Part shown: in pieces, positions 1-64,000 of the stretch
Numbering within the stretch: position 1 is the first letter of the stretch
Layout: each line of letters opens with the position of its first letter
Origin: Nipponacmea schrenckii
Taxonomy: Eukaryota; Mollusca; Gastropoda; Lottiidae
Length of the DNA: 64,000 nucleotides
Reading direction: 5' to 3'
NCBI GenBank assembly: GCA_030562195.1
Contig: JAUJPP010000005.1
Coordinates: 18,401,106 to 18,465,105 of the forward strand
Position numbers and translations under genes: made by a program
The notes under the pieces: model-generated
Database searches by the model: none
What the model was told of the DNA's origin: nothing
What the model saw: the letters and a program-made list of their open reading frames with translations, nothing else

Positions 1-16
1 AGCGGCATGTTTATTT

Positions 17-400
17 GGTTCACTGTCATTTAAGCACACATTTTTAAGCACACCTCATCTAGACACGGTACTTTAGGCACACTTCATTTAGGCAAACGGT
101 CAGATAAGCACATGTCATTTAGGCACAGTGCTATTTAGGCACAATGTTTTAGGCACACTTTAAATTAGGCACATACTCAATTAGGCACACTCTTTTTAGG
201 CACACATAGATTCGGCACACAGTCATTTAGGCACAATTGAGTATGGGCCTAATTGAAAGTGTGCCTAAATTGCTGTGTCTAAATAACACTGTGCCTAAAT
301 GACAAGTGCTTATCTGACCGTGTGCCTAAATGAAGTGTGCCTAAAGTACGGTGCCTAAATGAGGAGTGCTTAAAAAAAGTGTGCCTAAATGACTTTCTCC
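17..400. mobile_element. Fold-back hairpin MITE with 8-bp target site duplication
   Basis: The element is one long imperfect inverted repeat: the left half carries repeated TTTAGGCACAC-like words and the right half carries their complements in mirror order (GTGCCTAAATGA). The two ends start GG...GTCATTTA(A/G)GCACAC on both strands. It is bracketed by the direct repeat GTTTATTT at 9-16 and 401-408. Removing the element and one copy restores the sequence seen uninterrupted near 58515 and 59160 (GGCATGTTTATTTACGCATG), so this is an insertion and not a local hairpin. There is no coding capacity. The 8-bp duplication fits hAT-like transposition, which is inference. Confidence 0.85.
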
Positions 401-545
401 GTTTATTTACATGGATGAAACTAATAACTTGTAAAAATGTGTGATTAACTTTTTATTAGCAATATTGAATGGATTAAAAATACTCAATAAATATTATAAG
501 TATTACTAGTAAACTAATAATACTGAATGAACGTGAGTAGTAATT
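401..545 (+). repeat. Leader unit U of the 34-bp satellite, copy 1
   Basis: This segment (TTATTTACATGGATG ... TGTGTGATTAAC ... TTATTAGCAATAT) is also found at about 58508-58640 and 59151-59280, where it leads straight into 34-bp satellite repeats. Here it is followed by only one satellite-like word (AATACTGAATGAACGTGAG). It is therefore a dispersed leader and not chance flank. Its 5' part is interrupted by the fold-back element at 17-400. Confidence 0.75.
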
Positions 546-547
546 GA

Positions 548-614
548 GTATATAGATACCCGGTACCAATCGGCTTTGCTTCACTCCGCTCCGAGCTACC
601 GGATATCTATATAC
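548..614. repeat. Imperfect palindrome (TATATAGAT...CCGGTA arms)
   Basis: The arm at 548-565 (GTATATAGATACCCGGTA) is complementary to 597-614 (TACCGGATATCTATATAC) with one or two mismatches, around a 31-base loop. It lies directly upstream of the Polinton-like fragment. Its role is unknown; it could be a terminal or subterminal structure of that element. Confidence 0.5.
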
Positions 615-656
615 CCTATAACTTCTTTTTTCCTTCCCGCGCTCCCTTTACAAAAA

Positions 657-867
657 ATGTCTTTTATAAACATTCACTCCCCTGCAACTTATTTCGGCTC
701 AGGAAACATTCAAAAATCTCTAACTAAACTTCCCGGTTTCCCATTGGCTAAATATGAAGGTGAGAAACATCTTCCAGGTCATAAATAGACTGGCCTGGGA
801 ACTAGGTTAGATTAACGACTGGGTGAAAATGATAATCCGAAACCAGGTGAAGAACCAGAGACTTGAT
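657..867 (+). pseudogene. Polinton/parvovirus-type PLA2-like fragment, broken
   Basis: A frame opening at ATG 657 reads through LPGFPLAKYEGEKHLPGHK, a stop at about 786, then TGLGTRLD, a second stop and GENDNPKPGEEPET. This matches the spacing of the PLA2-like leader found in Polinton (Maverick) and parvovirus-type capsid proteins, where the glycine-rich YTGPGT loop follows the LPGHN segment. Here the loop tyrosine is replaced by a stop, the second proline/glycine turn is altered and the catalytic His-Asp helix is absent, so the copy is dead. The match is from memory of the family pattern. An integrase fragment of the same element class lies at 5849-6660. Confidence 0.55.
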
Positions 868-926
868 TTATGGGAGTAAACCTCTGCTTCATGCCGAAAT
901 TGTAAGTCAACGGTTTACTCCCATAA
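868..926. repeat. Perfect 15-bp inverted repeat
   Basis: TTATGGGAGTAAACC (868-882) and GGTTTACTCCCATAA (912-926) are exact complements separated by 29 bases. They sit immediately after the dead PLA2-like frame, in sequence with no coding signal. Confidence 0.7.
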
Positions 927-1191
927 CTCATAATTCCCGTTACTTATAATCAATTATTTATGGTTCAGTGCATCTTTAACCCCTAGCTGTACCCCTACAG
1001 AGACATAACCCATTATATAGGCAATAGTATTCTTTAAATTTTTTTTAAACAATCTATTTATTTCAATAAATACACATAAACATACAGCAAATAGCGATAC
1101 AGAAAAAAGCTCAGGGCTATTCTTTAATCACAGTGTCACACTGTCACATTTCTCATAATATTTATGCAAATATTTATGCACTTTAATGAAA

Positions 1192-1480
1192 TCAATTAAT
1201 TTTCATCAAATGACCACCTGAATCCAAATATTCCAAAACAATCTCTTGACTGACCAACTGGTTCTTTAATTGTCCCAACCTATTGTCAATTTCCCTATTT
1301 ACTCGTTTACATGTAACGGTACCACCATCTTTCTGTTTTGTGGATACGAGGTTGGAAATCGCTATAAATTGTAGTTGGCGGGGGGCCCGACTGTATTGAC
1401 ATGGTTCCAATGATGGATCATCATCAACCCAGGTACTATAACTGATATCATCTGATGAAGTTACATGTATTTAACCAATA
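1192..1480 (-). CDS. Uncharacterised short open frame
   Basis: An open minus frame of about 95 codons ends at 1192. It reads ...SSDDISYSTWVDDDPSLEPCQYSRAPRQ... and then a hydrophilic stretch with KRVNREIDNRLGQLKNQL that could form a short helix or coiled coil. I do not recognise a family. The composition looks more like protein than the surrounding AT-rich DNA, and an acceptor-like CTTCATCAG precedes it on the minus strand near 1459, so it might be a terminal exon or a remnant of the Polinton-like element. There is no promoter or polyadenylation evidence. The flanks 927-1191 and 1481-1927 hold nothing I can identify. Confidence 0.25.
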
Positions 1481-1927
1481 TTTTTGAAGCCAGTTAACAT
1501 CAAACGTAATAACTTCGGTAATCAATTGATTAAGATTAGAGATTTCGTAAGATAAAATTGTAGAGTAAAATTCGAAGTAATATGGTAATAGATGATGCCT
1601 TTTCGGTGATGAACAAATGCTTTCAAAGCACTGTTGTTTATAAAAATCTTAAATTCTATTTTTAACAATATAAAATGACATCTTGTTAATTAATTAAAAC
1701 TTTCCCAAAATAGCTAATACCTATATTATATAATTCAGTTTTAATGTGTTCAGTCAATGGGTCGTTACAAACTAGCTAGTTTGGTTACTGCTTTTAAGAG
1801 GAATAAAAATCTTAGTAATTTACTAGTCCATGGCAAATTGGACCCTATTCCATTAACTCCCTCAAACAATTGAATCATGTTAGTTATATGTATATATTAT
1901 TTGCAAGTATTATTATACTTTAGTCAT

Positions 1928-2442
1928 TCAAGATTTCATTGTTATCTTTAATTGTATTTTTAATCTAATCTTCGGAATCATTACTTCATGTAATAACAGA
2001 AATGTGAAGGAAAATGTATGTTCTCTTCTTGTGACCTTGGCCAGTGCTTCCATAGGAGAGTATCTTCTATAACACCCAATACACTTTCTTAATAATTTAT
2101 AATCAGTGGTTAATAAATTAAAATAATATTTGAATATTCTTATTTTTCTTAAAATGTGTAAAGGGTATCTTCCTAATTCACAATAGATCATTCAACTGCT
2201 TGTTGAATTACGAACACCTAATAATTTCTTACAAAAATTTAAATGGAGATTCTCAATGTCTTTAGCCAAATTTCAGAGCCATAAGAAAGAATGCTGCCAA
2301 CATATTTGTCAAAAATAGATAATTTGGTTTCACAATTAAAATAATTGTCATAATATACTTTTAGGATTGAAAATAGAGCTTTTCTACCCTGGTCTGGAAT
2401 ATTTTTTTGCGTTTTCAAAAATTTTCCATTGAAGTTTAACAT
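1928..2442 (-). pseudogene. LINE ORF2 C-terminal part, decayed
   Basis: Two minus frames read the post-palm part of a non-LTR reverse transcriptase: LMLNFNGKFLKTQKN...QGRKALFSILK...YGSEIW (to about 2239) and then a segment with CELGRYPLHILRKIRIFKYY. The same domain order occurs at 60848-61288 (YLGIVFYYNGKFL...QGRKALGSVISSLY...YACEIW), so both come from one LINE lineage. Stops and shifts separate this part from the reverse transcriptase upstream on the minus strand. Confidence 0.7.
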
Positions 2443-3600
2443 TAACCCTAGATACTTAAATTCATCAACAATAATCTAAACTATAATCATCAAAATGCCC
2501 TGATTTATTTCCTTTTATTTTTCCCCCATATCGAAATATTACAACTTTAGTTTTTTGTAGTATTAACAGTTAAATCCCAATTTTTAGTATATTCTGATAA
2601 CGAATTTAGTAAATTTTGAAGACCTTCAGGGGTTTCCGACAACTAAACCTTATCGTCTGCGTACATTAAAAGAAAAAGATTCATGGCATTAACAGAAACA
2701 GACTGGCAATTATTACTAGTAAAATGAGATTCGATATCATTAATATAAAATAAGACATGTAGGGGTGATAAAATCTCACCCTGTAGAAGACCGGTTAAAC
2801 AAAGAGTTCTGAAACGTCACCGTTAAATTTTACGCAACACTTTACTTTATCATATATATAAGGATCGAATGATTTTTAGTTGACCATCTACGCTATTTAC
2901 AAAATCAAATGCTTTTTTTGTAATCCACGAAACAGCAATATAATCTTTTCTTTTGATTAAGGGTGCGAATAATTACAGATTGTAAAACAAAGATTGCATC
3001 AGTAGTCGATAAGTTTTTACGGAAACCAAATTGAGATGTTGTCATACTTTCATGTGACATACCGAAGCGTAATAACCTGTTATTAATGATAGACGTAAAT
3101 AATTTAGCCATACAGCTAATAATAGTAATACAACGATAGTTATCGGGATGGGAAGAATCCCAATTTTTGAAAACCGGTTTAATATTACCTATACTCCACG
3201 AAGATGGAAAATGGCCTGTATCTAGTATATTATTGAATATTAGTAATAAACACGGTAAAAGTTGTGCCTTACAGTTGACAAAAAATTCATTTAAAATCTG
3301 ATTAGATCCACATGACTTGTGGTTGTCTTGAGTTTTTTTAATTGCGTCATTAATCTCAATCTCAGTAATTGGAGTATCATACTCGTTTATATAACTCTTG
3401 TCAATATTTAAACAGTTATCATGTACATGTGAAAAATCTTCTACATAGGTATTATTGTCAGGGATAATTGATGAGAGTCTGCTTAAATGACTATTTATTT
3501 CATTCAAATCAACTTCGTTAATGTTTGAAGATTTGCGTTTTTTAAATAGTTTATATAATTTTCTTGGATAACGTTTACGCATAAAATTCAGCATATTACC
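2443..3600 (-). pseudogene. LINE reverse transcriptase, decayed
   Basis: The longest piece (2905-3594, 229 codons) contains the reverse transcriptase fingers and palm: NYRCITIISCMAKLFTSII, then SQFGFRKNLSTTDAIF, then CFVDYKKSI, where the expected first catalytic-Asp motif (FVDYKKAFD) is damaged. Further on (2652-2663) the YADD catalytic box is legible in another frame as LFLLMYADDKV, followed by ETPEGLQNLLNSLSEYT and WDLTVNTTKTK. Several stops and frame changes make it non-functional. It belongs with the endonuclease and ORF1 pieces at 4100-4960 as one minus-strand LINE. Confidence 0.8.
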
Positions 3601-4099
3601 CTGTTGGGATTTATAGATATATTTGAGCTTTAGTTTTAAGTTTTTATACTGAGCTTTCTTATTACCTAAAGGTTCAACGCAGCTTTGTACTCGATGAAAT
3701 GCTGTTTACATTGATTATTGAACCATGTTTATTTACCTTAAAACTATTCTTGCGTTTATTATTTACAATGGTTTAGAAAAATGTTCAACATCTATAGCCC
3801 GTTGACTGAATTCACTCAGTTCACATTTTTCAAGAAGAGTATCTTGAAAGTTACAAATAACATCCGCATTATCATCGTCCCCTTTTTACACTACAATAAT
3901 TATGTGAAATAGCTTCATTACATTTGCTGTTATCTACAATAGAAGTGCACTCAAAGGAAAAACATAATGGGGCGTGATCAGAGATTTCGTTGAAAATACC
4001 TGATTGAACGAATTTAAGGGATTTAAAATATTCATAATCATATAATCAATTGTACTAGATCCCTTGGAATTTGTAAATGTTAAACTGCCATCAACATCA
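3601..4099 (-). other. Decayed linker between LINE endonuclease and reverse transcriptase
   Basis: There is no long open frame. By position this is the endonuclease to reverse transcriptase linker of the LINE that spans 1928-4960. Short minus-strand stretches look protein-like but are interrupted by stops every few dozen codons. Confidence 0.4.
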
Positions 4100-4490
4100 T
4101 GTTCAGTCACATGGAAATATCAGTAAGTTAATTGTGGATAAAGGGCTGGGCAATACTTGGATTGTAATGATACAATCATTGATGTTTTCAATGATACAAT
4201 TTTTAGCAAGTCTATTAGAGAAAAAAACAACAATTCCACCCTTTGCGCCTGTTCTCGTAAACTTGTGAATTGAGTAACCAGCGAGTTCTAGATCATCATC
4301 ATGGTGATTCCAACATTCAAACAAACAAATAACGTGATGTCTATTTATCACATTTCTAAAGTTAGTATCTTTAGTTTCTTACGTAAACCTTTATCAACGT
4401 TCCAAGATAGGACTCCATATGTTCTATGCGTAACCCATCGGAGATTCTTCTGGTTAAGTCGAACTGAAATGGGCTGCTCTCTTATTAGGA
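4100..4490 (-). pseudogene. LINE apurinic-type endonuclease (EEP) N-terminal part
   Basis: Minus-strand reading gives VLSWNVDKGLRKKLK, the first Asn box of the exonuclease-endonuclease-phosphatase fold, then NVINRHHVICLFECW, where the usual LxETW glutamate motif is legible with Glu present, then YSIHKF and AKGGIVVFFSNR. A stop or short indel separates the two parts near 4350. Only the N-terminal half of the domain is recognisable. Confidence 0.75.
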
Positions 4491-4960
4491 GGTTGTCTGC
4501 TGCTTTCCCACGACTTTCACGGGTATAACCGTTTACGATCATTTTCAATGGCTGCGGGAAATTGTTCGTTAATACCAAAAGGCTTCCCTTTAAGTTTATA
4601 GGCACTGCTTTTTACCAAAGCTTGGTCATTCTGGTAGAGGAATTTTGCTACGATAGGTCGATGTCTTCCGGGTTAAAATTTTCCGAATCGATGGACATTA
4701 CCGAACTCAATCCCATGCTCTATATTTAACTCACAGTAGATAAAATCTCTGAGTTTGGACTCGGTGTCTTCTCCTGTGTTTTCACGTCATCTGTTGAAAA
4801 TTAGATTGTACTGCATTGATCTACATTGTAGATCTACAACAGTGGTCCGTAACATTTCATTTTCATCTCTCATATTATTCATAAACTCGCTAGTGGATTG
4901 GTTAGTCGCACACAATTTGTCAGCACGACTGCTTGGACTGTTCCAATTATACTATAGGTA
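4491..4960 (-). pseudogene. LINE ORF1 C-terminal part (coiled coil end plus RRM-like domain)
   Basis: On the minus strand, in broken frames, are MRDENEMLRTTVVDLQCRS, then DFIYCELNIEHGIEFGNVH, then LKGKPFGINEQFPAAI with RKRLYP. This is the order of an L1-type ORF1: end of coiled coil, RRM-like core and C-terminal domain. It lies just upstream (minus strand) of the endonuclease, which fits one element. The 5' end is lost at the boundary with the 15-bp satellite near 5000. Confidence 0.7.
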
Positions 4961-4998
4961 TTTACTATTTTCAGAATTTAATTTAATTTATCAGTGCT

Positions 4999-5832
4999 TG
5001 GATTATGAGTTCTGGAATTATGAGTACTGGGATTATGAGAAATGGGATTATGAGTACTGGGATTATGAGTAATGGGATTATGAGTAATGGGATTATGAGA
5101 AATGGGATTATGAGTAATGGGATTATGAGTAATGGGATTATGAGAAATGGGATTATGAGTAATGGGAATCATGAGTTATGGGATTCTGAGAAATAGGATT
5201 ATGAGTAATGGGAATTATGAGTCATTGGATTATGAGTAATTGAAATTATGAGTAATGGGATTGTGAGAAATGGGATTATGAGTAATGGGATTATGAGTAA
5301 TAGGATTATGAGAAATTGGATTATGATTAATGGGAATTATGAGTAATTGGATTATGAGAAATGGGATAATGAGTACTGGGATAATTAGTAATGGGATAAT
5401 GAGTAATTGGATTATGAGTAATGGGATTATGAGTAATGGGATTATGAGTAATGGGATTATGAGTAATGGGATTATGAGTAATGGGATTATGAGAAATGGT
5501 ATTATGAGTACTGGGATTATGAGAAATGGGATTATGAGTAATGGGATTATGAGAAGTGGGATAATGAGTAATGGGATAATGAGTAATGGGATTTTGAGTA
5601 ATGGAATTATGAGTAATGGGATTATGAGTAATGGGATTATGAGTAATGGGATTATGAGAAATGGGATAATGAGTAATGGGATTTTGAGTAATGGAATTAT
5701 GAGTAATGGGATTATGAGTAATGGGATTATGAGTAATGGGATTATGAGTAATGGGATTATGAGTAATGGGATTATGAGAAATGGGATTATGAGTAATGGG
5801 GATTATGAGTAATGGGAATTATGAGTAATGGG
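4999..5832. repeat. 15-bp satellite (GGGATTATGAGTAAT)n
   Basis: About 55 tandem copies of a 15-base unit with few substitutions (AGTAAT, AGAAAT, AGTACT variants), a few one-base insertions near 5160-5340 and a very regular block from 5400 to 5800. Because 15 is a multiple of 3, both strands stay open over long stretches: plus reads as GIMSN/GIMRN repeats and minus as NPITH/NPISH. These are satellite artefacts and not evidence of a gene. Confidence 0.95.
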
Positions 5833-5848
5833 AACACAACTAAGCAGA

Positions 5849-6660
5849 CAAACAAATGATTAAAGAATTAGAATCTATTCCAAATCCCACTTTTAAAGAA
5901 AAAGTTGAAAGAGCATTAATCATAAGACTTTAAAAATCAAACCTAAAATTAAGTATGGGAATAGCAGATGAAATTCATAAAGATTTCCGAAAAACATAAA
6001 ACTTTTTAAAAGTTAAAGTATTCGCCAAAGATGATTAATATGCCACATGAAAGAGGTTTTAATATTGTTTAACAGTTATAGATTTATATACAAGATACTC
6101 TTCGGTTATTCCTCTTAAAAACAAAACAGGTCTAACTGTTTGAAAATCATTTGAAATAATACTGAAACATAGAAAACAGAAAAGGTTATGGGTAGATCAA
6201 GGAGTTTTATAAAAAAAAAAAATACATGAAATCTCGAGGGTTTGAAATTTACAGTTCATATAACGAAGATAAAGATATTTAATAGAACTCTAAAAAAAGT
6301 TACAGAAATAAAAGTTACTCCTTCCTAAGCTTGAAAAAAATCCAGATATTATAACATCAATTAACACACAAAACAATTTTGAAAATGAGGATTTAAATAT
6401 CAAACTCAAATTTAAAGTTGGAGATCGAGTTCGTATTTATAAATATAAAAGTAAATTCGAAAAAAGTTATATTGGATATTGGAAAAATGAAATCTTTATT
6501 ATATTAAAGATAATAAAACTTCACCACCAACTTACAGTTTGGTAGATTTACACGTGAGGAAATCTTGGGCTGATTTTATCAAAAATGAACTTCAAAAAAA
6601 ATGATTTTTTAAAAAATATTCTTACAAAGATATGGAACGGAAACTACCACAAATTGCAAA
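5849..6660 (+). pseudogene. Polinton/Maverick-type integrase, decayed
   Basis: Plus-strand frames, broken by many stops, read EIHKDFRK, KVKVFAKDD, LTVIDLYTRYSSVIPLKNKT (the first catalytic Asp region of a retroviral-type integrase), then KQKRLWVDQG (second Asp region), IYSSYNEDKD, FNRTLKK, and a C-terminal KFKVGDRVRIYKYKSKFEK with GYWKNEIF. The order, and especially the SYNE/FNRTLK and FKVGDRVRI motifs, is what I know from integrases of Polinton elements. The ERFNRTLK glutamate is lost and no frame is intact. With the PLA2-like fragment at 657-867 it suggests a Polinton relic disrupted by a LINE and satellite growth. Confidence 0.7.
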
Positions 6661-6790
6661 TTTATCCGATGGGCAGAGGTATTGATGATATTTCACCGAG
6701 CATACAATAGTGAAAAGGGTTATATGTTGAAAATTTGTGGTAGTATCTGTTCAATATCTTTGCAAGAATTCTTAGAAAGTAATCATTTTT
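6599..6790. repeat. Inverted repeat after the integrase fragment
   Basis: The arm at about 6599-6660 (ATTCTTACAAAGATATGGAA ... CTACCACAAATT) is complementary with a few mismatches to about 6732-6790 (AATTTGTGGTAG ... ATCTTTGCAAGAATTC). The loop is about 75 bases. It lies between the integrase remnant and the 34-bp satellite and may be a terminal structure of the Polinton relic or a separate small element. Confidence 0.7.
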
Positions 6791-6799
6791 TTAAAAACT

Positions 6800-8870
6800 T
6801 TTTAAAAATCTGATGAATGTGAAAATATTTAATTAATAATACTAATGAATGTGATAAATATTTGACTAATAATACTGAATGAATGTGATAAATATTTAAG
6901 TAATAATACTGAATGAATGTGATAAATATTTGACTAATAATACTGAATGAATGTGATAAATATTTAACTAATAATACTGAATGAATGTGGTAAATATTTA
7001 ACAAATAATACTGAATGAATGTGATAAATATTTAACTAATAATACTGGATGAATGTGATAAATATTTAACTAATAATACTGAATGAATGTGATAAATATT
7101 TGACTGATAATACTGAATGAATGTGGTAAATATTTAACAAATAATACTGAATGAATGTGATAAATATTTAACTAATAATACTGAATGAATGTGATAAATA
7201 TTTAACTAATAATACTGAATGAATGTGATGAATATTTGACTAATAATACTATATTAATGTAATAATTAATTAACAAATAATACTGAATAAATGTGATAAA
7301 TATTTAACAAATAATACTGGATGAATGTGATAAATATTTGACTAATAATACTGAATTAATATGATAAATATTTAACAAATAATACTGAATGAATATAATA
7401 AATATTTAACAAATAATACAGGATGAATGTGATAAATATTTGACTAATAATACTGAATAAATGTGATAAATATCTGACTAATAATACTGAATTAATATGA
7501 TAAATATTTAACTAATAATACAGAATGAATGTGAAAAATATTTAACTAAAAATACTGAATGAATGTAATTAATATTTGACTGATAATACTGAATGAATGT
7601 GAAAAATATTTGACTGATAATACTGGATGAATGTGATAAATATTTGACTAATAATACTGGATGAATGTGATAAATATTTAACTAATAATACTGAATGAAT
7701 GTGAAAAATATTTGACTGATAATACTGGATGAATGTGATAAAAATTTGACTAATAATACTGAATGAATGTGATAAATATTTAACTACTAATACTGAATGA
7801 ATGTGATAAATACTTTACTGATAATACTGAATGGATGTGGTAAATATTTAACAAATAATACTGAATGAATGTGATAAATATTTAACTAATAATACTGAAT
7901 GAATGTGATAAATATTTGACTAATAATACTGAATGAATGTGAACAATATTTGACTAATAGTACTGAATGAATGTGAAAAATATTTGACTAATAATACTGA
8001 ATGAATGTAAGAAATATTTGACTAATAATACTGAATGAATGTGAAAAATATTTGACTAATAATACTGGATGAATGTGATAAATATTAAACTAATAATACA
8101 GAATGAATGTGAAAAATATTTGACTAATAATACTGAATGAATGTGATAAATATTAAACTAATAATACTGGATGAATGTGATAAATATTTGACTAATAATA
8201 ATGAATGAATGTGAACAATATTTGACTAATAGTACTGAATGAATGTGAAAAATATTTGACTAATAATACTGGATGAATGTGATAAATATTAAACTAATAA
8301 TACAGAATGAATGTGAAAAATATTTGACTAATAATACTGAATGAATGTGATAAATATTAAACTAATAATACTGGATGAATGTGATAAATATTTGACTAAT
8401 AATAATGAATGAATGTGAACAATATTTGACTAATAATACTGAATGAATGTGATAAATATTTGACTAATAATACTGAATGAATGTAAGAAATATTTGACTA
8501 ATAATACTGAATGAATGTGATAAATATTTGACTAATAATAATGAATGAATGTGAACAATATTTGACTAATAGTACTGAATGAATGTGAAAAATATTTGAC
8601 TAATAATACTGAATGAATGTGATAAATATTTGACTAATAATACTGAATGAATGTAAGAAATATTTAACTAATAATACTGAATGAATGTGATAAATATTTA
8701 ACAAATAATACTGAATGAATGTAAGAAATATTTAACTGAAAATATTGAATAAATTTAAGAAATATTTAAAATATTGAACAAATAATACTGAATGAATGTG
8801 AAATATATTTAACTAAAATGTGTAACTAATAACACTGAATGAAAGTGATTCAACTAATAAAACTAATTAC
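6800..8870. repeat. 34-bp satellite array, about 60 copies
   Basis: Tandem units of the form AATACTGAATGAATGTGATA/AATATTTGACTAAT (34 bases). Variants alternate TTTAACTAAT, TTTAACAAAT, TTTGACTAAT and ATTAAACTAAT. Higher-order repetition is visible: the succession of variant units around 7980-8170 recurs near 8220-8410, meaning blocks of several units were copied together. The last copies (8700-8900) are degenerate. The same unit recurs at 58650-58949, 59260-60474 and 61720-61925. Confidence 0.95.
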
Positions 8871-8959
8871 TAATTATACTGCATGTAAGTGATATATATT
8901 GAACTTATAATACTCAAATAATGTGTTAACAAATGTGATACTTGTAAACAGAGGGTTAA

Positions 8960-9540
8960 ACGCAAAAATGTAACTCTATTTAACTTTATTTTAGATACAG
9001 GGGATTACCCAGAGGAATGGGTAACAGGTATTATAAACCTAGATAATATTATTGAAAATAACCATTTGTATGCTTTGTGGACTTGAAAAGGTGTTTCGAC
9101 ACCATAAACAGAGACTGTCTTTTATACAAGCTCAAGTCTATACGAATGGATGTGAACTTTCTAAATAGTATTTCGTCGCTTTATAGCAATGTTAGTTGTT
9201 CTATTCAAATGAACTCACTTAGAACGAACTGGTTCTCAGTTAGCCAAGGTGTAAAGCAGGGGTACGTTTTATCATAAAGTTTGTTTGCAAACTATGCCAA
9301 TGATTTGGTCGATGAAAAAAACGAACTGGATGTGGAATCGATTTTGGGGATGGAAAGACGAGAACAAACTGCAAGCGTTAATTGACACTCTGAATAATTG
9401 GTATGATAGATGGAGGCTACCAGTTAATGAAAATAAAAAAAAAAGATTGTACATTTCAGAAACAAATGTGTGAATAGAAGTTATGTCCAGTTTAAATGTG
9501 GTAATATTGATTTGTCTTACTCTGATGCACTTTAAATGAG
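8960..9540 (+). pseudogene. LINE reverse transcriptase fragment, internally deleted
   Basis: Plus-strand reading gives LDTGDYPEEWVTGIINLDN, then (after a jump) FVDLKRCFDTINRDCLLYKL, then NWFSVSQGVKQGYVLS, YANDLV, and KLQALIDTLNNWYDRWRLPV. These are palm motifs A (D in VDLKRCFD), B (GVKQG) and a damaged C box (YAND for YADD), followed by the thumb. The finger region between the first two pieces is missing and two frameshifts occur near 9280 and 9440. The family differs from the minus-strand LINE that follows. It abuts the 34-bp array. Confidence 0.75.
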
Positions 9541-9619
9541 GTGAATTTTCATATGATGTACTATACAAAATATTATGACTCAATCCGTCCTATATTTACC
9601 TTTGCTGGGGTTTAATGAG

Positions 9620-10250
9620 CCGTAACTGTATTGTAGGCTACATGTAAATGCTTGACACTTTTTCTTGGGTTTGAATAAGAGAAGTAGTAATGTCGCAGCA
9701 AGAGGTAATATGGAATGGCTACAGGGTGATGACCTAACTCTAATATTTTTAATGAACCATTAAGCTTTTTTACCGCTGTAAAGTGTCGACTCTTCATAAA
9801 AATGCTAATTTTAGGTAAAACTATCTAAACTCTATTAAACATTTCTAATTGGGTATCAATTGTTAAATCCAAGTTTCGTGCTTTCCTATTTAAACCGATT
9901 AAGACTTTTTTATTTTGGTTTACTTGTTTATTAATATGTTTTTGAAACTGATCATTAAAATTGAATTTTACCCCAAGGTATACATAATCACTGACAACCG
10001 TATAGCATTCTCCCCACAAAATCTAAATTCTGGAAATACTAGAAAAAATTAATGCTTTTGATTTGGCAACATTAATACTCTCTTTCCACTGGTTGCAGAC
10101 ACCATACCTACCAAGAAGAAGAAGAAGGTTGCAGTAGTCCGTTACATCATCAAGGGCTACTTGTAGATCTTCAGGATTTTCAGCTAAAAAAATAGTAGCA
10201 TCTGCATATAAAAGGGCATATAATTTTAAGATGTGCCCTCATTAATTAGA
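9620..10250 (-). pseudogene. LINE reverse transcriptase, palm C motif to thumb
   Basis: The minus strand reads ALLYADATIFLAENPEDLQV, the catalytic C box with YADA for YADD, then DDVTDYCN, a GAAGAAGAAGAA-like insertion, WKESINVAKSKALIFSS, and (10019 to 9825) VSDYVYLGVKFNFNDQFQK with QNKKVLIGLNRKAR. It is interrupted by stops. It continues, after a gap of about 290 bases without coding signal, from the fragment at 10505-10950. Confidence 0.75.
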
Positions 10251-10504
10251 GCCAAACTAACCTTAATTATTGATTAATTGATGTTTCTAATGAATAATCC
10301 ATGTATTCTCAAGTTCAAATGATCTATGTGGACGTAGAAATACTTTTGGTATCCATTTGACTCCAATCTGCTTTGAAAAGCTAAATTTAGACTCAATGTT
10401 TGATCATGTGACCAAAATAACGTCATACGAATGAAGGTATATAAGAATTTATATTTTATTATCATTATCTAAACATATTCAAAAAGAGATATGGTGAGTT
10501 AAAA

Positions 10505-10950
10505 ACTTATTTAAATTAATTCATGTTTTACAAAATGATACCAATGATCAAAGCATTTTTTATAATCTAAGAATGCACGGTATATCCTTGTTTTATCGCT
10601 AAAGTACAAGTCAATTAGAGTGTATAAGGTAAAAATATGATCAAGTGTTGAGAATCCCTGATGGAAACCTGCTTGATTTTGCTCAATTATACCCACCGCT
10701 TCCACGTAGTAAGTTAGACGATAATTTATGCATGACGTAAATAATTTACTTATGCAACTCTATAATTATCTATTTCGTTTATACTACCCTAATTTTTATA
10801 CATTGGTTTAAAAGTTCCAATACACCATGATTCAGGAACAATGCCAGAGTTTAATAAAATTTTAAATAGTTTTAGTATATATTCTATAACATAATTATTA
10901 TTAAATTAAGCCTTTCAATTAGGTAGTGTTATAGCTGATGACTTTTAACT
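10505..10950 (-). pseudogene. LINE reverse transcriptase, finger to motif A region
   Basis: The minus strand reads LLNSGIVPESWCIGTFKPMY, NYR, then VGIIEQNQAGFHQGFSTLDH with IFTLYTLIDLYF and RAFLDYKKCFD. These are the standard successive motifs before and including the first catalytic Asp. The frame is lost right after CFD, exactly where about 290 bases of unrelated AT-rich sequence (10215-10505) separate it from the C-box part. Confidence 0.75.
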
Positions 10951-12320
10951 AATTGTTAAAACAATTTACATTAAAATTCTCTAAAACAATCCCATTAAAG
11001 GAGGACGCCACCATCAAAGAGGTTTAACTGAATTAACGACTTATGAGTGCTGAATTTAACTTTCTATCATATTTGTCATATTTTTTTTTAAACTTCTGTA
11101 TCCATTACATATAATTTGACATTGACATGCATCAATTGTTTCGGGGGGGGGGGGGTGGGGATTGTCAATTCGTAAATAGTAAAAAAACCACACCGAGGTT
11201 CTGGTCTCAACGGGTTATTAGATATAACAAAAACCCTGAAATACATAATAATACTAAATATACATAATAATATATATCATGTTAAATTAATAAAATCTAT
11301 ATATATTTACAATTGCAGTTGAATATCAGCATCATGACTTCAGTTATAGAAATATACATACTGCATACATGCTACATACATGCTACATATCTCTAAATCC
11401 ATTTTACTTAATTACTGTCTATAGCCCATAACCAAAGCTCATCCTGCTAACTTGTATGACAAATACAAGTTAAAGAAAGAATATATAATAATCATATTCT
11501 AAATAAACTTAATTAAACACTACACTAAATAAATAGTTTGTACTAAAGAGGGGTTTTGCTGGCTAGCCAGACTATAAAAGGTGAAGTACCTTCAATCTGT
11601 AATAAAATATGTAAAGGTGTGAAAATGCTATATATGATGTTTAAAAGTATGTTTGAATGAGAGTGGTGAAATGTCTAAATTAACTTGAACCATTACTATA
11701 AACTAATAAACTAAAATCCAACATGTCTGACATTTAATTCCAACATGTCCAACACTTTGAAAACTATATAAAAATACATGAAACTATATAACACAACATA
11801 CCCGGCAATCACTGGAATTGGAATACCTTATAGCACTTCCATACATAATCCAATATCAAAGATGTAATAATCTAAAACTGACTAATTCTATAAATCTATA
11901 CAAAAGTACTTTGCAATATAGGAAAACTGAAATAGTTGAACCTATTGCTTCAAACTCTATGGTACAAGTGTCCAAACATTCCCTGGTTGCCAAACACCTG
12001 ACCATAAAAAATACTCAGGTTCAAAGGGTTAAAACAATACAAGAAAAACTCACTTTAACTTAAGATAATGGATAGAGAAAGGCTAAAAACAAGATAGCTA
12101 AAGTCAGTGAGGTGGAACATATTATCTATCATTTGAAATTAGTATTGGTGACTATAAAGTATTTCCCAATAAAACCACTCAGCCACACAATTATGATGTG
12201 TACAGGTCATGGTAACATCATTACAAGATGGCGGTCGAGTACAGGTGTGTTCAGTTAATGTGAAGAAAAAAACCAGGAACAAGAGTCGACTTTGTGTAAA
12301 CTATGTGAGCAACAGTAACA
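10951..12320. other. No gene recognised; poly-G tract
   Basis: AT-rich sequence without convincing coding signal. A G tract interrupted by one T lies at about 11142-11160. An 81-codon plus frame at 11818-12063 has no recognisable motif and I treat it as chance. Confidence 0.4.
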
Positions 12321-12321
12321 T

Positions 12322-13235
12322 GATATTATGGAAGCCGACGTGGACATACATCTCGCTCTCGCCCCCGACAAAGCGAGGAAACTCGACTTCTCGCCAACGA
12401 GAAAGTGAGGAAAAAGGCGAGGGAAAAGGGCGTGGAAAAAGGCGAGGAAAAAGGCGAGGAAATAGACGAGGAAAAAGGCGAGAAAGCGAGGGTAAAAAAA
12501 GGCGAGCAAAAAGGCAAGAAAGCGAAAAAAAGCCGAGGAAAAAGGTGAGAAAGCGAGGGTAAACAAAGGTATGGAAGCCGACTGCGGACATATTCACTCT
12601 CGCCTTCTCGCCCCCGACAAAGCGAGGAAACTCGACTTCTCGCCCACGAGAAAGCGAGGAAAAGGGTGAGGAAAAGGGCGAGAAAAAAGGCGAGGATAAA
12701 GGCAAGAAAGCGAGGGAAAAAAAGGCGAGAAAAAAGGCGAGGAAAAAGGCGAGAAAGCGAGGGTAAAAAAGGCGAGAAAAAAGACGAGAAAAAAGGCGAG
12801 GAAAAAGACGAGAAAAAAAGCGAGGAAAAGGGCGACAAAGCGAGCAAAAAATTCCTCGCCTTATCGCCTTTTTCCTCGCTCTCTCGACTTCTCGTGGGCG
12901 AGGAGTCGAGTTTCCTCGCCTTCTCTTCCCCGAGGAAAAAGGCGAGGAAATTTTTCTTGTCTTCTCGTGGGCGAAGTTTTATTTTCCTCGCTTTGTCGGG
13001 GTGAGATTCCTCGTGGGCGAGATTTTTTCCTCGCTTTGTCGGGGGCGAGGTTCCTCGTGATCGAGGTTTTTTTCCTCGCTTTGTCGGGGGCAAGAATCCT
13101 CGTGGGCGAGGTTTTATTTTCCTCGCTTTGTCGGGGGCGAGAATTCTCGTGGGCGAGGTTTTTTTTTCCTCGCCTTGTCGGGGGCGAGGAATATTTTCCT
13201 CGCTTTCTCGTGGGCGTGGTTTTTGGGGTAGAATT
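12322..13235 (+). repeat. CTCG/CGAG-rich fold-back array, forward copy
   Basis: Two starts with ATGGAAGCCGAC...GGACATA (about 12330 and 12570) each lead into CTCGCCCCCGACAAAGCGAGG and then into short purine-rich words built on GGCGAG and AAAGCGAGG. From about 12840 the strand flips to the pyrimidine-rich complement, with units of about 55-60 bases (CCTCGCTTTGTCGGGGGCGAG ... CTCGTGGGCGAGG) that are each small hairpins. Long frames on both strands are low-complexity artefacts. A second, inverted copy lies at 16060-16590. Confidence 0.85.
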
Positions 13236-13810
13236 ACATTATTGGTTAATTAGGAAAAATGAATTGAGCAGATTCTGTTGTTTTTTTATTGTTGTCCAGA
13301 ATGGCTTCAGTGTAAGTAAATCATTTATAATTGTCCTATTTTTTATATGATTACCCAAACCCTTGATGCAAGGAACCAACATTTATTTTCAAAATTGTCT
13401 TGATAAAAAATAATCGCTCATAACCCATCCCACGGGACGAGTGCTTTCAACAAGAATGCTGTCCGGAACAACTCAATATAGGCCTACAAAGGGTGGGGGG
13501 ATTAGCAGGGGACAATTAGGGAGAACTGTCTGGGGGCAATAGTCAAGGGGATTATCGTCTTGCGTCCCCCTTATGAGCTCAAGTCCCCCGTCCCTCCTAA
13601 ATCCAGGCCCTTGCTGGGTACATCCCCTAGACAGGGATCTGATTATGATGCAAATTCGAATGGCATCTTTGCAGTTTAATCAAGAGTCCTAAAGGCAAAA
13701 CTATCATATGCAGTTCTAACCTTAACTAACAAAAAGTTGCAGTCTGAGGACTTACTTATATTGCCAATACCCCAAAACCAAACCGCCCCATCACTTCCAC
13801 ATCATTTTTA
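13236..13810. other. No gene recognised
   Basis: Unique-looking sequence without open frames of note. It contains a G-rich/C-rich patch at 13490-13620 but no identifiable element. Confidence 0.4.
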
Positions 13811-13859
13811 TACGCCCAAAATGTATTTTGGTCGTATATTGTGATCACCCCTGTCTGTC

Positions 13860-13903
<44 letters not shown>

Positions 13904-14060
13904 TGTGTGTCTGTTCACATTTTTCTTGTACTCACTCTACAGTCTACAATTCACAATGGATCTTTTTGATTTTTGTTATATGGGTTAATAACATTACAAA
14001 GAGGATCCCTATTGATTTTGGTGCTGATCGGACAATTTTTGGTCGAGATATAGTATAAAA
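13811..14060 (+). mobile_element. Pearl-like element head with (GT)n
   Basis: It starts TTTTTATACGCCCAAAATG, a palindrome whose arms pair TACG(A/C)CC with the following GGTCGTA, then GTGATCACCCCTGTCTGTCT and a GT tract at about 13866-13912. Then follows the unit TACTCACTCTACAG...CTATTGATTTTGGTG, which is the core repeat of the element at 21872-22800. Palindromic head, microsatellite, core minisatellite is the layout of pearl/HINE-type non-autonomous elements known in bivalves and insects. That assignment is inference. Confidence 0.65.
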
Positions 14061-16059
14061 CTTCAGGGTAACAGTCTTGTACTTATTTTCCAGCCGACAT
14101 ATTGACAATTCGACAGACCTCCCCTTTTTGACGTCACAACCAATCCGAACGCGTGAATTCAATAAACCCGCGAATTGTAGTCTCTGTCACCCAGACTAAT
14201 TACTATTACATAGATATCAGAAGGACTGGATTGTCGAGTCTAAAATTTAATAAATTATGTCGATCTTGTCACTTCTACAGCTTAAATTTCTTTCTTTTTA
14301 TATTTCACGACGGTTTGTGTTTGTGTTATTATATTATCAAAGTATGCAGTGCATTCGTCAAACAATGTTATTATGACATGTAAATAGTGAGAATCAATAT
14401 CTTGACGACAGTCTTATCGACTGACTTTCCAAAGAAAATCTCCGATTAAGTAGGTCAAATTCTGAAATGGATGTCCTACCCTACATTATGTTGGAGGGCC
14501 ATATCCTCATATCGACAAAATATTTAAATACCGGTAGCCCTAATAAAGGTTTTATCTTACTAGAATTTATTTGATTCGTCCCGATATCAATAGCCTAAAT
14601 TAGATATCGCTTGTAAACGTTGGCTTTATTAGACCTAAGTTTTATTTAGTTTTAACTTCAGAACACTTGACATCTGCCGACGACCGGCTTGAAATTGTGA
14701 ATGTATCTTTTATAATAGAAGCAAACCTTTTGTGAAAGTCGTGCATCAATTAATAATTCCTGCGATAAATTTCCTGGTAAACTAGCATGAGTTACTGCTA
14801 ATCGCCATCATGTTATTTCTGTAACGCTTGTTAGATATGGTGTCATTAAAATATTTGGCATGTGGGTTATTGGGGACTTAAAGTTGATCTGATCTGATTT
14901 TTGTGTTGTAGGATACTTTTTACCGAGATATATAGTTAAACGTAGAAAAATCTTTAACATATGTATCTGTAGTATGGCTGCCATTTGGGCGTATTTCAAT
15001 GCATTGCATTGCTATCATTTTTTTTTATAGTTATATGCTACTGCAGACTTTGAATTTGAATTTGGATTTAACGTTTAATCAAGAGGAACCGTTAAAACGC
15101 GATTTAAACAGACCTTTTTTTTGAGGAATTTAAGGTTTATTTGTATAAATTAAAAATAAAAATTTTGAGAATAAAATCAAAACTAAAATTTATACTTCAT
15201 TATGTTTTTATCATCACAAAAATCGCGCATTTTGCCTGAGCATATTATATCTAAATTTTACAACTTAAACATGAATTCGTTTATCAATGGGTTAATTCAG
15301 TTGTGGACCCATTCATAAGCTTTCATAAAAACACGATGGAATATAATATCTGTATCTGATGCACACTTTTTTATGAAAGTGGTACATAGAGTTTAGGGAC
15401 CTCTCGTAGACTATATTATACTCAGTGAACCGCTCGTTCAGTCGTTCTTCATTTTATCTGGACCACTTATTGTAAATATGTTGAAGGTGATTAACAGATT
15501 AAAAATGGAAATAAATTTAATCAATTAACAATAAATACACCAAAAAAATGATAGACTGAATAAGATTTGGAAAAGTATTTCGCTAATCCAGTAACACGAC
15601 CTGAGGAGTTGTTACCCTTTACAATATCATTCTCTTGTAGATTGATTGCACCATTATGTTTTGGCAAACCAAAAATTGAAAATGAAAATCAGTTGTAAGC
15701 TCACATGACAGCTATATACATTAACATTTTTCAAGATTATGGGGAATACAATCTGTCTTAGCTCATTTTTTTTTTGGTCAAATATAGTTATAGTTATATA
15801 TTTAAGATCGGCTTATCGGAAATCGCAAGAGGAGTTAAAATCACAGGAATATAGGCCTATATTCTGAGAGGTTAAAAATAGAAACATACAAAATAAAACG
15901 ACGAGTCGACTTGTAAAGAAGTAAAAAAATAAATTACACGATAACGTGCAAAGGGTAGGTAAAAAGTCGATACAAAGAATAAATATAGTTACACTATGGG
16001 ACTGGTCCTTATAGATATAGCTACCATTCGGGACTTCCCCTTCATCAAGCAAAAAAAGT
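14061..16059. other. No gene recognised
   Basis: No coding motif on either strand. Open frames are short and lack family features. The interval may be the body of a larger pearl-like element: head at 13811, a plus-oriented tail-like sequence (GTTTACCTTGCCCTTAATGG) at 19546-19565. Confidence 0.35.
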
Positions 16060-16590
16060 TACACAAAAAAAAAAAAATGAAACCTCGCCAACGAGGATTC
16101 TCGCCCTCGAAATAGCGAGGAAAATAAAACCTCGCCCACGAGAATTCTCGCCCCCGACAAAGCGAGGAAAATAAAACGTCGCCGACGAGGTACTCGCCCC
16201 CGACAAAGCGAGGAAAATAAAACCTCGCCCACGAGGAATCTCGCCCCCGACAAATCGAGGAAAATAAATCCTCGCCCACGAGAATACGAGAAATATTTCC
16301 TCGCCTTTTTCCTCGGCGGCGACAAGGCGAGGAAACCCGAATCCTCGCCCACGAGAAGTCGAGAAAGCTAGGAAAGAGGCGATAAGGCGAGGCTTTGTCG
16401 CCTTCTTTCTCACCTTTTTCCTCGCCTTCTCGCCCTTTTCCTCGCCTTCTCGCCTTTTTCCTCACCCTTTTCCTCGCCTTTTTTTACTCTCGCTTTGTCG
16501 CCTTTTGCCTCGCTTTGTCGCCTCTCGACTTCTCGGGGACGAGAAGGCGAGGATTAAATGTCCGCAGTCGGCTTCCATATGATATAACAC
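16060..16590 (-). repeat. CTCG/CGAG-rich fold-back array, inverted copy
   Basis: The same words as 12322-13235 in the opposite orientation: units CTCGCC(C/A)ACGAG...CTCGCCCCCGACAAAGCGAGG at 16080-16340, then pyrimidine-rich CTCGCCTTTTTCCTC words, ending at about 16585 in TGTCCGCAGTCGGCTTCCAT, the exact complement of the start word of the forward copy at 12570. So the family has a defined end (ATGGAAGCCGACTGCGGACA). All frames in it are low-complexity. Confidence 0.85.
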
Positions 16591-16749
16591 TCCTTTGGAA
16601 TTATGTAAATCTGTTTGGAATATACTCTTGTTTAGTCGCAAAAGAAACACTTTTCACCCTAATTTGAAGACATGTTCTATTTTTCACCTGCGTGTCGACC
16701 TAGTTCAACTCTCAACTGACTTTATGACGTTCTCCTCTTTGCAAGTATT

Positions 16750-17668
16750 CGTTTTAAGGGCAAGGTAAACCTTGCAAGTTGGCAAAACCAAGACACATTC
16801 TAAAATGTTCCCTGTTTGTGTGAACAAGCTATGACAAGTATCACTATGTGCTACAAGTCCAATAATCACTATAAATGATAATAAAGATAGCTTGCCAGAC
16901 AAGCATTGATTTTGAATAAAAAATAAAATATACATAAACTTCGTTTCTAGGGTGATAAATGTACAATATTACTAAGTTTCCTTTAAATCAGTCAAGAATG
17001 ATATCTTATAACAAGGCAATTACTCATTATAGATTTTCAGTATTTTTCACTGTTAAAGAATTCACTCTTGGGTGACAAATTCATCAGAATCCGTAAGGAA
17101 TTTTGCCTGGGAAAAACAAGCCAAAATCCAAACGCGTTTTAAAGAACAAGGGCAATAATTCATATTAAATAATTTATGACATTTCTTTTCAATAGGGTTC
17201 ATCCTTGAATGATAATTAAAAATTTCAGCAAGTTCTGTCAAAATCTGTAAAGCATTGTGCCTTCTAAAGTGTTTACAAGCTAAAATTTTGATTCTTTTTT
17301 CAAAAACAGAGCAATAACTGATATTAAATATTTTAAGATTTATCTGATTTTCAATAGGGTTTATCCTTGAGTTATAACATACTCTCACACCAAGTTTCAT
17401 CAAAATCAGTCAAGAATTGCACATTGTAGAGTGTTTACGAGCCATTCAAGAACAAGGGCAAAAACTCATACTTAATTTTTTCCGATTTCGCTGAGTTTCA
17501 ATAGGGTTCATTCTTGCGTGATCATAAACACTCATATAAAGTTTCATCTAAATCCGTCAAGAATTGCACCTTGTAGAGTGTTTACGAGCATTTGTGGACG
17601 GACGGACGGACCGACGGACGGATGTGGGTGACGACCATATACGCCCCCCATTTCATGTAGGCGTATAA
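16750..17668 (-). mobile_element. Pearl-like minisatellite element, minus orientation
   Basis: Read on the minus strand it begins TTTTTATACGCCTACATG with a GGGGGGCGTATA partner (head palindrome), a (CCGT)n-type microsatellite near 17590-17625, then about five core repeats of 150-185 bases (TTGATGAAACTTGGTGTGAG ... CAAGGATAAACCCTATTG ... TTGCCCTTGTTCTT) and ends with TTTACCTTGCCCTTAAAACG. The core is the same as at 38776-40262. Confidence 0.75.
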
Positions 17669-19579
17669 AAATTTGAAAAACAAGTTTAGTAAAATGAACT
17701 TAGCAAATATATGTCCAAATTTGAGGTTTTCAGTAACTCCCATAAAGCAAGAAAGCCTTCTGTAGTTCAGTATTATTTTAACGATGAATCAAACCTTACA
17801 TAACCAAACCACAATGGACCAATCTTCGAATCTGCAAAAATAAATCCAATTGAAAAACATATCTAAAAATACACTAAATTTCTCAGTAAGTCGGCCATTT
17901 TTTTAAAGGGCTTCTTCTTACACAAGGAGTATGGTGGTCTATACATCTCGGATGAATGCCATCTTTGTATTTCAAAATCTTATAAAATAACTGATTTGTC
18001 CTCGTCTTCAAACCTCGAGGGATCTTTACGTTTTTGAACAGATTCCAATGAGAATAATAAAGTAAATAGGTACTTCTAAAAATGTAACTGTTACATTTCT
18101 CCACTCAGCTGGGAAGGAGAAGTAGGCCTATGTATGACTGGGATCAAAAACAGTTAACAGGATACAATGAACAAACTGGCACACGACAAATGCTCGAAAT
18201 ACAGCAATAATACTGTGCAGAGATAATACGATTTAGATTTTGTTTATTACACTAGGAAGAGAAGCAACATCCGGTTCAAAGAATACAGAGTTACTTCCCT
18301 TGTTGTCACTTCCTCCTAAACCTCAACGTACATTGTAGGCCTACCACATCGGCCATAAGGCTCTATTCCAAAGCTTGACACACCTTCCTTTTACTCTCGG
18401 CCACAAATCAAAATGTAATTCTCCACCTTTGAACAAGCCGAAAATTATAAATGATTGCCTTTGAAGTCTGACAACAACAGTAGTGTCATTCTATGTTGCC
18501 CAGATGCAGATGGTAACTCAACATCTTTCTGTGAAGGTATCTATCAATTATCTTACTGTATTAGCGCTTATTCTCTCAGGGGTTCAAGAGTAAATGTCTG
18601 ACCATAGTTTCAGAATCTAAGCCTTAGCCTATATACCTGCATTGAGTCTTTGCGTCTTCTTAAATTACAAGTAGACTCCTTTCTATCAAACATCACTACA
18701 AGGGTGCAAAAATCTACAGCTGTATAGCCATATCATTATCATTAAACATGATGTGAGTTATTTTCTGCTTCCGTCCCCTGCGAGAATTGGAATTTCTTAC
18801 TAGGCCCACTCTCGACTCCGAGTCTATTTGGGAGCTATGTATGACTGGCCTAGTAGTAAAAAGGAAGCCTATGAGTTTTATAGAAGGACTTTTGAGTCGT
18901 GGATTTATATATTAAAGTAACTCTGTGTATGGTCAGAAAGGCCAAGGCCTTAATTTGTTCAGGTTGTCATGGACTAAACCAATGCACAACTGTCCATCCA
19001 TACAATAATAAAATGTTTGTTTGGCACTCAAAAGTTCAACATCATTAAAGATTTCCTTCCTAAAACCTTAAAACAAAGCATTCAAGTAGATGATATGAAT
19101 TTTTTTTTAGTTTTCTTTTAACTATTTTGTCACTTTGTTTTGGCTAGCAACCGGACATAGAGGTCACTTGATGTTTTTGTCAGATAATAGAGTGCTATTT
19201 TCGGACATCATAATTTTTTGGTATAAATTGATAATCAAATTGACAAATATTTTTTCGAATGACTAACAATACAAATTTTGCTCTAAACTTCAATGTACAC
19301 ATTGACAACTGCTAGATTACTTTTATTTTTTCAAATGTCATAAATTTTAGCTCAGCAAGAGCCCTTTCACTTCAGGGCTGCACATACGCTGGAAATATAG
19401 TTCGCGGTTTAGCTATTTTTAGTCGACAGGTTTTTAATTGTGTCATCTTTACTGTTGACTTTTATTTCTTTTTCTTGTCGTCGTGTCGTGGTTAGAAATA
19501 AATTTTTATAAAATTTTCAGCAGATTTCAAAATGACTGAGGTTTACCTTGCCCTTAATGGCAAGCCTGGTTGATAATAT
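17669..19579. other. No gene recognised; element tail at the end
   Basis: No frame with recognisable motifs. At 19546-19565 is GTTTACCTTGCCCTTAATGG, which matches the 3' end of the pearl-like elements and suggests that a plus-oriented copy ends there. Confidence 0.4.
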
Positions 19580-20155
19580 TAAGCGTCGTCTCTAATCCGA
19601 TTCCAGTTTTCAAGACCGCAAAAGAGTTTGAAAAGATATTGACTTTCTAACGAACGATCTTGACAAAATGTCTTCCCACTCTCTAATCGACAGGTTGGAC
19701 GACGAGTCCAGCTAATTTGACTCTCCCTCAACTCAAGACTGAAATAACTGAATCAAACGATAAATTTATAAAATATCTAAGTGCAATGTGTGAATAACTG
19801 GCATTGTCGAGAAATTGTTAGGCGTAGATATAGGCAACAGCGATATCAACCGCAGCCATAGAGTTGGAAATCCTAATGATTACAAGCTTAAAAATAAGGT
19901 CAGGCCAATAATTGTCCGGTTTATTCCCATAAACATGCTTTCATGAAACACAGAAAAAAAATTTGAAGAACTGCAATACCTCTCCTGATACCCCAGCCTG
20001 CCTTAAGACAAACACAATCTATATTAACGACGACTTGACAAGAAAGCGAGCCGAACTGGATTCAAAAGTCAGACAATTGTATAAAGAACGCAAACTTGAG
20101 GGAACTGGTCCATGGATAGAATTATATTCGCCAAACTTAAATTTTGTTGTATAAC
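19580..20155 (+). pseudogene. L1-type LINE ORF1 fragment
   Basis: Broken plus frames read EKLLGVDIGNSDINRSHRVG, VRPIIVRFIP, and (19963-20155) TIYINDDLTRKRAELDSKVR with QLYKERKL and GPWIELY. This is the RRM core followed by the C-terminal domain of an L1-type ORF1 protein, the RNA-binding chaperone that coats LINE RNA. There are several stops. It lies back to back with the minus-strand reverse transcriptase at 20160-21870, so the two are pieces of different insertions. Confidence 0.7.
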
Positions 20156-20159
20156 AAAA

Positions 20160-21871
20160 ACGTTTGTAATAACATATTTAACACATATAGTAAGTTGAAG
20201 GTAAAATGACGGCCTAAGATCTGCATATCCCTTGTTATGATATTTTAAAATAGCTGGTGGCTTATTGAGATTGTTTGAATGATTTAGTGTTATTTTTATT
20301 TCTTTCTTTGTTTTTTCTGTTTTATATTCTAGGAATGTATACAAACTGAAAGGGGTAGATTGGTTTTTGGAAGATTGGGGATGGAGTATTTTCTATGTTT
20401 GTTTTTGATAGGCACTTTTTCTCATAATGTTGTAAGGTTGTAATAAGTGTTTGGTGTAAGAGGAAATTTGTTTTCACTTTATAAATTTTTTGGATTTCTT
20501 TGTAGATCGCGTATTCATTGTCTTTATTTTTCAAATCGCCAATGAAAAGAATATTTTTATTAATGTAGTTTTGAAATTTAATTGATTTGTGATCTACTTT
20601 TATCTTAGTATTTTGCCATATAGTGCTCGAGTTGATTTGGGTTATGTTAGTGGGTATTTGTTTTTGCTGATATGTGGACCAAGACAGAAGAGTATTTTAG
20701 GTTTTTTGTATTATTAGCCAAATTTGATATGAAACAGTCTCCTCTAGTTAAGAGATTATAAATAGGACAGTTTAGGGTGGATTTTGTTGGATTTACCCAT
20801 GAGGCTGTAGAATAAGTGAGTCTGTTTATCCAGGATAGTTTCATAGATATAATGAATGTATTAATATCAATCATTTTAGACCGCCTTGTTTGTAATCTTG
20901 GTTCAAGGTTGACCTTTTTACTTTGTCAGGTTTTGAGTCCCAGATAAATTTATAGAATAATGAATTAAGTTCCTTAAGGATTACTTTTTCTTGATTTGGA
21001 AGAGAAATGAACAAATGAGTAAGAATTGGAAGAGTGAGCGTTTTAATAACTGTTATTTTTCCCAGAGGAGTAAGTTTTCTACAAGACCATGACTTTAAAA
21101 GTTGTCGGATGTTGTTTAGTTTTGGGGTGTAATTTTCAAGGATATCAAGCTGCTTAATGGTTGAAAATTCGATCCCCAGGATATTGATTTTAGTAGAGCC
21201 CCAGTCGAGATTCCATTTTGAGAAGTGAAAAACTTCCTTTGAGTTCTTTTTACTACCCAGTCATATTACTTTCGTTTTTGAATGATTAATTGTTAATCCA
21301 GAAATTGATGCGAAATAATCTAATAATATTAGTGTATGAGCCATTAAGAAAAAAACTGGTATCGTCAGCGTATTGAGAGATCAAGTATTCCTTGCCTTCA
21401 ATGTTTATGCCTTTTATATTTTCAGTGTTTTTTATTAGAATATTGAGAATTTCAACACAAATAATGAATATGTAAGGTGTACAGGATCGCCCTGTCTACA
21501 GCCCCTTCCCAGTATATCTTCAGATAAGAAACCATTTTGAAGTATTCTTGACTTACAGTTATTATTTAAGGTTAGTACCCAGTTTTTATGGATTCTTTGA
21601 AGTTAAATATTGTAAGTGATTTTTGTATAAATGCCAATGAAACCGAGTCAAATGCTTTTTCATAATCAATTGTTAAGAGCATGCCTGGTATTTCGTGTTC
21701 ATTTGTGTATTGAATAATGTCGTATATTAACGAATAGTTTCCCCTATATATCTTCCTTTGATGAAGCCTGTCTGGTCCCGGCTGATTATTTTGTTTAGAT
21801 ATAATTTTAGTCTGTTTGCGATGCAGCCAGAAGCGATTTTGTAAATGGTATTTAGTAATGTCAAAGGTCGC
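20160..21871 (-). pseudogene. L1-like LINE reverse transcriptase, 3' part
   Basis: The minus strand starts with CKNWRPLTLLNTIYKIASGC, ISRDQTGFIKGRYIGETIR, then LTIDYEKAFDSVS (first catalytic Asp), and much further on GGLKMIDINTFIISMKLSWI with NRLTYST and a tail to about 20160. The motif set (NWRPLTLLN, QTGFIKGR, GGLKMID) is typical of L1/Tx1-group elements. Multiple stops. Its 5' neighbour is displaced by the pearl-like insertion 21872-24164 and resumes at 24165. Confidence 0.8.
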
Positions 21872-24164
21872 CAGTTTTTACACGCCCACCAATATATTGG
21901 GGGCGTATATTGTGATCTCCCCGGCGGTCCGTCGGTCCGTTGGTCCGTCGGTCTGTCCACATTTATCTTGTGCTCACTCTACAGGCTATAATTCTTTCTG
22001 CATTCTTTTGATTTTTATTTTGTGGGTCAATGTCATTATGAAGATGATCTCTATTGATTTTGGTGATGATCGGATAATTTTTCACCCAAATATTGCATCT
22101 GACTTAGTGGTTTTCACTCCATTAGCTATAGGGTGCATTTCGTGCTCACTCTACAGGCTACAATTCCCTATGGATTCTTTTGATTTTTATTTTGTGGGTC
22201 AATGTCATTATGAAGATGATCCATTTCTAGTTTGGTGATGATAGGATAATTTTTCACCCAAATATTGCATCTGACTTAGTGGCTTTCTCGTGATCAATCT
22301 ACAGGCTACAATTCTTTATGGATTCTTTTTATTTTTATTTTGTGGGTCAATGTCATTATGAAGATGATCCCTATCGATTTTGGTGATGATCGGATAATTT
22401 TTCACCCAAATATTGCATCTGACTTAGTGGTTTTCACTCCATTAGCTATAGGGAGTAACTCGTGCTCACTCTACAGGCTACAATTCTTTCTGGATTCTTT
22501 TGATTTCTTTTTTGTGGGTCTGTATCATTATAAAGATAATCCCTATTGATTTTCCTGATGAATTGGTAATTGCTCACCTAAATATCGCATCTGACGGTTT
22601 TCACTCCATTAGATATATGGTGCAACTCGTGCTCACTCTACAGGCGACAATTCTTTATGGAATCTTTTGATTTTTATTTTGTGGGTCCATGTCATTATGA
22701 AGATGATCCCTATCGATTTTGGTGATGATCAGATAATTTTCCACCCAAATATTTCATCTGACTGAGCACGGGCTACAATTCTTTATGGATTCTTTTAATT
22801 TTTATACGCCCACATATAATGTGGACGTATATTGCGGTTGACCCTGTCCGTCCGGACGTCCGTCCGTCCGTCCACAATTGCTTGTGGCCACAATAGAGAC
22901 CACAGTTTTCATCGGATTACAATGAAACTTGGTATGTGTCTCTGTCATCATAAAATCTCGGTTCCTTTCGAAAACCATCTTTCTGACTTTTACTGTTGGT
23001 GAGTTATGCCCCCTGTCTGTCCGGACGTCCGTCCGTTTGTCCACAATTGCTTGTGGCCACAATAGAGACCACAGTTTTCATAGGATTTCAATGAAACTTG
23101 GTATGCTTGTTCATATTGATGAGATCTTGGATGGGTTCGAATTTCATGAAATTGGATCATTGGTTCCTGGCTTTCTGACTTTTTTGCTGTTGGTGTTTTG
23201 CTCACCAATAAAAATTTGCTGCTGGTTGGCGTATAGCCTTTCGGGCGTCCGCTCGTTTTTTTGGGGGGGGGGGGGGGCAGTGTCATTATAAAGTTGATCC
23301 CTATTGATTTTCATGATGATCTGAAATATCATGTCAGACTTTACATGGTTACTGTGTTTGCTATATGGATTAAACTACATGTAACAATTTTTGTGTGTGG
23401 ATTCCTTTGATTTTTTTATGCCCACCTGCAGTATGATCTTAAATTTTTACCACCCGTCTGTAAGTCTGTCCTTTTACAATTCTTTAGATACATATAAAAT
23501 TTAGGTAATAAAAAAATGCAGAAAACAAGAGGGAAGGATTTCAGATTATACATACTCCAAACAATAAATCATTTGATGATTAACCCCTGAATCAAGAAAT
23601 GATTTAATGACTAGCAGTGTGTACATGAGTGTTGATACAGTTAATATTCACATATCTTTCTCTTTCAGACTAATATTATACATACAGTAAAGGACTCAAT
23701 TGGACAAAATGCCTAAAAAAAAACAAAAAAAAAAAACAAAAAAAAAAAAAAAAAAAACAAATTATAAGAAAAAGAAAAAAGACCAATTATAGGCTCACAT
23801 GTAGTATGAACTTAAATTTTCACCACCTGTTTGTCAGTCTGTCCATTCACATTTGGCATTCACAGTTCTTTTAGATACATAAAAAATGTAATGTGACAAT
23901 AAAGTACCGAAAAAAAGAGGGAAGGATTTCAGATTATACATGCTCCTTACAATAAATCATTTCATGATTAACCCCTCCAAATATTGTTTAAGAATTAACA
24001 CGAGAAAAAAAAAACCTAATAATGAAGCAGTTCAGAAAAATCTGCTTAAAATTCCATATAGATTCAACATGAACCAAATGTGAATGGACAACAAACAATG
24101 CCTTGTCCTTAATATCAAAGCTGCTGGTGAGCGTATGTCACCTTGCTTCGCAAGGCTATCTTTT
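21872..24164 (+). mobile_element. Composite pearl-like insertion inside a LINE
   Basis: Three heads occur in the same direction: CACGCCCACC...GGGGGCGTATATTG at 21872, TACGCCCACATATAATGTGG at 22805, and ATGCCCACC at about 23418. Head 1 is followed by a (GGTCCGTC)n microsatellite and five core repeats of about 170 bases (GCTCACTCTACAGGCT ... TTTTGTGGGTCAATGTCATT ... GATAATTTTTCACCC) up to about 22795. Head 2 has (CGTC)n and two copies of a different core (CTTGTGGCCACAATAGAGAC). The end is GTGAGCGTATGTCACCTTGC...AGGCTATC. It is flanked by TTTTA on both sides (possible 5-bp duplication). It also holds a G run at about 23262-23278 and an A-rich tract at 23717-23760. Confidence 0.75.
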
Positions 24165-24537
24165 AAAAATGTTTTAAGTTTTTTATGTTTTGGTATGCAT
24201 GTTATGATACCAAGTTGTTGAATGTCTGATGGCTCCCGTTTTTGGTATGAATAATTTTCAGATTTTACTATTCATTGACCTAAATCTATCCAGAAAAATT
24301 TAATGAAATCTGCTGTAAAACCAGATGAACCAGGGCTCCTATCATTTTTTATAGTTTTTACACATGAATATGCTTCCTCGTATGTGATTGGACCTTCGAT
24401 TGTATTTAATTCTGCATAAGTCAATTTGGGAAAATCATAGTTTTTGAGTTTTCTGTGATATCAATGTTTTGAATTTTTGTGTATTGTTTTTTGTTTCTGA
24501 TAGAATATCTTTTTGGTCGAAGAGTGTTTTTCCGGCT
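24165..24537 (-). pseudogene. L1-like LINE, linker and start of reverse transcriptase
   Basis: Minus frames read LFDQKDILSETKNNTQKFK, TYAELNTIEGPITYEEAY, CVKTIKNDRSPGSSGFTADF, IKFFWIDLG and IITCIPKHKKLKTFLK. The DRSPGSSGFTADF block is the start of the fingers (usually K.PG.DG). The last codons FLK join in frame to NWRPLTLLN at 21871 once the pearl-like insertion is removed, showing that both parts were one gene. The 5' end is cut at the inverted-repeat element beginning at 24538. Confidence 0.8.
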
Positions 24538-25499
24538 GCCTTGCAGAATAGACTTCTACATAATAGAACATATACCTTATATGGAATGATGACGTATTCA
24601 TTTGCATACGTAAAAAACGGCGGAAATGTACGGAAATTTATAAACATGCGTGGGAAATAAATTCTCCCTGACGGTCAAGGTCGGTAAAAAAGGACGTTAC
24701 GGCACTACTTCACTTGTGTATCTCTTTAACTTTATATCCACTAAAAAACGCCAAGGTGATGTTCTGGACACTATTCTATATACTCACACCAAATTTCATT
24801 AAAATCGGATCATTTTTTCTACTATAAATCGATTTTTTTTTTTGTATAAATATCGCTCTTTTGATAAATAATGTTCGAATGTCGAAAAATGGATAACTTC
24901 AATTTAATAAAGATAACGAGTCTTTTCGTAACAATACACACATGGACTTAGTCCGCTAATTCATTTGCCATCTATTTCCATGTTAAATCACAAAATTCAA
25001 CCTTCTAGAACTTTTTCCAGAAATCTCGTTGAAAACTTTCTTATATGCCACATGAAAGCCAGGCCAATACTTGGTTTCTGTACAAAAATCCAATATAGCA
25101 TGACCATGAAAATTTTGAACTTAAACAAAATGAAAGTAAACCACTACATTTTATCAACATCCACTGTCACTGCACACAAAACCACTATTTTTATAAATTA
25201 CCTTCCGCCAATTAAATTTCTCATTATCTCAGAAATTCCGAAAGAAAATGCAATTTCAGACATCAAATTTCAAATCTAGACCAAAAATTAGTCCAAAATG
25301 GGCATGCAAACACCCCCAAAGGAAGGGAGAAAGAGGATTTCTAAAAATAGAACGGACTAAATTCGTTATACAATCATTAGCATAAAATGTTTTAGTGGTC
25401 TGAGTCCTATATACTTGAGCAGTATCAGGGACGTTTTGAACCAACTTAATATAAATATCTTTACATGGAATTAAATTAGCCTTAGAGCCCCTACTTTTG

Positions 25500-25990
25500 G
25501 TATTCTACCACTGCCAGAAGTGACGATAAAAAATATTTGATTTTCTGTTGATGTGACCTAGCGACACTGACAATGACTCACATGACATGTGAGTCACCTG
25601 TATGACCCACACTGTCCAGTGTGCGATGTATGTATGCCATCATATCGTCTATATGCGTTATAAAGCACGTTCTTAAGTATCATACCTCTATTGGAAGTGG
25701 CGTAAAGAATTATTTGATTTTTCCATGATGTGACCTACAGGCACTGACAATGACTAACAAGTCTAATGAGTCACCCAATGACCCACACTGCCCAGCAACG
25801 GCCTAGGCCACCATATCGTCCATATGCGCATACCATATGCACCTACTTCAGTAGCCCACCACTGCCGCAACGATAAGAATTATTTGATACCAAATATATA
25901 CCACCATGCATATCGTCCATATGCGCCATATCGTCAACCATATCGTGTATATACGCCATATAGAGCCCCAACTTCAGTATCATACCGCTG
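25500..25990. repeat. Tandem repeat of about 178 bp, 2.5 copies
   Basis: The series CCACTGCCAGAAGTG...TATTTGATTTTC...GATGTGACCTA...CACTGACAATGACT...ATGACCCACACTG...ATATCGTC(C/T)ATATGCG appears at about 25505 and 25683, and partially at about 25857. Copies differ at roughly one base in six by eye. No gene. Confidence 0.75.
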
Positions 25991-26018
25991 ATAGTCTTTA
26001 AATCCCCAGTTCCGCATG

Positions 26019-26510
26019 CTGGACTTCAGCCCGGACTTACCCCGGACAAAATACCCTGTTATATCCCGGACGACCCCCGTATTTTTGGGTGAAATTTCAA
26101 GAAAAATGTCAAAAATAGTTCTGCACATATACCCGGAAAAGCAAAGGAGTACACCCGGATGAACAGATCGGGACAGATTCGGATTACACCTGAACCTTGC
26201 CGGTGTAGAGCAGGACATAGGCCCAGAGAAGACCCGAAAGCTTAACGCCGTAACACACGGAAGTATTTGTCATGTCAAATAAATCTTGGGCTCAGCCCGG
26301 ACCGCACTAAAGGAGTATCCACGAATCAGAGTCCGGGAGTATTCCGGGGCCTCAGTCCGGGAATGTGGGATTGAGGCTAAAGCCCAAACTAAAGGCCCGG
26401 AGTACTGCAAAACATTTTTGCTTGAAATTTCATCCAAAACTATTGGGGGTTGTCCAGGTTATACCGGGGTATTTTGTCCGAAGCTACTCTGGGCTGAAGT
26501 CCAGGCATGT
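26019..26510. repeat. Long imperfect palindrome
   Basis: The arm at about 26013-26115 (CATGCTGGACTTCAGCCC ... GGACAAAATACCC ... GAAATTTCAAG) pairs with about 26408-26508 (CTTGAAATTTCATCC ... GGGGTATTTTGTCC ... GGGCTGAAGTCCAG). The spacer of about 290 bases includes GC-rich CCGGA words. Plus and minus frames over it are mirror products of the palindrome. Confidence 0.7.
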
Positions 26511-26935
26511 GCTTAAAAGGACAACGGCGGCGTTTGTTTCGACCAATCGAACGTTAGTCTAAAAAACGAGAGTTTTTTTACCTGAGCTAATCAGTAATAG
26601 CGTTCACAGCTCACTGTAAAAATTTGAGCCTTCAAATCCATGTATATCCATAATTATCTGCATTTGAAAGTTGGAATTACGACTAATAATTAAGTGAGAC
26701 TACGCGATATTATAGAAAATACATATATAGAAATAGAAATCATAAAGAAGTACAAAAGGGAAGTAGTGCCGTAACGTCCCTTTTTACCAACCTTGACCGT
26801 CAGAGAGAATTTATTTCTCACGCATGTTTATAAATTTCCGTACATTTCCGCCGTTTTTGTACGTATGCAAACGAATAAGTCATCATTCCATATAAGGTAT
26901 ATGTTCTATTATGTAGAAGTCTATTCTGCAAGGCT

Positions 26936-27045
26936 CGATAATGCTAAGTGCGTAATGCAAAGTGACTAATGCAGAATGTATAATGCAACGTGTCTAATGC
27001 AAAATGCATAATGCAAAGTGTAAATTGTAAGCTGCATTGTAGTCT
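26936..27045 (+). repeat. Short TAATGCA-based repeats
   Basis: Seven or eight irregular repeats of the type TAATGCAAAGTG/TAATGCAGAATG follow the right terminus of the inverted-repeat element. No coding meaning. Confidence 0.6.
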
Positions 27046-27184
27046 GCAACACTATCGAGAATATTGGCAACGTTATACCTCCATACAGCGGATGCCGTCT
27101 ATTGTTATGTCTATTACTAACAGGTTACCTACATCGTCATGTTCAGATTGTGAATTGTGAAATCAAAGTTGTTGTTAAATAATA

Positions 27185-27945
27185 TAGCTACACCTCTTGA
27201 ATAGTCCAGTATTACTTAGTTGACAAGTTATTACCACTTGATCAAAACTTATACTTAACAGTTAAATATTCTGAAATATCTCTGTCCAATCAATGTAGAA
27301 ATTATATAGTCTCAGTCCTGTATTAAATAGTTGACGAGTTATTACAACTGGATCAAAACTTATACTTACCCTTAAAATATTTTGAAATATCTTAGTCCAA
27401 TCAATGTAGAATTATAGTGTCTCAGTCCAGTGTTAATTAGTTGACAAGTTATTACCACTGGATCAAAACTTATACTTACCATTTAAATATTTTGAAATAT
27501 CTTAGTCCAATCATTGTAGAATTATAGTGTCTCAGTCCAGTATTAAATAGTTGACAAGTTATTACCACTGGATCAAAACTTATACTTACCATTTAAATAT
27601 TTTGAAATATCTTAGTCCAATCATTGTAGAATTATAGTGTCTCAGTCCAGTATTAAATAGTTGACAAGTTATTACCACTGAGTCAAAACTTATACTTACC
27701 ATTTAAATATTCTGAAATATCTTGGTCTAATCAATGTAGAATTATAGTGTCTCAGTCCAGTGTTAATTAGTTGACAAGTTATTACCACTGGATCAAAACT
27801 TATACTTACCATTTAAATATTCTGAAATATCTTAGTCTAATCAATGTAGAATTATTGTGTCTCCGTCCTGTATTAAATAGTTGACAAGTTATTACCACTG
27901 GATCAAAACTTATACTTACCATTTACATGTTTTCTATTATTCTCA
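27185..27945. repeat. 110-bp satellite, seven copies
   Basis: The word TTGACAAGTTATTACCACTG recurs at about 27220, 27331 (variant), 27441, 27551, 27661, 27771 and 27881, a constant 110-base step over the last five. Each unit continues ACTTATACTTACC...AAATATTTTGAAATATCTTAG...TTATAGTGTCTCAGTCCAG. Middle copies are nearly identical and outer copies diverge, as expected for unequal exchange. No frame of interest. Confidence 0.9.
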
Positions 27946-28367
27946 TTCAATTGCAGATGATCTCTTATGTCTCTAATCGACTCTGGTTTCTAGTAACCCT
28001 CACGCATTATTATGAATTATAATGCGATATCCACCATGTACATACGTTTGTTTTTCTGTATATATAAGCACTTAGCTTTATTTCTTTACTTCCGTCCTTT
28101 ACATTCCATGACCACATATCTATCCTTTCATTTCACTTATTTCTCGCCATCCATCAATCTTTCTAATGAACACATTGACTTCGTTCACAGCACGTGTACC
28201 ATGGGTGCCTCTAATAGACTTTGACTTTATTTTTCATCTTCAAGGTAAATAACTCTCCTGACCCATCGTGTTCTTGTTAGTATCATCTTAACACATTTTT
28301 GTGATATACCTGTCTCAACTATCTCTAAAATGCGATTCGGTCCTTCAGAAACTCAAGTTATATTTTT
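27946..28367. other. No gene recognised
   Basis: A 70-codon plus frame at 28012-28224 shows no motif and an AT-driven composition. Nothing else is visible. Confidence 0.35.
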
Positions 28368-28400
28368 ATACGCCCTCACATGAAATATATCACAATATAT
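28368..28400 (+). mobile_element. Truncated pearl-like element head
   Basis: TTTTTATACGCCCTCACATG followed by ATATCACAATAT is the head palindrome and first bases of the element family at 13811 and 21872. No core repeats follow; the LINE fragment begins at once. Confidence 0.55.
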
Positions 28401-28940
28401 TGAAAAAACCCAGGTCCTAACATTAAAAACAAATGCATCTCTATAATTCACCAAAACGTACGTAGCCTAACTAATGAAAAAAATCATCAGATCGAGGCAG
28501 CCTTTCATGACATAGACATTTTGACTTTATTGGAAACCTGACTGAATCCGAGCACTGAACCAGAGAAAATTATTATCAAAAACTTACACCTCCCCAGCCT
28601 TTGAAACAGATCCAACACCCTAGGTGTTCTTCTTCTCTCAAACATCGTCCAGAACTTCAATCTGTAGGTCTGGAAGCAGTATGAATTGAAATTAAGAAAT
28701 AAAAGCCGAAACTTTCTTGTTGGTTCCTTCTGCAGGACAACATACGCCCCATCGGAGTACTGGAATAAGATCGTAGACAGTGTTTCAAAAGCCAAGGATC
28801 TTGACAAGCATATATAATCATACTTGGAGATTTTAATGTTAACTTCCTAACCTCGCAAAACAGTGGATTACACAACATCATACGTCACTTTAACCTAACA
28901 CAACTTATCTCGGAACCTATAGGTAGGATAGTTGAATTTA
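28400..28940 (+). pseudogene. LINE endonuclease (EEP) fragment
   Basis: Plus frames with several shifts read DIDILTLLETWL (the Glu motif), LGVLLLSNIVQNF, NFLVGSFCRTTYAPSEYWNK with IVDSVSKAKDLDKH, then IIILGDFNVNFL (the GDFN catalytic motif), NIIRHFNLTQLISEPIGRI. It covers the middle and late part of the endonuclease of a CR1/Jockey-like element. The final Asp-His (SDH) box is absent and no reverse transcriptase follows. Confidence 0.75.
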
Positions 28941-29320
28941 GATGTGACCGCCCCGGGTGTAGGACATAGGACCTTAAAGCGAAATTCACGCTTAATTAAC
29001 CACGCTTGACAATTGAGATGTCAAACTAATGTGATGTCGAACGTAGAAAACGTTGGCGGACTGACAAGTCGGGTGTTGATGTGCTCTGCAAATTTGTCAA
29101 CTGTTCTTGCTTTCCGGTTTTGTTTTGATTTGTACGGTCTATAGATTTCGACTGTGGTATTTTTTCGCTCCCTCTCATCTGAATTAACAGTTTAAAAGTG
29201 GTTTATAAATGTAGCTTATAAATGTGAAAAAATGAGACCACCAATGTAAATAAGCCCAATTCCGGTTGGATTCTGTAATCCAGGAGGTTTTTTTTTTTTT
29301 TTGTTCTTTTTTTTTTCTTA
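28941..29320. other. No gene recognised
   Basis: Between the endonuclease fragment and a T tract (29288-29312, broken by a G) nothing coding is seen. Confidence 0.35.
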
Positions 29321-29324
29321 CATA

Positions 29325-29690
29325 ATGGAGAAACTTAACAGAAAATTAACCCTAATTCCTAACGAATCTTCCAGGCCTAATTCCACTTAATTTATAAGGA
29401 CAATAGCAAAACGTGACATCGATATTTATCAAATGGACTGTTTCCAAAATATAGGACAAGGACGCATATTGGTCACGTTAGACTCCACAGAATCCACAGA
29501 GAAATTCTTAACAGAATTTAACGCATTGGACAAAAAGAATTTGACATAGATTACACGATCTTATACTGAAACTGGTTATATCGAGTCCGAAGGGAGTTCT
29601 CTCCAAGCGGAACTATCATACCAATTAGATGATTGTATAGATGAAGAACGCCCCCCCCCCCTCTGGTATGGACTACAGCCGTAATAACTC
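29325..29690 (+). pseudogene. Putative retroelement ORF1 fragment
   Basis: ATG at 29325 opens a frame MEKLNRKLTLIPNESS..., a stop, then AKRDIDIYQMDCFQNIGQGR, ILVTLDSTESTEKFLTEFNA, a stop, then ETGYIESEGSSLQAEL. The balanced, hydrophilic composition and the position after a T tract suggest an RRM-type ORF1 of a non-LTR element, but I cannot name the family with certainty. It ends before a C run at 29650-29660. Confidence 0.4.
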
Positions 29691-30040
29691 TGAGTTGTTC
29701 AACATCAGCTATAATAAACAACCTGTGATATTGTTCAACTAAACTATTTCATTACTAAATTTTAAGTAAACATATATCTATAATTAAATAAATTACTAAC
29801 ATTTTAACATAATGCACATTCGCACCTTAAATGAAAATAGATGTTTTAAAGACAAAACTTGAATTACAGTCTTAAAAATGTAATATACTATGCCTACAAG
29901 GGACTGATTGTATCAAAAAACTAATATTAGTACTCCACCAGCCACTAGAATCCTTTTATAATCTTTTAAATGTAAATTATCGCTTGCAGATATATTTTTA
30001 AAGTACAACACCCCATAAAGTGTATAATACATAATAATAA
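29691..30040. other. No gene recognised; (ATA)n
   Basis: AT-rich sequence ending in a short ATA microsatellite at about 30030-30050. Confidence 0.35.
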
Positions 30041-30049
30041 TAATAATAA

Positions 30050-31381
30050 TAACTAGAACTGTGAACAGCTCCGAGCATGGCAACTATGCGTTATCCCATG
30101 GATTTCGAACATTTTGAAACTTCTAACCTGCTAGCTTTCAATTCCGGTACTTTTCAGCCTCCAATTGTGGAACAAGCGTAACAATATTGTTAGATCTATA
30201 GACAGCTGATGTCAAGGCCATTCTATATGGAAAATTTCAAGGTCATTGAAGGTGAAGGTCACAAGATTTAGAATTTCAAATTTTTAAAAAATTCAAACGG
30301 GCATAAATAATAAATGACGGACTAATTAAATTTTAAAGAAAATTTGTCATTCTCGGAAAAATGGCGCATGCGCAACTAGCAATTGGAATTTTTTTCTTCT
30401 CGGGGGATACAAATTATTTTGTATAGCTAATATATACTGTTTTTGCTTACATTCTTGAATTACACGGGATGTAGGGTCGCCTGAAATGAGATAAAAAACC
30501 GGAAGTCCCCACGCCCAAACCGGAAGTGATCAAAAAATTTTGATGATATATTTTTAATTGTGTTGCTTATTTATCTATATCCTGTAAATTTCAGATCGAT
30601 CCGAACATTAGAGCCCGAAAGTGTAATATAACCGTCCCAAATTGCAAAATAGTCAGATTTCGGTGGGCTATAAAACCGGAAGTTAATATTTGTCATGCAA
30701 TATCAGCACATCTATAGACAGCTGAGGTCAAGGACATTCTACATCTCAAATGTCAAGGTCATTGAAGGTCAAGGTCACGAGATATAGAGTTTTAAATTTT
30801 TGAAAAATTCGAACGGGCATAAAAAAAATTCAAATTCGAAAATCAAAATTCTGTTCCCAACATTTTTTAGATAAAGTATCAAGGTTTTGATAGACACCAA
30901 AATCATAAAAATCGGTCAATAATTGGCGGACTTTTAAATTTTTAAGAAAATTTGCCATTTTTGAAAACTGCGCATGCGCAACATTCAATTTAATTTTTCT
31001 TCATATCAGGGGATTAAAATCATTTAGTATAGCTTAAATATACTGTTTTTGTTTAGATTCTTGAATTACATGGGAAGCAGGGTCGCTCGACATGAGACGA
31101 AAAAACCGGAAGTCCCCACGCCCAAACCGGAAGTGATCAAAAAATTTTGATGATGTAGTTTTAATTGCGCTGCCTATCTATCTATATCCTGTAAATTTCA
31201 GACCGATCCGACTATTAGGGCCCGAGCTAGCTTGAAATCTTATTTGCATATTATGCAATTAACCACTTTCGGGTTAGCGAAAATATTATGTTAGATATTC
31301 ATTTTTGATTCCAGCCCATATAAAAACCATTGGTGAAAACAAAATTAGTCTATCTTTTTCCGTTTGGGCAAGCGAGCTTCC

Positions 31382-31418
<37 letters not shown>

Positions 31419-31419
31419 A
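30050..31419 (+). repeat. Two-copy tandem repeat ending in poly(A), rich in AGGTCA half-sites
   Basis: Landmarks repeat in order: ATCTATAGACAGCTGA at 30194 and 30710; CAAGGTCATTGAAGGT(G/C)AAGG at about 30238 and 30754; GCGCATGCGCAA at about 30363 and 30967; ACCGGAAGTCCCCACGCCCA at 30498 and 31105. The offset grows from 516 to 607, so copy 2 has an insertion. The block ends at an A run of about 35 at 31383-31417, which fits a retroposed element or the tail of one. No coding frames. Confidence 0.75.
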
Positions 31420-31811
31420 TCCGAACGAAAACAAAGCGTGACAAATTTTATTTGCCACGCAATAATAATTTAGTTTATTAGTTGTGTCACAAATCACAGG
31501 CATAAATATACAACATAATAAGGAATAATAATAGGATTCCCGGCCAAAATTGGCCTATCTGACACTTACAGGTAAAAACATATTTACATATTACAATTTA
31601 AATAAATATACATCTACCTCTAGATTTAAACTATTGATTAGTTCATAAATTAAAACTATTTTCTCAGTATTGTATAAAAATTACAAATAAAACAAAATAA
31701 TACACGGGCTCTCTCTACACTATAGTAACAGTAAATATTGTCTGGTTATTTAAAAGCTAAAATTTTCTGACGTGTTTTATACATATTAGAGAGTAATTTA
31801 CCCAAGTGATA
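31420..31811 (-). other. LINE 3' untranslated region (probable)
   Basis: No frame. The following ORF runs on the minus strand and its stop is at 31812, so this interval is by position the 3' untranslated part of that LINE. Confidence 0.4.
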
Positions 31812-32820
31812 TTAGACGGGCGCCTCACTCATAATAAAATAAAATTTGTCACGTTCCGATAAAAGGCTAAAATTTGAAGACATATTTCGACAAAAGATTA
31901 AAAGATCAGATCTTATACTGTTATAAACGGGGCAATTAATCATCACATGGAACTCATCTTCAATATCATTTTCCTCACAACATTTACATTTACGCCTATC
32001 GAGTGGGGTCGGTGGTTTGGAATAACGTCCAGTTTCAATAGCGATAGGGAGACAACCACTTCTTAACTGGCAAATGATGCGTCTTTGTGACCTTGGTATG
32101 CGGACATCCGTTACATAAAGCTCCAGGGAGAGATCAGTTTTAAACTTCCTGTATGTTCGTAGTTTATTACCGTTAGTATTTTGCCGATCATTAAATAGTT
32201 GTCTATTCCATTCAGCTGAGTCGAAGTTCAGTATTTTGCTTCTTTTTGTGATGAACATATTGGAGGAGAGATGCTTAAGTATACCGAAAATATGCCTATG
32301 TTGATCCGCTCGGAACAACTTGCATAATAATCTGATTCACTCCGCTTTCTGTTTTGACAAACATGAAAGCCATCCCATGTCTCCCCTACTTGCAACATTT
32401 GGTGTGAATCTGCCGAACCCTAAAAAGAATTTCATAGCCTTATTTTGAACTGAATTAATACATGAATATTCCTTTGTACCCCATATTCCCACACACTAGA
32501 ACAAAATAGGCTCAACCAGGTTATTATACAAGTTAGTAAACACAGAGTATGACATTCCACCACATAATTTGAATTTTGTGCAAAGGGCTCCTAGAGCTCG
32601 ACTGGCTGACTTAGCTAATTCGGTAGTTGCCTTTTTCATGTCCAAATGTTCGTCAATCCAAATACCTAAGTATCTGTATACATCTGTGAATTTGATATTG
32701 GATAGACCACATGAAAAATCAAAACTAGATGTAGGGATTGAAGGGATTCTTTAATAAACAATGTTCGATTTTTTGGGGTTGATGTTCAGATTAACACTGG
32801 TGCCCCATTTAGACCAACTC
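31812..32820 (-). pseudogene. LINE ORF2 C-terminal half, 5'-truncated
   Basis: The minus strand starts abruptly at WSKWGTSVNLNINPKKSNIV, then YLGIWIDEHLDMKKATTEL, AKSASRALGALCTKFKLCGG, YNNLVEPILF, GIWGTKEYSCINSVQNKAMK, and an open frame of 168 codons (32318-31812) ending with RRIICQLRSGCLPIAIETGR, RRKCKCCEENDIEDEFHVMI, the zinc-finger-like end of a reverse transcriptase. Two stops interrupt the middle. It is a typical 5'-truncated copy joined at about 32820 to the proline-rich repeat of the next ORF. The part from 31952 upward is duplicated at 33995. Confidence 0.8.
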
Positions 32821-33120
32821 AAAATCCAAATCCAACTCAAAATCCAAGACCAAGTCCAACTCCAAGTCAAACTACAAGCCCAACTCAAAGCGTAACTCCA
32901 AGGCTAAGCCCAACTCCAAGACCAACTCCGAGGCTAAGCCCAACTCCGAGGCTAAGCCCAACACCAAGGCTAAGCCCAACTCCAAGGCTAAGCCCAACTC
33001 AAAGGCTAAGCCCAACTCAAAGGCTAAGCCCAACTCCAAGGCTAAGCTCAAGACCAACCCGCAGTTCACCATCCCCTAGTCCAGCAGACTTTGGTAAACG
33101 TTCTCGTAGAGAAGGTACCC
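32821..33120 (+). repeat. Proline-rich coding minisatellite, copy A
   Basis: Units of CCAACTCCAAGGCTAAGC (18 bases, with 12- and 18-base variants) encode PTPRLS repeats in the plus frame that leads toward the SGNH-like ORF. In this copy an extra C in the run at 33118-33124 puts the repeat out of frame with the following domain. Minus frames over it (ALELGLALELG) are artefacts. Confidence 0.85.
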
Positions 33121-33918
33121 CCCCTTCTCTTTTCCCTTTCAGATTCCTCGCCTACACCATCTGAATCTTCACCACGTGACCCAGGTTCGGTCGACCTTTC
33201 TTCCTTCTGTAAGTTTTTGGATCAACAAACCACCCCGAATTTTCCAACCAGGTCAAGTGTGCCCAGACCATCTCCACCACGAACCAGATCTCAGTCCGTA
33301 CCCAATGCCACATTTGTAACAACTACCAATCCAGTACCTATCACCCCGTCGACAACCATTATATCCGCTACCAAACCCTTTTATCACCAAACCAAGGACA
33401 AGTCATCATGGAATCTACCTGCTCTACAGAAATCTACTTTAATTATTGGGTCCTCAAACCTCAACCGAATTACCAAAACAGCTCCAGACACCGAAATACA
33501 CTCGTATCCTGGTGCCCAAATCCACCACATCCAGTCCATCCTTGAATCTTACGACCATGATCATAAACCGGCTACGATCATTCTGCATGTAGGCCTCAAC
33601 AATCGTGACCAGTTAGCCAAAACCTCATTTAACCAAGCCCAGAAATTAATTTCCACAGCCAACCAAACCTTTCCTACCTCCAAGATCATCTTTTCTTGTA
33701 TACCTATCTCTAATAAAATCTCTAAGAAAGCCCAGCAGAATCTTAAGACATTCAACGATATGATGATGAACTCCGACACTGAGAACGCAACAATCCTGTC
33801 ACCCTACGAAGAAGAATTCGAACCAGTTGATAATCTTCATTGGTCTCCGGAAACAGCCAACAATATATACTTGTTTTGGATACACCAGCTTCAAGCACCG
33901 GGTAAGTCTTTAAACTAA
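33091..33918 (+). CDS. SGNH/GDSL-hydrolase-like ORF1 linked to a Penelope-like element, copy A
   Basis: Open frame of 275 codons. Residues 1-100 are Ser/Pro/Thr-rich and probably disordered. From about residue 115 a compact domain begins: KSTLIIGSSNLNRI (position of the GDS block, with Ser-Ser for Asp-Ser), YPGAQIHHIQSIL, PATIILHVGLNNRDQ (GxND block, GLNN), FPTSKIIFSCIP, and near the end DNLHWSPETANNIY (DxxH block). This is the order of the SGNH esterase fold; such domains are known in ORF1 of CR1-like retrotransposons. The frame ends T TTA AAC TAA at 33909-33918, a -1 slip site into the Penelope frame. In copy A the downstream reverse transcriptase is cut off by the duplication. Start uncertain: the true frame may begin upstream in the proline repeat. 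Confidence 0.7.
   Translation: MVNVLVEKVPPLLFSLSDSSPTPSESSPRDPGSVDLSSFCKFLDQQTTPNFPTRSSVPRPSPPRTRSQSVPNATFVTTTNPVPITPSTTIISATKPFYHQTKDKSSWNLPALQKSTLIIGSSNLNRITKTAPDTEIHSYPGAQIHHIQSILESYDHDHKPATIILHVGLNNRDQLAKTSFNQAQKLISTANQTFPTSKIIFSCIPISNKISKKAQQNLKTFNDMMMNSDTENATILSPYEEEFEPVDNLHWSPETANNIYLFWIHQLQAPGKSLN
33909..33915 (+). promoter_or_regulatory. Candidate -1 ribosomal frameshift heptamer, copy A
   Basis: T TTA AAC in the zero frame of the SGNH-like ORF, followed directly by TAA. A slip by -1 gives TTT AAA CTA ATT ACT, which is the frame that carries the Penelope-like protein. A short GC stem (GGCC...GGCC) starts about 27 bases downstream, further than the usual spacer. GGGTAAGT at 33900-33907 also resembles a splice donor, a rival explanation. 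Confidence 0.55.
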
Positions 33919-33999
33919 TTACTGGGGATAAAAATATTGAGAGGCCGCCGCTAGGCCAAACCGTCGTTAACTTAAGCCGAAAAATTCTCACCTCACTCA

Positions 34000-34860
34000 T
34001 CTTCAATATCATTTTCCTCACAACATTTACATTTACGCCTATCGAGTGGGGTCGGTGGTTTGGAATAACGTCCAGTTTCAATAGCGATAGGGAGACAACC
34101 ACTTCTTAACTGGCAAATGATGCGTCTTTGTGACCTTGGTATGCGGACATCCGTTACATAAAGCTCCAGGGAGAGATCAGTTTTAAACTTCCTGTATGTT
34201 CGTAGTTTATTACCGTTAGTATTTTGCCGATCATTAAATAGTTGTCTATTCCATTCAGCTGAGTCGAAGTTCAGTATTTTGCTTCTTTTTGTGATGAACA
34301 TATTGGAGGAGAGATGCTTAAGTATACCGAAAATCTGCCTTTGTTGATCCGCTCGGAACAACTTGCATAATAATCTGATTCACTCCGCTTTCTGTTTTGA
34401 CAAACATGAAAGCCATCCCATGTCTCCCCTACTTGCAACATTTGGTGTGAATCTGCCGAACCCTAAAAACAATTTCATAGCCTTATTTTGAACTGAATTA
34501 TTACACGAATATTCCTTTGTACCCCATATTCCCACACACTAGAACAAAATAGGCTCAACCAGGTTATTATACATGTTAGTAAACACAGAGTATGACATTC
34601 CACCACATAATTTGAATTTTGTGCTAAGGGCTCCTAGAGCTCGACTGGCTGACTTAGCTAATTCGGTAGTTGCCTTTTTCATGTCCAAATGTTCGTCAAT
34701 CCAAATACCTAAGTATCTGTATACATCTGTGAATTTGATATTGGATAGACCACATGAAAAATCAAAACTAGATGTAGGGATTGAAGGGTTTCTTTAATAA
34801 ACAATGTTCGATTTTTTGGGGTTGATGTTCAGATTAACACTGGTGCCCCATTTAGACCAA
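34000..34860 (-). pseudogene. LINE ORF2 C-terminal part, duplicated copy B
   Basis: Same protein as at 31952-32820: MFRADQQRQIFGILKHLSSN down to CKCCEENDIEDE, where the frame runs into the duplication junction, plus the upstream GIWIDEHLDMKKATTEL part. The missing C-terminus (FHVMINCP and after) is exactly what lies outside duplicated unit A, which confirms the direction of the copying. Confidence 0.8.
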
Positions 34861-35215
34861 CTCAAAATCCAAATCCAACTCAAAATCCAAGACCAAGTCC
34901 AACTCCAAGTCAAACTCCAAGCCCAACTCCAAGCGTAACTCCAAGGCTAAGCCCAACTCCAAGACCAACTCCGAGGCTAAGCCCAACTCCGAGGCTAAGC
35001 CCAACACCAAGGCTAAGCCCAACTCCAAGGCTAAGCCCAACTCCAAGGCTAAGCCCAACTCCAAGACCAACTCCAACTCCAAGCTCAACTCCAAGGCTAA
35101 GCCCAACTCCAAGGCTAAGCCCAACTCAAAGGCTAAGCCCAACTCCAAGGCTAAGCCCAACTCCAAGGCTAAGCTCAAGACCAACTCGAACTCCACCATC
35201 CCCTAGTCCAGCAGA
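34850..35215 (+). repeat. Proline-rich coding minisatellite, copy B
   Basis: Same 18-base PTPRLS repeat as 32821-33120 with about 85 more bases. Here the run of six C at about 35243-35248 keeps the repeat in frame with GTPLLFSLSDSSPTPSES, so copy B preserves the link between repeat and the following Ser/Pro-rich segment. The repeat is thus part of ORF1. Confidence 0.85.
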
Positions 35216-36048
35216 CTTTGGTAAACGTTCTCGTAGAGAAGGTACCCCCCTTCTCTTTTCCCTTTCAGATTCCTCGCCTACACCATCTGAATCTTCACCA
35301 CGTGACCCAGGTTCGGTCGACCTTTCTTCCTTCTGTAAGTTTTTGGATCAACAAACCACCCCGAATTCTCCAACCAGGTCAAGTGTCCCCCAGACCATCT
35401 CCACCACGAACCAGATCTCAGTCCGTACCCAATGCCACATTTGTAACAACTACCAATCCAGTACCTATCACCCCGTCGACAACCATTATATCCGCTACCA
35501 AACCCTTTTATCACCAAACCAAGGACAAGTCATCATGGAATCTACCTGCTCTACAGAAATCTACTTTAATTATTGGGTCCTCAAACCTCAACCGAATTAC
35601 CAAAACAGCTCCAGACACCGAAATACACTCGTATCCTGGTGCCCAAATCCACCACATCCAGTCCCATCCTTAAAATCTTACGACCATGATCATAAACCGG
35701 CTACGATCATTCTGCATGTAGGCCTCAACAATCGTGACCAGTTAGCCAAAACCTCATTTAACCAAGCCCAGAAATTAATTTCCACAGCCAACCAAACCTT
35801 TCCTACCTCCAAGATCATCTTTTCTTGTATACCTATCTCTAATAAAATCTCTAAGAAAGCCCACCCAGAATCTTAAGACATTCAACGATATGATGATGAA
35901 CTCCGACACTGAGAACGCAACAATCCTGTCACCCTACGAAGAAGAATTCGAACCAGTTGATAATCTTCATTGGTCTCCGGAAACAGCCAACAATATATAC
36001 TTGTTTTGGATACACCAGCTTCAAGCACCGGGTAAGTCTTTAAACTAA
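35216..36048 (+). pseudogene. SGNH/GDSL-hydrolase-like ORF1, copy B, frameshifted
   Basis: Same domain order as 33091-33918. One-base insertions at about 35388 (CCCC run), 35662-35676 (CCC and AAAA runs) and 35862 (CCC) break the frame three times. The SGNH blocks remain legible (LIIGSSNLNRITK, ILHVGLNNRDQ, DNLHWSPETANN). It ends with the same T TTA AAC TAA and then continues into the Penelope frame. Confidence 0.7.
36039..36045 (+). promoter_or_regulatory. Candidate -1 ribosomal frameshift heptamer, copy B
   Basis: Identical to copy A, with the full Penelope-like frame present downstream: after the slip the codons read LITGDKNIERPPLGQTVVNL and then SRKILTPLQHSILDRGLKFI, the usual N-terminal signature of Penelope-like proteins. 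No stop occurs between slip site and that signature. Confidence 0.6.
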
Positions 36049-37860
36049 TTACTGGGGATAAAAATATTGAGAGGCCGCCGCTAGGCCAAACCGTCGTTAA
36101 CTTAAGCCGAAAAATTCTCACACCCCTCCAGCATTCAATCTTAGACCGTGGACTTAAATTTATTCCGACTCCTAAATTACCTAACCTTGATTATCTTCAA
36201 CCGTCTATCCAACGTTTTTCAACGGAATCTCAGTTGCACATATTTTTTTTCGAAACCACCCTCCACGCGGTGCTAGAACAATGTTTATTCCTAAATCCAC
36301 GTGGAAACCACCTAAAACCGCTATCCATCCAGAAATGTTAAACGTATTTACAAGTATGAATAACCAAATATCAAATCTTTCCATAAAACACGAGAAGCCT
36401 AATCTAACGCGAGTAGAACGTGAAGCATTAAATGTACTTAAAAAAAAGACGATAGCATTGTAATTAAAAAGAGTGACAAAGGTTCATGTTGCGTTATATT
36501 AAATAGGGAAGATTATATTGCAGAAGCAGAGCATCAATTGAATAATCCTAAACACTATGCAATTTTACCGGAGCCGATTTTTAAAGAAACTGCTAATATG
36601 ATAAACAATATTCTTGCCGACTTAGTTAAAACAAGTCATTTAAAACAGAAACAATAGGGACTATCTTTCTGCCAAATCTGATTGCCGCGGGAGACACTTA
36701 TACATTTTTGCCGAAAATTCATAAGAATCCTACCAAGGATTGGTTCATGCCTAATAGAATCCCTAAAAAGGGCCCCCCGATTATCTCTGACTGTGGTAGT
36801 GAGTCTTATGCAGTGTCAGAATACATCGATCATTTCTTACTACCACTAGCATGTCAACATCGAGCCTACCTTAAGGACACAACTGACTTTGTCAATAAAG
36901 TAAAAAACCTCAAAGTCCCTTCAAATGCTATTCTAATTTCAATAGACGTAACTTCCCATGTACACCAATATCGACAACACTACTGGCCTAATGGCAGTTC
37001 GCAAAGCTTTTGATAGAAACCCAGATCCAGACAGACCCGACGATGCAATTCTACAGCTTTTAGAGATTTGTCTTAGTCGCAATGATTTCACATTTAATGG
37101 TAAAACATATCTACAAAAACCCCAGGTACAGCTATGGGCAAACGATTCGCCCCTTCATACGCAAACCTTTTCATGGCAGAGTGGGAACGTGAGGTATTAC
37201 CCCTTTGTCCATTTGACCCACTTTTCTATGGACGCTTCTTAGATGACATTTTCATGGTTTGGACTTACTCCATAGAACAATTTTGGCAATTTTTTGAAAT
37301 CCTCAACAACCACCACCCGTCCATCAAACTAACAGCCAGCGTCAGTCACAAAAGCATAGATTTTCTCGATACTACTGTTTTTAAAGGTGATTCCATAGCG
37401 GAGACTAATAAATTAGATATTAAAGTATATTTCAAAGAAACCGACACTCATCAACTTTTGCATAAGAGCTCATTTCATCCAAAACATACATTTTCTGGAA
37501 TTATTAAGTCACAAGTTTTACGATTTCACCGAATTTGCACAAGGCCTTCTGATTTCAACCAAGCCTGTACGATTGTTTTTTTCAAAACTGAAAGAGCGTG
37601 GATACTCTAAACGATTTTTACGAAACATAAAAAATTCCACATTAGCACAGTTAGCAGCTAAAAATAGACTTTATGCCGAAGGGCCTCCAGGTTTAAGGAG
37701 TGCCCCATGTATGTCAACCAGATGCAAAACATGTCCCTTTATATCAGAAACGCATTATTTTCAAAGTAACTCTACGAATAAAAGATACCCGATCCAAGAG
37801 CACCTAACATGTGAAAACTCGAATGTAATATACTTAATTTCATGTAAAAAATGTCCCAAA
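36046..37860 (+). pseudogene. Penelope-like element reverse transcriptase, multiple frameshifts
   Basis: The N-terminus has ILDRGLKFIPTPKLPNLDYL, then IVIKKSDKGSCCVILNREDY and LNNPKHYAIL, FLPKIHKNPTKDW, GPPIISDCGSESYAVSEY, SIDV followed in another frame by MYTNIDNTTGLMAVRKAF (the Penelope YTNI box), GTAMGKRFAPSYANLFMAEW-type segment, RFLDDIFMVW (catalytic FLDD for YIDD), SIDFLDTTVFK, HKSSFHPKHTFSGI and KRFLRNIKNSTLAQLAAKNR. At least six one-base shifts, mostly in A, T or C runs, make it non-coding as it stands. Penelope-like reverse transcriptases copy RNA at exposed 3' ends and are telomerase relatives. Confidence 0.85.
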
Positions 37861-38320
37861 CAATAATCGGGGAAACAAAGAACAAATTACGCACTCGTTT
37901 TAATGCTCACAGATCAGATATTAAATTAAAAAAAAGACAAGCCTGTTTCTAACCATTTCAATCTTGACGACCATTCACTTGACGATCTCACCCTAACCCC
38001 AATTGAGCGCATAGAAATCGACTTGCCCGAAGATGAAACTACCAAATTCCGTCAATCTAGAGAAGCCCATTGGATTGAGACATTGAATACAGCAAGACCC
38101 ATAGGACTTAATATTCACCACAGTGTAGGCATAGCACCCTTTGTAGTTCCATTTAATACAACCAGTAATAAAGCAAGTAAGATAGTTCAAACCCATTATA
38201 AGAGTCTTCAAGAGAAATTTCCTCATGTCTATAAACAGAAAACGATAGTGGCATATTCAAAAAATCAGAACTTAAATGACAACCTTGTTCATAGCAAACT
38301 AAAAATAATCTGTACTTAAC
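37700..38320 (+). pseudogene. Penelope-like GIY-YIG endonuclease domain and tail
   Basis: The Cys-rich linker CMSTRCKTCPFIS and HLTCENSNVIYLISCKKCPK is followed by the GIY-YIG core: NVIYLISC is the GIY half, and YIGETKNKLRTRFNAHR is the YIG half, legible after a one-base loss at about 37865 that makes a stop. A second shift in the A run at 37927 precedes HFNLDDHSLDDL. The C-terminal frame (38023-38319) reads REAHWIETLNTARPIGLN, the usual end of these proteins, plus about 60 further residues. Confidence 0.85.
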
Positions 38321-38332
38321 AGGTACTATACT

Positions 38333-38351
38333 ACTCGCCCATCGGGCGAGT
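38333..38351. terminator. Perfect 8-bp stem-loop with T-rich tail at the Penelope 3' end
   Basis: ACTCGCCC-ATC-GGGCGAGT followed by TATTTTATTTTTT, 14 bases after the Penelope stop codon. In a eukaryote this is not a bacterial terminator. It may be a 3' RNA structure of the element, for example for recognition by its reverse transcriptase. The type label is the closest available. Confidence 0.45.
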
Positions 38352-38515
38352 TATTTTATTTTTTCTAATTTCAGATCAGAAGAGAAGAAAATCATCCAAC
38401 AGATCCAGATCCCAATTTCTCAATAAGATATTTGTTCCACCATAGGCCTGTACATTTGGGAGATTCAATCCCTCCCTTCCCCGAAATCCAAGCCCATTTC
38501 TAAATGTTTTTTCTT
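38352..38515. other. Penelope 3' flank, no gene
   Basis: No coding motif between the hairpin and the Harbinger fragment. Confidence 0.3.
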
Positions 38516-38775
38516 TTATAGTATATCAACCATATTTTGTATTCTCTGAACACCTCCTATATCTTCAGAATGAGCTTGGATTATATAATCATTTGGATCA
38601 TCAGCATCAGTCACACAATCATCAAACAAACCATCTCCTATACAGATATTGTGAAGGCAACATGCAACTAGGACAGAATTAACAAGGCCAGTAGGCCATA
38701 CGATTTCTTCTGACATTATTTCATTGGAAAGACAGTAAACCACACGCTTGCAAGATTTGTGAACCGATTTGTGAG
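38516..38775 (-). pseudogene. Harbinger-type transposase, C-terminal exon fused to a duplicated piece
   Basis: The minus strand reads KSCKRVVYCLSNEIMSEEIV with WPTG, then LVNSVLVACCLHNICIGDG, then acidic DDCVTDADDPNDYI to a stop at 38516. LVACCLHNICI is the C-terminal signature of PIF/Harbinger DDE transposases. The preceding 24 residues belong to the N-terminal third and are a second copy of 40508-40588, so the two parts are joined out of order. Confidence 0.7.
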
Positions 38776-40262
38776 CGATTTTGATGTAACTTGGAATGAG
38801 TATTTGTAATCACCTAAGGACGAACCCTATTGAAATTCAGTTAAATGGAAAAATATTTAGTATCAGTTATTGCCCTTGTGTTTGAAAACGCGTTGAATTT
38901 TAGCTTGTATGCACTCTAGAAAGAACAATTCTTAATGGATTTTGATAAAACTTGGCTTGAGTATTTGTTTTTACCCAAGGATGAACCCTTTTGAAAATCA
39001 AATAAATCGAAATATATTTAGAGTCATTTATTGCCCTTGTGTTTGATAACCGTTTAACAATTTGGCTTATAAACACTCTAGAAGACACAATTCATGACCA
39101 ATGTTGAAAAAACTCACTGAAATTGTTTGATATCACCCAGGGAGGAGCCGTATTGAAAATTAAAAATATCAAAATATATCTAATATGAATTTTTGCCCTT
39201 GTTCTTTTAAACGTGTTTGATTTTTGTCTCGTAAACACTCTACATGGCACAATTCTTGACCGATTTTCATAAAACTTGGTGTGAGAGTGTGTTTTTACTC
39301 AAGGATGAATCATATTGAAATCAGCAAAATTGAAAAATATTTAGTATGAGTTATTGCCCTTGTTCTTGAAAACACGTTTAATTTTAGCTTGTAAACACTA
39401 TAGAAAAAACAATTCTTAATGGATTTTGATGAAGCTTAGTTTGAGTATTTGTTTTTACCCAAGGATGAACCCTATTGAAAATCAGATAAATCGAAAAATA
39501 TTTAGTACAAGTTATTGCCTTTGTTCTTAAAAACGCATTCAATTTTAGTTTGAAAACACTCTAGAAAGAACAATTTTGAATGGATTTTGATGAAACTTGG
39601 CTTTAGTATTTGTTTTAGTATGAGTTCTCGCCCTTGTTCTTGAATGTCTCGTAAAAACTCTACAATGTGCAATTCTTGACTGATTTTGATGAAACTTGGT
39701 GTGAGAGTATGTTATAACTCAAGGATAAACCCTATCGAAAATCAGCGAAATCGAAAAACATTTAGTATGAGTTGTTGCCCTTGTTCTTAAAAACGCATTC
39801 AATTTTAGTTTGAAAACACTCTAGAAAGAACAATTTTGAATGGATTTTGATGAAACTTGGCTTTAGTATTTGTTTTCTCCCAAGGATGAACCCTATTGAA
39901 AATCAGATAAACCGAAAAATATTTAATGTCAGTTATTGCCCTTGTTTTTGAAAACGCTTTAATCTTTTGGCTTGTGAACACAAGTTCATTTTTTCGCTGA
40001 AATTGTTTGATATCTCTCAAGGAAGATCCCTATTAAAACTATCAAAATATTATTAAGGGTGAACCCTATTGCAAATCATAAAAATACCGAAAAATATTTA
40101 ATGAATTGTTATAAGGTACTATTCCTAACATTTTTAATGAAACTAGAGTCCCTAGAAAAAAAGTATATGGCGGAAGGTTGAATATTTCAGTCCACCAATT
40201 GTTACCTTACTGAAAATTTTTTATTCAAAATCAATGCTGCCAGTGGGCGTATATTACCTTAC
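38776..40262 (+). mobile_element. Pearl-like minisatellite insertion in the Harbinger gene
   Basis: Seven to eight core repeats of 150-165 bases, each with CTCTAGAA(A)GAACAATT...TGGATTTTGATGAAACTTGG...CCAAGGATGAACCCTATTG...TTATTGCCCTTGT. The core is that of 16750-17668 in the opposite orientation. The 3' end is AATGCTGCCAGTGGGCGTAT...TACCTGGCAAGCTATC at about 40222-40277, matching the end at 24125-24164. Short frames inside are repeat products. Confidence 0.75.
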
Positions 40263-40264
40263 CT

Positions 40265-40356
40265 GGCAAGCTATCTTTTCTATTGATGTATGATGCGGCT
40301 TGATGTTTTGTTGCTGTGATCCGTATATGCGATCCATCGATGGCTCCCACGATACC
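40265..40356 (-). pseudogene. Harbinger-type transposase, DDE exon
   Basis: The minus strand begins after an acceptor-like TTTTTTTATTTAAG with GIVGAIDGSHIRITATKHQA and ASYINRK. GAIDGSHI contains the first catalytic Asp of Harbinger transposases and YINRK is the following conserved block. The exon is then broken by the pearl-like insertion at 40262. Confidence 0.8.
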
Positions 40357-40449
40357 TTAAATAAAAAAAGATCAATCATTTATTAACTACAAAATTCGAA
40401 AATTTCTTATGTATTATGAAAATACAATATGTTGTTAGAAGGATCAATC

Positions 40450-40640
40450 GAATATTAAAATGCCTGTGAGATCGGTAAATTCTTCCACAATATGTTGTAA
40501 TGTATCTCCAGTAGGCCATACGACTTCTTCTGACATTATTTCATTGGTAAGACAGCAAACCACACGCTTGCAAGATTTGTGAACCGATCATTTTGGTACT
40601 CCGAATCGATCAGACATTGACCTAAAGCTCTCAAGGTTGC
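40450..40640 (-). pseudogene. Harbinger-type transposase, middle exon
   Basis: The minus strand reads NLESFRSMSDRFGVPK, one stop (TGA), SVHKSCKRVVCCLTNEIMSE with EVVWPTGDTLQHIVEEF and TDLTGI. This is the helix-turn-helix-like N-terminal part that precedes the DDE domain. Removing the presumed intron 40357-40449 joins it to GIVGAIDG. Confidence 0.7.
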
Positions 40641-40859
40641 TTAAAATATATGACATAATATATCCTTAATGCATAATTTGCATATTATTTAACGTAGCAT
40701 GTCAAGAGCCTGACGAGCAGATTGTGCTGTTTTAACAATAGAGCACGACTGCCAGCTGATTAGACGTCGCAGGTATAATTATGTTTAATTATATAGATAA
40801 ATTACAAAGTTAAGATAAACCTGTTAGAATTATAGCCAAATCATTTCAAAATAAACTTA

Positions 40860-41015
40860 CCGAGATACCAACAGCACATCAAAGCTTGTTTTTCGATAGT
40901 GATTGATGTGCCCCCGCCTTGTTGCCTCGCTTCTACCATGACTGGGCATCTCCCAAGCCGTTGAACTAAAAGATCAAATGAGCACCTGGTTAAACGAAAG
41001 TGTCCTTGAAATGTC
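40860..41015 (-). pseudogene. Harbinger-type transposase, N-terminal exon
   Basis: The minus strand reads ILTFQGHFRLTRCSFDLLVQ with RLGRCPVM and KQALMCCWYLG, ending at a good donor (CG|GTAAGT at about 40860). FRLTRCSFDLLVQRL corresponds to the FRMSRESFDxLLxxL block at the start of Harbinger transposases. Confidence 0.7.
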
Positions 41016-41021
41016 AAGATA

Positions 41022-41260
41022 CTAGTATCTTGGTACAGTTTCTTCTGCGTATCCTTCTATTCTACATACTTTATTTTGTTTAGAAGCTTGGAAGTAGAAA
41101 TACGCAACAAAGCTATCATTTAGGGGATTCATATAATTTGTCAGTGCCCGGGATTTACGCTGGAGTAACAAAAAAGCGGCACAGAAACGCATTTGCCTTC
41201 TGTCGCCTTCCATTTTGAATTCCCCGGGTTCCAATCGCGTATCGGCACAATCACCCGAGT
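41022..41260 (-). CDS. Short frame upstream of the Harbinger transposase
   Basis: 70-codon minus frame with MRFCAAFLLLQRKSRALTNY and SFVAYFYFQASKQNK. It lies directly 5' of the transposase N-terminal exon and out of frame with it by a shift near 41020. It could be the true N-terminus of the transposase or an unrelated exon. No recognised domain. Confidence 0.3.
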
Positions 41261-41375
41261 AAATTGTGACGTCACACTTCCATACTCTGGGAAGACCTAG
41301 GGATGTCGCTCGAACACGACCAAGCTTGTGTTACGGGAACAGGGAGTAGGTAAGGGGGTGCCTCAATCCTCGTTT

Positions 41376-41762
41376 TTTTCTGAAGCAATCTGCTTATGGA
41401 TGATCGCTTTTCCACGTTCGGTTCGAATGTTCATTAGTTGTTCTAGGAGTAACAGTAATTCTGTACCTTTACTCTGAATTTCATCGACCGTATTGTGCTC
41501 AGCCACGGACCCATTTGAGAGCTGTTAACGTGTGGTACACTGAATTGACCCAATAACGCTGTAGTCTTTGACATCGTCGTCTGTGGCTTCGACGTTGAGG
41601 CCTTCCTTGTTGACTTACTTGTAGTGGGATGACTGTTTTCGAACACGGTTTACCCATCGTTTATGGGAGATTCTTCGTCCTCCATTTCATAATTACATGG
41701 CTTAAACACGTCTTTGAATTTCCAACCGGCTGTACTTCGTCGAGTTTGTACCTTAGACATAT
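41376..41762 (-). pseudogene. Uncharacterised gene fragment next to Harbinger
   Basis: ATG at 41762 (minus) opens MSKVQTRRSTAGWKFKDVFK with PCNYEMEDEE, a stop at about 41653, then a Ser/Thr-rich stretch (SHPTTSKSTRKASTSKPQ), and in a third frame a helical segment KGTELLLLLEQLMNIRTERG with KAIIHKQIASEKNED and a stop. An acceptor-like TTAACAG precedes the last segment, so it may be two exons. Harbinger elements carry a second, DNA-binding gene beside the transposase; this could be it, but no Myb/SANT motif is visible. Confidence 0.35.
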
Positions 41763-43240
41763 TTCATTTTGATTTTTTCAGAGACTTTACAAAAGCCCTT
41801 AGGCAAAATGGAGGAAGCGTGAAGCGTGAGTTGCTATGAAAACGAGGCAGCGAACTTTGCACTAAGGTGAAGGACACGTCATCTAAAAATAGATTTACTA
41901 CCCTACATTTTTTTTTATTTGTAACCTTTGTAAGTACTTTTATGGGACTATGTTCTCAATGAATAATTTTCAATTTAAAAATAATTATAATGTATATATT
42001 CGAAGATTTTTTTTTTAACCGTCTGTGAATTTTGTAACTAAACATTTAAAACGTTTTTATTCAATGCACACAGACACACCACATCTGGCAAATCAATCCA
42101 ACCCTTCCCTGAAAACTAATGTATATATGTTTTTCTGATATATTTACTAAAACAGCCACCATACTTCTACAAATATGATGGACCTTTATCAACAGTATCA
42201 ACTATAAAAGCCAGGTAGGTCACGATCATTACAACTTAATGTTAAAGGGATTCTACAGATTATTGGAATAAAGGGAAAGCCAAGTGTAATGCTGATGGCA
42301 GTTCTGGCAATAACCATACCAAAGAATATTTGAATATCAAAGAGACCTTCTTCACTTGCCCATAGACGACGAACGAGGTCTTAGCCTTCCCGTTGATGTA
42401 CACGAAGAGCGCTTTATGCAATAAGAAAGGCATCATCACGCCGCATACCCCTACCAAATAGAAGTCACTTCAGATAATACCGACCCATTTGTTTGACCAT
42501 GACTCTATGTTAACCATTTGAGACGTTGGTCAATAAAAGACTTGGCTACTAATTTGAATTAAATGGTCATATCGATCTCAATCTTAACGGTAGAGAGCGA
42601 AGCGATCATCAATGGTTCAAATTGTTCGACTTAACATCTCACAAGGAAGAACTACATCAGTGCAGTATTTGCCCATAGGCTAATTCCATTCAGAATGTTA
42701 CTTTTTACAGATTTTTAAGAACTTAAATTTTCTTTGATTTTTTCACATAAAATAGTTAGATGATTATTGGCTTTTCAAACTCAGCAAACATTTTCTGCTT
42801 TCTTTATGTCATGTGACTTGCGGCCATCTTGAATCTGCCTATTTAGCCTAGTTTAAGAAAGGTAGTAGAAAGGGAGTCATTTCAACTCTATTAAAACAGT
42901 GTTTTTATACATAAAAAAAAGATTTTTTAAGGGGTAAGTTTTGTTTTTATTACATAGATTATGTATTCCGGTGTCGCAACGCATAAAAAAATTCAATCAG
43001 ATTTTACTTTCTATCATAAGAAAAATTGAATTTAATTCATTTTTTAAAATGTTACGTTAGTTACACAGTTGAGTATGTAGAGTAGTTACTTGAGATTCAG
43101 ATTTTCTTGAAAAATACTTTGATAAAATGATTTGCATGATATAAAAACAAAATTATTCGCATTGAAAATATTGTATTTAATTTAAAAGTGTAACTGACGC
43201 AACGTAACTGACTAGATTTATGTTAATTTACAAGAATTTG
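41763..43240. other. No gene recognised
   Basis: AT-rich. A 65-codon minus frame at 42260-42457 is hydrophobic but matches nothing I know. The interval contains T runs at 41910 and 42010. Confidence 0.35.
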
Positions 43241-43246
43241 TAATGA

Positions 43247-45911
43247 TTGAGAATAAATAGTTTTCATCAGTTTTTTTTTTATTCAAAAAGACTATCAATA
43301 CAGGTATTTCATTTCAGATATACAAGAAAAACAAAATCTAGTGCCGAGAGAATGACAGAATTCCGAGTTCGGATGACTGGAGAGAAACGGGGGGAAATGC
43401 AAATGAAGAACAGGGAGCAGCAAAAGAACTCTAGAGTAAAGTGGGGTAGAAGTCGAATTAACAAAGAAAGGATTGAAAGTAAAATAAGAATGAGAAAATC
43501 AAGACTCCTACGAAAAGAAAGAGTTTCTTCTCCTGGAATAACACAATCACCAGACAAAGCATTTGGGTCTGCTAAATCATTCGGGAAAGCAGTTCGGAGA
43601 GTTGGCAAATCCCTACCAAATAGCCCAAGAAAACAGCTGGCAGTGGTAAAAATAAATAGCCGTGAAGTTTAATCTGCCTACATAACCTTCTACACCACAG
43701 GTTTTATCTTCAGATGATAGAACAATTTTTGATTATTACAGTATAAATACAGTGGCAGTATTTCCAGACAAATGCCAGGTATGAAAGGTTATCCGACAGT
43801 AATGTGACGGTAATGAAGGCTTTTCGTATGTTCAAACAGGAGAATCCTTCTATAAAAGTACAAAAATCTAAATTTACCAATCTTGAACCTATGGAAGTAC
43901 GTCCAATATCAGAGAAGGATCACACAGTCTGTTGTTGTATTTACAATGAGAATTGTGATATGTTGATGGTATAGGCGGTATGGTAAAACGTGGAGAAGAA
44001 TTCTGCAAAACCAGGTATTAGTGAACTCTGCTGCTGAGGATCTGCCAATGTTGCCAAAGGATACTGTACGAATATAAATATTATATTTGTTGACAAAGAT
44101 GAAATTGCTGCTATGGCGAAGGAGATGGATGATTTCTGGATACGCAACTAACTTCAACCAATCCCAAACATACATAAATGTCATTATTTCAAGCGTATAC
44201 CAAGCACACAAATGATAGTCGGTGATTTAAGTCCATTCACAGATGGTACTGCAGTCAATCAGTCACTTGTCGCTATTTAGGCCACACCAAATTGATATTC
44301 TGATCGTCGGGATTTTCCGTACCAAATATATCAACTTGTATTTTTTTTTTTTTTTTTAGAAAACAAAAATTAAATCTGTACGTAGAAAGGTAGATCGAGA
44401 TTCTGCATCCCTGATTTAAAAAAAAAATTTCTCTCTATTTTGTAAAGTCATTAATGTGTGGAATTTTATGTATTTTCCTTATAATATTTGCCTATTTTCA
44501 TTTGCTTCCGAGATCATGTTTGTATTGTCAACGTCTTCCAGTTCCAGTAATTCAACTGTTTTTATTAGCCTCGATTATCGAGATCATAAATTATGTCAGG
44601 TTTAAAACCGTATTCCGTTGAGACCAATGACATGGTCGAGACTCGAGATCTTTTATGTAAGATCAGATTATATGGATAAATAACATAAATTTAACCCCTA
44701 TTTTAATCTTCACAAAAAATCTTACTAGAGTGTTGTGAAACTTTCAATCAAGTTTGTCTGAACTGAAGACAACAGACGACTGGAATTGCTTCGTAAATTA
44801 TTCCCTTTGCGATTTTAATGATAAATTTCTTAAATCAATGACTTTTTGTTAAAATCGTCAGATATTTTTCGTTACGTAGATAAATTCAAATGAAAATTAT
44901 CAAAGTATAATATAATGTTTCTGAATAGGCCTTCTTTTGTATGGTATCACCATATGGTACAACGAATCGATTACATCATCGGTAACTTAGCAACGTCTGC
45001 TTTCGGAAATTTTTTCTATGACTGTTCCATGTGCGAAATAGGCCACCACTATTATTTATTTCTACATATTCCACAATGAATAGGCAAAGCTACTTATTGT
45101 ATTCATACGATCAATTACAGATACAATACTGCCTTATACGGCTGTAGATTTCGCTTCAGAATGCACATTCATGGATGTGTACTTGAATGAACTTTCAATT
45201 ATTAGTGCGAATCGTCGTCCAGGGGCAGAAATGTGTATGACAATATAGACCATATCGTTATGAAAGATTCGGATAAGGCTGGCGGTGTGCATGTGGCTCC
45301 CAATTTAAAAGTTAGTATATGTGAAGAACTAAAGTTATATACATTGAATATTTTGTGACCAAAAAGCCTCCACAGCCCACCGAGGAAATTATTGATGGAT
45401 TTGACAGGAATATGTTTTGTAGAAAATTAAATTAATGAGTGTTACTCATTGTTTCAGGCTTGTTGCATTTCACAAATATTTTACCATGGCAGACATTAGT
45501 GCACAAATTGGATCGTATTTATTTTTTCCTCAAAAATCCCGAAGAACAGAAAATAAATTTGGTGTGGCCTTATGGGTCAAATTTAAATTCTGCTGATGTA
45601 CCAAAACCAAATTTAACCGGGCTGAATGTTGCCAGAGCGTCATTAAATATTTAACTTGAGACCTATTATACTGTTGACTATGTTGACAGATTTTGTCAGG
45701 GAACACAACAAGGATTCTGGAAAATGAAATTTTCCACAAATATCCGCAAGATGGTGTTCCACATTTTATTTGGTCAAAGACAGATGACAAAGAAGAATCT
45801 TCACACCTGGATCATATTTTGGTGTCCTGTTACAATGGTTGTATTGATTTCACATTGCCCGTACATGAATTGAAGAGAATTAATGAATGTTTTGTTGGAT
45901 TACCAAAATGA
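43247..45911 (+). pseudogene. Uncharacterised invertebrate repeat-family protein, decayed
   Basis: The first frame (to 43672) is strongly basic: KSSAERMTEFRVRMTGEKRG, many Arg/Lys/Glu, then GSAKSFGKAVRRVGKSLPNS with PRKQLAVVKI. Later broken pieces read MKAFRMFKQENPSIKVQKSK, EKDHTVCCCIYNENCDML, NEIAAMAKEMDDFWIRN-like text, and at the end YTVDYVDRFCQGTQQGFWKM, YPQDGVPHFIWSKTDD. I recall this order (basic 'SAER' start, 'SFGKA...LPxSPRKQ', 'FKxENPxIKIxxxKF', 'HDVCxCIYHEN', C-terminal 'FxWPxxDD') from multicopy proteins of molluscs and cnidarians, function unknown. The middle 44290-45430 has no legible frame. Start and end are approximate. Confidence 0.5.
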
Positions 45912-46344
45912 ATCTTAAAATTATTGTTATAATTAGGCTCATTCGACTAATTATGTTGTTTACTTTCATTGTACAAGCCTAAACTTGGTACATATTTTTT
46001 TTTTTTTTTTTTTTAATTTTCATTCCGTTAATGATATAATAAAGAATTATTAAAGAATGTGTGGTTTCATTGCAAGAAATATAATAATCAGAAAATAGAA
46101 TCAGACATGTTGCGTCAGTAACAATTTCATGTTGCGTTAGTTACAACATTGTTTGGTCTTAGATGAGATATGAAAGTAAAGCTTCATCTCCCCAGCGTTC
46201 ACAAATTGAAATGAATGGAGTTGTTACGAACTACTCCTCTGCACCTATTGGGCTAATGAAGATGGGCAAGGCCATGCCTTGTGCAATGAAGATTATTTTT
46301 CCAGGAAAGCGACATTAGCTACTTTTTGCAATTTACGAAAGTTC
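45912..46344. other. No gene recognised
   Basis: AT-rich with a T tract at about 45996-46014. Nothing coding. Confidence 0.3.
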
Positions 46345-46440
46345 ATCGCGACATTTGCCGGGATTGAACTCTGACCCTTCAGGTTAGCGAGCAAGGGGCC
46401 ATCCACAATGAACCACTGCGGCCTCGGCAGGGCATCTTAA
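46345..46440 (-). ncRNA. tRNA-derived SINE head (minus)
   Basis: On the minus strand GCCGAGGCCGCAGTGGTTCA (A-box like, TGGTT) is followed about 50 bases later by CAGAGTTCAATCCCGGCAAA (B-box GTTCAATCC). The spacing and both internal pol III promoter boxes fit a tRNA-derived SINE head. No intact cloverleaf can be drawn, so it is not a functional tRNA gene. Confidence 0.55.
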
Positions 46441-46605
46441 CATCAAATCAGCATGACAATCCTTCAATTAAAGGATCTACTAATCAGTCTCCAATCTCTT
46501 CTCTGCAAGTCGGAAGTCACAGCTTGCAGAAAGATACACAACTACCAACCCAGCAGTAAAATCAGGTTACATTCTTTCCAGGTCTTCTTGGATTGTCAAC
46601 ATCGA

Positions 46606-46874
46606 AAATAGAAGGCAGCAGACCGATAGAACATGCATTACCTCTCTGATAATCAGTAACGACACAGCTTCCAAAGCTGATTACATTTTCAGCATTAGAA
46701 TCTGTGCTAGACCAAGAAAGTCTAATCCCAATAACGAAAATAATGTTGCAACACCACTTTCTAAATGACATCGTATCATCTCATGTAATCAGCAACGGAG
46801 CTGTGTCGTTACTGATTATCAGAGGGGTAATGCATGTTCGCAGAAAAATCTACCGGTCTGCTGCCTTCTATTTT
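46606..46874. repeat. Hairpin with about 65-bp arms
   Basis: The arm AGAAGGCAGCAGACCGATAG ... CATGCATTACC ... GATAATCAGTAACGACACAG (46610-46673) is complementary to CTGTGTCGTTACTGATTATC ... GGTAATGCATG ... CCGGTCTGCTGCCTTCT (46802-46871). It lies between the two oppositely oriented SINE heads. Confidence 0.75.
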
Positions 46875-46877
46875 GTG

Positions 46878-46982
46878 GAGGGTCCGTTGGCCGAGTGGTC
46901 TAGAAGGTTGACAAGTATTGCTGGCGATTAGGTGCCTGACTCTGAGATCACTGGTTCGGAACCCATTCGGGTCTCAGCCAAT
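46878..46982 (+). ncRNA. tRNA-derived SINE head (plus), Leu/Ser-like
   Basis: GTCCGTTGGCCGAGTGGTCT begins with an A box (TGGCCGAGTGGTCTA) and is followed by GATCACTGGTTCGGAACCC (B box GGTTCGGAACC) and CATTCGGGTCTCAGCCA. The long variable region resembles type II tRNAs (Leu/Ser), as in V-SINE-like heads. The acceptor stem does not pair well, so it is a SINE relic. Confidence 0.65.
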
Positions 46983-47069
46983 TTTCAGCACTAGAATCTG
47001 TGCTATACCAAGAAAGTGATATCCCAATAACGAAAATAATGCATGCCACACTTGCTTTCCCTGCGAACA

Positions 47070-47910
47070 TACCAATACTTTGCTAACAGAAAATTCTTCC
47101 AAATCAGACAATTGCGCCATCATTTATTAACTTACTTTTGGTCTTGCTCATCGGTCCTTTCAGTAGTGTTCATGGATACCCATAGCCATCCTCTGGTCGA
47201 TCGAGGTCCTGATTTAACCAGTCCCGCACTGTCCTATCGTAATAAGCATTCACCTTCAAGGATCTTACTTGGTGGGGATATACAACCTAGCCCTGGACTA
47301 TCAACTCGAAATTAAACAATCACACATCTTAACGTCCGCCGTCTAACACATAAGCTTGACGAAATATCCCTTGAATTCGGGAATGCCGGTCTTATTACCC
47401 TGATTAAACCAACCATGATAACCCTTTCTTAAACTTGGACGACAAATGATCAGTCACCCTCTTCACTCTCACTTGAAAACTTGCACACACCATTCTTATG
47501 TAAGCGGGACCCAGACAAAACTGGTGATGGTGTTGCAATCTTTGTCAAAACGCAATCTTCGAAAGGCAACGACCTGGTCTATCAGTTGCAGGCCTGGGGG
47601 CAATATGGGTTGAAATAATCATCAATAAACACATTTTCTTGATTGGCTCCTTCTACAGGTCACCGAATACACCAGTTGCTTACTTGGATGTAGTTTGTGA
47701 GAGTATTTTACAAGCTATGTCCGAATGCAAACCAGTTATCATTAATGGAGACCTAAATATTAACATTCTCTCCATTAAATCTGGACATCTTTATGACAAT
47801 CTCCGACACTTTGATCTCACCCAGTGCATTAAAAGTCCAAACAGGATAACTGAAATGTCATCTTTTAATGGCCGCCATTTTGAATTTTGGTTACAATTTT
47901 TCAGGACCTA
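47070..47910 (+). pseudogene. CR1/Jockey-like LINE endonuclease with a 2A-like N-terminal motif
   Basis: The plus frame reads SPSRILLGGDIQPSPGLS just before THLNVRRLTHKLDEISLEFG (first Asn box), then LSETWT-like text (with a shift), GDGVAIFVKTQS, IFLIGSFYRSPNTPVAYLDV, KPVIINGDLNINILSIKSG (GDxN box) and LRHFDLTQCIKSPNRIT. That is a near-complete endonuclease up to before the SDH box, in three frames. The LLGGDIQPSPG segment holds the place of the LLSGDVExNPGP motif found in such elements. Confidence 0.75.
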
Positions 47911-49424
47911 ATTCAGGTCTGTTGATAGACATAGATAGGGTGAAATTTAGAACATGGATACATTTGATCAGTGGCCACATTTCTATGAATAGCGATTTTT
48001 GAATTTCGATTTTATTTTCCGAAATATTCGAATTTGGAATTTTTTCAAATTAGGTCACTTTGACGCCTACTGAAGGGTTGACCCACTTAATCTATGACCT
48101 AGGTCAAATATTGTTCATTATATTGTCTACATGAAGGTATTTTTTAATTTGTCCTACTTGGAATTCACAGAGATATTTGTACTTAAACATAGCAAAAATT
48201 GATAATGTTCATATTTGTCGTCATCTTGAACAGCTACGGAAGGTGTGACCTAATTAGTTTATCACTTTGAAAACTAGGTGATATGGAATTCAATCTATTG
48301 CCTAGATGTTGGCAATTGCAAATTTGAGCTGCATAATAGTCTAAGGTTGTCGAAATACGTTCATAATTGTCAGCAATTCTAGTTTGAATTCTTTCGATAG
48401 CGAAATTTTCACGTGAACTAACGTTTTCAATGTCGAAATATTTTTACCATTCAATGAAATATCATTCTTTGCTTGTATTATATTTACGGTAACATATGTT
48501 AATCCAAATTTTTATGCTTTTATAACAACATCTGTACACTATAATATCTCTGTTAATTTTTCTTTTATGATTTTATAACAAAATTAGGTACATTATAATT
48601 TCGCTTTCTGATAAACTTAAAGTATATAAAAAGCAACGGTTACATTGATGGCTTACTTACACCCTTTGTAGTCCGATGGGTGTACTTTGTCACAAATTTA
48701 TTCTTATGAAGAGTTTAATTCACACTCTTTACTGACTGGTTGGCGGATTGTACTTGGATTATATGGTGGAATATGATGGCTGATTCTAGTAAATTTAATA
48801 CTAATTTCTAATACTTAATTTTAGCCACATTAGAACACGAAAGCTTGAAAATAACTAAGTATGCATTCAAACGTTAAAAGCGTTTTTTGAGGAGACTACA
48901 GAGAATATTGTTACAAACATAGTCCTGCTGTGCGACAATTTATACACAGGTGCTTTTTATGTGCTATAGATGAATTTATTGATCTCTACAGAAAACAGTT
49001 TAACGTATTTGTACGTGCGCATACTTTATTCAGGAGGATCAAAACCAACATCGCAAGTTATAAGAAACCATCCGGTATCAAAACGATTCTTTAATTTGCA
49101 TATGGAAGATACAAATGAGAACAAAAGAATGAAACAAACATATTTTGCAAGGATAACAACTTAGGTTCACAAGGATAACAACTTAGGTTCACAATGATAA
49201 CAACTTAGGTTCACGTTTAAGGATCATTCCACTTAATCCTTCCTATCTGATTTTTTTTGTAACCATTTACAGCTGGATCGACTGGAATTATGAGTAAAAA
49301 TGACGTTTTCAAGCAAATGATTTCAACTAAATACCAACTCTCAAACCAAATACTGTAGGACCCCACAAAATAGTTGTAATATTGTAAAATGTTGAAACGT
49401 TAAAAGAATGTTTTATGATTTCAG
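47911..49424. other. Upstream region of the galactosyltransferase gene
   Basis: No coding motif. A 22-base unit (AAGGATAACAACTTAGGTTCAC) is repeated three times at about 49149-49215. Promoter and first untranslated exon of the galactosyltransferase gene are expected here but cannot be recognised. Confidence 0.4.
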
Positions 49425-52400
49425 GAGTTTATAGGGATATTTGAAGCAATCGTCTTTAATCCCAATATGAGACTGAAGGTAAGAACAAGTAAATAATTTT
49501 AACTTTCAAGTTAAGCTAACAGCTATTGCGCTGTATTTGGTTTGAAATTCTTATAATCATAATTTTGGTCATTTTTAGTGTACAAGTGTCTAATCTTCTT
49601 CCAAAGATACATTCCGACTGATACGATCCAGCGGTGAAGTGCCAAAGATTAAAATGCGCGTTCTGGGTTCTACAAAGTCCACGGTCTTCATTACGTTCTA
49701 GAAAGACTAAAATTTAAAAAAAAGATAGAAGATATATGTAAAAATACTTAATTTTATTCCTCTTTCAATTAACTAGAAATATTCATTCAATGATATTATT
49801 CTTTTTGTAATTAGTATTTCTGGAAAGACCAACAGATTGCTTAAAAAAAGCATGCAAATGAATTTTGAATTCGATTTTCTTTTTTTTCCGGTTTATAATT
49901 TTTTTTGAAATTGTTGTATTTTGTCTCATTTTGACCTAAACAAAATTTAATTCCAACTGTTATATCTATATTTAGTTATGTTCACTCTTTTAGTGCGATG
50001 TTTACTTCCGATTTTACAGCCATTTGAAAATCACGACTTGTCTCTTTAAAGACCTAATTTACATATGCCAAAATTTCTCCTGGTATTTAATCAAAACTTC
50101 CCTTTGGAATTTTGTTATTTCTTGTATAGTAACTGAGCGTTACTAGAAATGGGTTCACGATGGATAATCCGATTGGTTTTCGGGGAAACGAGGGATTGAA
50201 CAAATATTTTATTGAGAAATTGTGATAAAGGGTCTGGATACGATGGATGGTTTTCTTCTGTTCCGATCTGAAAATAGAAATAATTATAACTGGACGAGAA
50301 GTAAAGTACCTATTACTAAGCATATGCAGATTTGTTTTAGTTTGCCATGAACAAGATTGTCATTTAAGTTCTGATTTTGGAATATGTCACTATCATTTTC
50401 TGGTTATTAACATGGGAGAATTTCTCTTGAAGACTCTAAACATGATTTAGATGTAATTGACTGTGAGCGACATCAGAGAATTTTCAAAAGTACGAATTCT
50501 ACTTATAATTTTTTTTAAAACTAGTATAGATTGATACAGTATAACCCACAAAATAGTTCTTTCTAATAAGTCAGTTTTGAATTTTAGATATAGTTAATGA
50601 ATGTTAAAATTCGTATCTTAAAGAAGGTTTTCACTTTCGTTTCGAAACTTGAGCCGAAAAAATCCTTTTATGATCTGAATTATCGGCGTTAGAAAGTAAA
50701 AATGACGAGTCGTTTTTTTCCATATATGTAAAGGACTATACAATGGAAATAAAGTGAAATTTCCAGTTTAAAGTATATTAAAAGGGTTGTGATTTTTGCT
50801 CACTACAAGTTCTTAACACTATTTACATATATTCAAGAACCCAACTATTAATGTAAATTTTGTATTACAGATAGTGAAATGTGTTTGGCCTATGATTGGT
50901 CTGGTAGTAATCCTAATGAATATGTCTGTGTTCGTTAGAATATATAAAATGGGGTCGCTTGCAATATACAGGCATATTCCATTCTATACTAGTAACAACG
51001 CATTCTTTGAAACTCCCAACAATAGATCAGAATATCACCAAAGTATAACAAGGACGTTCGATAAACAAAAGACGCTTTTAAACGCAAGTCAAAATTGCCC
51101 ACTAGTACCTACTGATTTAGGCAAGTCTTTTTTGTAAAATCTAACCTATTTTAAGGCTTGCGCCTTTACCTGCATTCGTCAACCTGTTTGTCACATAAGG
51201 CTGCTTATCGGAACCAGTGATTTTAATCCTCCCGACTGCCTCCCTAAATTGACTTACTAACGGGCCCCCACTCATTTGTCTTCATCATGTTTTTCATTGC
51301 AGTTGGTGATATAGAATTTCACCCCTTCAAAGGAAATATGGATGCCTTAGAGCAAAAACTATATACATCTGATATCAAACCTGGAGGTCGGTTTAAACCA
51401 ACGGACTGTAACGCAACACAAAAGTTGGCCATAATCATTCCTTACAGAGACAGGCACCATCATTTACTGTATTTTTTAAACCACTTTATACCAGTTTTAA
51501 AAAGGCAAAAATTAGAATTTACAATTTACGTCATAGAACAGGTAATTTGGATTGATGTTCTTGTGAATTATATCCATGGTTATTTTCATTATTAAATAAA
51601 TAAAAATTTTGAATGGCATGTTACAGGTTCTCGAAAATATTATGGGTTATACACACAATAATATAAAGTATACAAGATTTTATAGGTTATAAAGTATACA
51701 AGATACTATAGGTTATAAAGTATACATGATACTATGGGTTATAAAGTAAAAACATGTATACAAAATTTCATATATACAAGATTATCAAGTAAATATACAA
51801 AATCATCTTTGTGATCAAGTTATTATACAAAATATTAAAAAACTGGTTGTCGGTATCGATATAAAATATGTAATGATTAAGTCATAATTATAAGATATTA
51901 CATGATATGAATTTTAATGAATAGCTGATGTTTAACTCCATCCTCTCTCCTACTCTTTTAGTATTTTAAATGTAATTTTGTTATTTACAGGGCGGCAAAG
52001 ATATGTATAATAAAGGAGTACTGCTTAATATTGGATTTAAAGAAGCATTGAAAATAGATAATTATGATTGTTTTATATTGCACGATGTGGATACGTATGC
52101 ATTGAATGACAAAAATATATATCGATGTGGTGATAAACCTTTACATTTAGCGGTTGCAGTTGAAAAATATGGCTTCAGGTATGTGTCCGATATTTGTCTT
52201 GTTAAGAATACGAATTTCTAATATGTATGTTAATTTTATTCCCACCCCACAAAACTGCCACAACCCTTTCCCCTGTTTATTGACGGCTTGGTTTAACAAC
52301 AAGTTGTCAAATTAATTAAGTCATAAGATTGCAGATTGATCTGCTTTTTATACTCCCACATGAATTGACAAGACGGCGGTCAAGTTCGAATTTGACAATT

Positions 52401-54237
52401 TAGATGAAGAATACTATCTGTGCGTATGTTAAATTGGCCGGCAAGCTATCTTAATATTTTCTCAAAATAACTGTTAATTGTTTTATTATTTAAGGCTACC
52501 ATATCCTACTTATTATGGTGCTATCACTGCTCTCCAGCGAAAGCACTTTGAAATGATTAATGGCTTTTCTAATGCTTACTTCGGATGGGGAGGGGAGGAC
52601 GACGATGAAGGGGTCAGGTATTTGGAAACGTTATTTTTGCTGTTCGAGAGAAAAGGATGACAAAGTTACGAAGCACATAATATAGCTAATATATTTTGAG
52701 ATTTTTGTTTTGAATAAACACAGTGTTACTGATTAAGTTTTCAAACCACCATAATATTTACAAATTATACAAAATTCTATTTAAAATTATTTAAATTTGT
52801 TGGATTTTGGATTCAATATATAAATGGTTTATACACCAGATCCGTCCCAGCACGATACGACACAATACAAAAACGAGATAGAAACCAATATAGATAGCAC
52901 AAACAATATATACTAACTATGGTTCGAAACAACACTGCACATCATCCTTCGACATTTCTGTTTTCTATCGTGTCATTCATATCTGTCACAAATATTAAAA
53001 ATAATGTACATTATCACTTTCGACGTGAGGTTACTGCGGCAAATATCCTACTGTCGTGCCATTTTGACAGTCAATGGATGTGTATTGAGAAGGCGTGTCG
53101 CACCGTGTCGTAATGTGCCATGTTGGATCTGATGTATAGATGCCTATATTATCACTTTTGTTAATAGGTTAAATAAAAAAGGTATCCCTTTTATGCGAAA
53201 ATCGCCCAGGATATCAAGATATGCTTCAGCTCAACATCAACGCGATTCAACCAACCCTCTTGGCAAACAAAGGTTAGTATTTTTATGTAATGATTTATAT
53301 TTTATATGAAATGACATGTACCTAGAAATTGTAAAATGCGATCAAACTTTTATTTTTCATTTTTTTTTTTTTCGGAGGGTTTGAGTCCGACAATAAACTG
53401 GTCTCGTGTGCTACAAGCTGTTAGCGAAAGATATCCCTCGGAGTCGAAAAAGAGTCTGCTAATGCCACTGTCCTGTCAAAGTTTCCTTAATTACCCTCTA
53501 CATGGTGTAGACCGTCTTCATTAGAACAGAAAGTGCAAAACAAACAAAAATTATATGCTGGATTTTGCGATTGTAAGGATAATGGTTGCATTTCGTGATA
53601 CAAGAAAGGTGACTATTGCAGACAAGGTATTAGATGATAATAGCTTGACATTATTAAAGAAGATTGATCATATATGACATCTTGTACAATTGATGCTTTG
53701 GACCAATATCAGTTGTCTATTTCATTTTCTCCATAGATTTATAAACTTGTATTCGGCTGCAGAAAGAATGGCATATGATGGGTTAAATAGTTTAATCTAT
53801 AATGTTACAAGTATTGAATTTAAGAAATTATACACCCACATTACTATCACCGTAGACAAAGCTTTATTATTAAACGTAAGTTATTTATTGTAATATTCGT
53901 TGATTCATCGTATCGTTCTTGTTTTGATAATTTATCCAAAGGTCATTTTGTTGGTCCCAGCCTCTATTTAGACAATTGTCGACTGGTGTTGGGTCTTTTC
54001 GTTGCGGTTCAGGGCACAGAGACTTTGCATAAAATTATAAAGAAATCAAGTCGTCAGTTTTATTATTCTGATTCATTATAAATGATTTTTGTGCATGATG
54101 AATAGATGGAGCTAGGATTAGTAACCTGTGCAAAAGACTTCAGTCATTCCTATCTCTTACAAAGTAAGCCATGCAACAAGGTAGGTAGATGCCAAGATAC
54201 ATGTTTACTTCCAGTGGATGCTGATATCGCAAACTAG
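49425..54237 (+). CDS. Beta-1,4-galactosyltransferase family enzyme, 7 exons plus a tentative 8th
   Basis: A Golgi type II membrane enzyme (GT7 family) that transfers Gal or GalNAc from UDP-sugar in beta-1,4 linkage to GlcNAc. Exons: 49425-49478 (ATG at 49467, MRLK), 50871-51120, 51303-51541, 51991-52178, 52495-52617, 53168-53272, 53737-53875, and possibly 54106-54237. Phases agree at every junction; all sites are GT-AG except intron 2 (GC-AG). The product is 352 residues to exon 7, 395 with exon 8, normal for the family. Residues about 9-30 are the signal anchor (WPMIGLVVILMNMSVFV). Family motifs: LAIIIPYRDRHHHLLYFL, FILHDVDTYALND (DVD, Mn binding), LPYPTYYGAITAL, GFSNAYFGWGGEDDDEG, RYASAQH, AYDGLNSL. 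Sequons NRS, NAS, NAT and NVT are present. The first exon is open upstream of the ATG, so a longer N-terminus is possible. Confidence 0.92.
51121..51302 (+). other. GC-AG intron in the galactosyltransferase gene
   Basis: The exon ends TTAG and the intron starts GCAAGT, the exact consensus of GC-AG donors, with acceptor TTTTTCATTGCAG. It joins GAT TTA G to TT GGT GAT, giving PTDLVGDIEF, which matches the CPxxPxxLVGxI/L segment of the family. GT donors nearby give the wrong phase and run into stops. Confidence 0.85.
52350..52476 (+). mobile_element. Short pearl-like remnant in intron 4
   Basis: CTTTTTATACTCCCACATGA resembles the element head, and GTGCGTATGTTAAATTGGCC with GGCAAGCTATCTTA matches the tail seen at 40240-40277. 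Core repeats are missing. It lies wholly inside the intron and ends before the acceptor at 52494. Confidence 0.55.
54106..54237 (+). CDS. Tentative last exon: cysteine-containing tail of the galactosyltransferase
   Basis: After the perfect donor AAC|GTAAGT at 53876, an in-phase open segment follows an AATAG acceptor: MELGLVTCAKDFSHSYLLQS with KPCNKVGRCQDTCLLPVDAD and a stop at 54235. Four cysteines in 43 residues look like a folded, disulfide-bonded tail, beyond the point where vertebrate enzymes end. A second good donor (AAG|GTAGGT) at about 54180 leaves room for a different end, for example an exon at 54431 reading NIKNKRIVT and a stop inside the R repeat. The acceptor is weak in pyrimidines. 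Confidence 0.45.
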   Translation: MELGLVTCAKDFSHSYLLQSKPCNKVGRCQDTCLLPVDADIAN

Positions 54238-54291
54238 GTAGTTGGTGGCCCGTGCAAGAACTCAATACAACTTCTTATACCACGGCTAAGC

Positions 54292-54486
54292 ACCTCACAA
54301 TATGGTATTCAGAAGTGAAGTTGACAATCTTCAATCCACTGTTTTGTCTGTATGAAAAAGTGGCACAAGTAGCACCCACCCAGTATTTTTATTTTTTCCT
54401 CAGATTTATGTTGGAAATTTCTTTTTCAGAATATAAAGAACAAACGGATAGTAACGTAAAAACGAAAACGGTGATAAAGAAAATTG

Positions 54487-54490
<4 letters not shown>
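54292..54490 (+). repeat. R repeat, copy 1 (interrupted by the LINE at its right end)
   Basis: 199 bases (ACCTCACAATATGG ... GATAAAGAAAATTGAATT) that recur at 58952-59150 with only two visible substitutions (GTAGC/GCAGC and TTATG/TTACG). Copy 1 ends at the LINE poly(T) and its continuation (ACAGACACGGCATG) appears only beyond the LINE at 58508. Confidence 0.9.
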
Positions 54491-54522
<32 letters not shown>

Positions 54523-54717
54523 ATTTATTCAATAGAATATCACTCTACAATATTATTAATACATGACAAGTAAAACATAAAAATACTGCATGCACATCTA
54601 TCACAAATAATTAAGAGAAGTCAATTTCAATCTCATTATCACAGTTAATAGAAATAAAAGTGTTAAAATTTAAAAGAGATAAAAATGTACCTGACCCATA
54701 TCTGGATTTTAAGCAAT

Positions 54718-55464
54718 TTAGATGTGTTGAAAGAATTTTAAAAACAATGGAAAAGGATCCAAAACTTTGTAATGAGATAAAAAATAAAGCCTTCTTTTTA
54801 CCAATGTTAATCGTACAGAAGAAAATAATAAAATCAAAAACAAATTGTGTTCACTTTTAGATACAAAATAGCCAAAAATCATCCACTGACGAAATTCTTC
54901 TGTTTGAAAGCCTCTATTTAAGAGTAATGTAGTGATTACATCTTTAATCATATCTATGAAAAAGACAAAGGATGGACAATCAAGGAGCATATGTGGCAGA
55001 GATTTATTACTATTACTAGTACATAATTTGCAAACAGGACTATCTATAATATTACATATAAACTTACGATCATTTGTCCAAATAATATTATGTACAATAC
55101 AAAAATCATTTGATATCATTTCGGAGCTTTTCTTTGAATAGAATACAGTTTTCCAAACTCGACTGAAATTTATATCATATCCTTTACCCTCCCAGTATGC
55201 AAGTGCAGCCGGTTCAACAAACAAAAAGGACCTTAATAAACAATAAGCAGTTTTGGCTGTGAAAGAGGATACACGATATTCTTGAGAACAAACTTCAACA
55301 TAAAAATCAGTATATTCAGACAAAGTCCTTAATTCAGATTTAATCAGTCTGGACCAAGTGACAGGTATCCCTTCACATATTAAATTATAATACTTTGAAA
55401 CTGTTTCAGTATTTAAATCAGGGAAGCGGACATTAAATCTTTTCACAACTGCTGCCTTTGACAA
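54718..55464 (-). pseudogene. LINE ORF2 C-terminal domain
   Basis: Open frame of 248 codons: KRFNVRFPDLNTETVSKYYN, then RVWKTVFYSKKSSEMISNDF, CIVHNIIWTNDRK, and a Cys-His cluster VCKLCTSNSNKSLPHMLLDC (CxxC...H...C) which is the zinc-finger-like end of L1/Tx1-group ORF2 proteins. It is joined upstream by a frameshift near 55520 to the thumb part. No catalytic residue is in this part. Confidence 0.75.
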
Positions 55465-55484
55465 GAAACCGGGTGAAGAAATAC

Positions 55485-55830
55485 TTAAAATATCACTAAT
55501 CTTTGTAAAACCAATATCAATAAAATATGGCCTATAATCACAATATGTGGATTACCAAATATTGGTTGATTAATAATAAAATCATAATTATCATTGATTA
55601 CTCTAGAATTATCATTAACTTTATCCCAGGCAGAAAGGATCTCACGGTGGAATGTAGGCATACCGACTAAACTCCTGGAATCATACCGGATAAAGAGTAA
55701 TTCTTTAGATAAATTCATAGATTCATAACATTTTAAAAAATGAGTCATAAAATCTTTCCACGATGAATCAACATCAGGATCCAAAAACTTACTGAGTCAA
55801 TTTAATCTGAAGGAATCACGACGACATGTT
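55485..55830 (-). pseudogene. LINE ORF2 post-palm (thumb/connection) fragment
   Basis: The minus strand reads LSKFLDPDVDSSWKDFMTHF with LKCYESMNLSKELLF, then GMPTFHREILSAWDKVN. It directly follows ELNIPDITCRRDSFRLN and one stop. SWKDFM...FHREILSAW is the post-palm text of Tx1-type proteins. The absence of fingers and palm immediately upstream marks the internal deletion. Confidence 0.65.
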
Positions 55831-55848
55831 ATATCAGGAATGTTTAAT

Positions 55849-56325
55849 TCACCTGATATCCTTCGTATACAGATCAGAATAAAAAGAACGAACTGTAGTT
55901 ACAATATCGAGTGAATCGGACACAATTTCTCCATCAGAATTAATCAGCTCTTTTACCAAACGAGATTCTTGTTTCTGTTTCTCTAGACGAAGAAAAAATG
56001 ATGTACATCTTTCAGAATCAAGCAAATCACTGACTTTTGAACGTAAAATAGCACCTTGACAAAGATGCTTCTCATAGGATTCTAATTCTGATTCTAAATC
56101 GCTTAAATAAGCTGGGTCGTAAGCTAAATCTATCGCAGCACGGTTATACACCACATGTAAACGTTTTTGAAGTACTTGATACTCGTCACGACTTCTGGCT
56201 ACCTTCGCAGTTGAAAATGCAACAGTTTTCTTTTTAATAGTATATTTTAAATTGTCGCACCATTGTAATACACCCGTCAAAAATAGAGGGCACTCAAGCG
56301 CAGTATCGACAGTCTTTTTAACCAA
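55849..56325 (-). pseudogene. LINE ORF2 linker between endonuclease and reverse transcriptase
   Basis: 158-codon open frame, strongly helical and charged (YQVLQKRLHVVYNRAAIDLA, ELESYEKHLCQGAILRSKVS, RCTSFFLRLEKQKQESRLVK, ELINSDGEIVSDSLDIVTTV, RSFYSDLYTKDIR). FYSDLYT is the usual last motif before the fingers of L1/Tx1-group reverse transcriptases. The frame stops there. Confidence 0.75.
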
Positions 56326-56438
56326 ATTACGATGATTACCATCAGAAAGTAGGGTGTTATTAAAGATCCAACTGCCCGGGCCTCTATCGGTCGATTTAAA
56401 ATTTAGATTCAGAGTAATAAAAACTATGATCGCTCACA

Positions 56439-57140
56439 CTAGTATGATAAATAGATGAATATGCAAGATACCTCTCTAGTCTCGGCGAACAGAAAAAAAT
56501 AATCAAGACGAGATTGCTTAAGAACATTATTAACCAGCTGTTTCCTAGTAAAAGCATATTTATTCGGAAGAAAATACCTCCAACAATCTGTCAAGTTCGT
56601 CCTATCAGCAAAAGAAGACAAATCTACGGAACGATCACCATACGACGAGAGTGTTACAGATCTGTCAAGAAAGGAATCCATGACGTTATTAAAATCACAA
56701 CACAACAAAACGTTACTCAAATCTGAAATTCTCTTTTCAACATCACGCATAAATTCACATCTTTCCGAAATCCCATTTGGGGCATAAATACACAATATGT
56801 TAAAGGAAACCGAGCCATCATCAAACACACAGTGCACTAATCGACCATCAGGAGCAGAAAATACACACTGCACACAGCTCGTAAATTTCTTTGAAACAAG
56901 GATAGCGCACCCTCTACGATTAGAGGAATGACGTTGATCACACGAGAAAAATATACTACCTTCCCATAAATGTTTGTACTCTTGAATGAAGTTTTGGTCC
57001 CAGAATGTTTCCTGTATACACAATATTCCGCAATACAATGATCTAGAAACAGCAAAAATGTTCTTCATCTTAGTTACGCTCCGTAAACTACGAGCATTTA
57101 CCGATAGAACTATCATGATTATAGAAAAGGACAAAAACAT
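56439..57140 (-). CDS. LINE ORF2 endonuclease domain (EEP fold)
   Basis: 233 codons from ATG 57140. IVLSVNARSLRSVTKMKNIF (Asn box), GILCIQETFWDQNFIQEYKH (QET glutamate), FFSCDQRHSSNRRGCAILVS, FNILCIYAPNGISERCEF (YAPN), NVLLCCDFNNVMDSFLDRS (DFN), QSRLDYFFL (SRLDY before the terminal His box). All catalytic boxes up to SRLDY are readable in a single frame. The start codon lies one base after the ORF1 stop (TAA C ATG). The frame ends at a stop about 40 residues before the final box region would finish, then resumes at 56325. Confidence 0.8.
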   Translation of the reverse strand: MFLSFSIIMIVLSVNARSLRSVTKMKNIFAVSRSLYCGILCIQETFWDQNFIQEYKHLWEGSIFFSCDQRHSSNRRGCAILVSKKFTSCVQCVFSAPDGRLVHCVFDDGSVSFNILCIYAPNGISERCEFMRDVEKRISDLSNVLLCCDFNNVMDSFLDRSVTLSSYGDRSVDLSSFADRTNLTDCWRYFLPNKYAFTRKQLVNNVLKQSRLDYFFLFAETREVSCIFIYLSY

Positions 57141-57141
57141 G

Positions 57142-58293
57142 TTATTTGGAAGACGCTACCTTTAATTTCTCTGGATTAAGAGACTTTCTTCTACCTCTAG
57201 TTTTAGCTATGGATGTCTTAGATCTTAGTTTACTATGTCTAGACTTGCGCCATTCAATTGACAATACCGAATCATCCTCACTATGAATGTCCTGATCTTT
57301 TGTACAAAGAGTGTCATTTGTATAGTCCGTCGTGTCTTGAGAGTCAACATTAACCTGGGTAAAATCACTAGCCAAATCATCATCATTTTCAACAACAGAA
57401 TTATCGTCAGTGTTTCTATCAGTATTTAAAGAATAATCTATAGGCCTATCACCATTATCAACAAAATTAGATCCATCATTATCTATAACATCACCAGATT
57501 GAACATTCTCAACAACCTTATAATTAACATCAGACTGCTGAATCGGAGAGGGTGCATTAACCACATTAGTCACGCCAACAGCACCAGCGGTACAATAACA
57601 ATCTAATACTGATTTAGAACACATTTTACATTTGCGAGATGGACAGTTCCTACGTATGTGACCATTTAATCCACATTCACGACAGGAACGTGACGGGCAG
57701 TTTGCATTCAAATGCTCAGGTGACAGGCAAGTAAAGCACACCTTCTCCTGATTATCATGACGAACTCTGAAATATTCAACACCTTCTGTGGTCTCAAAAG
57801 CAACAAAATATGAAAGTGAAGAAACACCCGGAGGGAATTTAACTCTCATATACCTTGTTCCATCGAATATATCTTCATTTTCATATTTTCTCCTATGTAT
57901 TGGCCCAACAAGTTCAACGTTCCATTTCTCCAATTTACTGCAAATGTCTTCATTAGTAATTAAGGAAGATAAATGCATAAAAGAAACAATTTTAATTCGG
58001 GTGGCAACGTAATTAATTAGCACTGGTTCGTCATTGATAGTACATTGAGATTCTACCAGGAGTTTGGCACTCTCCTCATCAGCCAAAGACACCTCATACT
58101 TATCACCAGATCTTGGTACACACGACAGGACAGCATCATCACCACAAATAGTTCTGACAGATTTTATAACATCGACAGCAGTTGTAGTTAATTTATTATT
58201 GACAGTTATTATTGTCGTTGCTTCTTTTGAAAATAAAGGTTTTGAAGACTGCACAGTCAAACGAGCTCGGTGGCCCGATTGATTTTCGGTCAT
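57142..58293 (-). CDS. LINE ORF1, gag-like zinc-knuckle protein
   Basis: Intact 383-codon frame beginning MTENQSGHRARLTVQSSKPL. An RRM-like region (residues 20-170) is followed by CFTCLSPEHLNANC and CRECGLNGHIRRNC (two perfect CX2CX4HX4C zinc knuckles at about 187-222) and a degenerate third CKMCSKSVLDCYC. The C-terminal 130 residues are acidic (many Asp/Asn), ending in a basic segment KSRHSKLRSKTSIAKTRGRR. This is the RNA-binding partner protein of Tx1/L1-group LINEs. No stop or shift, which suggests a recent insertion. Confidence 0.85.
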   Translation of the reverse strand: MTENQSGHRARLTVQSSKPLFSKEATTIITVNNKLTTTAVDVIKSVRTICGDDAVLSCVPRSGDKYEVSLADEESAKLLVESQCTINDEPVLINYVATRIKIVSFMHLSSLITNEDICSKLEKWNVELVGPIHRRKYENEDIFDGTRYMRVKFPPGVSSLSYFVAFETTEGVEYFRVRHDNQEKVCFTCLSPEHLNANCPSRSCRECGLNGHIRRNCPSRKCKMCSKSVLDCYCTAGAVGVTNVVNAPSPIQQSDVNYKVVENVQSGDVIDNDGSNFVDNGDRPIDYSLNTDRNTDDNSVVENDDDLASDFTQVNVDSQDTTDYTNDTLCTKDQDIHSEDDSVLSIEWRKSRHSKLRSKTSIAKTRGRRKSLNPEKLKVASSK

Positions 58294-58507
58294 TGTTTAC
58301 AATGGGGCAAAGGCCCCAAAATAAAGAGATCGAACAGATATTTTCAGTTAATACAGGTAAAATATGAATCAGTAATCAAAATACCACCAATAAACACAAC
58401 ACGAACTTACAGCGTCAGGTTTGATCGTGAATCATAAGAAGATTTTGTAAACGTAAACAAAAACACTTCCTACTCATTTGAACAACATTCGGCTTCCCAA
58501 TTGAATT

Positions 58508-58951
58508 ACAGACACGGCATGTTTATTTACGCATGTAACTAATAGCTTGTAGGAATGTGTGATTAACTTTTTATTAGCAATATAGAATGGACTACAAATA
58601 CTAAATGAATGTGAAAATTATAAATAATAAAAATGAATAAAAATAAATGAATGTGATAAATATTTGACTATATTGAGTGAATGTGATAAATATTAAACAA
58701 ATAATACTGAATGAATGTGGTAAATATTTGACAAAGAATACTGAATGAATGTGGTTAATATTTAACAAAGAATACTGAATGAATGTGATAAATATTTAAC
58801 AAATAACACTGAATGAATGTGATAAATATTTAACAAAGAATACTGAATGAATGTGGTAAATATTTGACTAATAATGCTGAATGAATGTGATAAAAATTTG
58901 ACTAATAATACTGAATGAACGTAATAAATTTTTGACTAATAATACTGATAA
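58508..58951 (+). repeat. Leader U copy 2 and short 34-bp array
   Basis: ACAGACACGGCATGTTTATT ... TTAGCAATATAGAATGG leads into about nine 34-base satellite units (58650-58949), several with AAAGAATACTG variants. It is contiguous with R copy 1 before the LINE insertion and with R copy 2 after it. Confidence 0.85.
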
Positions 58952-59150
58952 ACCTCACAATATGGTATTCAGAAGTGAAGTTGACAATCTTCAATCCACT
59001 GTTTTGTCTGTATGAAAAAGTGGCACAAGCAGCACCCACCCAGTATTTTTATTTTTTCCTCAGATTTACGTTGGAAATTTCTTTTTCAGAATATAAAGAA
59101 CAAACGGATAGTAACGTAAAAACGAAAACGGTGATAAAGAAAATTGAATT
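58952..59150 (+). repeat. R repeat, copy 2 (empty site)
   Basis: Near-identical to 54292-54490 and continuing directly into ACAGACACGGCATG without the LINE. It carries the pre-insertion form AATTGAATTACAG. A 68-codon frame here is shared with copy 1 but is not supported as a gene. Confidence 0.9.
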
Positions 59151-60474
59151 ACAGACACGGCATGTTTATTTACGCATGTAACTAATAACTTGTAGGAATG
59201 TGTGATTAACTTATTAGCAATATAGAATGGACTACAAATACTAAATGAATGTGAAAATTATAAATAATACTTCACTAATAATACTGGATGAATGTGGTAA
59301 ATATTTAACAAATAATACTGAATGAATGTGATAAATTTTTGACTAATAATACTGGATGAATGTGATAAATATTCAACAAATAATACTGAATGATTGTGAT
59401 AAATTTTTGACTAATAATACTGAATGAATGTGATAAATATTTAACTAATAATACTAAATGAATGTGATAAAAATTCGACTAATAACACTGAATGAATGTG
59501 AATATTTAACAAATAATACTGAATGAATGTGATAAATATTTGACTAATAATACTGGGTGAATGTGATAAATATTAAACTAATAATACTAAATTAATGTGG
59601 TAAATATTTAACAAATAATACTGGATGAATGTGGTAAATATTTGACTAATAATACTGGATGAATGTGATAAATATTAAACTAATAATACTGAATAAATGT
59701 GATAAATATTTGACTAATAATAATGGATGAATGTGATAAATATTTGACTAATAATACTGAATGAATGTGATAAATATTAAACTTATATTACTGAATGAAT
59801 GTGATAAATATTTAATTAATAATACTGAATGAATGCGATAAATATTTAACAAATAATACTGAATGAATATGATAAATATTTGACTAATAATACTGAATGA
59901 ATGTGATAAATATTAAACTAATAATAATGAATGAATGTGATAAATATTTGACTAATAGTACTGAATGAATGTGGTAAATATTTGACTAATAATACTGAAT
60001 GAATGTGATAAATATTTAACTAATAATACTGAATGAATGTGATAAATATTAAACTAATAATACTGAATGAATATGATAAATATTTGACTAATAATACTGA
60101 ATGAATGTGGTAAATATTTGACTAATAATACTGAATAAATGTGATAAATATTTAATTAATAATACTGAATGAATGTGATAAATATTTGACTAATAATACT
60201 GAATGAATGTGACAAATATTTGACTAATAATACTGAATGAATGTAAGAAATATTTAACTAATAATACTGAATGAATGTGATAAATATTTAACAAATAATA
60301 CTGAATGAATGTAAGAAATATTTAACTAATAATACTGAATGAATGTGATAAATATTAAACTAATAATATTGAATGAATGTAAGAAATATTTAACTAATAA
60401 TACTGAATGAATGTGATAAATATTTAACTAATAATACTGAATGAATGTGATAAATATTTGACTTATAATACTTA
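59151..60474 (+). repeat. Leader U copy 3 and 34-bp satellite array
   Basis: U copy 3 (59151-59280; three bases shorter in the T run than copy 2) leads into about 35 satellite units. Runs of the pattern TTTGAC / ATTAAAC / TTTAAC units repeat as blocks. The array stops abruptly at ACTTATAATACTTAGGGACT, where the LINE fragment starts. Confidence 0.9.
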
Positions 60475-60477
60475 GGG

Positions 60478-61700
60478 ACTTAAAAAAGCATTTGATTTAG
60501 TGGATAGGATCTTCCTACTGGTTGAGCTTCACTCGGTAGGGGTCAGCAGTAAAATGACAAATATGATTAAATCAATGTATCAACAATTATATAGTGTTTT
60601 AATCCTAATTATCAGATTTTTTTTTATAGTTTTTCAGGAGTGAAACAAGGTGAACCACTCACACCATTTCTATTCTTGTTATTTACTAATGTCATTGAAA
60701 ATTGTCTTGATAGTGATGACCGAGATTTAGTTAAAATATGTAATACCATAATTTACTTTTTGCTTTTTGCAGTGGATAAATCTATCGGATAAATTTGGCT
60801 TTTAATGTAGTAAATGGAAACTTGAGATAAATGCCAATAAATCTAAAGTGATAGTATTTCATAAGGGGAAGCTATCACTGTATTCCGGTTTTAAAATTGA
60901 TAACACAACGCTAGCAATTGTAAAAGAATATGTATATCTCGGAATTGTATTCTATTATAACGGAAAATTCCTTAATGCTGAGAAGAGACTGGCGTCTCAA
61001 GGGAGGAAAGCCCTAGGTTCCGTAATTTCATCTCTTTATAATATATATACGTATATAAATACTAGAAATAATTGCGTTGTTTATAAATCCTCTGTGGCTT
61101 CGGTTTCAATGTATGCCTGTGAAATATGGGGATTTTTGTCTGGAAAATCTATTGAAATAATCCAAAATGATTTTGTACGATGTCTTGCGTGTTGGAAAGA
61201 AGGCGCCACTATGCGCTGCATGAGCCGAAATTGGTTTATTACCATTGTCCAAAATTACAAAAGTAAGATTAATAAAACATTGGAGTAAGACAATACATTC
61301 AGATAATCCTCTTATTTCAGTCATTTCTAAAACTCTGTATAGATGATTGTAATGGTAAAATTAATTGGATCTCAATGAAACAGGGTTTTCATACTTCTTT
61401 CAACAACCACAATTATTCAACTATTCTTAAATTAAAACACGTATTATAGACCAATTCCACCAAGAATGGTTCGCATCCTTAGAGATATCTAGTAAACTTA
61501 GGTTTTATAAAAAAATATAAAATTAATTTTCAATTTGAATCATACCTAGATCCTTATATTTCTTCTATATACATATTACTTATTTGTCATTCCGTTGTGG
61601 TAGCCTTTAATTAAATGGTGAAACTAGTCGATACACTAAAATCCCACGCGATAAAAGATATTGCTCATGTTGTTACTCGAAATATATTTACATTTACTTT
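60478..61700 (+). pseudogene. LINE reverse transcriptase fragment inside the satellite
   Basis: Plus frames: DLKKAFDLVDRIFLLVELHS (first catalytic Asp, 5'-truncated just before), FSGVKQGEPLTPFLFLLFTN (motif B), IYFLLFAVDKS (damaged YADD), KLEINANKSKVIVFHKGKLS, YVYLGIVFYYNGKFLNAEKR, SQGRKALGSVISSLYNIYTY, YACEIWGF, then NGKINWISMKQGFHTSF and a Cys pair (KRYCSCC) at the C-terminus. Frame changes occur near 60620, 60770 and 61290. It is the same lineage as the minus-strand LINE at 1928-4960. Satellite units resume at about 61720. Confidence 0.8.
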
Positions 61701-61719
61701 GCTGTTAAATAAATAATAA

Positions 61720-61930
61720 ACTACTAAAAGAATGTGAAAAATATTCAACTAATAATACTGAATGGATGTGATGTTAAACATTATTCAAATAATACGGAAT
61801 GAATGTGATAAATATTTAACTAATAAAACTGAATGATTGTAGTAATACTGAATGAATGTGATAAATATTCAACTAATAAAACTGAATGAATGTGATAAAT
61901 ATTTAAACTTATAACACTGAATAAAACTAA
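61720..61930 (+). repeat. 34-bp satellite, degenerate tail
   Basis: Five or six diverged units (AATACTGAATGGATGTGATG, AATACGGAATGAATGTG, AAACTGAATGAATGTG) on the far side of the LINE fragment. The LINE therefore sits within, and not beside, a satellite block. Confidence 0.8.
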
Positions 61931-62440
61931 ATACCTTTTACAGCCCCATTTATGCCTTTCAATTTGTTGTATATTAGATTTGAATGAGGTTTTCAAACTT
62001 TGTTTAATACCATGAATTTGTATTTGTTTGTTTATATGTAACTTATAATGGTTTATAATTTAAATATTATTGGGTAAAAAGTGATTCGTTCTTTTTATGA
62101 GTAAAAGGAAATGATACTTTACTAAGGTACTTCGGATTCTGTCTATCCATTGGTTCTTGGTATAAATCTATCTCGGATTATCTAGTAAAATATTGCAGTT
62201 GGCAATGTAAACTCAAAACTAAACATTTGACACTCATCATTTGCCAAATAGTGTTAAGAAACTTTTCTTAATAGAGTCGTTGTTGCGATTATGGTTAAAG
62301 GTATTTTTAAGGGTATTATTTCACACATTTTTCTACTGATCGGCCTACGTAGCACGTGACAGAGCACTTCAATCTATAATCATGTTACGTGGCATATTAA
62401 TACCACTTGCAATTGATCTCAAGATAGAAGAGGAATATGT
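61931..62440. other. No gene recognised
   Basis: AT-rich sequence between satellite and Tc1-like remnant. No inverted repeat could be matched with certainty to the Tc1-like copy. Confidence 0.3.
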
Positions 62441-62444
62441 CAAT

Positions 62445-63295
62445 CAATCAATCAGAGTGAACGTGGCATTGGCATGCTGAATACAGGAACATTCGTCACT
62501 GACGTTGTGAGGGTTATGGGATGCAGTCGACTGACCATCCATCTCCATCTCCGTCGTCTGCATACTGGCACCACAGCTGAACGCCACCGTCCTGGTCAAC
62601 CATGTATTATGTCACCCACAAATACCAACAGATAATCTTACGCCATTTTGCGTAAACAGTTTGTCACTGCTACATCCACTGGGAATAAATTTTTTGGAGG
62701 TCAAGTGATTGTCCAAACCATTCGAATGCCTGCGCTTTGCCCAACTTCATGAACGGCGGCCATATACTTGACTTATTCTAACCCGGTTCTATCGACGCCA
62801 AGGTCTTCTTTGGACACGAAGGCATCTGAGATGGACCCAGCGAGATTCGAATAGGATGTGTTTATTGACGAATCAAAGTTTTTTCACTAACTTTTGCTGA
62901 TGGAAGGGTTTGAGTGTGGAAAAAACAAAGAGAACGCATTGACCATTGTTGTGTACAGGAAGTGGTTCGCTTTGGGACGGTATGAACGGTCATGCTTGAT
63001 TCCCACTCATTGTCAACCAGGGAACAGGTGCTTGTTCCAGAGATTTTAACATTAATTGCAGCTCTTGGCTCTGGTCTGACTTTCCAACTCGATAACGTCA
63101 GACCTCATACGGCGAATTTAACCACGAATCTCTCCAGGCACGCTGGCATCCACCAATGTCATGGATTGGCCCTCAAGAACTTGCAGCAGCTTGGTACCAT
63201 GCTGGTACAAATATGGCTGCGCATTCCCCAAACTTTGTTCAGACGCACCATCCCATCCATGAGGAGAAATTGTATTAAGATTATTGACTTTGAAA
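62445..63295 (+). pseudogene. Tc1/mariner-type transposase, decayed
   Basis: Plus frames read SERGIGMLNTGTFVTDVVRV with MGCSRLTIHLHLRR and RHRPGQPCIMSP (helix-turn-helix and GRPR-like hook), then DVFIDESKFFH (the DESRF box with the first catalytic Asp), and FQLDNVRPHTANLTTNL (QDNARPHTA box with the second Asp), then a damaged C-terminal SPDLNPIE region. Multiple stops and shifts. Length and order fit a single Tc1-like transposase of about 340 residues. Confidence 0.8.
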
Positions 63296-63499
63296 CGAGT
63301 TTTTTTTTTAACACGGTAAAAGCATTATAATTTATTACATTTCGAATGTGCGTTTCAAAACGTACATGGAACGACACATTGCTCAAAAGATGAAGGTTTT
63401 TGATTATATAAACTTCAAGTGAAAGCCCAAATTCAAATTCAAGCAAAAGCGTACAAAATTATTACAAGGGAGGCAATCAAATTGTAATTGTGCAACATC

Positions 63500-63780
63500 A
63501 GGACTTAGTCCAGTAAACATTTTATGCTAATGATTGTATTACGAATTTAGTCCTTTCTATTTTTAGAAATCCTCTTTCTCCCTTTCTTTGGGTTTTTTTG
63601 CATGCCCATTTTTGACTAATTTGTGGTCTATTTGAAATTCGATGTCTGAAATTGTATTTTCTTTCAAAATTTCTGAGATAATGAGAGATTTAATTGGGGG
63701 AAGATTATTTCTAAAAAATAGTGGTTTTGTGTGCAGTGACAGTCAAGCGGATGTGATAAAATGTAGTGGTATTGCCCCAT
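63500..63780 (-). repeat. Inverted copy of the 25.14-25.42 kb segment
   Basis: GAATTTAGTCC...TTTAGAAATCCTCTTTCTCC...GGCATG-type words (TTGCATGCCCATTTTTGACT, ATTTCTGAGATAATGAGAGA, GTGTGCAGTGACAGTCAAGC) are the reverse complement of 25138-25415, which lies inside the inverted-repeat element at 24538-26934. So a piece of that element family is present here in the opposite direction. Confidence 0.75.
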
Positions 63781-63867
63781 GGACTGAATGTGAGACAGGA
63801 CCATGTCCTTTTGTATAGGGTCTAATTCCGACCCATGTAAAATAATGAGTTTATTATTATTATTATA

Positions 63868-63960
63868 AAAGGAAGGGAGAAAGAGGGTTTCTAAAAATAG
63901 CTCGGACTAAATTTCTAAATCATTAGCATAAAATGTGTTTGTGGTCCGAGTCGATAAATA
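63868..63960 (+). repeat. Second, direct copy of the same segment
   Basis: AAGGAAGGGAGAAAGAGG(G/A)TTTCTAAAAATAG...CGGACTAAAT...CATTAGCATAAAATG matches 25318-25410 in the same orientation and is complementary to 63530-63592. The two local copies form an inverted repeat with a spacer of about 275 bases that includes a short (TTA)n at about 63848. Confidence 0.7.
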
Positions 63961-64000
63961 CGCACTCAGACAGGTAATTCAGATGTCACATTCAAGCCAG

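Follow-up and report, generated by a model that had tools for sequence, protein, structure and literature searches.

A conserved U UUA AAC heptamer closing an SGNH ORF1 points to probable −1 frameshifting in limpet Penelope-like elements

How might the reverse transcriptase (RT) of a Penelope-like element be translated when its frame lies at −1 relative to an upstream ORF whose stop codon intervenes? This question is raised by a junction in the stretch of limpet DNA analyzed here (64,000 nucleotides, hereafter the window), where an ORF1 encoding an SGNH hydrolase-like protein ends in T TTA AAC TAA. The sequences are best explained by a Penelope-like element with an overlapping SGNH ORF1 and a −1-frame RT/GIY-YIG ORF2, in which U UUA AAC likely causes a minority −1 slip that yields a fusion protein (probability about 0.86). 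On U UUA AAC, just before the ORF1 stop, a minority of ribosomes would slip back one base and read into ORF2 to give an ORF1-RT-endonuclease fusion, while the others would produce the ORF1 protein alone; the two products are presumably needed in a ratio like that of Gag to Gag-Pol. Both the slippage at this junction and its rate are what we infer from the sequence.

A preliminary description had placed a single element at 33091..38330. The junction is real, but those coordinates fuse two tandem copies, since BLASTN self-comparison of the window revealed 2-kb units with 94.5% identity. The features, from this comparison and the ORF list, are as follows.

31952..33991, no strand assigned: upstream tandem unit (BLASTN self-comparison, ORF list), without an RT after it
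33995..36121, no strand assigned: second tandem unit (BLASTN self-comparison)
31812-32336, antisense: second LINE-like fragment, by eye (ORF list), excluded from the element
33993..34379, minus: antisense coding fragment, LINE-like by eye (ORF list), likewise excluded
33046..33918, plus: ORF1 3' part of copy 1, open, 290 codons including the SGNH domain, terminating TTA AAC TAA
33397..33915, plus: SGNH hydrolase-like domain with GSSN, GLNN and DNLH blocks (predicted model, Foldseek, profile match)
33909..33915, plus: heptamer T TTA AAC of copy 1, then TAA
35194..36048, plus: ORF1 3' part of copy 2, frame-disrupted, terminating TTA AAC TAA
36039..36045, plus: heptamer T TTA AAC of copy 2, with a predicted −1 slip to TTT AAA C
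36036..36341, plus: −1-frame start of ORF2, VFKLITGDKNIERPPLGQTVVNLS...ILDRGLKFIPTP (ORF list; core conserved in relatives)
36093..36173, plus: conserved Penelope N-terminal core VVNLSRKILTPLQHSILDRGLKFIPTP
36174..38319, plus: reverse transcriptase and GIY-YIG endonuclease, spread over several frames in the window copy
36032..36084, plus: candidate mini-intron GTAAGT..CTAG, 53 nt, the sole candidate with a consensus donor, rejected

The 275-codon ORF1 tail of the preliminary description (33091-33915) does end in T TTA AAC TAA, but it belongs to the upstream copy, which lacks an RT. Similarly, the proposed entry into the RT by a −1 shift at the heptamer was confirmed in its phase, but the RT copy in the window is disrupted and follows the disrupted ORF1 of copy 2, not the open ORF1 of copy 1. 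The upstream unit contains an antisense LINE-like fragment (by eye), a proline/serine repeat tract, the ORF1 3' part and the junction. From 33058 onward, the ORF1 of copy 1 matched the ORF1 of other genomic copies at 98-99% of DNA positions, and Lottia relatives were found for the ORF1 of those other copies.

ORF1 is longer in the near-identical copy L041 (557 codons) than in the window. The model predicted for the whole ORF1 reached a pLDDT of 60, and its usable regions were limited to the helical and SGNH parts. ORF1 is predicted to join the SGNH domain with a helical bundle, a basic linker and a disordered N-terminus; this mix of domains suggests a putative RNP-forming or membrane-associated protein. 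The model of the SGNH domain itself (pLDDT 90.4) matched SGNH hydrolases in Foldseek and VIA and has the SGNH fold, as had been anticipated. The catalytic Ser, Asn and His blocks are present, Ser 20 being invariant in 9/9 aligned rows, and the window copy carries the Asn and His blocks (GLNN, DNLH). In a single-ORF SGNH-RT fusion (P0115), Gln occupies the column aligned with the His. The best sequence-profile match of the domain was the ORF1 esterase of the CR1/L2 group, ZfL2-1 (PDB 4c1b, E 4e-8). ZfL2-1 is a CR1-type LINE, with an RT and an endonuclease that belong to a different class from those of the limpet element.

The −1-frame ORF was found uninterrupted (756 codons) in the near-identical genomic copy L044. 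Its GIY-YIG domain scored 30.2 bits against PF01541 (cut-off 22.6; residues 593-681), and RVT_1 scored 27.2 bits, slightly under the Pfam cut-off of 29.6. RT relatives numbered 1684 at E<=1e-3, and among the best 120 of these an N-terminal core, LGxxVVNLS..KGLKFIPTP, is conserved, which we take to be a mark of Penelope proteins. A hammerhead ribozyme motif is reported for many, not all, Penelope-like elements; the Rfam hammerhead gave no match in window positions 28000-42000 or in L041, L044, L045 and L046. No relatives were found in IMG/VR, in a phage search with the L045 RT or in a plasmid search with the L044 RT.

The junction was then followed in other copies. In six further families of the same genome (B-G; the window belongs to family A), an SGNH ORF1 ends in T TTA AAC and the RT lies in the −1 frame, so other copies keep ORF1, the heptamer and the phase, a check that the preliminary description had proposed. 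The family representatives have TTA AAC in the ORF1 frame with a stop immediately after it: TAA (A, E), TAG (B, C, D, G) or TGA (F). The heptamer has the X XXY YYZ form of −1 slip sites, read in the 0 frame within the overlap. Because these representatives were chosen for TTTAAAC, a heptamer column test on them was circular and was not relied on. Of 70 own-genome loci, 65 had an alignable ORF1 tail, with four places occurring twice (L073, L075, L077, L081 and L090 had no such tail), and TTTAAAC was kept in 64 of these 65; the ORF1-tail probes for this count came from the same representatives, and the count was backed by a separate scan for any heptamer. L039-L044 were left out, since they repeat places already counted. 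Outside family A the heptamer was kept in 21/21 loci with an alignable tail. The heptamer is altered in L071, and the ORF1 stop is lost in L072. A genome-wide count of all TTTAAACTAA was uninformative.

CR1-like LINEs typically carry an SGNH ORF1, and an unrelated SGNH gene of such a kind could have landed by chance beside a Penelope element. The antisense LINE-like fragments adjoining each window copy and the SGNH ORF1s described in CR1-like LINEs (PMC3905857, excerpt) would fit this history, but the same junction occurs at dozens of places, in seven families and in a probable fish element, and esterase ORF1s in Penelope-like elements have been published (PMC3905857, excerpt), to which the single-ORF fusion P0115 can be added. 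The model was rejected because the junction recurs across families and genome loci, and we give it next to no credence.

Selection was estimated by the NG86 method in six family pairs that are not independent (E-F twice, D-E, D-F, C-G, B-C), with dS between families ranging from 0.3 to saturated. In five pairs, the sixth being saturated in each case, dN/dS was 0.07-0.17 for the ORF1 tail, 0.08-0.21 for ORF2 and 0.18-0.34 for the 25 codons directly 3' of the heptamer in the −1 frame. These values, below 1 in both frames (a check named in the preliminary description), show purifying selection on both frames at the sequence level and indicate that the 25-codon stretch is constrained as −1-frame protein. 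A codon-position test on young copies was uninformative; it showed no codon bias, in an alignment that took in non-element flanks.

An intron removing the ORF1 stop, named beforehand as the finding that would speak against frameshifting, was searched for and not found. A short intron from GTAAGT at 36032 to CTAG at 36084, or to CTTAG at 36144, would join the two frames; family A has a perfect GTAAGT donor with in-frame acceptors, and one Penelope ORF is reported to contain a spliceosomal intron (PMC3846280, excerpt). The acceptor at 36144, however, would delete the conserved VVNLS core, and an exact-pattern search for copies without the interval up to 36144 gave 0 matches. Moreover, GTAAGT is missing at the junction in families B-G, where the region right after the heptamer is under −1-frame protein selection, and L045 has no GT between 3044 and 3166, which concerns GT donors, GC donors being possible. 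The intron was rejected outside family A, to which its donor is confined, and is highly improbable as an explanation.

If ORF2 were translated separately, through reinitiation after termination or through internal initiation close to the ORF1 stop, the heptamer would be a by-product of protein constraint. In families D, E and F an in-frame ATG lies four codons before FKL (position −4), where initiation is possible; in the distant locus L046, which has an SGNH ORF1 and an RT in −1 phase, an ATG overlapping the ORF1 stop takes the place of the slip site; and the predicted proteins of many listed relatives begin at −4. These predictions may use TTG or GTG starts, since P0141, the listed protein of L045, starts at a TTG codon. 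Against separate initiation, the −1 frame contains no Met upstream of the conserved core in families A, B, C and G or in L045, and the ATG at −4 is forced by an ORF1 Trp codon (A TGG). The heptamer is also kept at positions synonymous in both frames in the family representatives, themselves chosen for TTTAAAC (wobble T, TTA not TTG/CTN, AAC not AAT), although dS between families runs from 0.3 to saturation. We consider separate initiation unlikely, and frameshifting at U UUA AAC is the preferred reading.

No stable structure was detected 3' of the heptamer in the seven limpet families (z above −0.8 for 60 and 110 nt), a helix scan of their alignment gave nothing convincing, and in a hairpin/pseudoknot scan of the window junction 9/60 shuffles were as good. 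A stimulatory structure for −1 frameshifting would be expected 5-9 nt downstream of the slip site. In L045 a candidate hairpin and pseudoknot lies 6 nt downstream of the heptamer; the structure was weakly better than shuffles (28/200 and 37/200 as good; 4/60 and 2/60 in the scan run together with the seven families), and 1/60 mononucleotide shuffles were as good as the pseudoknot. A G-rich run begins 7-8 nt after the heptamer; three of its positions in alignment A4 (G16, G17 and G19) are invariant in 7/7.

Among six distant-relative loci with DNA, the heptamer site was found in L045 only (1/6). This locus, probably fish DNA, has a repeated SGNH ORF1, an in-phase T TTA AAC and an RT in the −1 frame that is 45% identical in the best segment; thus overlap, phase and the conserved heptamer with its ORF1 stop were observed in seven families of one genome and in a probable fish element. 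L047-L050 had no SGNH ORF1 by motif scan.

Protein relatives were also compared, using the best 120 of 1684 matches and the best 120 of at least 2799 (7984 candidates). Of these 240 listed relatives, 112 were dropped for a short N-terminus and 33 for a missing anchor, and 95 extend 10 or more residues beyond the core on its N-terminal side. [FVIKG]K[LP] occurs in 66 of the 95 (FKL in 42), some matches being incidental (P0038, P0115, P0147). At the protein level, FKL, VKL, KKL and GKL at predicted RT N-termini fit UUUAAAC, GUUAAAC, AAAAAAC and GGGAAAC. The motif is missing in 29 of the 95, most of which start too far downstream to tell; two have FRL or FKC, and P0025 (61% identical to L044 ORF2), P0030, P0034 and P0036 span the expected place without it. 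Residues −4/−3 fit NTG-Gnn, the out-of-frame reading of the ORF1 Trp codon, in 51/59 listed relatives. In those with Met at −4, the amino acid at −3 is one encoded by a codon beginning with G in 44/44, versus 70/158 controls. In L045-related sequences the ORF1 stop is visible as [LIV] followed by a residue with an A- or G-starting codon at +6/+7 in 44/46, the best other offset giving 21. There is probably an ancient and large animal Penelope branch, from limpets to fish, in which the SGNH ORF1 ends in a nidovirus-type −1 site that gives an ORF1-RT-endonuclease polyprotein; the site would be UUUAAAC, or GUUAAAC, AAAAAAC or GGGAAAC in relatives, and some lineages would have substituted a direct fusion or an overlapping start codon.

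SGNH ORF1s in Penelope-like elements are not new and had already been published (PMC3905857, PMC5408684, excerpts). Esterase-bearing elements are among the RepBase entries used by Schneider et al. 2013 (PMC3905857), and Rodriguez et al. 2017 (PMC5408684) mention esterases in "Neptune-like PLEs from fish and mollusks"; the latter remark suggests a possible Neptune-clade placement. As here, these elements combine an SGNH/GDSL esterase with a Penelope-like element in fish and molluscan hosts; the likeness is one of description, and the excerpted texts are silent on expression of the RT ORF. The word frameshift is absent from PMC3905857 and appears once in PMC5408684, about the gag-pol of LTR elements; the single mention in PMC2678813 concerns a Gypsy EST. 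The founding Penelope is a single ORF (PMC3846280, excerpt), whereas the limpet element has a separate ORF1 upstream in another frame. Rotifer terminons (Athena) likewise join a Penelope-class RT with GDSL esterase ORFs (PMC6431247, excerpt), but they are endonuclease-deficient, up to 40 kb long and have many ORFs, in contrast to the compact two-ORF limpet element with GIY-YIG. The frameshift heptamers tabulated for coronaviruses, EAV and astroviruses include UUUAAAC, GUUAAAC and AAAAAAC (PMC3835772 Table 1, excerpt). The limpet families share UUUAAAC with these nidovirus and astrovirus sites, the other two being deduced from protein in relatives, and differ in having no detected downstream pseudoknot and a retroelement as host. 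In RT with C-terminal GIY-YIG, the limpet element resembles canonical EN+ Penelope; the tandem 2-kb units of the window and the repeated ORF1 of L045 may correspond to the pseudo-LTR or tandem arrangement of such elements. No description of a recoding signal in Penelope-like elements was found in the literature searched; as far as searched, this signal is the part that appears new.

Endonuclease-bearing Penelope elements have been described as single-ORF, and their transposition cycle is poorly understood. If the frameshift is real, one more retroelement class would control how much ORF1 product is made per polymerase in the manner of retroviruses and many LTR elements, and the recoding site would tie the SGNH ORF1 into the replication machinery. 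The site would also give a rule for annotating the true start of ORF2, which has no ATG in several families, and would open the matter of Penelope particles to direct testing.

The Penelope-like element of the window most probably (about 0.86, judged from sequence) carries an SGNH-domain ORF1 and a reverse transcriptase (RT) ORF2 in the -1 frame, joined by a predicted ribosomal frameshift at UUUAAAC. At the locus itself, two tandem units of about 2.04 kb each, 94.5% identical, were found (unit 1, 31952-33991; unit 2, 33995-36121), and both contained the ORF1 end with the heptamer:

33909-33918, + strand: ORF1 end and heptamer of unit 1, TCT TTA AAC TAA
36039-36048, + strand: ORF1 end and heptamer of unit 2, TCT TTA AAC TAA

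Each unit combined the 3' part of ORF1 with a tract of proline/serine repeats and an antisense fragment that on visual inspection resembles a LINE. The Penelope-type RT and GIY-YIG ORF was present in the window only 3' of unit 2, split over several frames in this copy. The preliminary description had drawn a single element here; its junction, TTA AAC TAA, was retained, but its 275 open codons belong to unit 1 and the RT lies beyond unit 2. Among the 20 matches of the ORF1 protein, 16 were from Lottia gigantea (69-86% identity over the aligned parts) and the other four bore no name, which suggests a limpet-like host. Satellite-like tandem arrays were also observed in the window at 6792-8929, 59230-60495, 27203-27933 and 38772-40050, the first two sharing repeat units at a distance of about 50 kb.

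The 399-Mb animal genome, in which the window occupies G000:C5:18401106-18465105, was searched with the protein P0056, a relative about 48% identical, and 59 of 5523 candidates were scored; the loci taken were 20 of these 59 plus 20 of the remaining 39, chosen favouring differing open-frame lengths. The loci sorted into seven families, A (that of the window) to G, with mutual identities of 41-86% in the N-terminal ~83 residues of ORF2 (L054 representing A), and of 28-39% with the distant relative L045 over the same stretch; families E and F are near enough to count as subfamilies. In all seven representatives the SGNH ORF1 ended in T TTA AAC followed immediately by TAA, TAG or TGA, and ORF2 lay in the -1 frame, reading FKL at the heptamer. 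The codon before TTA varied (TCT, CCT, CAT) and ended in T in every representative. An alignable ORF1 tail was present in 65 of the 70 own-genome loci checked (four places counted twice), and TTTAAAC was kept in 64 of these (43/44 in family A, 21/21 in the others). The upstream ORF1, heptamer and phase proposed beforehand recur in other families. In the sole exception, L071 (G000:C10:4954705-4955855), the heptamer was changed and both ORFs formed one frame of 986 codons; in L072 the heptamer was intact and the ORF1 stop was gone. Separately, L090 (G000:C1:6364106-6365256) showed an apparent internal deletion fusing ORF1 to the RT core in a 1289-codon open frame, and L041 and L043, both on contig C3, were identical over 6000 bases, which reflects either a recent segmental duplication or an assembly duplication.

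Selection was analyzed by NG86 in six family pairs (E-F twice, D-E, D-F, C-G, B-C). For each region five of the pairs were unsaturated, and in these dN/dS was 0.07-0.17 for the ORF1 tail, 0.08-0.21 for ORF2 and, over the 25 codons immediately 3' of the heptamer, 0.18-0.34, below 1 throughout, which the preliminary description had proposed as a check; sequence differences between the young copies of family A showed no signal. The low ratio right after the heptamer indicates, by its pattern of substitution, that ribosomes read this stretch in the -1 frame, and an intron at that place would not account for it. Splicing across the junction was at first a serious rival in family A, where a GTAAGT donor adjoins the heptamer, and an intron within a Penelope ORF has been reported (PMC3846280). 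This explanation fails: the donor is missing from the junction in families B-G, L045 has no GT from 3044 to 3166, the better acceptor would delete the conserved core (the Penelope N-terminal stretch before the RT), and an exact-pattern search found no copy lacking the interval up to that acceptor. No intron removing the ORF1 stop was found in these comparisons. Independent initiation of ORF2 is possible in families D-F, which have an ATG at -4, but no ATG precedes the core in families A, B, C and G or in L045.

Distant relatives with DNA were six loci (L045-L050) from a scan of prokaryotic assemblies, probably present there as host contamination. L045 came from an assembly made from a single cell of Epulopiscium, which lives as a symbiont in the gut of surgeonfish, and a fish origin is inferred. 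It has a 616-codon SGNH ORF1, T TTA AAC in phase and an RT (45% identical in the best segment) in the -1 frame, with the ORF1 stop four sense codons 3' of the heptamer. L046 (Enterovibrio MAG, RT 42%) also has an SGNH ORF1 and RT in -1 phase. Its junction lacks a T TTA AAC-type heptamer; at L046:1045-1093 an RT-frame ATG overlaps the ORF1 stop, the ORFs overlapping in -1 phase, which appears to be an alternative way to couple them. A motif scan found no SGNH ORF1 in L047-L050 (28-37% identical). With the slip site in one of six loci, another coupling in one and ORF1 seemingly absent from four, the arrangement is not universal among Penelope-like elements. In L049 the Penelope-type RT ORF (814-3159) is preceded by an unrelated-looking ORF (206-868) in -1 phase, whose overlap contains none of the heptamers scanned. 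Animal Penelope-like elements stand in assemblies labelled Epulopiscium, Enterovibrio and mussel symbiont (L045, L046, L047), and one such element yields P0141, a 748-aa hypothetical protein annotated as bacterial.

Hairpin, pseudoknot and alignment helix scans revealed no outstanding stimulatory RNA structure in the limpet families. In L045, a candidate hairpin 6 nt downstream of the heptamer was weakly better than shuffles, and a possible pseudoknot was equalled by 1 of 60 mononucleotide shuffles. A G-rich run 3' of the slip site (columns 14-20 of the seven-family alignment A4) was common to all limpet families.

Two protein searches listed 240 RT relatives, of which 95 begin 10 or more residues before the core. 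Among these listed proteins [FVIKG]K[LP] was observed in 66 of the 95, as FKL in 42. A separate count gave VKL in 14, KKL in three and GKL in two, which is what GUUAAAC, AAAAAAC and GGGAAAC would give. The majority of the 29 without the motif start too far downstream to judge and two read FRL or FKC; P0025 (61% identical to ORF2 of L044, a copy with uninterrupted ORF2), P0030, P0034 and P0036 cover the expected site and lack it. Counted from the slip-site residues, positions -4/-3 were compatible with NTG-Gnn, a Trp codon read out of frame, at 51 of 59 sites, in agreement with the W-x-x-x-L-N with which SGNH ORF1s end; where Met stood at -4, a G-starting codon followed at -3 in 44/44, versus 70/158 controls. 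A trace of the ORF1 stop ([LIV] at +6 and a codon starting with A or G at +7) was found in 44 of 46 L045-related sequences, the best other offset reaching 21. These protein traces, extrapolated to DNA not itself seen, fit one architecture. P0115 (951 aa) is an SGNH-RT fusion in a single ORF.

Penelope-like elements whose ORF1 encodes an SGNH esterase have already been published (PMC3905857), esterases of Neptune-like elements of fish and mollusks are mentioned in PMC5408684, and rotifer terminons likewise bear GDSL esterases (PMC6431247). The founding Penelope is described as a single ORF (PMC3846280), in contrast to the SGNH ORF1 and -1-frame ORF2 of the family representatives. UUUAAAC, GUUAAAC and AAAAAAC appear as frameshift heptamers of coronaviruses, equine arteritis virus and astroviruses in Table 1 of PMC3835772; recoding in the Penelope-like class was not described in the literature searched, subscription journals and RepBase notes aside. 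Because P0025 and similar proteins lack the motif, confidence in recoding and in its breadth was slightly lowered. It seems likely that a large, ancient animal branch of Penelope, from limpets to fish, would make its polymerase through a predicted Gag-Pol-style -1 frameshift.
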